This document shows, one piece after another, positions 1-34,841 of a stretch of 34,841 bases of DNA. How positions within the stretch are numbered: the first letter of the stretch is position 1; every line of letters begins with the position of its first letter. Both the position numbers and the translations under genes were made by a program. Source of the DNA: Actinomycetes bacterium (lineage in GTDB: Bacteria; Actinomycetota; UBA4738); contig JAJYHN010000183.1 of the NCBI GenBank assembly GCA_021784765.1, positions 1-34,841 on the forward strand, given 5' to 3'. The notes under the pieces are model-generated. The model ran no database searches and was not told where the DNA came from. It saw only the letters and a program-made list of their open reading frames with translations.

Positions 1-817
1 CGTGGAGGTATCCCGCGATCTGCAGCCGCTCGTCCTGCCGCTCCTCGGCCATGCGGTTGGAGAGCGCCCGCATGACCCGCTCGCGATCCTTCAACTCCTT
101 GGACGCCTCCTCCAGCGCCATCGACCGGAAGAACATCTGCCGCGCAAACACCAGCGGTGCCAGGAACAGCACCACCGACCACTCACCAACCTGCACGGAG
201 AACAGCGCGATCCCGAGTCCGATCACGCTGAGGCCGAGGTAGTTGACCAGGAACTGTGGGAGGGCGCCGACACGAAGCTGGGTCAACACGGCCCGGACCG
301 AAATCCTCTGTCCGAGGCTCACGAACACGGCGACGAGAACGGTGTTGACTGTATAGATGACCGCCGTCGCGGCCACGCTGGCCGCGAGGAGCTTGTACCA
401 GGGGGACGCCATCAGGGTGGGAACCGCCCGGGCGACCGCGTGAAAGACTGAACCAGCAGCCAGAACCGAGAACGCGAACTGCGCACGGTTGAAAAGGGCG
501 CTGGTCAAAGACACTTCGCGCCGGACCTCTCGAAGATCCGTTGATCCGAGGAGCGCGACCGTCGCAGCCACCCCAGGCGAGTACAGGATGGCCACTGCTA
601 GCAGGATGGGGGAGCTGACGCTGAGTTCCGTTCCGCGCCAAGTTGGCACGGCGAGGGCGGCGACCACAGCCAGCACAACGGTCCAGTACAAGACGTCCCA
701 CCGAACCAGTTGTTCCGGTCGCGTCACCGCCGTGAAGACCACCAACGCGAGAGACGCGGCGACCACGATGGCGCCGTACATCGCCAGAGCCAACTTCTTG
801 GGCCCGCGTCGGATCAT
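1..817 (-). CDS. Sensor histidine kinase, membrane N-terminal domain plus start of DHp domain (3' truncated by window edge)
   Basis: Reverse-strand frame absent from the ORF track because it has no stop in the window: MIRRGPKKLALAMYGAIVVAAS...LLGSTDLREVRREVSLTSALFNRAQ...ALSNRMAEERQDERLQIAGYLH. ATG at 817-815 preceded by GGAAGGA. The C-terminal end matches the ERxxIAxxLH H-box type. Confidence 0.85.
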   Translation of the reverse strand, partial: MIRRGPKKLALAMYGAIVVAASLALVVFTAVTRPEQLVRWDVLYWTVVLAVVAALAVPTWRGTELSVSSPILLAVAILYSPGVAATVALLGSTDLREVRREVSLTSALFNRAQFAFSVLAAGSVFHAVARAVPTLMASPWYKLLAASVAATAVIYTVNTVLVAVFVSLGQRISVRAVLTQLRVGALPQFLVNYLGLSVIGLGIALFSVQVGEWSVVLFLAPLVFARQMFFRSMALEEASKELKDRERVMRALSNRMAEERQDERLQIAGYLH

Positions 818-1138
818 TTCCTTCCCTTCGGCTGGGACTCCTGCCCGCTTGATGGTCCCACGGGACCGGACAGTCGAGAAGTAGCCCACGTAGCTGAACT
901 GCCTGTAGTCCATTTGACGTAACCCGTACGGGCCCTTGGTAGGGGGTTCGGCCGATAGGACACTCAACCTACAGACCTAGGCCGCACGATGGGAGCGAGA
1001 AGGAGGGCGGATGCAGGTCATCAGGCGGGTAGGCGTGTCCCTCAGGTCGCTCATGACCATGGCCCTTGCGGGAGGCGTTATGTGGCGCGTCCCGTAGGCG
1101 ACTGGCCGGCGAGTCGGCCCAAGAGTTTACGCAGCGTG

Positions 1139-1160
1139 TGACCATCCCTCGGGGTGGTCA
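1139..1160. terminator. Stem-loop, candidate terminator/3' hairpin
   Basis: TGACCATCC-CTCG-GGGTGGTCA, 9-bp stem with one G-T pair and a 4-nt loop; CTTTTT follows on the + side. Lies just 3' of the minus-strand kinase ending at 1182. Confidence 0.4.
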
Positions 1161-1181
1161 TACCTGCTTTTTCGGTTCCCA

Positions 1182-2615
1182 TCATGGACTGACGTCCCCA
1201 ACAGGAATTCGGGCAGCCACTATCGTGCCCTTGGGTGTGCTCCCCACGTGCAGCAGGCCGCCGGCTGTCTGCGCCCGCTCGCGCATGATCACGACTCCGA
1301 AGTGTCCTTCCGCTTCCACGGCAGGATCGAATCCCTGGCCGTCGTCCTCCACGCTGAGGCGGAGATGTTCCTCGTCACGGCGAATGCGGAGTGTGATAGT
1401 ACGTGCTTCGGCGTGCCGCACAGCGTTCGTCAGAGCTTCGCGGCATATCTGGTAGGCGGTCAGCTGGACTCCTTGCGGGAGCTCGCCCAGTTCGTCGATC
1501 TCGGTCGCGATCCGGGCTTCAGCGATCAACTGGAGGTCTCCGACGAGCGCTCGTATAGCGACAATCAGGCCATTCGGACCGACGGCAGAGTCGAGAAGAC
1601 CGCGAACGACTTCACGGAGTGCCTCACCGGCTGTGTTGCCCGCTGCCACGAGCATTGGAACGTCGTCGTCCAAGTCGAGAAGTCGTCCACTCGCGAGATC
1701 TTGACGGATCACTTGGGTGAGGACGGTCATGCGGTGCACTGCCTGCTGCAAGTCGTCGTGAATCTTGAAGGCAATCAGGCGACGCTCGTCCCTGCGCTCT
1801 TCCGAGATTGAGGCCTCCAGCTTCTGCAGGGCGAGTGCCTTGGATCTTGCGTCTTCAGCACTGACGAGGCCGGACTCGCTTCTCTGAAGCAGAGCCCTGC
1901 CGACGATCGCTAGGAGCGAGAGTGTCCCAAGCGCCCATAGCCGCAATTCGTCGTATCCGACGGCAAGCAGGAGCCCCAGCAGTCCCCACCCCAGCCAGGT
2001 GGCGACGAAGTCGGGTGTCGTCCCGATGCGAAGACCGCGAAGCACCGAGGCCAAACGGGCCCTCGTCGATGCCGAGTAGGCGGCACTCGCGAGCAAGTAG
2101 TTGCTGAGGGTCACGACTGCGAGGGAAACGAGTGCGGCGATCGCCGTCGTGGTAACCGTTCGAGGCAGTACGGTCCCGGCAGCGGTGGCGGCCAGCATGC
2201 TGCTCAGCGACACCTGGCTGCGGTTGAAGAGCGCAGTGGCGGGACTCACCGCGCCACGCAGCTCACGAGGGTCGAGTCCGCCGATGAAGGTCACGATCCC
2301 TGACACCCCGGCGGGGAACACGACCGCTGTGGCGACGATGATGGGGAGCGCGGGCGCTACGCGGAAGCCGCTTTCGGTGGCGACGTCCAGGAGGTTCAGG
2401 ATGGCGAGGGCGGCGGTCCAGGCGAGGAGCTCGGGCCAGGAGGCGCGGATCGTCGGCCAGTCGTGGACGGCGCTCCAGGTGAGGAGGGCGATGGTCACCA
2501 GGCTGATGCCGAGCGCGAACCCTTCGCCGAGGCGGGCGGGATGATCCTCTCTCACGAGGGGCGTGCGCGGCTGTTCGATGGGCACGCCTGCCAACTCGCC
2601 GATGGCCGGCACCAT
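1182..2615 (-). CDS. Sensor histidine kinase (HisKA_3/NarL-type) with multi-TM N-terminal domain
   Basis: H-box EERRDERRLIAFKIHDDLQQAVHRM, N-box EALTNAVRHAEA, G-boxes DDGQGFD/HFGVVIMRERAQTAGG; hydrophobic N-terminal half. Confidence 0.9.
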   Translation of the reverse strand: MVPAIGELAGVPIEQPRTPLVREDHPARLGEGFALGISLVTIALLTWSAVHDWPTIRASWPELLAWTAALAILNLLDVATESGFRVAPALPIIVATAVVFPAGVSGIVTFIGGLDPRELRGAVSPATALFNRSQVSLSSMLAATAAGTVLPRTVTTTAIAALVSLAVVTLSNYLLASAAYSASTRARLASVLRGLRIGTTPDFVATWLGWGLLGLLLAVGYDELRLWALGTLSLLAIVGRALLQRSESGLVSAEDARSKALALQKLEASISEERRDERRLIAFKIHDDLQQAVHRMTVLTQVIRQDLASGRLLDLDDDVPMLVAAGNTAGEALREVVRGLLDSAVGPNGLIVAIRALVGDLQLIAEARIATEIDELGELPQGVQLTAYQICREALTNAVRHAEARTITLRIRRDEEHLRLSVEDDGQGFDPAVEAEGHFGVVIMRERAQTAGGLLHVGSTPKGTIVAARIPVGDVSP

Positions 2616-2772
2616 GGCTTCCCCCTTCCCTCACCGGTCGGCGGCGAAATCGTTCCTGGCCGTTGGGATGGCGGTCAACGCCCGGAGGTCCCGCCCTGCG
2701 GGTGACCCCGGGCCCTACCCGCCTCCCCGGAGGCTTCTGGCAAGATCGCCAAGAACCGCCCCCTGCCCCCGC

Positions 2773-2789
2773 AAAAGGTCTGGACTTTT
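2773..2789. promoter_or_regulatory. Palindromic candidate GntR/HutC-type operator
   Basis: AAAAGGTCTGGACTTTT, imperfect palindrome centred on GGTC-TG-GACT in the 294-bp intergenic region upstream of the permease. Confidence 0.4.
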
Positions 2790-2909
2790 CCCGCGGCCGG
2801 GCGTACCCTCCGCCGCAATCGAACGTGGGCGGGTGAGAACGGGCCAGGGCGGCGAGGAGCCGGCGCGATCCCGCCCACCGGCTCGCGCCGCCGACGGAGG
2901 GGGGTCCCG

Positions 2910-4463
2910 ATGGCATCGCACGATCCGAGCCTCGACCGCGACGCGGCCGATCTCGCGAAGTTCGGGTACAAGCAGGAGCTGAAGCGATCGCTCGGCCTGT
3001 TCAGCTCGTTCGCGGTGGCGTTCAGCTACATCTCGCCCTCGACGGGCATCTTCACGCTGTTCTTCCTGGGCATGCTCGCGCTCGGCGGCGTGCTGTTCTG
3101 GACCTGGCCGATCGTCGCGCTCGGCCAGTTCATCGTCGCCCTGAACTTCGCCGAGCTGTCGAGCCACTACCCGGTCGCGGGCTCGGTGTTCACCTGGACG
3201 AAGTACCTGTCCGGCCGAACCTACTCGTGGTTCAGCGGATGGATCTACCTGTTCGCGGGCATCCTCACGGTCAGCGCGGTCGTCGCGACGCTCCCGCTCG
3301 CGCTCGTCCCCGCGCTGCAGGGCCTCGGCTGGCACGGCCTGTCCGGCAGCGTCAACTCGATGCGGATCATCGCGCTCATCACGCTCGTCGTGATCACCGT
3401 GCTGAACATCTACGGGGTGAAGCTCGTCGCCATCATCAACAACACCGGCGTGCTGTTCGAGATCCTCGGCATGGTGGTGTTCGCGGCGGTCCTGATGATC
3501 GCTCACAACCACCAGGGCGCCGGGGTCGTGACACACGCGACGTCGGCTGGCGTCTCGCCGAGCCTGTTCCTCGTCGGGATGGGCATGAGCCTGTTCGTGA
3601 TCTACGGGTTCGACACCGCCTCGACGCTCGCCGAGGAGACGCGGAACCCGCGGCGCGAGGCGCCGCGCGCCGTCCTGATGTCGGTCGGCGGCGCATTCGT
3701 CATCGGCGCGATCTTCCTGCTGGGCGTGCTGATGGCGATCCCCGACTTCGGCGCGGCCGTGAAGGGCGGATTCGGGCCGGCCGCGATCATCGACAGCGTC
3801 GCGCACGGCTGGTTCTCGGACGTCTACCTGCTGATCGTGTCGGCCGCCATCTTCGTCTGCTGCCTGTCGATCATGACCTCGACGGTGCGGCTGGCGTTCG
3901 GGATGGCGCGCGACAACCAGCTGCCGCTGTCTCGGACCCTCTCGCGGGTCAGCCCGACCCTGCACACCCCGATCTGGGCGTGCGTCGCGGTCGCCGTGGT
4001 GGCGGCCATCCCGTTCCTGCAGTTCGCCGGCGCCAGCACGATCGCGATCGCCGCGACCGGCATGATCTACCTCAGCTACTTCCTGGGGAACACCGCGTCC
4101 CTGCGCGCGCGCCTGCGCGGCTGGCCGAAGGTGACGGCGCCCTTCAAGCTCGGCGCCTGGGGCAAGCCCGTGAACGCCCTGGCGCTGCTGTACGGCGGCG
4201 CGATGTTCCTGAACCTGTTCTGGCCGGCCGGGTCCAGCTCGAGCCTGCGGATCTTCACCAACCCGACGGCGAAGCAGACGAACTACGGCACCGGGCAGCT
4301 GGTGAACTTCCACGTCGGGTTCCTGAACAGCATCCCGCTGCTGTGGCTGGTGCTCGGCGCGGTGCTGGTCGTCGGGGCGATCTACTACTACGCGGTCCAG
4401 GCGAAGAAGCCGTGGTCGCCGGTGATCCCTCCGGAGGAGGAGGTCCACGCGGCCGCGGTCTGA
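2910..4463 (+). CDS. APC-superfamily amino acid/polyamine permease
   Basis: 517 aa, about 12 hydrophobic segments; N-terminus LGLFSSFAVAFSYISPSTGIFTLF and E-L-SSHYPVAGSVFTWTKYLSG typical of amino acid/GABA permeases. Confidence 0.9.
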   Translation: MASHDPSLDRDAADLAKFGYKQELKRSLGLFSSFAVAFSYISPSTGIFTLFFLGMLALGGVLFWTWPIVALGQFIVALNFAELSSHYPVAGSVFTWTKYLSGRTYSWFSGWIYLFAGILTVSAVVATLPLALVPALQGLGWHGLSGSVNSMRIIALITLVVITVLNIYGVKLVAIINNTGVLFEILGMVVFAAVLMIAHNHQGAGVVTHATSAGVSPSLFLVGMGMSLFVIYGFDTASTLAEETRNPRREAPRAVLMSVGGAFVIGAIFLLGVLMAIPDFGAAVKGGFGPAAIIDSVAHGWFSDVYLLIVSAAIFVCCLSIMTSTVRLAFGMARDNQLPLSRTLSRVSPTLHTPIWACVAVAVVAAIPFLQFAGASTIAIAATGMIYLSYFLGNTASLRARLRGWPKVTAPFKLGAWGKPVNALALLYGGAMFLNLFWPAGSSSSLRIFTNPTAKQTNYGTGQLVNFHVGFLNSIPLLWLVLGAVLVVGAIYYYAVQAKKPWSPVIPPEEEVHAAAV

Positions 4464-4520
4464 GCGGGCGCGACGGGGCGGTCGTCGGTCCTTGGTCCTT
4501 GGTGGAGGTCCGGTGCGCCG

Positions 4521-5354
4521 ATGCCAATGAGCACGGGAATCCGGCGGGTGGTCCGGAGGAGGCTCGATCCCTCCGGACCACCCGCGTACGCGCAGATCGA
4601 GGGGCGGCTGGCGCAGGCCATCTCGGCCGGGGACCTCGCGGCCGGCGAGCGGCTGCCGCCCGAGCGGGAGCTCGCCCGTCGCCTCGGGGTGAGCCGGATG
4701 ACCCTGCGGCAGGCGCTGGACGATCTGGAGCGGCGCGGGCTGCTGACCCGGGTCGTCGGGCGCCACGGCGGCACGTTCGTCGCCGAGCCGAAGGTCGAGC
4801 GCGACCTCACGGTCCTGGCCGGGCTCTCGCGCCAGCTCCAGGGGCAGGGACGGCTGGCCGGCGCGCGGCTCGTGCGGGCGGAGCCCGGGCCGGCCTCGCC
4901 GCGCGAGGCCGGCGCCCTCGGCCTGCCAGAGGGCGATCCCGTCTTCGAGATCGTCCGCGTCCGCCTCTCCGACGGCCGGCCGCTCGCCCTCGAGCGTTCG
5001 GTGCTGCCCGCCGGGCCGTTCCCCGGACTGCTGGAGCTGCCGCTCGACGGGTCGCTGTACGACCTGATGGAGGGGAAGTACGGTCGGAGGCCGGCGCGCG
5101 CGCTCGAGCGGCTCGAGCCGGTGGCGGCCGGGCCGGAGGAGGCCGAGCTGCTGGAGGTGAAGCCGGGCGCGCCGATGATGCTCGTCGAGCGGACGGCGTT
5201 CGATGACGGCGGGGCGCCGGTCGAGTGGGCGCTCGACGTGTTCCGCGGCGACCGCACGCGCGTGGTCGTCGAGACGCGGTTCGAGGAGCAGGCGGACCGG
5301 CGCCCCCTGCCGCCGGCTCGCGGCGGCGGGCAGGGCCGGCCGCCGCCGACTTGA
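4521..5354 (+). CDS. GntR-family transcriptional regulator with UTRA effector domain (HutC subfamily)
   Basis: wHTH PAYAQIEGRLAQAISAGDLAAGERLPPERELARRLGVSRMTLRQALDDLERRGLLTRVVGRHGGTFVAEP; UTRA features PEGDPVFEIVRVRLSDGRPLALERSVLP. Confidence 0.93.
   Translation: MPMSTGIRRVVRRRLDPSGPPAYAQIEGRLAQAISAGDLAAGERLPPERELARRLGVSRMTLRQALDDLERRGLLTRVVGRHGGTFVAEPKVERDLTVLAGLSRQLQGQGRLAGARLVRAEPGPASPREAGALGLPEGDPVFEIVRVRLSDGRPLALERSVLPAGPFPGLLELPLDGSLYDLMEGKYGRRPARALERLEPVAAGPEEAELLEVKPGAPMMLVERTAFDDGGAPVEWALDVFRGDRTRVVVETRFEEQADRRPLPPARGGGQGRPPPT
4544..4585. repeat. Perfect 16-bp inverted repeat with 10-nt spacer
   Basis: GCGGGTGGTCCGGAGG (4544-4559) / CCTCCGGACCACCCGC (4570-4585), inside the first codons of the GntR ORF. 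Confidence 0.9.
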
Positions 5355-5375
5355 GAAATGGCGCGATGAAGGATA

Positions 5376-5387
5376 TGGTCTAGGCCA
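5376..5387. promoter_or_regulatory. Candidate GntR/HutC-type operator immediately before ATG of the oxidoreductase
   Basis: TGGTCTAGGCCA, a one-mismatch palindrome resembling the TGGTCTAGACCA core known for HutC/DasR-class regulators. Confidence 0.45.
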
Positions 5388-7811
5388 ATGAGGAACCGGG
5401 CGCGCGCGGTCGTGATCGGCGGTGGGGTGGGGGGCTGCTCCATCCTGTACTGGCTGACGAAGCTCGGCTGGGACGATGTCGTGCTGGTGGATCGCTCGGA
5501 GCTCACGAGCGGCTCGACCTTTCACTCGGCCGGGCTGGTCGGCCAGCTTCGCGGCTCGCTGTCGCTCACCCGGATGATGATGCGCTCGGTCGACCTGTAC
5601 CGCTCGCTCGAGGCCGAGGTCGGCATGCCAACGGGCTGGCGGGAGGTCGGGTCGCTGCGCCTCGCGTCCTCGCCGGAGCGCATGGAGGAGCTGCAGCGCC
5701 AGGCCGGCTGGGCCAAGACCTTCGGCCTGCCGCTCGAGCTGATCTCGCCCGCGGAGGCGGGGGAGCTCTTCCCCCCGATGTCGCTGGACGGCGTGCTGGG
5801 GGCCGCGTACCTGCCGACCGACGGGTTCATCGACCCGAGCCAGCTCACCTACGCCCTGGCCGAGGCCGCCAAGCGCCGCGGCGCTGAGATTGCCACGAAC
5901 ACGCGGGTCACCGGCATCCGCGTCGAGCGCGGCCGGGCGACCGGGGTGCAGACCGATCGGGGCTTCATCGAGACCGAGGTCGTCGTCGACGCGGGCGGCA
6001 TGTTCGCCGGCGAGATCGCCCGCATGGCGGGGGTCAACGTGCCGATCGTCCCGATGGCGCACGAGTACCTGATCACCCACGCGATGGGGCTGCCGCACGA
6101 CCTGCCGACGATGCGGGACCCCTCGCTGCTCGTCTACTACCGCCCCGAGGTCGGCGGGCTGATCGCGGGCGGCTACGAGCGCGACCCGGCGCCGTGGGGC
6201 CTCGACGGCATCCCCGCGGACTTCAACGGGAAGCTGCTGGCCGAGGACTGGGAGCGGTTCGAGCCGCTGCTCGCGAACGCGATCGTGCGCGTGCCGGACC
6301 TCGAGCAGGCCGAGGTCGTGAAGCTCGTGAACGGGCCGGAGGCGTTCACGCCCGACGGCGAGTTCATCCTGGGCGAGTCGGAGGTCCGGGGGTTCTGGGT
6401 GGCGGCCGGGTTCTGCGCCCACGGGCTCGCGGGGGCGGGCGGCATGGGCCAGCTCATGGCCGAGTGGATCGTCGAGGGCCAGCCGGCGTTCGACGTCTGG
6501 GAGATGGACGTGCGGCGGTTCGGGCAGCAGTACCGGAGCCGCGAGTACGCGCTCGCCCGGACCACCGAGGTCTACTCCACCTACTACGACGTGCGCTACC
6601 CGGGGCACGAGCGGCAGGCCGGGCGGCCGCTGCGCCTGTCACCGACCGCGGCGCGGCTCGCGGAGCTCGGGGCCGCCTTCGGCGAGAAGTCCGGCTGGGA
6701 GCGCGCGAACTGGTTCGAGTCGAACGCCGCCGCCGGAGATCCGGCGCTCCGGCCGCGGGGCTGGGCCGGGCGGATCTGGTCGCCGGCAATCGGCGCGGAG
6801 CACCGCGCCTGCCGCGAGTCGGCGGCGCTGTTCGACGAGACGAGCTTCGGCAAGATAGAGGTCTCGGGACCCGGGGCCGAGGCGTTCCTGCAGCGGGTCT
6901 TCGCGGGCGACCTCGGGCGCGCGCCGGGGACGGTCACCTACGCACAGGCGCTGAACGCGCGCGGGGGCATCGAGAGCGACGTGACCGTGACGCGCCTCGC
7001 CGAGGACCGCTACCTGATCGTGACGGGGACGGCGTTCGCGCGCCACGACCTCTTCTGGCTGCGCTCGCACGCGCCGGAGGACGGGTCGGTGCGCGTGGAG
7101 GACGTGACCTCGGCGTGGGCGTGCCTCGCGCTGTGGGGGCCGCGGGCGCGCGAGATCCTGCAGCCGCTCACCACGGCGGACCTGTCGAACGAGGCGTTCC
7201 CGTACCTTCGCGCGCGCGAGCTGGCGGTCGGGCCGGTGCCGGCGTGGGCGCTGCGCGTCACCTACGTCGGCGAGCTCGGATGGGAGCTGTACTGCCCGAG
7301 CGAGTACGGGCTGCGACTGTGGGACACCGTTTTCCAGGCGGGCCGGCCGCTCGGGCTCGTGCCCGGCGGGTACCGGGCCATCGACTCCATGCGCCTCGAG
7401 AAGGGCTACCGGGCGTGGGGCGCCGAGGTCACCCCCGACACCACGCCCTACCAGGCAGGGGTCGGGTTCGCCGTCCGGCCGGACAAGGGGGTCGACTTCA
7501 TCGGCCGCGAGGCGCTGCTGCGCGCGCGCGACGCCGAGCCGGAGTCGGTGCTCGCCTGCCTGATGCTGGATGATCCGCGGTCGGTCGCCCTGGGGGAGGA
7601 GCCGGTGCGGGTGGACGGCCGGCTCGTGGGGCGGGTCACGAGCGGCGGGTTCGGATACAGCGTCGGGAGCTCGATCGCCTACGCGTACCTGCCGCCGGCC
7701 GGTGCGGTGCCCGGGACGCGCGTGGAGGTCGAGATCTTCGGGACGTGGGTCGGGGGCTCGGTCCAGGTCGAGCCGCTGTTCGACCCGAAGGGCGAGCGGA
7801 TCCGCGCCTGA
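5388..7811 (+). CDS. FAD-dependent dimethylglycine/sarcosine dehydrogenase-like protein with C-terminal GcvT (folate-binding) domain
   Basis: VVIGGGVGGCSILYWLTKLGWDDVVLVDRSELTSGSTFHSAGLVGQLR (DAO fold), C-terminal GcvT-like VTYVGELGWELYCPSEYG...GYRAIDSMRLEKGYRAWGAEVTPDTTPYQAGVGFAV. Confidence 0.92.
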   Translation: MRNRARAVVIGGGVGGCSILYWLTKLGWDDVVLVDRSELTSGSTFHSAGLVGQLRGSLSLTRMMMRSVDLYRSLEAEVGMPTGWREVGSLRLASSPERMEELQRQAGWAKTFGLPLELISPAEAGELFPPMSLDGVLGAAYLPTDGFIDPSQLTYALAEAAKRRGAEIATNTRVTGIRVERGRATGVQTDRGFIETEVVVDAGGMFAGEIARMAGVNVPIVPMAHEYLITHAMGLPHDLPTMRDPSLLVYYRPEVGGLIAGGYERDPAPWGLDGIPADFNGKLLAEDWERFEPLLANAIVRVPDLEQAEVVKLVNGPEAFTPDGEFILGESEVRGFWVAAGFCAHGLAGAGGMGQLMAEWIVEGQPAFDVWEMDVRRFGQQYRSREYALARTTEVYSTYYDVRYPGHERQAGRPLRLSPTAARLAELGAAFGEKSGWERANWFESNAAAGDPALRPRGWAGRIWSPAIGAEHRACRESAALFDETSFGKIEVSGPGAEAFLQRVFAGDLGRAPGTVTYAQALNARGGIESDVTVTRLAEDRYLIVTGTAFARHDLFWLRSHAPEDGSVRVEDVTSAWACLALWGPRAREILQPLTTADLSNEAFPYLRARELAVGPVPAWALRVTYVGELGWELYCPSEYGLRLWDTVFQAGRPLGLVPGGYRAIDSMRLEKGYRAWGAEVTPDTTPYQAGVGFAVRPDKGVDFIGREALLRARDAEPESVLACLMLDDPRSVALGEEPVRVDGRLVGRVTSGGFGYSVGSSIAYAYLPPAGAVPGTRVEVEIFGTWVGGSVQVEPLFDPKGERIRA

Positions 7812-7924
7812 GCACCATGCCCGTCCGGGCGCGGGTTCGTCCTCGGCCCCTCCGTTCCCGCTCGGGGGGAGATCGGTGATCGGCGTGCGCCGACGATCTG
7901 TCCGGCCGTCGCTCGCTGCTCCAC

Positions 7925-8337
7925 CTACGGCCAGAGCCGCTCGGCGCGGTCGGCCGCCTCGGTCTCGTCACCGTCGCCCCCTCGCAGGCTCATGAGGAGG
8001 CCGTCGTCCCGCGGCCGCACGGGCAACGGCTCGCGGTTGGAGATCTCTCGCCCGTCGGCGAACCGGACGCCGAACTCGAGCAGGTTTGCGCCGTACGAGG
8101 GAGGGCGAACGTCGAGGTCGAGCTGATCCGAGAGACTCCGCGGCGCGCGCGGGGCGACGACGTGGTGGGGCTGAGGCTCAGTCCGGCCGGGAACGCCCGG
8201 AACGTGTCGAGCCAGATCGCCACGGCGTCCGTTCTCACCAGGACCAGGCGCGTCGCGAGGCTGACGGGGCGAACGTCGCCTGGGGCGCACTCCCACGGCC
8301 GCGTGGCGGCACGCGGGCGACGGGTGTCCTCGGTCAC
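7925..8337 (-). pseudogene. Frameshifted, internally deleted paralog of the adjacent 8372-8908 gene
   Basis: N-part in one frame (MTEDTRRPRAATRPWECAPGDVRPVSLATRLVLVRTDAVAIWLDTFRAFPAGLSLS), C-part in another (NLLEFGVRFADGREISN...AERLWP), each matching the sister protein (VGIWVDAFRVFPSGFQF; NVLELRLRYPDGRETSP; ADVLWPEAE). Confidence 0.8.
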
Positions 8338-8371
8338 GCCGGCACCCGTCGCCTCGCCACGTCAGCGTCCA

Positions 8372-8908
8372 TCACTCGGCCTCAGGCCACAGGACATCGG
8401 CCGTTGCCGCAGCGTCGAGGAGGATCCCGCCGTCGATCTCGACGGATGTGCGGGGGATCTCGGCGGCTCGCCACTCGCAGGAGACCTGGACCGGCCCCCG
8501 CGGCGGGAGGGGCCACGCCCACCACCGGACTTGCCACCCGGGGGCACCGCCTTCGAACCTGGGGCCGCCGAGCACGAGGCCGTTCCGCTGGGCCTGGACG
8601 ATCTCCGGGATCAGAGGCGAGGTCTCGCGCCCGTCCGGATACCTGAGTCGGAGCTCCAGCACGTTTCGCCCATCGCCTCGCGGGAGGCTGTCGAACTCGA
8701 GTCCGTCGGTCAGCTCACCGACCGCGGGATTCACTCGCAGGGCGAGCGTGAACTGGAACCCCGACGGGAACACGCGAAACGCGTCGACCCAGATCCCGAC
8801 CTTCGCCGTACTGACAAGGGTCGATGAGATATCTGGCGTGGCCGGGATCACGTTCCGGGGGGGCGACCCCCACGGCCTCGAGGCGGACGGGTCCGGCTCA
8901 GACGTCAA
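8372..8908 (-). CDS. Hypothetical protein, 178 aa
   Basis: Intact ORF paralogous to 7925-8337; no recognised family. Confidence 0.75.
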   Translation of the reverse strand: MTSEPDPSASRPWGSPPRNVIPATPDISSTLVSTAKVGIWVDAFRVFPSGFQFTLALRVNPAVGELTDGLEFDSLPRGDGRNVLELRLRYPDGRETSPLIPEIVQAQRNGLVLGGPRFEGGAPGWQVRWWAWPLPPRGPVQVSCEWRAAEIPRTSVEIDGGILLDAAATADVLWPEAE

Positions 8909-8989
8909 CGGATCGCCCCTAGGGATCGGACGGAGCGCGCCCAGGCCCGCCGGACGGCCTGGCGGACGAGCGTGCGGACGAGCAAGGCC

Positions 8990-10198
8990 TCAGGGCGATG
9001 GCAGGGGTACAGCAGACCATGTCCTTCCACCGTCGATCGTGCGGAACACCTCCGACCAGGTCGAGCAGCCGGCCTTGTTCCCCGTGCACCCGTGCCCCGC
9101 AACCAGAGCCCACCCGACGGTGGGCGAACCAAATGAGGCCTCCACCACGCCGTGGAGATCCGGGACCGTGGCAACCGTCGTCCACGAGAGACCACCATCG
9201 ATCGTCTCGTGCACGCCCCCAGCAGGGGAGACGACGAACCAGGTCCGGGCGTCGACGACGGCCACCGCGACGTCGCCCGAGTCCTGCCCGAAGGTCGGGT
9301 CGCTGAGGGTGCCGGCCAACTGCCACGTGACTCCGAGATCGGTGGCGGTGTAGAAGGCCAGCGTCGAGGAGACGAAGCCCTGGTCCGTCTCCCCGCCCAC
9401 GATCGCCGGGAGCACGAGGTCCCCGCCGGCGACCGCAACGGGCAGGGCATCGTCGTACACCGCACCGGTCTCGCCCGGCGGCAAGGCGAGCTCGACGGGA
9501 GTCCAAGACTCGCCGGCGTCGTGCGTGACCTCGAGCCCGCCCGGCTGGGGACCGGTGAGCGCGAATCCATCGCCGTCTGTGACGAACGAGACCGGCCCGC
9601 TGAAGGACCCGGAGCCAAGCCGTCCCCACGTTCGGCCTGCGTCGGAGGTGGAATAGAGATAGCCCCATGTCGTCGCGCTGCTGCTTGGGCCCTCCACGAC
9701 GACCCATCCGTGGGCGGCGTCCGGGAACTACAACCCAAAGGATCCGTGTCCCTCGGAGAAGACTGTCGGCAGGGCAGCGCTGGACCAGGTCGCCCCGCCG
9801 TCGCCCGTCGAGGCCACGTCCACGGATCCGTCCGCCTGTTCCAACCCCACGGCGAGCGCTGAGACGGACGCCGGAGATCCCGCGGTGGCGCTGCCCGTGG
9901 GCCACAACACGCCCGCGTTCGCGGGCAACGCCAACGGTGTCCATGCGGTCCCGCCATCCGTGGTTCGCAGGACGCCGGTCGGGCTGATGACCCATGCCAC
10001 ATTCGGGCCTGCTGCCTCGACGAATGCCGGAGCGCTCGCCCCAGCCAGTCTCGTCCGACTCGCGACAGAAGGCGGCGACGTCGCTCCTCCCGCGGACTGC
10101 CCCGGACCGATCCGTGCACACGAAGCAGCAAGGATGACGAGAACGGCGATGGATCCAAGGCGATGGCGCTTCCCGAATGAACGAATGACCCGCCTCAT
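8990..10198 (-). pseudogene. YCF48/BNR-repeat-like secreted lipoprotein interrupted by one in-frame TAG (9728-9730)
   Basis: GGAGG-GCATG start at 10198: MRRVIRSFGKRHRLGSIAVLVILAASC (lipobox). Repeats VLRTTDGGTAWTP, VASTGDGGATWSS, HDAGESWTP, TIDGGLSWTT, RTIDGGRTWSA. Same frame continues through the TAG: SFGL*FPDAAHGWVVVEGPSSSATTWG. Confidence 0.8.
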
Positions 10199-10271
10199 GC
10201 TCGCCTCCAAGACTTGGCATTGGGATTGGGGAGTCCACCAGGGGCACGTGGCGTCCTCAGTCACACCGCCG

Positions 10272-11216
10272 CTAGGTCGCTGTGGCCCGCAGCCACCCCT
10301 CGAACCGGGGGTCGGCGGCCGCCGAGCGCAGGCGCTCGAAGTGCTCGGCGGCGTACGCGACGAAGTCGAAGTCGAGCTGGGAGATGCCCTGCTGCACGAC
10401 GCCCCACATCGCCTCGCGGAAGTCCGACATGAACCGCATGAGCCGCAGCGACGCCAGGTCGCGGGCCCGCACCTCCCCGAAGGTCGCGGCGAGCAGTGCC
10501 TCGTCGTGCTCGATCCCGAACCCGTGGTTGACGGAGAGGTTCGCGAGGTCGAAGAAGCGGTCGCCCATGCCCGCGTACTCCCAGTCGACGATGCGAACCG
10601 CGTGGCCGTCGTCGAGGAAGTTCGCGTTCAGCAGGTCGTTGTGGCAGAAGGCCTCCGGCTGCGGGCCGCGAGCCGCCCGGATGCGCTCGGCGACCTCCAT
10701 CGCCAGGTCGGCGCCGTCCGGGATCGGCACGCCGCGGGCCGCAGCGGTCGCGCGGTAGTCGCGCACGATGCGGTGGGCGTCGAAACGGCCGGGGACGGGG
10801 GGCGCCGCGTGGATGGCGCCGAGCGCGGCGGCCACGCGGGCGATCGTCGCGGGCTCGCGCATCGTCTCGGGCGGGATCGGCACGCCCTGGATGAAGCGGG
10901 TGACGAGCGACCCGTCGACGAAGGCGACCACCTCCGGGCCGACGCCGACCGAGGCCGCCATGCGGGTCGCGGCCGCCTCGGCCTCGCGGTCGACCCCGAG
11001 GAGCTCGGTATCGCGCCCGCCGATCCGAACGACGACGGGGATCGGCTCGCCCTGGACGGCGACCTTGAAGTTGTGGTTGGTGATGCCTCCGCCCAGGGGC
11101 TCGATCGATGTGGGGCGGTCGGGCCAGAGGGCGGTGGCGATGGCGCCGGCGGTGGCGAGTGGGTCGGCCGGTGCCGGCGGTGCGGAGGGCGCGGGCGGCG
11201 TGGACATGCGACGCAT
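10272..11216 (-). CDS. Choline/ethanolamine kinase-like phosphotransferase (APH fold)
   Basis: IEPLGGGITNHNFKV, FCHNDLLNANFLDDG, VRIVDWEYAGMGDRFFDLANLSVNHGF motifs. Confidence 0.88.
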   Translation of the reverse strand: MRRMSTPPAPSAPPAPADPLATAGAIATALWPDRPTSIEPLGGGITNHNFKVAVQGEPIPVVVRIGGRDTELLGVDREAEAAATRMAASVGVGPEVVAFVDGSLVTRFIQGVPIPPETMREPATIARVAAALGAIHAAPPVPGRFDAHRIVRDYRATAAARGVPIPDGADLAMEVAERIRAARGPQPEAFCHNDLLNANFLDDGHAVRIVDWEYAGMGDRFFDLANLSVNHGFGIEHDEALLAATFGEVRARDLASLRLMRFMSDFREAMWGVVQQGISQLDFDFVAYAAEHFERLRSAAADPRFEGWLRATAT

Positions 11217-11278
11217 CGTACCCGCATGGGGCGGTCGTGGAGGGGCCTCCCCGAACGAGGGCCTACGATTGGGTGGCC

Positions 11279-11857
11279 ATGTCGGTTCCGGAAGAGGTAG
11301 CGGTCGCGGATCTCGTGATCCGCCGGCTTCTCGAGGACGACGCGCCGGCCCTGCAGGCTGCGGTCCTCGAGAGCCTCGAGCATCTGCGGCCCTGGATGCC
11401 GTGGGTGGCGTTCGAGCCCCTGTCGATCGACGAGCGGCGGGAGCTCCTCGCCCGCTGGGGCCGGGAGTGGCAGGAGGGAACGCAGTACGGCTTCGGCGTG
11501 TTCCTGGGGGAGCAGCTGGCCGGCGTGTTCGGCCTCCACCGTAGGATCGGGCCTGGCGGCCTGGAGCTCGGTTACTGGATCCATCGGCGCCACACCGGTC
11601 GCGGCTACGCGACCCAGGCGGCGGCGGCTCTGACGTCGGTCGCGTTCGGCCTTCCCGACACCACGCATGTCGAGATCCACCACGACAAGGCCAACCTCGC
11701 CAGCGGGCGAATCCCCGAGAAGCTCGGGTTCCGACTCGTGCGGGAGGAGTCCGACGGGATCGAGGCGCCGGGCGAGACGGGCGTGAGCTGCATCTGGCGA
11801 GTGGAGCGCGACGCGTGGCGCCCGGACGCGGAGGCCCGGACCCTCACGCCACGCTGA
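11279..11857 (+). CDS. GNAT N-acetyltransferase (RimJ/RimL type)
   Basis: VIRRLLEDDAPALQAAVLES...ELGYWIHRRHTGRGYATQAAAALTSVAF...HHDKANLASGRIPEKLGFRLV; start set at MSVPEEV, in frame with ORF 11108-11857. Confidence 0.9.
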   Translation: MSVPEEVAVADLVIRRLLEDDAPALQAAVLESLEHLRPWMPWVAFEPLSIDERRELLARWGREWQEGTQYGFGVFLGEQLAGVFGLHRRIGPGGLELGYWIHRRHTGRGYATQAAAALTSVAFGLPDTTHVEIHHDKANLASGRIPEKLGFRLVREESDGIEAPGETGVSCIWRVERDAWRPDAEARTLTPR

Positions 11858-11901
11858 ACGAGCGCCCGGGCGTGTCGGCGCCGGACGGTACGATCGCAGC
11901 A

Positions 11902-14900
11902 GTGGAATCCTCCCCCCTGGCTCGGTTCTCCGAGGTCGCCCGTGGTTGGTTCGAGGGAGCGTTCGCCGGTCCGACGCCGGCGCAGGGCGAGGCGTGGGGC
12001 GCGATCGCCTCCGGCGAGGACGTCCTGGTCGTCGCGCCGACCGGATCCGGCAAGACCCTGGCGGCGTTCCTCTGGGCGCTGGATCGCCTCTCGGCCGAGG
12101 GACGGGCCGAGGACCCGATGCGGCGGCTCCGGGTCCTGTACGTCTCGCCCCTGAAGGCGCTCGCCGTCGACGTCGAGCGGAACCTGCGGGTGCCGCTCGC
12201 CGGGATGCGGGCCGTGGCCGGGCGGCTCGGAGTCGCTGCGCCGGAGGTCGAGGTCTCCATCCGCACGGGGGACACGCCGGGGGAGGAACGGAGACGGTTC
12301 GCGCGACGGCCGCCCGACATCCTCATCACGACGCCCGAGTCGCTGTTCCTGCTGCTGACCTCGCAGGCGCGGGAGGCGCTGGCCGGCCTCCGGACGGTGA
12401 TCGTCGACGAGGTCCACGCGGTCGCGGGGACCAAGCGGGGGGCGCACCTCGCGCTCAGCCTGGAGCGGCTCGACGCGCTGCTGGGGTCGCGGGCCCAGCG
12501 CATCGGGCTCTCGGCGACGGTGCGGCCTCCCGAGGAGGTCGCCCGATTCCTGGGGGGCGCCGGACGGCGGGTGACGGTGGTGGCGCCCCCGTCGCCCAAG
12601 CGCCTGGACCTGTCGGTGGTCGTGCCGGTCGATGACATGGCGGCCCTGGGCGAACCCGCCGACGAGATCGCCGGGGGGCCGGCGGTCGTGCCCGAGCCCC
12701 GGGCGAGCATCTGGCCGCACGTCGAGGAGCGGCTGGTCGAGCTCGTGCGCGCCCACCGCGCGACCCTGGTGTTCGCGAACTCGCGGCGCCTCGCCGAGCG
12801 CCTGTGCTCCCGCATCAACGAGCTTGCCGGCGAGGAGATCGCGCGGGCCCACCACGGCTCGGTCAGCCGTGAGCAGCGGGCGCTGATCGAGGAGGACCTC
12901 AAGGCCGGGCGGCTCCCGTGCGTGGTCGCGACCAGCTCGTTGGAGCTCGGAATCGACATGGGCGCGATCGACCTGGTGATCCAGGTGGAGTCCCCGCCGT
13001 CGGTGGCGAGCGGCCTGCAGCGGATCGGCCGGGCCGGCCACGAGGTCGGCGCGGTCAGCCGGGGGATCGTCTTCCCGAAGTTCCGCGGCGACCTCGTCGA
13101 GTCGGCGGTGGTCGTCGAGCGGATGCGCGCCGGGCTGATCGAGGAGGTCCGCGTCCCGCGCAACCCGCTCGACGTGCTCGCCCAGCACGTCGTGTCGATG
13201 GCCGCCATGGACGAGTGGACGCTCGACCGGCTCGAGGAGGTCGTGCGCCGGGCGGCGCCGTTCGCCGACCTCCCGCGCGGCGCCCTCGAGGGTGTGCTCG
13301 ACATGCTGGCGGGCCGCTATCCCTCCGACGAGTTCGCCGAGCTCCGCCCGCGCATCGTCTGGGACCGGGTCGAGGGGACGATCCGCGGCCGTCCCGGCGC
13401 CCAGCGGCTGGCCGTCACCTCCGGGGGCACGATCCCCGATCGGGGGCTGTTCGGCGTGTACCTCGCCGGGGATCGGCCGACCCGGGTCGGCGAGCTGGAC
13501 GAGGAGATGGTCTACGAATCGCGGGTCGGGGACGTCTTCGTGCTCGGCGCCTCGAGCTGGCGGATCGAGGACATCACCCACGATCGGGTCCTGGTGACCC
13601 CGGCGCCCGGCCAGCCGGGCGTGATGCCCTTCTGGCACGGGGACGCGCCGGGGCGCCCGGCCGAGCTCGGCCGGGCCGTCGGGGCGTTCGTCCGTGAGGT
13701 CTCGCGCCTGGACGAGGAGCGGCGGCGCGGGCGGCTGGCGGCAGCCGGACTCGACGAGCTGGCCGCGACGAACCTCTCCGCCTACCTCGACGAGCAGCGC
13801 GAGGCGACCGGCGTGCTGCCCGACGACCGCACGATCGTGCTCGAGCGCTTCCGCGACGACCTCGGGGACTGGCGCGTCTGCATCCACTCCCCGTTCGGCG
13901 CGCCGGTGCACGCGCCCTGGGCGCAGGCGATCGAGGCGCGGGTGCGGGAGCGACTCGGCCTGGAGGCCCAGACGATGTACTCCGACGACGGCATCGTCGT
14001 GCGGCTGCCGGAGGCCGACGAGGCGCCGCCCTCGGACTCGATCCTGTTCGGGCCCGAGGAGATCGAGGACCTTGTGGTCGCCCACCTCGGCAGCTCCGCC
14101 CTGTTCGCCAGCCGCTTTCGCGAGAGCGCGGCCCGCGCGCTGCTGCTGCCGCGGCGGCGGCCGGGGCAGCGGACGCCCCTCTGGCAGCAGCGCCAGCGGA
14201 GCGCCACGCTGCTGCAGGTCGCATCGAAGTACGGCTCGTTCCCGATCGTGCTGGAGACCTACCGGGAATGCCTGCAGGACGTGTTCGACCTTCCGGCCCT
14301 GCGGGAGCTGATGGCCGGGGTCCAGCGGCGGGAGGTGCGGGTGGTCGAGGTCGACACGACCTCGCCGTCCCCGTTCGCCCGCTCGCTGCTGTTCGGCTAC
14401 ATCGCGATCTTCATGTACGAGGGCGACGCGCCGCTCGCCGAGCGGCGGGCGCAGGCGCTGTCGCTCGACCGAGCCGTCCTGGCCGAGCTGCTCGGGCGCG
14501 AGGAGCTGCGCGAGCTGATCGACCCGGCGGCGCTGGCCGACCTGGAGCTCGAGCTGCAGCTGCTGGCCGAGGGTCGCCGGGCCCGGGGGCCCGACGAGCT
14601 GCACGACGCCCTGCGGCGGCTGGGGGACCTCGCGACCGCCGAGGCGCTGGCGCGCTCGGCCGACGCCGCCGGGACGCCCGGCTGGCTTGCCGAGCTCGAA
14701 GCCGGGCGCCGGGCGATCCGCGTCCGCGTCGCCGGTCAGGAGCGTTGGGCCGCGATCGAGGACGCCGGGAGGCTGCGGGACGCCCTCGGGACGGCGCCGC
14801 CCCCCGGCGTGCCGGCGGCATTCCTGGAGGCGGTCGCCGACCCGCTGGGGGACCTGATCGGACGCTACGCGAGGACGCATGGGCCGTTCGTGGCCGCGGA

Positions 14901-16335
14901 CGCCGCGGCGCGCCTCGGCCTCGGCGTCGCGGTGGTCGAGCAGACGCTCCGGCGGCTCGAGCGGGAGGGGCGGGCCGTCGAGGGCGAGTTCCGCCCGGGC
15001 GGGGAGGGCCGCGAGTGGGTCGACGTCGAGGTGCTCCGCGCCCTGCGGCGGCGCTCGCTGGCCGCCTACCGCCGCGAGGTCGAGCCGGTGCCCCAGCGGG
15101 CGCTCGGCCGGTTCCTCCCCGCGTGGCACGGGCTCGGGCCGCACGCGCCCTCGCGGTTCGACCTCGACGCGCTCTACCGCGCGATCGAGCAGCTGCAGGG
15201 GGTGCCGCTGCCGGCCTCGGCGCTGGAGCGCCAGATCCTGGCCCCGCGCCTGCCCGGGTACGCGCCGGCCGCGCTCGACGAGCTCTGCACGTCCGGCGAG
15301 GTCGTGTGGGCCGGGTCCGGCGCCCTCGGCAGCGACGACGGCTGGGTCGTGCTGGCCCTGGCCGACCGGGCGCCGCTGCTGCTGCCCGAGCCGGCGCCGG
15401 TCGAGCTGTCGCCCGCGGGCGAGGCCGTCATGGCGGTCCTGGCCGAGCGCGGGGCGCTGTTCTTCCGGCAGGTCGTCGACGCGGTCCGCGGCGAGCGCGA
15501 CGCCGAGGTGCTGCTCGCCCTCTGGGAGCTCGTCTGGGCCGGACACGCGACGAACGACACCCTCGCGCCGCTGCGGGCGCTGGTGTCGGGGGCGGGGCGG
15601 CGCCGTCCCGGCCGCGCTGCGGCCGCGCGGCGGCCCGGCGCCCGCCCGAGGTTCCCGACGCGCTCCGGTCCGCCCTCGGCGGCCGGACGGTGGAGCCTGC
15701 TGCCGGCCCGGGAGCCGGAGCCGACCCGGCGCCTGCACGCGGTCGCGGAGCAGCTGCTTGCCCGCCACGGCGTCCTGACGCGCGGCGCCGTCGCGGCCGA
15801 GCGCGTGGCGGGCGGGTTCGCGGCGCTCTATCCGGTGCTGCGGGCGTTCGAGGAGTCGGCCCGCTGCCGTCGCGGGTACTTCGTGGAAGGGCTCGGCGGC
15901 GCGCAGTTCGCGCAGGCCGGCGCCGTCGATCGTCTGCGGGCGATGGGGGAGCCGGCCGCGCCGCCGGCGACGCTGGTCCTGGCGGCCGCCGACCCGGCCA
16001 ACCCGTACGGCGCGGCCCTCCCGTGGCCGGACCGCGACGCGGAGCGCCCGGGCCACCGCCCGGGGAGGAAGGCCGGGGCGCTCGTGGCGCTGGTGGACGG
16101 CGAGCTCGCGCTGTACGTCGAGCGGGGCGGGCGGACGCTGCTCACCTACGCCGACGACCTCGAGACGCTGCAGCCGGCGGCCGACGCGCTGGCGCTCGCC
16201 GCGAGGGACGGCGCGCTCGGGACGCTCACGGTCGAACGCGCCGACGGGGTGGAGGTGTTCGACACGCCCCTCGCGCGGGCCCTCGCCGAGGCCGGGTTCC
16301 GTCCCACCGCGCGCGGGCTGCGGCTGCGCGGGTAG
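11902..16335 (+). CDS. lhr: Lhr-type ATP-dependent DEAD/DEAH helicase
   Basis: VVAPTGSGKTLAAFLWALDRL, VDEVHAVAGTKRGAHLALSLERL, GLSATVRPPEEVARFLGG, LVFANSRRLAERLCSRINEL, VATSSLELGIDMGAIDLVIQVESPPSVASGLQRIGRAGH; long Lhr-type C-terminal extension. GTG start inferred; the ORF extends upstream to 11815. Confidence 0.95.
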   Translation: MESSPLARFSEVARGWFEGAFAGPTPAQGEAWGAIASGEDVLVVAPTGSGKTLAAFLWALDRLSAEGRAEDPMRRLRVLYVSPLKALAVDVERNLRVPLAGMRAVAGRLGVAAPEVEVSIRTGDTPGEERRRFARRPPDILITTPESLFLLLTSQAREALAGLRTVIVDEVHAVAGTKRGAHLALSLERLDALLGSRAQRIGLSATVRPPEEVARFLGGAGRRVTVVAPPSPKRLDLSVVVPVDDMAALGEPADEIAGGPAVVPEPRASIWPHVEERLVELVRAHRATLVFANSRRLAERLCSRINELAGEEIARAHHGSVSREQRALIEEDLKAGRLPCVVATSSLELGIDMGAIDLVIQVESPPSVASGLQRIGRAGHEVGAVSRGIVFPKFRGDLVESAVVVERMRAGLIEEVRVPRNPLDVLAQHVVSMAAMDEWTLDRLEEVVRRAAPFADLPRGALEGVLDMLAGRYPSDEFAELRPRIVWDRVEGTIRGRPGAQRLAVTSGGTIPDRGLFGVYLAGDRPTRVGELDEEMVYESRVGDVFVLGASSWRIEDITHDRVLVTPAPGQPGVMPFWHGDAPGRPAELGRAVGAFVREVSRLDEERRRGRLAAAGLDELAATNLSAYLDEQREATGVLPDDRTIVLERFRDDLGDWRVCIHSPFGAPVHAPWAQAIEARVRERLGLEAQTMYSDDGIVVRLPEADEAPPSDSILFGPEEIEDLVVAHLGSSALFASRFRESAARALLLPRRRPGQRTPLWQQRQRSATLLQVASKYGSFPIVLETYRECLQDVFDLPALRELMAGVQRREVRVVEVDTTSPSPFARSLLFGYIAIFMYEGDAPLAERRAQALSLDRAVLAELLGREELRELIDPAALADLELELQLLAEGRRARGPDELHDALRRLGDLATAEALARSADAAGTPGWLAELEAGRRAIRVRVAGQERWAAIEDAGRLRDALGTAPPPGVPAAFLEAVADPLGDLIGRYARTHGPFVAADAAARLGLGVAVVEQTLRRLEREGRAVEGEFRPGGEGREWVDVEVLRALRRRSLAAYRREVEPVPQRALGRFLPAWHGLGPHAPSRFDLDALYRAIEQLQGVPLPASALERQILAPRLPGYAPAALDELCTSGEVVWAGSGALGSDDGWVVLALADRAPLLLPEPAPVELSPAGEAVMAVLAERGALFFRQVVDAVRGERDAEVLLALWELVWAGHATNDTLAPLRALVSGAGRRRPGRAAAARRPGARPRFPTRSGPPSAAGRWSLLPAREPEPTRRLHAVAEQLLARHGVLTRGAVAAERVAGGFAALYPVLRAFEESARCRRGYFVEGLGGAQFAQAGAVDRLRAMGEPAAPPATLVLAAADPANPYGAALPWPDRDAERPGHRPGRKAGALVALVDGELALYVERGGRTLLTYADDLETLQPAADALALAARDGALGTLTVERADGVEVFDTPLARALAEAGFRPTARGLRLRG

Positions 16336-16416
16336 GCCCGGCCCCCCGTCGCCCGGTCCGGCTCGCCCGGGTAGGATTCGGCCGTCCCATCGCCCGCAGT
16401 TCGTCAGGAGGGCAGC

Positions 16417-17721
16417 GTGAGTGCCGAACAGCCGACCGTCGTCTTCTTCCCCGAGGGGGCCTTCGGCCCGACCAACAACTGCATCGGCATCGGCGAGGTC
16501 CTGCGCGAGCGAGGCGCCCGGGTGGTGTTCGTGATCGAGGAGTCCTTCGCCGGGAACCTCGAGGCTCGAGGCTTCGAGGAGCGGCTGATGCGGCTGACGC
16601 CGCCGCCGGAGGTCGAGGAGGAGCCGGGACAGTACTGGAAGGACTTCGTCCGCGACACGGCACCGCAGCTCCGCAGGTCGACGATCGAGCAGCTCGAGGG
16701 ATTCATCAGGCCCGTGTGGCAGGGGCTCGTCGACGGCGCCCGGCACGTGGAGCCGCGCCTGCGCGAGATCTTCGACGAGGTGCGCCCCGACGTGATCGTC
16801 GAGGACAACGTCGTGGCCTTCCCCGCCGTCCTCACCGCGGGGGCGCCGTGGGTGCGGATCGTGTCGTGCAACCCGCTGGAGCTGAAGGACCCGGGGCTGC
16901 CGCCGCCGTTCTCCGGCCACCCGGCGGTGGATCCGTCCGGATGGGGAGAGTTCCGCCGCCGCTACGCCGAACTGCACGAGGACCTGCACGGCGAGTTCAG
17001 CGACTTCTGCATGGACCAGGGGGCGCCGCGCCTGCCGGAGGGCGAGTTCATGCTGGAGTCGCCCTGGCTGAACCTGTCGCTGTACCCGGAGGCGGCCGAC
17101 TACGCGCGGACGGTGCCGGTCGCCCCCACCTGGCGCCGGCTGGGCTCGTGCGTGCGGACCTCCGACGAGCCCTACGAGGTCCCGGGGGAGCTGCGGGAGG
17201 GGGACGGGAGGCTCGTCTACCTGTCGCTCGGCTCGCTGGGCTCGGCCGACGTCGAGCTGATGCAGCGGCTGATCGACGTGCTCGCCCCCACGCCCCACCG
17301 CTACATCGTGAGCGCGGGGCCGCAGCACCAGATGGTCCGGCTCGCCGACAACATGGCCGGGGCGGAGTTCCTGCCGCAGCCCTCGATCCTGCCGCAGGTC
17401 GACCTCGTGATCACCCACGGGGGCAACAACACCGTCACCGAGTGCTTCCACTTCGGCAAGCCGATGGTCGTGCTGCCGCTGTTCTGGGACCAGCACGACA
17501 ATGCCCAGCGCGTCGACGAGCTGGGGTTTGGAACGCGCCTCTCCACCTACGGGTTCGAGGACGGGGAGCTCACGTCGGCCGTCGATCGACTGCTCGCCGA
17601 CGAGGCGCTGCACGCGCGGCTCGCCGAGGTCTCCCGGACGCTGCAGGCGGACTCCGGGCGCGTCCGGGCGGCCGGCCTGATCGAGCGGGTGGCGCGGACG
17701 GGGGAGCCGGTCGCTCGCTGA
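16417..17721 (+). CDS. UDP-glycosyltransferase (GT1/MGT-like)
   Basis: VYLSLGSLGS..., LPQPSILPQVDLVITHGGNNTVTECFHFGKPMVVLPLFWDQHDNAQRVDELGFG signature; AGGAGGG before GTG. Confidence 0.92.
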   Translation: MSAEQPTVVFFPEGAFGPTNNCIGIGEVLRERGARVVFVIEESFAGNLEARGFEERLMRLTPPPEVEEEPGQYWKDFVRDTAPQLRRSTIEQLEGFIRPVWQGLVDGARHVEPRLREIFDEVRPDVIVEDNVVAFPAVLTAGAPWVRIVSCNPLELKDPGLPPPFSGHPAVDPSGWGEFRRRYAELHEDLHGEFSDFCMDQGAPRLPEGEFMLESPWLNLSLYPEAADYARTVPVAPTWRRLGSCVRTSDEPYEVPGELREGDGRLVYLSLGSLGSADVELMQRLIDVLAPTPHRYIVSAGPQHQMVRLADNMAGAEFLPQPSILPQVDLVITHGGNNTVTECFHFGKPMVVLPLFWDQHDNAQRVDELGFGTRLSTYGFEDGELTSAVDRLLADEALHARLAEVSRTLQADSGRVRAAGLIERVARTGEPVAR

Positions 17722-17781
17722 GCGGTGGGTACGCGGCCGGCACCGGCGAATCGTGGGGCCTTCACCGAGGCGGACGGAGGC

Positions 17782-17808
17782 GTGCCCGAGGGCGACACGA
17801 TCCACCCC
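17782..17808 (+). pseudogene. N-terminal remnant of a Nei2/Fpg-type DNA glycosylase
   Basis: GTG CCC GAG GGC GAC ACG ATC CAC = (M)PEGDTIH, the invariant start of Nei2/Fpg enzymes; homology ends where the convergent AlkA-like gene's stop codon (17810-17812) begins. Confidence 0.6.
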
Positions 17809-17809
17809 G

Positions 17810-18826
17810 CTAGAGACGGCGGAACGAACGGAGGGGTTGGCGGGGGCCGAACTTCGGCGCGCGGGCGCCGGCCAGCGCCAGCAGGCGCAGCACCCGGCCC
17901 CGGTGCCCTGCGTAGGGGCGCAGCAGCTCGAGCATGCGGGCGTCGTCGGCACGTGGCTCGCCGGCGAAGACCCAGGCGACGGTGTTCGGCAGGTGGTAGT
18001 CGCCGACCGGCACCGCGTCCGGGTCCCCGAACGCGGTGCCGGCGACCGCCGCGGCCGTCCACGCACCGACTCCCGGGATCGAGCGGAGCCGTCGCTGCCC
18101 CTCCTCGGATGAGCCCTCGAGCAGGCCCTCGAGCGCCGCGGCACGCGCGGCGGCGGCACGCACGGCGTTGGCGCGGCGCATCTCTATGCCGAACGCGTGG
18201 TAGGCGAAGTACGGCTCGCCGGCCAGTCGCTCCGGCCGGGGCGGCAGCAGCAGGCCGCCCTGGCCGCCCCCGATCCATCCCGCGGGCCCGGGCGCGGGCT
18301 CGCCCCAGGCGCGGACGAGGTCACGGTAGGAACGGATCGCCTCGATCGAGGTGACCTTCTGGGCGAGGATCGTCGGCAGCAGCGCCTCGAACACGGCGTT
18401 CGATCGCGTCACGCGAAGCCCCGGGAATCGACGATGGGCTTCGCGGACCGGCGACCCCCGCGGCGGGTCGAAGCCGTCGAGGGTATCGAGCCCGCCGAGC
18501 GCCTCGTGGGCGACCTCGAGGACCCACGCGGCGCCCGGCCCCCAGGCCTCGACGCGGATCCCTGCCTCGCGCGGCCGTGGCGCGTAGCGGACGGTTGCCG
18601 GCCCGAGGGGCGTCCTGGTCGCGCGCCACCATGCCCCGTCGGGCGCGACCGCGACGCACGGGTCCGATCGACCGACGCGCAGTGGCCCGAGGGTTGCCGG
18701 CAGGTCGACCGGCAGCCGGACGCGGACCAGTCTGCCGTGTGGGCCCGACCCGCTCGTTCGATATTCGGTTGTCGCGGGCGCGGTGGATCCCCGCATCCCG
18801 AGCATCGTATCCGGGGGGTGTGACAC
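17810..18826 (-). CDS. DNA-3-methyladenine glycosylase-like (HhH-GPD, AlkA type)
   Basis: FEALLPTILAQKVTSIEAIRSYRDLVRAWG..., HhH LRSIPGVGAWTAAAVAGTAFGDPDAVPVGDYHLPN with catalytic-type Asp. Confidence 0.9.
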   Translation of the reverse strand: MSHPPDTMLGMRGSTAPATTEYRTSGSGPHGRLVRVRLPVDLPATLGPLRVGRSDPCVAVAPDGAWWRATRTPLGPATVRYAPRPREAGIRVEAWGPGAAWVLEVAHEALGGLDTLDGFDPPRGSPVREAHRRFPGLRVTRSNAVFEALLPTILAQKVTSIEAIRSYRDLVRAWGEPAPGPAGWIGGGQGGLLLPPRPERLAGEPYFAYHAFGIEMRRANAVRAAAARAAALEGLLEGSSEEGQRRLRSIPGVGAWTAAAVAGTAFGDPDAVPVGDYHLPNTVAWVFAGEPRADDARMLELLRPYAGHRGRVLRLLALAGARAPKFGPRQPLRSFRRL

Positions 18827-18917
18827 GGGCCTGCGGTAGGCTCATTGGTCGACCCCGGCCCGGGCCCCGGGGCGCCCTGCCGGGGCGACGAACGGATCAG
18901 GGACGAGGAGGGATCGC

Positions 18918-19730
18918 GTGCGGGTGGCATTTCAGGGCGAGCCGGGGGCCTTCTCCGAGGAGGCCGTCCTGCGGCTGTTCCCCGACGCCGAGCCCGTGGC
19001 CCGGCGAAGCTTCCGCGCGGTCTTCGAGGCCGTGACCGAGCGCGCGGTCGAGCGCGGCCTCGTGCCCCTGGAGAACTCGACCGTCGGGTCGATCAACGAG
19101 ACCTACGACCTGCTCGCCGCCGGGGAGACGCACATCGTCGGCGAGGTCATCGTGCGCGTGGACCACGCGCTGCTGGCGCTGCCCGGGACGGGGCTCGAGG
19201 AGGTCCGGCTGGTCCGCTCGCACCCCCAGGCGCTGGCGCAGTGCCAGGAGTTCCTGGCCGAGCTCGGCGTCGAGGCCGTGCCGGTCTACGACACGGCCGG
19301 CGCCGCGAAGCAGATCGCCGAGGAGCGCCGCGCGGGCGAGGCCGCCGTCGCGGCCGCCCGGGCGGCCGGGGTCTACGGCCTCGCGGTGCTGGCCGAGGCG
19401 ATCCAGGACGATCGCCTGAACCAGACCCGGTTCGCGGCGATCGCCCTCGACCCGACGCCGATCGGCCCGCCCGACAAGACCTCGCTGGTGTTTCGCGCCC
19501 ACGACATCCCGGGCGCCCTGTACCACTGCCTCGAACCGTTCGCCCGGCTGGGCCTGAACCTCTCCAAGCTCGAGTCGCGCCCGAGCGGGGACGTCCCCTG
19601 GCAGTACCGCTCCTACCTGGACGTCGAGGCGGGCGATGGCGACCCCCGGCTCGCGGAGGCGCTGGACGTCCTGAAGGAGTTCACCGCCGAGATCCACGTG
19701 CTCGGCAGCTACCCGCGCTGGATGGAGTAG
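18918..19730 (+). CDS. pheA: Prephenate dehydratase with C-terminal ACT domain
   Basis: VAFQGEPGAFSEEA, GLVPLENSTVGSINETYDLL, VRSHPQALAQC, NQTRFAAIA, ACT KTSLVFRAHDIPGALYHCLEPFARLGLNLSKLESRPS. GTG start. Confidence 0.96.
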   Translation: MRVAFQGEPGAFSEEAVLRLFPDAEPVARRSFRAVFEAVTERAVERGLVPLENSTVGSINETYDLLAAGETHIVGEVIVRVDHALLALPGTGLEEVRLVRSHPQALAQCQEFLAELGVEAVPVYDTAGAAKQIAEERRAGEAAVAAARAAGVYGLAVLAEAIQDDRLNQTRFAAIALDPTPIGPPDKTSLVFRAHDIPGALYHCLEPFARLGLNLSKLESRPSGDVPWQYRSYLDVEAGDGDPRLAEALDVLKEFTAEIHVLGSYPRWME

Positions 19731-19738
19731 ATCCTCGC

Positions 19739-20419
19739 CTACGACGTGGGGCGCGACGAGGTCGGCGCCACGAGGAACGTCCAGACGTCCCAGGCGGCGT
19801 GGCTCACCACGAGCGTTCCCATCGGGGCCCCGAGCGCGTCCATCGCCACCCAGAAGGCGCCGGCGACGCTCGCCGCGCCGACCAGCGTGAGGTTACCGGT
19901 CACCGCGTGGGCCCCGCCGTAGGCGGCCGCGGCGGCCGCGGCGCCGCGCCAGGTCCCGTACCGCTGCCGCAGGCGCTTGCCGACCAACCCGCGCCAGAAC
20001 AGCTCCTCGGCGGGGCCGATGATCAGGGCGAGCCGCGCGGCGAGCTCGGCGTCGGGCCGCAGGCCGCGCAGTGCGTACATCGCCTGGATCTCATCGTCCC
20101 CCTTCGGCATGGCGCGCCGGGCGAGGCGGTCCCCGACCTGGAAGACCCCGTGCAGGGCCGCGGCCGAGGCCAGCCCGGCCGCGACGTCGCGAGGGCGGAT
20201 CCTCGTCCGCCGGAGCTCTGGCTCGGCGGCGAGCGCGAGCGATCCGAGCGCCAGGCCGGTCCGCGTCATCCGCTGCCAGAAGCGGTCCTTCGGGCCGCGG
20301 AACACGAGGGCGAAGGCGGCGTACGCGGCGCCCAGCCCGGCGGCCAGCACCCTCTCGTCGCCGGGCGCGCTCTCGTCCGCAGGCCTGGACGGGCCACCCG
20401 GTGCGGTGCCGTCCCCCAT
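19739..20419 (-). CDS. CPBP-family intramembrane metalloprotease-like protein
   Basis: MGDGTAPGG...; motifs EELFWRG, GGAHAVTGN, SHAAWDVW; start overlaps the upstream stop as TGATG. Confidence 0.8.
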   Translation of the reverse strand: MGDGTAPGGPSRPADESAPGDERVLAAGLGAAYAAFALVFRGPKDRFWQRMTRTGLALGSLALAAEPELRRTRIRPRDVAAGLASAAALHGVFQVGDRLARRAMPKGDDEIQAMYALRGLRPDAELAARLALIIGPAEELFWRGLVGKRLRQRYGTWRGAAAAAAAYGGAHAVTGNLTLVGAASVAGAFWVAMDALGAPMGTLVVSHAAWDVWTFLVAPTSSRPTS

Positions 20420-22431
20420 CAGCGCACGACCGCGGCCAGCACGAGCCCGGCCACCAGCAGGTATCCGAACGCGGCGTGCAGCTCCGCGGTCTGCAGGTCG
20501 ATCATCGCGATCGCGCGCTGCTGCCCGGTCGAGCCGAGCTCGGCCGAGCGGATCAGTCGAACCAGCAGCGGCAGGGAGAGGATCGCGAGCAGGCTCTCCG
20601 ACGGCAGGGCGCCGGCCACCACGGACAGCCCGAGCGCGATGTAGGCGCCGACCACCAGCGACACGTAGAGCCAGTGCGCCACCCGCTTCCCCGCCCTGAT
20701 CGAGAGCGTCGAGCTGCCCATGCGGGCGTCGTCCCCGACGTCCCGCCACTCGTTCCCGTGCAGGATCGCCGCCACCAGCAGCCCGACCGGGATCGACAGC
20801 ACGAGGGCGCGCCAGGTGAAGCTCCCGGCGACCACGTAGTAGCCGCCGACCACCATCAGCGGACCCATCAAGAGGAAAACGAGCGGGAGGCCGAGCGCCC
20901 GGAACTTGTACTGCAGCGGCGGCGCCGTGTAGCCCCAGCCACCGACGAGCCCGAGGATGCCCAGCGCCACGACGGGCCAGCCACGCGCGAGCGTCATCGC
21001 CACGCCGAGCGCGGCCGCGACCCCGAACGCGGTCACCGCCGCCGCGAACGCCTCGCGTTCGGTGAGCCGGCCCTTCAGCAGCGCGTGGCTTGCGCGCGGC
21101 GAGGTGATGGTGTCGACGCCCTTGCGGACGTCGTAGATCTCGTTCAGGACGTTGGTCCCGATGTGCAGCAGCACCGAGGCGACGATCGCCATCAGGAACA
21201 GCGGCCACGAGAAGCGGCGGTCGATCGCGGCGAGCGCGCCGGCGGCGGCGACCGGCACCGACGAGGCCGTGAAGCTGAAGGGTCGCGCGATCTCGTACCA
21301 GGCGGCGGCACGGCGCCGGACCCGCTCGAAGGGGGACAGGCGCTGCGCGTCGAGTGCGGCGCGCGTGGCCTCCACGCCGACCCCGGCCTGGGTCGGCGAG
21401 ACCAGCACGGGCGCGCCGGCCGTCCCGGTCCCGTACGCGACGGCCGCCTCGATCGTCTCGCGGACGTGGTCCTCCTGCTGCAGCACCGGCTGCAGCACCG
21501 GCCGGTCCATGCCGGCCTGGCGGAAGGCGTCGGCCCGCGCGGCCACCTCGTCGCGCGTGCCGCAGAGCATGAACGCGTCGAGCAGCTCGTCGGGGATGAT
21601 CTGAGCGGCGCTGTGGTAGTCCTCGGCGCGCCAGGCAACGGCGATGCGGTCGCGGAGCTCCGGCTCCAGGCCGGCGCGGCGCATCGCGACGTCGGACTGC
21701 ACGCCCATCATGTAGATCACGAACGGCTCGCGCTTCGCGCGGTTCAGCGCCTCGCGCCGCGTCCGGTCGACGAGCGTGAGCAGGTAGCCCGACACGCCGA
21801 TGTCGCGCGGATCGCGGCCGGCGTCCCGCGCGGCATCGTGGATCACCCGGAGCATCGTGACCAGCGAGGGGATCGACTCGGCCGGCCGGGCCATGTACCC
21901 GTCGGCCGTCTCGCCGCAGATCCGCAGCATCGGGCTCCGCCAGCCCGCGATGTAGATCGGCACGCGGTGGACCGGCGGGAACATCGGCTCCACCGGCGGC
22001 ACGCCCTCGAACGGGGAGGGCACGCGCTCGCCGGCCCAGAGCTTGCGGCAGACCTCGATGCACGCGCGGACGCCATCGGCGCCCGTGTCGGGGGAGTAGG
22101 GGATGCCCATCTGCGCCAGGCGGAACGGCAATCCGGTCCCGAGGCCCAGGATGACCCGCTCGGGAGCCATCTCGTCGAGCGCGCTGATCGTCATGGCCAC
22201 CACCACGGGATGGCGGGTGTTCGGGTTCAGCGCCGCCAGCGCGACCCTGATGTCGGGGACCTGCGAGGCGATCGCCGACGCGTAGGTGACGGCGTCGCGC
22301 TCGAAGTACGAGTCGTGGATCCACACCGAGTCGATGCCGGCGCGCCGGGCGCGATCCGACCACGCGACGACGTCGGCCACGTTGCCCCGCGCGGCGAGTC
22401 CGAACCCGACCGGCCTCGAGAGCTCCGTCAC
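20419..22431 (-). CDS. Fusion protein: N-terminal luciferase-like monooxygenase domain + C-terminal UbiA/MenA-type prenyltransferase
   Basis: LLM: FGLAARGNVADVVAWSDRARRAGIDSVWIHDSYFERDAVTYASAIASQ...RVILGLGTG...LWAGERV. UbiA: ARPFSFTASSVPVAAAGALAA, NEIYDVRKGVDT, YTAPPLQYKFRALG, GNEWRDVGDDARMGSSTL. One uninterrupted frame from GTG 22431 (AGGAGG upstream). Confidence 0.9.
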   Translation of the reverse strand: MTELSRPVGFGLAARGNVADVVAWSDRARRAGIDSVWIHDSYFERDAVTYASAIASQVPDIRVALAALNPNTRHPVVVAMTISALDEMAPERVILGLGTGLPFRLAQMGIPYSPDTGADGVRACIEVCRKLWAGERVPSPFEGVPPVEPMFPPVHRVPIYIAGWRSPMLRICGETADGYMARPAESIPSLVTMLRVIHDAARDAGRDPRDIGVSGYLLTLVDRTRREALNRAKREPFVIYMMGVQSDVAMRRAGLEPELRDRIAVAWRAEDYHSAAQIIPDELLDAFMLCGTRDEVAARADAFRQAGMDRPVLQPVLQQEDHVRETIEAAVAYGTGTAGAPVLVSPTQAGVGVEATRAALDAQRLSPFERVRRRAAAWYEIARPFSFTASSVPVAAAGALAAIDRRFSWPLFLMAIVASVLLHIGTNVLNEIYDVRKGVDTITSPRASHALLKGRLTEREAFAAAVTAFGVAAALGVAMTLARGWPVVALGILGLVGGWGYTAPPLQYKFRALGLPLVFLLMGPLMVVGGYYVVAGSFTWRALVLSIPVGLLVAAILHGNEWRDVGDDARMGSSTLSIRAGKRVAHWLYVSLVVGAYIALGLSVVAGALPSESLLAILSLPLLVRLIRSAELGSTGQQRAIAMIDLQTAELHAAFGYLLVAGLVLAAVVR

Positions 22432-22465
22432 GTCGCCTCCTTCCGACGACCCGGGGGCCGCGCGC

Positions 22466-23179
22466 TCACGAAGGCTCGCGAGCCGCGACGAACAGCGTAA
22501 CCATCCCGCCGGTGAGCGACCGAGCGGTGGCCGTGCGGAACCCGGCCCGCCGCAGCATCGTGCATACCTGCATGGGCGGTGGGAGCTGCCCGAGCGACCC
22601 GACCAGGTACCGGTAGGCGTCGCGCTTCCCGAACAGGCCCCCGAGCGCCGGCGCCACCGTCCCGAAGTACGCGTCGAACGCCCGGCGCACGAGCGCCTGC
22701 GGCGGCTCGGTGATGTCGACGAGCGCGGCGCGGGCCCCGGGTCGCAGCACCCGCGCGAGCTCCCCGAAGGCCGCCGGCAGGTCGTCGAGGTTGCGAAGGA
22801 CGAACCCGCTGACGGCGCCGTCGAAGGCATCATCGCGAAACGGCAGGCGAAAGGCGCTCCCCTGCACGAGGCACACCCGTCCGTCCAGGCGGCCCCGAGC
22901 GACAGCGAGCATCCGCGGGCTGACGTCGACCCCGGTCACCCGGGCCCGGTCGGCGACCGTCTCGCCCATCTCGCCGGTGCCGCAGCCGAGGTCCAGGACC
23001 CGCGCCCCCGCCGCGACGCCCGCCGCGCGCGCGGCCGCCCGCCGCCACACGCGGTCGAGCCCCAGCGAGAGCAGGCCGTTCAGCAGGTCGTAGCGTTCGA
23101 CGATGTCGTCGAACATCGCGCGCACGCGCGCCTCGGGAGGCGCGCTGCGGCGGGGCCGGGGGTGGCTCGCTTCGCTCAC
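22466..23179 (-). CDS. Demethylmenaquinone/ubiquinone-type C-methyltransferase (UbiE/MenG family)
   Basis: MFDDIVERYDLLNGLLSLGLDRVWRR, VLDLGCGTGEMGE, GFVLRNLDDLPAAFGELARVLRPGARAALVDITEP. Confidence 0.9.
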   Translation of the reverse strand: MSEASHPRPRRSAPPEARVRAMFDDIVERYDLLNGLLSLGLDRVWRRAAARAAGVAAGARVLDLGCGTGEMGETVADRARVTGVDVSPRMLAVARGRLDGRVCLVQGSAFRLPFRDDAFDGAVSGFVLRNLDDLPAAFGELARVLRPGARAALVDITEPPQALVRRAFDAYFGTVAPALGGLFGKRDAYRYLVGSLGQLPPPMQVCTMLRRAGFRTATARSLTGGMVTLFVAAREPS

Positions 23180-23260
23180 GGTCGCCTACCATCATCCGAG
23201 AATCGAGGGCGGGTGACGAGCGGGGGCGTGGCCGTCGCGGCCCCGCGGCGAGGAGGCCGG

Positions 23261-23899
23261 GTGCAGATCGCGAACGAGTTCCGGGTCGAGGCGCCGATCG
23301 AGCGCGTGTGGGCCCACCTGCTCGACGTCGAGCGCGTGGCGCCCTGTATGCCCGGCGCCCAGCTCACCGAGGTCGTCGACGACCGGACGTGGAAGGGCAG
23401 GGCGAACGTGAAGCTCGGGCCGGTGAGCCTGTCGTTCGCCGGCACCCTCGTGATGGCGGAACGCGACGAGTCGGTCCACCGCGTCGTGCTGAAGGCAGAG
23501 GGGCGCGAGCAGCGGGGGAAGGGGGCGGCCTCGGCGACGATCACCTCGGTGATGCAGCAGGACGGGGACGGCACCCGGGTCGCCATCGACACCGACCTCA
23601 CGATCACGGGCGCGGTCGCGCAGTACGGCCGCGGCATGATCCAGGACATCTCCGCGCGGCTCACCCAGCAGTTCGCCGAGTGCCTGCGGGCGACGATCGC
23701 CGCCGAGGAGGCGGCGCCCGTGCCCGTCGAGGCCGTTCCACCGGGCGGCGAGGCTGCGCCCGCCGTCCCGCTCGCCCCCGCTCCGCCCCAGCCGGTGGCC
23801 GCCCCGGCCGCCGTGGGTGGCGTCCGCCTCGGCCTGTGGGCGCTCTGGCGCGCGCTCGTCCGCCTTCTGCGGCGGCTGTTCGGCGGCGGGCGAGGCTGA
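23261..23899 (+). CDS. coxG: CoxG-family SRPBCC protein with Pro/Ala linker and C-terminal amphipathic tail
   Basis: GTG after AGGAGG: VQIANEFRVEAPIERVWAHLLDVERVAPCMPGAQL...GRANVKLGPVSLSFAGTL...GRGMIQDISARLTQQFAECL; tail GVRLGLWALWRALVRLLRRLF. Confidence 0.88.
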   Translation: MQIANEFRVEAPIERVWAHLLDVERVAPCMPGAQLTEVVDDRTWKGRANVKLGPVSLSFAGTLVMAERDESVHRVVLKAEGREQRGKGAASATITSVMQQDGDGTRVAIDTDLTITGAVAQYGRGMIQDISARLTQQFAECLRATIAAEEAAPVPVEAVPPGGEAAPAVPLAPAPPQPVAAPAAVGGVRLGLWALWRALVRLLRRLFGGGRG

Positions 23900-23900
23900 G

Positions 23901-24221
23901 ATGACCGGCCAGAGGGACCGCGCGCCCGACGACGAGGAGCTGCTTCGCCGCGCCGAGCGCGCGCTCACCGAGATCAAGGTGGCGGAGGGCCTCTCGGACG
24001 AGCACGCCTCGGTGCTCGCCGCGCTCCGGCTGCGCCTCACGGGGCAGGTGGGGAAGTCGCTCGAGGACATGCTGGCGGCGGCCGGCGACCTCGGTGAGGG
24101 GAAGAAGCTGGAGCAGCTGCTCGCCGAGCAGCCGCCGAAGGTGGCGGCGTCCCTCGACGAGGTGCTCGCCCGCGAGCCGAAGAGGAAGCGCACCCTGGAC
24201 GACCTGCTCGGCGAGGACTGA
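23901..24221 (+). CDS. Small hypothetical protein (106 aa), apparently co-transcribed with coxG
   Basis: MTGQRDRAPDDEELLRRAERALTEIKVAEGLSDEHAS...KRKRTLDDLLGED; ATG one nt after the coxG stop (TGA-G-ATG). Confidence 0.75.
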   Translation: MTGQRDRAPDDEELLRRAERALTEIKVAEGLSDEHASVLAALRLRLTGQVGKSLEDMLAAAGDLGEGKKLEQLLAEQPPKVAASLDEVLAREPKRKRTLDDLLGED

Positions 24222-24268
24222 CTCGGGACTCCGGTCGTCGCGGCGTCGGCCGGAGACGCCGGCCCGAG
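24222..24268. terminator. Nested GC-rich hairpin between convergent genes, candidate terminator
   Basis: Outer CTCGGG (24222-24227)/CCCGAG (24263-24268), inner CGGCGTC (24241-24247)/GACGCCG (24255-24261). Confidence 0.4.
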
Positions 24269-24316
24269 CGCCTCCTCCGCGCCGGTCGCGCCCCCGTTCC
24301 GAACCTTCCCCGCGAC

Positions 24317-25534
24317 CTACCCCGCGCTGATGGCCTCGGCGAGCTCCTCCAGGCTCTCGAGGTTGTGACCGGGCAGGAACACGTCGACGTGGGGGAGCGC
24401 GGCCGCCATGCCCCGGGCGAGCGGCTCGTAGCGGGGACTGCCCTTCAGCGGGTTCACCCAGATCAGGCGGTGGGTCAGGCGCTGCAGCCGCGCCGTCTGG
24501 CGCGCCAGCAGGTCGGGGTCGCCCCAGTCCAGCCCGTCCGAGCAGACGACGACGACCGACCCGCGCAGGGCCGCCCGCGGGGCCCACTCGTCCAGCAGCG
24601 CCTTCAGCGACTCGCCGATCCGCGTGCCGCCCTCCCAGTCGTTGACGGCGTCGCCGACCGCGGCGAGCGCCGCGTCGGGGTCGCGCGTGCGCAGTGCGCG
24701 CGTGATGCGCGTGAGCCGAGTGCCGAAGCAGAACACCTCGACCTTGCGCCCGGCCCAGGCCGCGGCGTGGGCGAACTCGACGAGCGGGCGGGCGTAGGGC
24801 GCCATCGAGCCCGAGACGTCGAGGATCAGCACCAGCGGGCGCGGCCGAACGCGCCGGTCGCGCCATGCCCGCCGGAACGGCTCGCCCTGGGTTCGGAGCG
24901 ACCTTCGCAGCGTGGCCCGGAAGTCGAACCGCGTCCCGTACGGCGAGGGTCGGGTCCGACGGGACGAGCGGAAGGGGGTCAGCAGCGCCAGTCGCCTGAC
25001 CAGGGCGTAGACCGCGTGCCGCTCCTCCTCGGTGAGATCGGCGAAGTCGCGCCGGCGCAGCCGCTCGGTGCCGCTCGCGATCATGCGGACGGCGGCCCTC
25101 TCCTCGCCGGGCTCTCCCTCGCCCTCCTCGGGCGACCACTGAGCGGACGGGGGCGCCTCCTCCTCGGGCGGGACCTCGGGCTGCTCCCCCTCGTCCTCGC
25201 CGGGCTCACCCTCGCCCTCCTCGCGGGCGAGCTCCCCCCCGGGCGCCTCCTCGGCTGGGGGCGGGGAAATGAGGCCCTCGCGGAAGTACCGGTCGAACAG
25301 CCCGTCGAGCAACGGCAGGTCCTCGGGCCGGGAGATCAGCGTGGCCCGGGCCGCCATCCGCAGGTCGACGGCGTCGAACGGGTCCAGCGCGGTGGCCGCC
25401 CGGCAGAACGACAGCACCCGGCCGGTCCCGACGTCCAGCCCGCGCGCGCGGAGCAGCCGGCCAAAGCCGACAAGGCGATGGAGGATCTCGGCCTCGGCGG
25501 CCGGCTGGGGGACGGGCGTCACGGTGGCCGACAC
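24317..25534 (-). CDS. coxE: CoxE-like VWA-domain protein with acidic low-complexity insert
   Basis: MIDAS LDVSGSMAPYARPLVEFAHAA, WEGGTRIGESLKALLDEW, VVVVCSDGLDWGDPDLLARQTARLQRLTHRLIWVNPLKG. Confidence 0.9.
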   Translation of the reverse strand: MSATVTPVPQPAAEAEILHRLVGFGRLLRARGLDVGTGRVLSFCRAATALDPFDAVDLRMAARATLISRPEDLPLLDGLFDRYFREGLISPPPAEEAPGGELAREEGEGEPGEDEGEQPEVPPEEEAPPSAQWSPEEGEGEPGEERAAVRMIASGTERLRRRDFADLTEEERHAVYALVRRLALLTPFRSSRRTRPSPYGTRFDFRATLRRSLRTQGEPFRRAWRDRRVRPRPLVLILDVSGSMAPYARPLVEFAHAAAWAGRKVEVFCFGTRLTRITRALRTRDPDAALAAVGDAVNDWEGGTRIGESLKALLDEWAPRAALRGSVVVVCSDGLDWGDPDLLARQTARLQRLTHRLIWVNPLKGSPRYEPLARGMAAALPHVDVFLPGHNLESLEELAEAISAG

Positions 25535-25547
25535 GGCCCGGACCGGG

Positions 25548-26441
25548 CTACTCGGCGGCGCCGACGACGCGGGCGATCTCGGCCCGCACCATCTCGAGGT
25601 CGTCGTGGTCCTTCAGCACGGTCCCGAGCGTGGCCGACGCGGCCCCATCGTCGAGGAACGAGACGCCGAGGAACGCGAGTGCGTGCGCCCAGTCGATGGC
25701 CTCCGCGACGCCCGGTCGCTTGGCCACGTCCATGGTTCGCAGGTGCTGGACGGCCTGGGCCACCTGTCGCGCGAGCGCAGCCGGTACCTCGGGCGCCCGC
25801 ACGCCGATGATCTCCAGCTCGCGCTCGAGGGTCGGGTGGTCGATCCAGTGGTACAGGCAGCGGCGCTTCAGCGCGTCGTGCAGCTCGCGGGTCCGGTTCG
25901 AGGTGATGATCACCGCCGGCGGCCGCTCGGCGGCGATCCGGCCCACCTCGGGCACCGTCACGGCGAACTCCGACAGCACCTCGAGCAGGAACGCCTCGAA
26001 CTCGTCGTCGGCGCGGTCGAGCTCGTCGACCAGCAGGACCGCGCCCGCCCCGGCGCGTAGCGCCGCGAGCAGCGGGCGCTCGACCAGGAACTCCTCCCCG
26101 AACAGGTCGCCGACGGATGCGGCCGGCGTTCCGGCCTCGCCGACCTGCAGGGTCCGGACGGCGATCAGCTGGCGCGAGTAGTCCCACTCGTACAGGGCTT
26201 GGCTGGCGTCGATGCCCTCGTAGCACTGCAGGCGGATCAGGCGCCGGCCGAGGGTCTTCGCCAGGGCCTTGGCCACCTCGGTCTTGCCGACCCCGGCCTC
26301 GCCCTCCAGCAGGAGCGGCTTGTCCAGCGAGATCGCCAGGTAGATGGCCGTGGCCAGGGCGCGGTCGGCCAGGTAGGCCTCTCCCCGAAGGGCCCGGGTG
26401 AGCTCCTCGACCGATGCGAACGGAAGGTCCTCGCGCGTCAC
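25548..26441 (-). CDS. coxD: MoxR-type AAA+ ATPase, CoxD-like
   Basis: Walker A LEGEAGVGKTEVAKALA, Walker B VLLVDELDRADDEFEAFLLEVLSE, ITSNRTRELHDALKRRCLYHWIDHPT. Confidence 0.93.
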   Translation of the reverse strand: MTREDLPFASVEELTRALRGEAYLADRALATAIYLAISLDKPLLLEGEAGVGKTEVAKALAKTLGRRLIRLQCYEGIDASQALYEWDYSRQLIAVRTLQVGEAGTPAASVGDLFGEEFLVERPLLAALRAGAGAVLLVDELDRADDEFEAFLLEVLSEFAVTVPEVGRIAAERPPAVIITSNRTRELHDALKRRCLYHWIDHPTLERELEIIGVRAPEVPAALARQVAQAVQHLRTMDVAKRPGVAEAIDWAHALAFLGVSFLDDGAASATLGTVLKDHDDLEMVRAEIARVVGAAE

Positions 26442-26479
26442 GCAGACATGGTACGGGAGCGCGGCGGTAGGCTGCGGGT

Positions 26480-26824
26480 GTGGGCTCCCGGAGGCGGTTC
26501 GAGATGCTGGCCGCGCAGGCGCTCGACGGGCTGCCCGCCTGGGTCAAGGAGCGGCTCGAGAACGTCGAGGTGCTGGTCGAGGACGACCCGCCACGGGACG
26601 AGCCCGATCTCCTCGGCTTGTACGAGGGGGTGCCGCTCACCGAGCGAGCCGACTACTACGGCGTGCTGCCCGACCGCATCACGCTGTTCCGCCGCCCCAT
26701 CGAGGCCGAGGCGGGTGGCGACGAGCGCCGGCTGCGCGAGGTGGTGCGCGACACCGTGATCCACGAGCTCGGGCACTTCTTCGGCATCTCCGACGAGCGG
26801 CTCCGCGAGCTCGGCCGGGACTGA
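26480..26824 (+). CDS. Small zincin-like metallopeptidase family protein
   Basis: RRFEMLAAQALDGLPAWVKERLENVEVLVEDDP..., VIHELGHFFGISDERLRELG (HExxHxxG). Confidence 0.88.
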   Translation: MGSRRRFEMLAAQALDGLPAWVKERLENVEVLVEDDPPRDEPDLLGLYEGVPLTERADYYGVLPDRITLFRRPIEAEAGGDERRLREVVRDTVIHELGHFFGISDERLRELGRD

Positions 26825-26858
26825 ACGGGAGGGGTCCCGCGCCGGCCCCGGCGGTCGG

Positions 26859-27917
26859 CTACGGGACGTCGTCCGGACGGCCACCGGCCGCCGGGGGGTG
26901 GGCCGCGCCGTGGCCATTCGACGAGAGCGCGAGCGCGCCGCGAAGGGCCAGGGCGGCGTCCTCCGGCGCGACGGTGTTGATCATCATGCCGCTGCCGAGC
27001 TCGAACCCGGCGGGGGTGGTGAGCTTCGGCAGCAGCCGGACGTGCCAGCGAAACAGCCGGCGGTTCACGTCCTCGGCCGGTCCAGAGTGCACCACCAGGT
27101 TGAAGTCCGGGTCGTCGACGGCAATGCGCAGGGCGTGCAACACGTCCCGCAGAAGCGCGGCGAGGTCCCCGGCATCCTCGTCGGGCAGCTGCCCGAACGA
27201 GGCCTGGTGGAAGGTCGGCACGATCCACGTCTCGAACGGCGTTCCCCCGGCGAACGGTGCGAACGCGGTGAAGCGCCCCCGCTCGGCGATCATCCGCTCG
27301 CCGGCATCCCGCTCGGCCCGCACCAGGTCGTCGTAGAGCCCGCGTCCCTGGTCGTCGAAATACCGGACGGCGGTGTCGAAGGCGCGGAGCCAGGCCGGCG
27401 GATAGACGGGGACGGCGACGATCTGCGAGTGAGCGTGGGTGAGCGAGGTGCCGGCCATCGGCCCGAAGTTCTTGAACACGACGATCGCGCGCGCCCACGG
27501 GCGGCGCCGCAGGTCGCGGTAGCGGTCGCGCCAGGTGAGCAGCACCTCCACGGTGTCGCGCTCCGCCATCTCGTCGAAGCGGGCGTCGTGGCGCTGGGAC
27601 TCGATCACGACCTCGTGCGCCCCGCGGCCGCCCATCTCGCGGAGCATCGTGCGCCCGTTCCGGTGGTTGTGCCCGTTCGCCCCGACGGCCTCGTAGCGGT
27701 TAGGGACCACCCGGACGCGCCAGCGGCCGTCGGGGCCGGATACCCTGGCAAGCTCGGGCGGGGTCATCGACTCGTTGCCGGGGCAGAACGGGCATGCGGG
27801 GTCGTGCGCCGGCAGCTGCGGCCGGGCCGGCCGCTCGGGAAGCTGTGGCCGGGCGGCCCGCCTGGGGGCGAGGATCACCCACTCGTTGGTGGTCGGGTCT
27901 TGCCGGAGGGTGGACAT
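26859..27917 (-). CDS. galT: Galactose-1-phosphate uridylyltransferase
   Basis: LRQDPTTNEWVILAPRRAARP, CPFCPGNE, VFKNFGPMAGTSLTHAHSQIVAVP, FRWHVRLLPKLTTPAGFELGSGMMINTV. Confidence 0.93.
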   Translation of the reverse strand: MSTLRQDPTTNEWVILAPRRAARPQLPERPARPQLPAHDPACPFCPGNESMTPPELARVSGPDGRWRVRVVPNRYEAVGANGHNHRNGRTMLREMGGRGAHEVVIESQRHDARFDEMAERDTVEVLLTWRDRYRDLRRRPWARAIVVFKNFGPMAGTSLTHAHSQIVAVPVYPPAWLRAFDTAVRYFDDQGRGLYDDLVRAERDAGERMIAERGRFTAFAPFAGGTPFETWIVPTFHQASFGQLPDEDAGDLAALLRDVLHALRIAVDDPDFNLVVHSGPAEDVNRRLFRWHVRLLPKLTTPAGFELGSGMMINTVAPEDAALALRGALALSSNGHGAAHPPAAGGRPDDVP

Positions 27918-27961
27918 CGACGCGATCGCTTCGCCGTCACGGACGGGCCTCTCCCCCTCAA

Positions 27962-28016
27962 CTTCGGGCCGGCTGCCCGCGGGATTGAGGAATCCGGCCC
28001 GAATCCCGGCCCGAAG
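27962..28016. repeat. Three-copy inverted/direct repeat cluster upstream of galT
   Basis: CTTCGGGCCGG (27962-27972), CCGGCCCGAA (27994-28003), CCGGCCCGAAG (28006-28016). Confidence 0.7.
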
Positions 28017-28075
28017 GCGGACCGGACCCCGGAGGCCGCCGTGCGGGATCGGCCCCCGGGGTCCCCCGGCCCGGC

Positions 28076-28933
28076 CTACCTGGCGAGCGCCTCCTCGAGA
28101 GCTCGGCGGACCAGCACCTTCGACAGCTCCCGGCGGTACTCGGCGCTGCCGTTGGTGTCGCTCGGGGGGCTCGTTCCCTCCGGGGCGTGGCCGGCGGCGG
28201 CGGCAAGGGCGCCCGGCTCGGCGGCGGCGCCCGCCAGGGCGGCCTCGACGCCCTCCGCACGCATCGGCATGAGCCCCATGTTCGTCAGGCCGATCGCCGC
28301 CCGGGCCACGCTGCCGTTGCTGCGCTCCACCACGGCCGCGACGCCCACGATCGCCCAGTCGATCGCCCGCCGGTGGAACTTCTGGTAGGACCAGCCCGTG
28401 CCGGTCGAGAGCTTCGGAACGCGGACGGCCGTCAGCACGTCCTGCGGTCCGAGGTCGGTTTCGAACAGGCCCTTGAAGAAGTCCCGCGCCGCGACCGTCC
28501 GCTCGCCGGCCGGCCCGCGGACGACCATCTGGGCGTCGAGGGCGAGGAGCACCGTGGGCGGGTCCGAGGCCGGGTCGCCGTGGGCGACCGAGCCGCCGAA
28601 CGTGCCGCGGTGGCGCACCTGCGGGTCGCCGACGTGGCCGGCCGCGTGTGCGACCAGCGGGTTGTGCGTCGCGAGGACCTCGCTCGCGGCAACCTCGGCC
28701 ATCCGGGTCGTCGCACCGATCTCGATCTGATCGCCGGCCTCGCGGACGTAGGCGAGGTCGTCGAGGCGGTCGACGTCGACCAGCACCGACGGGCGGGCCA
28801 GGCGCAGGCGCATCAGCGGCAGCAGCGAGTGGCCGCCGGCCACGAGCTTGGCGTCCTCGCCGTGCTCGCCGAGCAGCGCGACCGCGTGGTCGACGGATTC
28901 GGCGCGCACGTACTCGAACGGGGCCGGGATCAT
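28076..28933 (-). CDS. coxM: CoxM-type FAD-binding subunit of molybdenum hydroxylase
   Basis: [48 protein letters not shown]...RHRGTFGGSVAHGDPASDPP; ATG overlaps the coxL stop (ATGA). Confidence 0.93.
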   Translation of the reverse strand: MIPAPFEYVRAESVDHAVALLGEHGEDAKLVAGGHSLLPLMRLRLARPSVLVDVDRLDDLAYVREAGDQIEIGATTRMAEVAASEVLATHNPLVAHAAGHVGDPQVRHRGTFGGSVAHGDPASDPPTVLLALDAQMVVRGPAGERTVAARDFFKGLFETDLGPQDVLTAVRVPKLSTGTGWSYQKFHRRAIDWAIVGVAAVVERSNGSVARAAIGLTNMGLMPMRAEGVEAALAGAAAEPGALAAAAGHAPEGTSPPSDTNGSAEYRRELSKVLVRRALEEALAR

Positions 28934-31302
28934 GCGGCACCTCCCTTGGCCTGCTGGATGGCTCTCCACACGCGCTCGGGGGTCGCCGGCCGCGCCATCT
29001 CGGTGACCCCGAGGTGGGAGAGCGCGTCGACCACCGCGTTGATGACCGCCGGCGGCGAGGCGATCGTGCCGGTCTCGCCGACGCCCTTCACGCCGAGCTC
29101 GTTCGTCGTCGACGGCGTGACGGTCTTGTCGATCCGGATCGAGGGCACGTCGGAGGCGGCCGGCACCTCGTAGTTGGTGAGCGAGCTCGTGAGCAGGTCG
29201 CCGTTCTCGTCGTAGACGGCCTCCTCGAAGAGCGCCTCGGCGATCCCCTGGATCACGCCGCCGGCGACCTGGCCGTCGACGATCTGCGGGTTGATGATCG
29301 TGCCGACGTCGTCGACGGCCGCATAGCGCAGCACGTCGACCTGGCCGGTCTCGGTGTCGACCTCGACCGCGCAGATGTGGGCCCCGTAGGGATAGACGAA
29401 GTTCTCGGGGTCGTAGACGGCGCTCGCGTCGAGCTCCGGCTCCACGCCCTCGGGCAGGTTGTGCGCCGTCCAGGCCGAGAAGGCGACCTCGGGGATCGTC
29501 CTCGCCCGGTCCGGGGCCCCCTTCACCGAGAACCTGCCCCGCACGTACTCGAGGTCGTCCTCGGACACCTCGAGCTCGTGGGCCGCGATCTTTCGCGCCT
29601 TCTCGACGATCCGGTCGGCCGCTCGGTGCACCGCGACGCCGCCCACCGAGAGGCTCCGGCTGCCGTAGGTGTCCATGCCGAGCGGCGCGAGCGCCGTGTC
29701 GCCGTGCACGACCTCGATGTCGTCCACCGGGATGCCGAGGTCGTCGGACAGGATCTGGGAGAACGTCGTCGCGTGGCCCTGCCCGTGCGGGGACACGCCG
29801 ACGAACGCCGTCACCTTGCCGGTCGGCAGCACGCGGATCCGCGCGGCGTCCCATCCGCCGGCCGCGTACTTCAGGCTCCCGAGAACGCGGGACGGCGCCA
29901 GGCCGCACATCTCGATGTAGGTCGAGAACCCGATGCCGATCTGCTTCGCGTCGCCGCGCTCGCGGCGGGCCCGCTGCTCGGCCCGCAGCTCCTCGTAGCC
30001 GACGAGCTCGAGGGCCTTGTCGAGCGTCCCGTTGTAGTGGCCCGAGTCGACGGTGAGCCCGCCGGGAGACGGGATCGGGCCGTCGGACTCGGGGAGGAAG
30101 TTCATCCGGCGGATCTCGACCGGGTCCCTGCCCACCCGCCGCGCGAGCGCGTCGATCGCCCGCTCGATCGCGTAGGTCGCCTCGGGACGGCCGGCGCCCC
30201 GGTAGGCGTCGGTCGGCGTGGTGTTCGTGAACACCCCCGTGCACTCGAAGTGATACGCCTCGCCGCCGTAGGGACCGCAGAACAGGAACGCGCCGAGCAG
30301 GGGCACGCCCGGCCCCACCAGCAGCAGGTAGGCGCCCATGTTCGCAATCAGCCTGGTGCGGTACCCGCGGATCCTGCCATCCTCGTCGGCCGCGAGCTCG
30401 ATCTCCTGGATCTGGTCGCGGGCGTGGTGGGTCGTGAGGACGTCGCTCGACCGGTCACCGGTCCACTTGACCGGGCGGCCGGTCCGCCTGGCGAGCACCA
30501 GCGCCAGCGACTCCTCGGGGGAGACGCGGATCTTCGAGCCGAAGCCCCCGCCGACGTTCGGCGCCCGGACCCGCAGCTTGGACTCCGGGATGCCGAGCAC
30601 GAACGCGGCCAGGACGACCCGCACGATGTGGGGGATCTGGGTCGAGGTCGTGAGCGTGTACTCGCCCATCGCCGGCGCGTACTCGGCGAGGAGGGCCCGA
30701 GGCTCCATCGCGGCGGGGATCTGCCGCTGGACCACGTACCGCTCCTTCACCACGACCGGCGCCGTGGCGAACACCGCGTCGACGTCGCCGTTGGTGAGCG
30801 TCCACGTGTACGAGGCGTTCGTGCCGAGGTCCGCGTGGACGAGGTCGGCCCCGTCCTTCAGCGCTTCCTCCATGTCCAGGACCACCGGCAGCGGGTCGTA
30901 CTCGGCGACGACGGCCTCAGCGCCGTCCTCCGCGGCCGCCCGGGATTCGGCGAGCACGACGGCCACGCCCTCGCCCTGGAACCGGACCTCGTCGGTCGCG
31001 AGCGGGTACATCGGGGGGTTCTTCAGATCGTCGGTGACCGGCCAGGCGGTGGGAAGGGGACCGGCCCACTCGCCCGCGAGGTCCCGGCCGCCGAACGCCG
31101 CCACGACGCCCGGGACCTGCAGCGCCGGTGAGACGTCGACGCTCGTGATCCTCGCGTGCGCGAAGGGGCTGAGGACAAGCTTCATCCACAGCATGCCGGG
31201 GGCGGCGAGGTCGTCGGAGTACCGCGCCTGCCCCGTGATGAGCTCCGGGTCCTCCTTGCGGCGGACCTCGGTGCCGACGACGCGCTCTGCGGTCTGCGCC
31301 AT
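28930..31302 (-). CDS. coxL: CoxL-like molybdenum hydroxylase large subunit, form II type (AYRGAGR)
   Basis: [44 protein letters not shown] (30187-30207 encodes AYRGAGR), [22 protein letters not shown]. Confidence 0.93.
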
Positions 31303-31314
31303 GCCCGCCTCCTC

Positions 31315-31797
31315 TCAGGCCGAGGCCGGCGCGCCGTGCATCTCCTGCGATGCGGCGACGACGGCCTTCACGATGTTCTGGTAGCCGGTGCAGCGGCAGA
31401 GGTTGCCCTCGAGGCCGATCCGCACCTCCTCCTCGGCGAGCGGGTGTCCGGCCTCGCGGATCAGGCTGTCGGAGGCCATGATCATGCCCGGCGTGCAGTA
31501 GCCGCACTGCAGGCCGTGGTGCTCGTGGAACGCCCGCTGCAGCGGGTGCAGCTCGCCGTCCGAGGCCATGCCCTCGATGGTGGTGACCTCGCGGCCGTCG
31601 GCCTGGGCGGCGAGCATCGTGCAGGACTTCACCGACTGCCCGTCCACGTGCACGGTGCAGGCGCCGCACGTGGAGGTGTCGCAGCCGACGTTGGTGCCGG
31701 TGAGCCCGAGCGTCTCGCGCAGGAAGTAGACGAGCAGCGTCCTCGGCTCGACGTCGGCCTCGCGACGGGTCCCGTTGACCGTGACGGACACGTGCAC
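31315..31797 (-). CDS. coxS: CoxS-type [2Fe-2S] subunit
   Basis: [23 protein letters not shown] and [13 protein letters not shown]...[19 protein letters not shown]. Confidence 0.95.
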
Positions 31798-31888
31798 GGA
31801 CGTCCCCCCTTTCCGTTTCCGTCGGAGCGGAATCTGGCAGGGCCGAAGTGTATGCCGAGCGGGGGAGTTGTGGGAAGCGAGCGGGAGC

Positions 31889-33196
31889 TCAGCTGACGCT
31901 CGGGCTGAGCGGGACCAGGGCGGGGGCGGGGCTTGGGGGTTGGACGTTCCACTGAAGGACGGTCGGGCGGCAGCCGGTGAGCCGGGGCAGGTCGGCGGTG
32001 GAGAAGACGCTGACGAGGTCGATGTTTCCGCCGGGGAAGGTCTCGGTGACGACGGTGTCCCCGGCGATGTAGACGTGGTTGGCGATGCTGACCGCGACGC
32101 CCGTGCGGATGTCGGCGAGCACCCCGGAGCCCGGGCCGCCGTTCTGGTACCAGCCGGCGAACCCGTTGTCGGACAGGTACGGCCAGTCCTCGAGGTAGGT
32201 GTTGGTCGCCTGCAAGAGGGCTCCTGGCCTTGTCGCCGCCTGCGCCTCGATCGTCTGGAAGTCCTCGGTGTTCCAGAGCGTCCCCGCGGGGGTCACCGAG
32301 AGCACCCGGGGGTTCTCGACCTGCCCGAGCCCCGCGGGTAGCGGCACCCGCTGCAGCGTGTGCAGGTCGAGGGCGACCAGGGAGTAGCCCTGGGGGGACT
32401 GCCAGTCCCCCGAGGGGTTGTCGACGAGAAGGAGCCGGCCGTCCGCGATCTCGGGAAAGGCGATGTCTCGCCAGGGCACCAGCCGGTTCACCCGGGTGCG
32501 CACGTCCACCACGTGCACCTCGAGGCTCCGGTCGGGCCGGGACTGCGTCCAGGCCACGTAGCCGTCCCCCGCGGAGGGCGTGATCGCCATCAGCTCCTGG
32601 GCGATCCCGGGGTTCGCCCGGCCGATCACCCAGGACCGCCGGGTGCGCAGGTTCACCTCGACCATCCACCACCTGGTGGGGAAGTCCCCGCCGAAGACGC
32701 CGACCCGGAAGATCACGTAGCCGTCGGTCTCGGCCACCTCCTGGACGAACGTGCCGTCGTTCCGGTGGCGGTAGGAGTACAGCGGTACGATGCGGTCGGA
32801 TCCCGGCCGAAGAAGTCCGAGCCCGTGCCCGTTCGCAGACATGGTGGTGACGAGCATCATGCCGTCGGGAAGGATCCCGTTGAACCCTCCCTCCGCTTGC
32901 CCGCCGGAGGTCCCGGCAGGCCAGTGCACCCGGGTGCGGACGAGCAGGGCGCGCAGCGACGCGGGGACCCGCCGCAGCATGCAGAAGCCCTCAAGCGTTA
33001 CGCCAGGCACTCGCGACGGCGAGGGGGCCGGGGTGGGCGAGCGCGAGGGGACAGGGTGGGCGGCATGGGTCGCCGAGACGCACCCGCTGGCGAGCACCAG
33101 CACGCTCGCTAGAGCTGGAGAGAGCCACCTTCGCCAGGCCCGAAGCGTGGCGGAGGCGCCCGCCCGGCCACCTCCGCCGCTCGTCACTTTCCGCAC
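31889..33196 (-). CDS. Secreted lipoprotein, probable beta-propeller-like repeats
   Basis: GTG start; lipobox VLVLASGC, Pro/Ser-rich linker, then blocks such as [24 protein letters not shown] and [30 protein letters not shown]. Confidence 0.75.
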
Positions 33197-33224
33197 CGTG
33201 TCCCTCTGACTTCTAGCCTAGCCG

Positions 33225-33242
33225 CAATACCGTTTACTTAGG
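33225..33242. mobile_element. Candidate terminal inverted repeat at the left end of the IS4-family element
   Basis: CAATACCGTTTACTTAGG, an AT-richer segment between the lipoprotein start and the transposase 3' end; the partner repeat would lie beyond 34841. Confidence 0.35.
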
Positions 33243-33404
33243 TTCTTGGGGGATCGGGTGGACCTGTTCCTCCGCCTCGACCTCGAGCAGGTCGATCCCG
33301 TTGGAGGTGGACGAGCAGTTGTCGGGCCCGGACCGGGCGGGGCTCAGTGAGGGCTCGCTCCAGCACCGCCCACGCCGCCGGTCGGCTCGCCCCGTCGGTG
33401 GCGC

Positions 33405-34821
33405 TCACGGCTCGGTGACCTCGGCGGAGTGAACCCGCACGGCCTCGGCGGGGGTTCGGGTCGGCTGGGGCCAGGTTCGGTGCTCGGATCGCTTCACCCC
33501 GAAGTTCGACATCTTGCGCCTGACCACGTGGGGGTTGGTCCGCCGCCGGCGGGGCGGGAGCACCTCGTGAAGGATCTCCTCGCGGGCCTTCTCATGGGCG
33601 GCGACGAGGACATCAGGGGGAAAAGCCCGGGTGGCTGGCCGTGGTGCGCCGCGCCACCCGGAGGCTGCGGGTGAAGCTCAGCCGGTCCGGGTCGGTGTCG
33701 GCATCCAATGCCACGGCGTGCATCAGCCAGCGGATGGCGTAGTGCACGCACAGGTAGCCGAAGAGTTCCTGGCGGACCCCGTCGGGGCCCTTGGACCGCA
33801 GCACCAGCCGGGGGCCGCGCTGGTGGGTCTTCAGCTCGTCGAGCATGGTCTCGAACTCCCAGCGCTCGGCGTAGCGGGCGGCGAGCTCGGCGGCGGGCGC
33901 GGCGGCGGGGTCCAAGATCGTGGTGAGCAGCCGGTAGCGCGTTTCCCCTGGTCGGCCCGGGTCCTCCAGGTGGTATTCGATCACCCGCACCGGGACGGCG
34001 TCGCCCTGGCGGGTGGAGCCCGAGGTCCCATGCAGCCTCGACAGGAAGGAGCCGTCCTCCAGGCGTTCCTCGACGGGGAGCTTGTGGTTGGACCTCGTCC
34101 GCCACAACAGCTCGGCTCCGGTGGCACGGGCCTCCTGCCACAGGGCGAAGCTGTAGAAGCCCCGGTCGGCCAGGCACAGGGTCCCCGGACCCAGGGAGCC
34201 GACCACCCTCGCGGCCAGGCGCTGCTCGGCCGTGCGGCACGGCCCCACCGCGACCTCGACCAGGGCGTGGGTGCCGCACTCGGCCACCCCGACCAGGCGC
34301 ACCTGAGGGAAGGCTCCCTGCCCCGAGCCCCGTCCCGAGCCGGGCCGGCCGAACGCTCGGTCGTTGGCCGGGGTGTCGGCGACGTCCACGCAGGTCCCGT
34401 CGATGCTCATGAGCCGCCAGCCCCGGTACCACGCTCCCTTGGTGGCCGGGGTCGCCAGCGGGTGAGCCACCGCGTCGAACAGGGCCTCCACGGGCTCGGG
34501 GCCGAGGCGAGCCCGGGCCTTGAACAGCGCGGCCTTGGTGGGCACGTTCCAGGCTCGGGCCCATCCCGAGGTCCACGACAGCCCCTCGACCAGGTTGCGC
34601 ATGACCTCTTCGTAGGAGGCCTGGGAGAACAACGCCAGGGCCAGCACGTAGTACACGACCACCCGCGCGGGCAACAGGCGACGACGGATCTCGGTGCGGC
34701 CCGCCTCGGCCACCACCCGATCCACCAACTCGGGTGGGAACACCCGGCTCAGCACGCCGATCGAGATGTGGTCCGACAGCCGCTGGTCGGTCTCCGGCTT
34801 CACCCATCCCGCACGAGGCAC
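33405..34821 (-). mobile_element. IS4-family DDE transposase; full length requires +1 frameshift at 33613-33615
   Basis: DDE features MSIDGTCVDVADTP, LADRGFYSF, YAERWEFETMLDELK (Y-2-R-3-E-6-K signature). ORF 33613-34821 ends ...TTASHPGFSP*, and the +1 frame continues DVLVAAHEKAREEILHEVLPPRRRRTNPHVVRRKMSNFGVKRSEHRTW... to a stop at 33405-33407. Confidence 0.9.
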
Positions 34822-34841
34822 GCTGCGCAGAATAACATGCC

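Follow-up and report, generated by a model that had tools for sequence, protein, structure and literature searches.

What is made by a protein that joins a luciferase-like (LLM) domain to a UbiA-type prenyltransferase in one polypeptide, and does it act in the synthesis of a respiratory quinone? The question is raised by one gene in a 34,841-nucleotide stretch of DNA from an Actinomycetes bacterium (contig JAJYHN010000183.1; hereafter, the window). In 2026, a survey spanning 26,264 genomes reported that many Chloroflexota lack all known quinone pathways and suggested the existence of undiscovered quinones (PMC13386864). On balance, we favor the reading that the two-domain fusion enzyme acts in respiratory-quinone biosynthesis as part of an LLM–UbiA–CPBP module, and that in Chloroflexota and archaea lacking Men and futalosine genes it would probably belong to an undescribed route. 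This reading is drawn from sequence, predicted structure and genome comparison, with the following features of the window at its center.

20419–22431, minus strand: LLM–UbiA fusion gene, 670 aa, GTG start (translation, Pfam, 70 in-frame homologous loci)
22436–22444, minus strand: Shine-Dalgarno-like GGAAGGAGG preceding the GTG start (sequence)
21505–22386, minus strand: LLM domain (Bac_luciferase, residues 16–309), a Mer-like TIM barrel (Pfam and Foldseek)
21343–21408, minus strand: disordered inter-domain linker, residues 342–363 (AlphaFold pLDDT < 50; length varies among homologues)
20551–21258, minus strand: UbiA domain core, residues 392–627 (Pfam; nearest solved structure UBIAD1, 8djk)
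21112–21144, minus strand: first Asp-rich motif, NEIYDVRKGVD, residues 430–440 (sequence)
20728–20754, minus strand: second Asp-rich motif, NEWRDVGDD, residues 560–568 (sequence)
19739–20419, minus strand: CPBP/Rce1-like membrane protein, 226 aa, conserved partner of the fusion (Pfam PF02517, 3.8e-9)
22466–23179, minus strand: UbiE/MenG quinone C-methyltransferase, 237 aa (TIGR01934, 186 bits, above the cut-off of 158; PF01209, 9.8e-46)

The gene is a single frame from a GTG start at 22431 to a TGA stop at 20421–20419, and its translation contains no internal stops, in exact agreement with the strand, coordinates and 670 codons of the original prediction. A Pfam search recovered the predicted pair of domains, both far above their cut-offs (Bac_luciferase, 4.5e-47, 161 bits; UbiA, 1.2e-30, 107 bits versus a cut-off of 34.2). 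The two Asp-rich motifs, also predicted, are present with their key residues invariant: N430, E431, D434, R436, G438 and D440 of the first and N560, W562, R563, D564 and D568 of the second are identical across 49/49 aligned fusions. An AlphaFold model computed from an alignment of 49 fusions displays two confident domains (mean pLDDT 86.8) with pLDDT < 50 at residues 342–363. The span between the two domain matches ranges from 27 to 92 aa across homologues, the behavior expected of a linker. The domain border, originally placed at 21303, is thus better set at residues ~340–366 (about 21414–21334) by low pLDDT and length variation. The pTM of the model is only 0.58, so the relative placement of the two domains is not given by it.

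A survey of relatives, as the original prediction had proposed, established that the fusion is genuine. Using tblastn with a frame-by-frame re-check, the fusion was found in frame at 70 of 74 loci (genome-scan loci, the window and later loci), the remainder being three contig-end truncations and one frameshift; an assembly chimera or lost stop is thereby ruled out. The scan covered 84,980 genomes and yielded 68 loci, nearly all labeled Chloroflexi/Chloroflexota, some Anaerolineae and a few Actinobacteria, and all were fusions except one on an archaeal contig (L092). Rather than always being two genes, nearly all bacterial homologues are fused, while archaea have separate adjacent genes. One Chloroflexota genome (G952), considered as an unfused case, proved to hold a frameshift or deletion within a fusion; at its locus (L177, 3646–5548), LLM and UbiA lie in different frames and the UbiA start is missing, as would result from decay of the gene or an error in the sequence. 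Among the matches listed, plasmid records are LLM-only and none covers 80% of the query.

Homologues in the alignment are 53–72% identical, and the window protein is 69–72% identical to the fusions of a genome of the same family (G004) and one of the same phylum (G065). In a UbiA-domain tree, the fusions form a single clade (100/99), within which the window, G004, G065 and one Actinomycetota-labeled locus group inside Chloroflexota diversity. This nesting suggests that the Actinomycetota group, including the window's fusion, arose by transfer. Misbinning of the window contig is unsupported, its tetranucleotide profile having its nearest neighbors among the contigs binned with it. The fusion is undescribed in the literature searched, the coverage of which was incomplete, and domain databases may already contain it without a name. 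The component families are known; what is new, as far as could be tested, is their fusion in a module with CPBP and the near mutual exclusion between this module and Men genes.

The most constant partner of the fusion is the CPBP/Rce1-like protein, a point missed by the original prediction along with the near-exclusion of the Men pathway and the MenA-like but sub-cut-off character of the UbiA domain. By gene calling, CPBP occurs at 59/69 fusion loci; in 57 of these 59 it is the immediate downstream gene on the same strand, usually <100 bases away, and most loci without it stop at or near a contig edge. In the window, the CPBP start overlaps the stop codon of the fusion. The EExxxR motif and two histidines are well preserved among 60 homologues (E115, E116, R120 and H148, 100%; H184, 98%; numbering follows the shorter gene call). 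The same trio occurs unfused in archaea. At L092, UbiA (7980–8891), CPBP (8920–9543) and LLM (9858–10832) sit between sdhB-like and V-ATPase genes, and L169 and L170 carry a tightly packed CPBP–UbiA–LLM order that differs from the UbiA–CPBP–LLM order of L092. The three proteins are therefore linked in three arrangements, of which the fusion is one, and LLM, UbiA and CPBP make up a conserved module of three parts, the first two being fused in bacteria. A Thaumarchaeota-wide UbiA–LLM operon was not found: an LLM match is present in 17/151 genomes, and among inspected loci the trio occurs only at L092, L169 and L170. Around the L169 trio (4515–10164) lie a geranylgeranyl-reductase-like flavoprotein, a methyltransferase and a 6-pyruvoyl-tetrahydropterin-synthase-like gene, and a Pyr_redox_2 flavoprotein and a DsrE-like gene occur near the module at L170 (6346–8330) and L092 (5744–7658), the latter gene being called by Pfam in L170 and by eye in L092.

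UbiE/MenG adjoins the fusion at no fewer than seven loci in three arrangements, the window included, and exceeds the TIGR01934 cut-off in all three fusion-adjacent cases tested. The predicted UbiE/MenG neighbor of the window is thus confirmed, and quinone prenylation, also proposed originally, remains the best context, given these neighbors and the archaeal unfused versions near quinone-type oxidoreductases. ABC transporter, GltX and other gene clusters lie near the fusion in subsets of loci. Elsewhere in the window, carbon-monoxide-dehydrogenase-type genes occupy 24317–31302 on the minus strand, among them:

24317–25534, minus strand: CoxE-type VWA protein
25548–26441, minus strand: MoxR-like AAA ATPase
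28930–31302, minus strand: CoxL-like molybdopterin subunit

A CoxG-like gene may sit at about 23300–23900 on the plus strand. The window also encodes a very long helicase-like protein of about 1500 aa resembling the Lhr type (11545–16335, plus strand) and a predicted exported protein of 435 aa with no Pfam matches (31889–33196, minus strand).

Genomes that carry the module mostly lack the marker genes of known quinone routes. MqnA/D of the futalosine pathway was found in 0/23 module genomes (22 with the fusion and one archaeon with separate genes), and MenB passed its cut-off in two: G065 and the genome to which the window belongs (G000). Of 400 Chloroflexota genomes, 50 encode the fusion and 152 encode MenB (E ≤ 1e-90); MenB is present in 2/50 fusion carriers versus 150/350 others (Fisher p = 3.8e-9, uncorrected for kinship). 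Comparison of the lists by eye placed both genes together only in G794 and G871, where 19 such genomes were expected. Scavenging of quinones could also account for the missing Men and Mqn genes. A complex-I-type 49-kDa subunit was identified in 22/23 module genomes, some matches being of a shorter, split type that may be hydrogenase-like. Two genomes (G396 and G413) encode a CtaD/CoxA cytochrome oxidase together with complex-I-like 49-kDa subunits, and their sole UbiA proteins are a CtaA–CtaB heme synthase and the fusion. A respiratory chain with such an oxidase normally needs a quinone, which makes the fusion the foremost prenyltransferase candidate in these two genomes. Their CtaA–CtaB heme A/O synthase (L161, L162), encoded beside cytochrome oxidase subunit I, is a second natural fusion of the UbiA family.

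Several observations count against the favored reading: most fusion genomes encode at least one additional UbiA protein, UbiE adjoins only a minority of fusions, and we know of no assigned role for CPBP in quinone synthesis. G004 has a second, unfused UbiA soon after CPBP, followed by an aldo/keto reductase and a uroporphyrinogen-decarboxylase-like gene (L024, 5292–7208), and related unfused UbiAs occur in the same-family genomes G002, G005 and G007. In the window's genome, menB and menA are adjacent on contig C210, so part of the Men pathway, at least, exists there, and G065 likewise has a real menB beside menA. The module may therefore yield an additional quinone or some other product in the window's genome, or be redundant there, and with MenB in G000, G065 and 2/50 Chloroflexota carriers it is not always a replacement for Men. 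The broader idea, that LLM–UbiA–CPBP forms the core of a third, F420-dependent respiratory-quinone route, possibly to a new quinone type, in some archaea and in large lineages within the Chloroflexota that seem quinone-less by all known pathway markers, is put forward tentatively.

The strongest alternative, which we still regard as somewhat unlikely, is that the prenylated aromatic product is not a respiratory quinone but, for example, a pigment, a membrane antioxidant or a secondary metabolite, which the LLM domain would tailor as a reductase. Secondary metabolism often employs LLM enzymes, and this proposal would fit the coexistence of menB and menA with the fusion in G000 and G065, the unmet MenA cut-offs and the absence of an adjoining UbiE at most loci. 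However, it sits poorly with the wide occurrence of the fusion in Chloroflexota in near-exclusion with MenB, its status as the only non-heme UbiA in two respiring genomes, the placement of the archaeal copies amid respiratory genes and the recurrence of UbiE neighbors.

We then asked how close the UbiA domain is to MenA. Its nearest solved structure is UBIAD1 (8djk, 6.7e-23) and its best curated matches are DHNA prenyltransferases, yet it falls below every MenA cut-off (TIGR00751, 91.9 < 102.15; NF004749, 164.7 < 277; NF004751, 164.6 < 264), and by these curated thresholds the domain is MenA-like but not MenA. The MenA of the window's own genome exceeds the TIGR00751 and NF004751 cut-offs and sits beside menB, ruling out the fusion as that genome's MenA; in the tree, the MenA proteins of G000 and G065 fall in a different, supported clade. 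We consider it quite improbable that the fusion serves ordinary menaquinone synthesis, with the UbiA domain as a divergent MenA acting on DHNA and the LLM domain as a redox helper or as part of UBIAD1-type salvage of scavenged naphthoquinones. The MenA-type motifs and the nearest curated and structural relatives speak for such a role, and imported menadiol could be the acceptor where Men genes are absent; but most carriers have neither MenB nor MqnA/D as a source of DHNA, and G000 and G065 already own a distinct MenA.

Whether compared by curated family, by sequence or by structure, the LLM domain comes closest to F420-dependent Mer enzymes (Mer-type methylene-tetrahydropterin reductases), and the top Foldseek matches are all Mer (TMt 0.84–0.90). 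Its scores are nonetheless below the Mer equivalog cut-offs (PRK02271, 143 < 276; TIGR03555, 120 < 349). In 49/49 fusions, the catalytic Glu6 of Mer (PMC11094777) corresponds to Gly or, when aligned by hand two residues over, to Ala, and the nearby strand has no acidic residue. Asp96 is replaced by Leu101 in the window (Leu in 45/49), and position C of the pterin site, a carboxamide in Mer, by Arg182 (Arg in 48/49); Mer residue 178 reads Asn in the PDB chain and Gln178 in PMC11094777. The sole similar pterin-site residue is at the Phe233 position, which is Tyr240 in all fusions. At the Gly61–Val62 site of Mer, a non-prolyl cis-peptide after strand 3, nearly all fusions have Gly-Ala and the window has Ala66–Ala67, residues compatible with such a bond as judged from sequence only. 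Identity with Mer is therefore ruled out by scores and changed catalytic residues, and a C1 enzyme of this type fused to UbiA by chance without a shared pathway, despite Mer providing the best curated and structural matches, is very improbable given the sub-cut-off scores, the loss of Glu6, Asp96 and the position-C carboxamide, and the pairing of unfused LLM and UbiA in archaea as well.

F420 ligase, the only F420 marker searched, is encoded in 23/23 module genomes versus 3/14 controls. Together with the nearest structures, which are F420 enzymes, this favors F420 over FMN; the original prediction of an F420- or flavin-dependent step is thus narrowed toward F420. The LLM domain is probably an F420-dependent enzyme of the Mer fold.

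Under the favored reading of a quinone-biosynthesis module, the UbiA domain, whose two Asp motifs are intact, would most likely move a polyprenyl chain onto a hydroxylated aromatic acceptor. Joined to it by a flexible linker, the LLM domain would most likely carry out F420-dependent hydride transfer to the same ring or a precursor, which would either ready the acceptor for prenylation or reduce the product once prenylated. UbiE would then C-methylate the ring, and CPBP may have a supporting or processing role. The module offers a concrete candidate prenyltransferase, fused to a redox enzyme and sharing an operon with a membrane partner, for Chloroflexota without a known quinone pathway, and thereby makes the question of their missing route testable. 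If the proposal is true, bacterial F420 would gain a role in respiratory-cofactor synthesis.

Comparison with known systems places the module near several of them. With MenA and UBIAD1, its closest curated and solved relatives, the UbiA domain shares the fold and both Asp-rich motifs; it differs from MenA in its sub-cut-off scores, separate supported clade and N-terminal LLM domain, and in host genomes mostly without menB or mqnA/D. With Mer, the LLM domain has in common the barrel, F420-enzyme neighbors and small residues at the cis-peptide site, whereas it lacks counterparts of Glu6 and Asp96, has Arg at position C, scores below the Mer cut-offs and is joined to a membrane domain. The classical and futalosine menaquinone pathways likewise use UbiA-family prenylation and UbiE/MenG methylation, but 23/23 module genomes are without MqnA/D and 21/23 without MenB, and LLM and CPBP are added. 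A precedent for a recent quinone route built from UbiA and UbiE homologues is the Mpq (methyl-plastoquinone) pathway of Nitrospirota, as cited in PMC13386864; in contrast to that system, the UbiE of the window, at 158, falls short of the MpqE cut-off of 335, and the module contains LLM and CPBP partners, neither of which is mentioned for Mpq in the accessible part of the paper.
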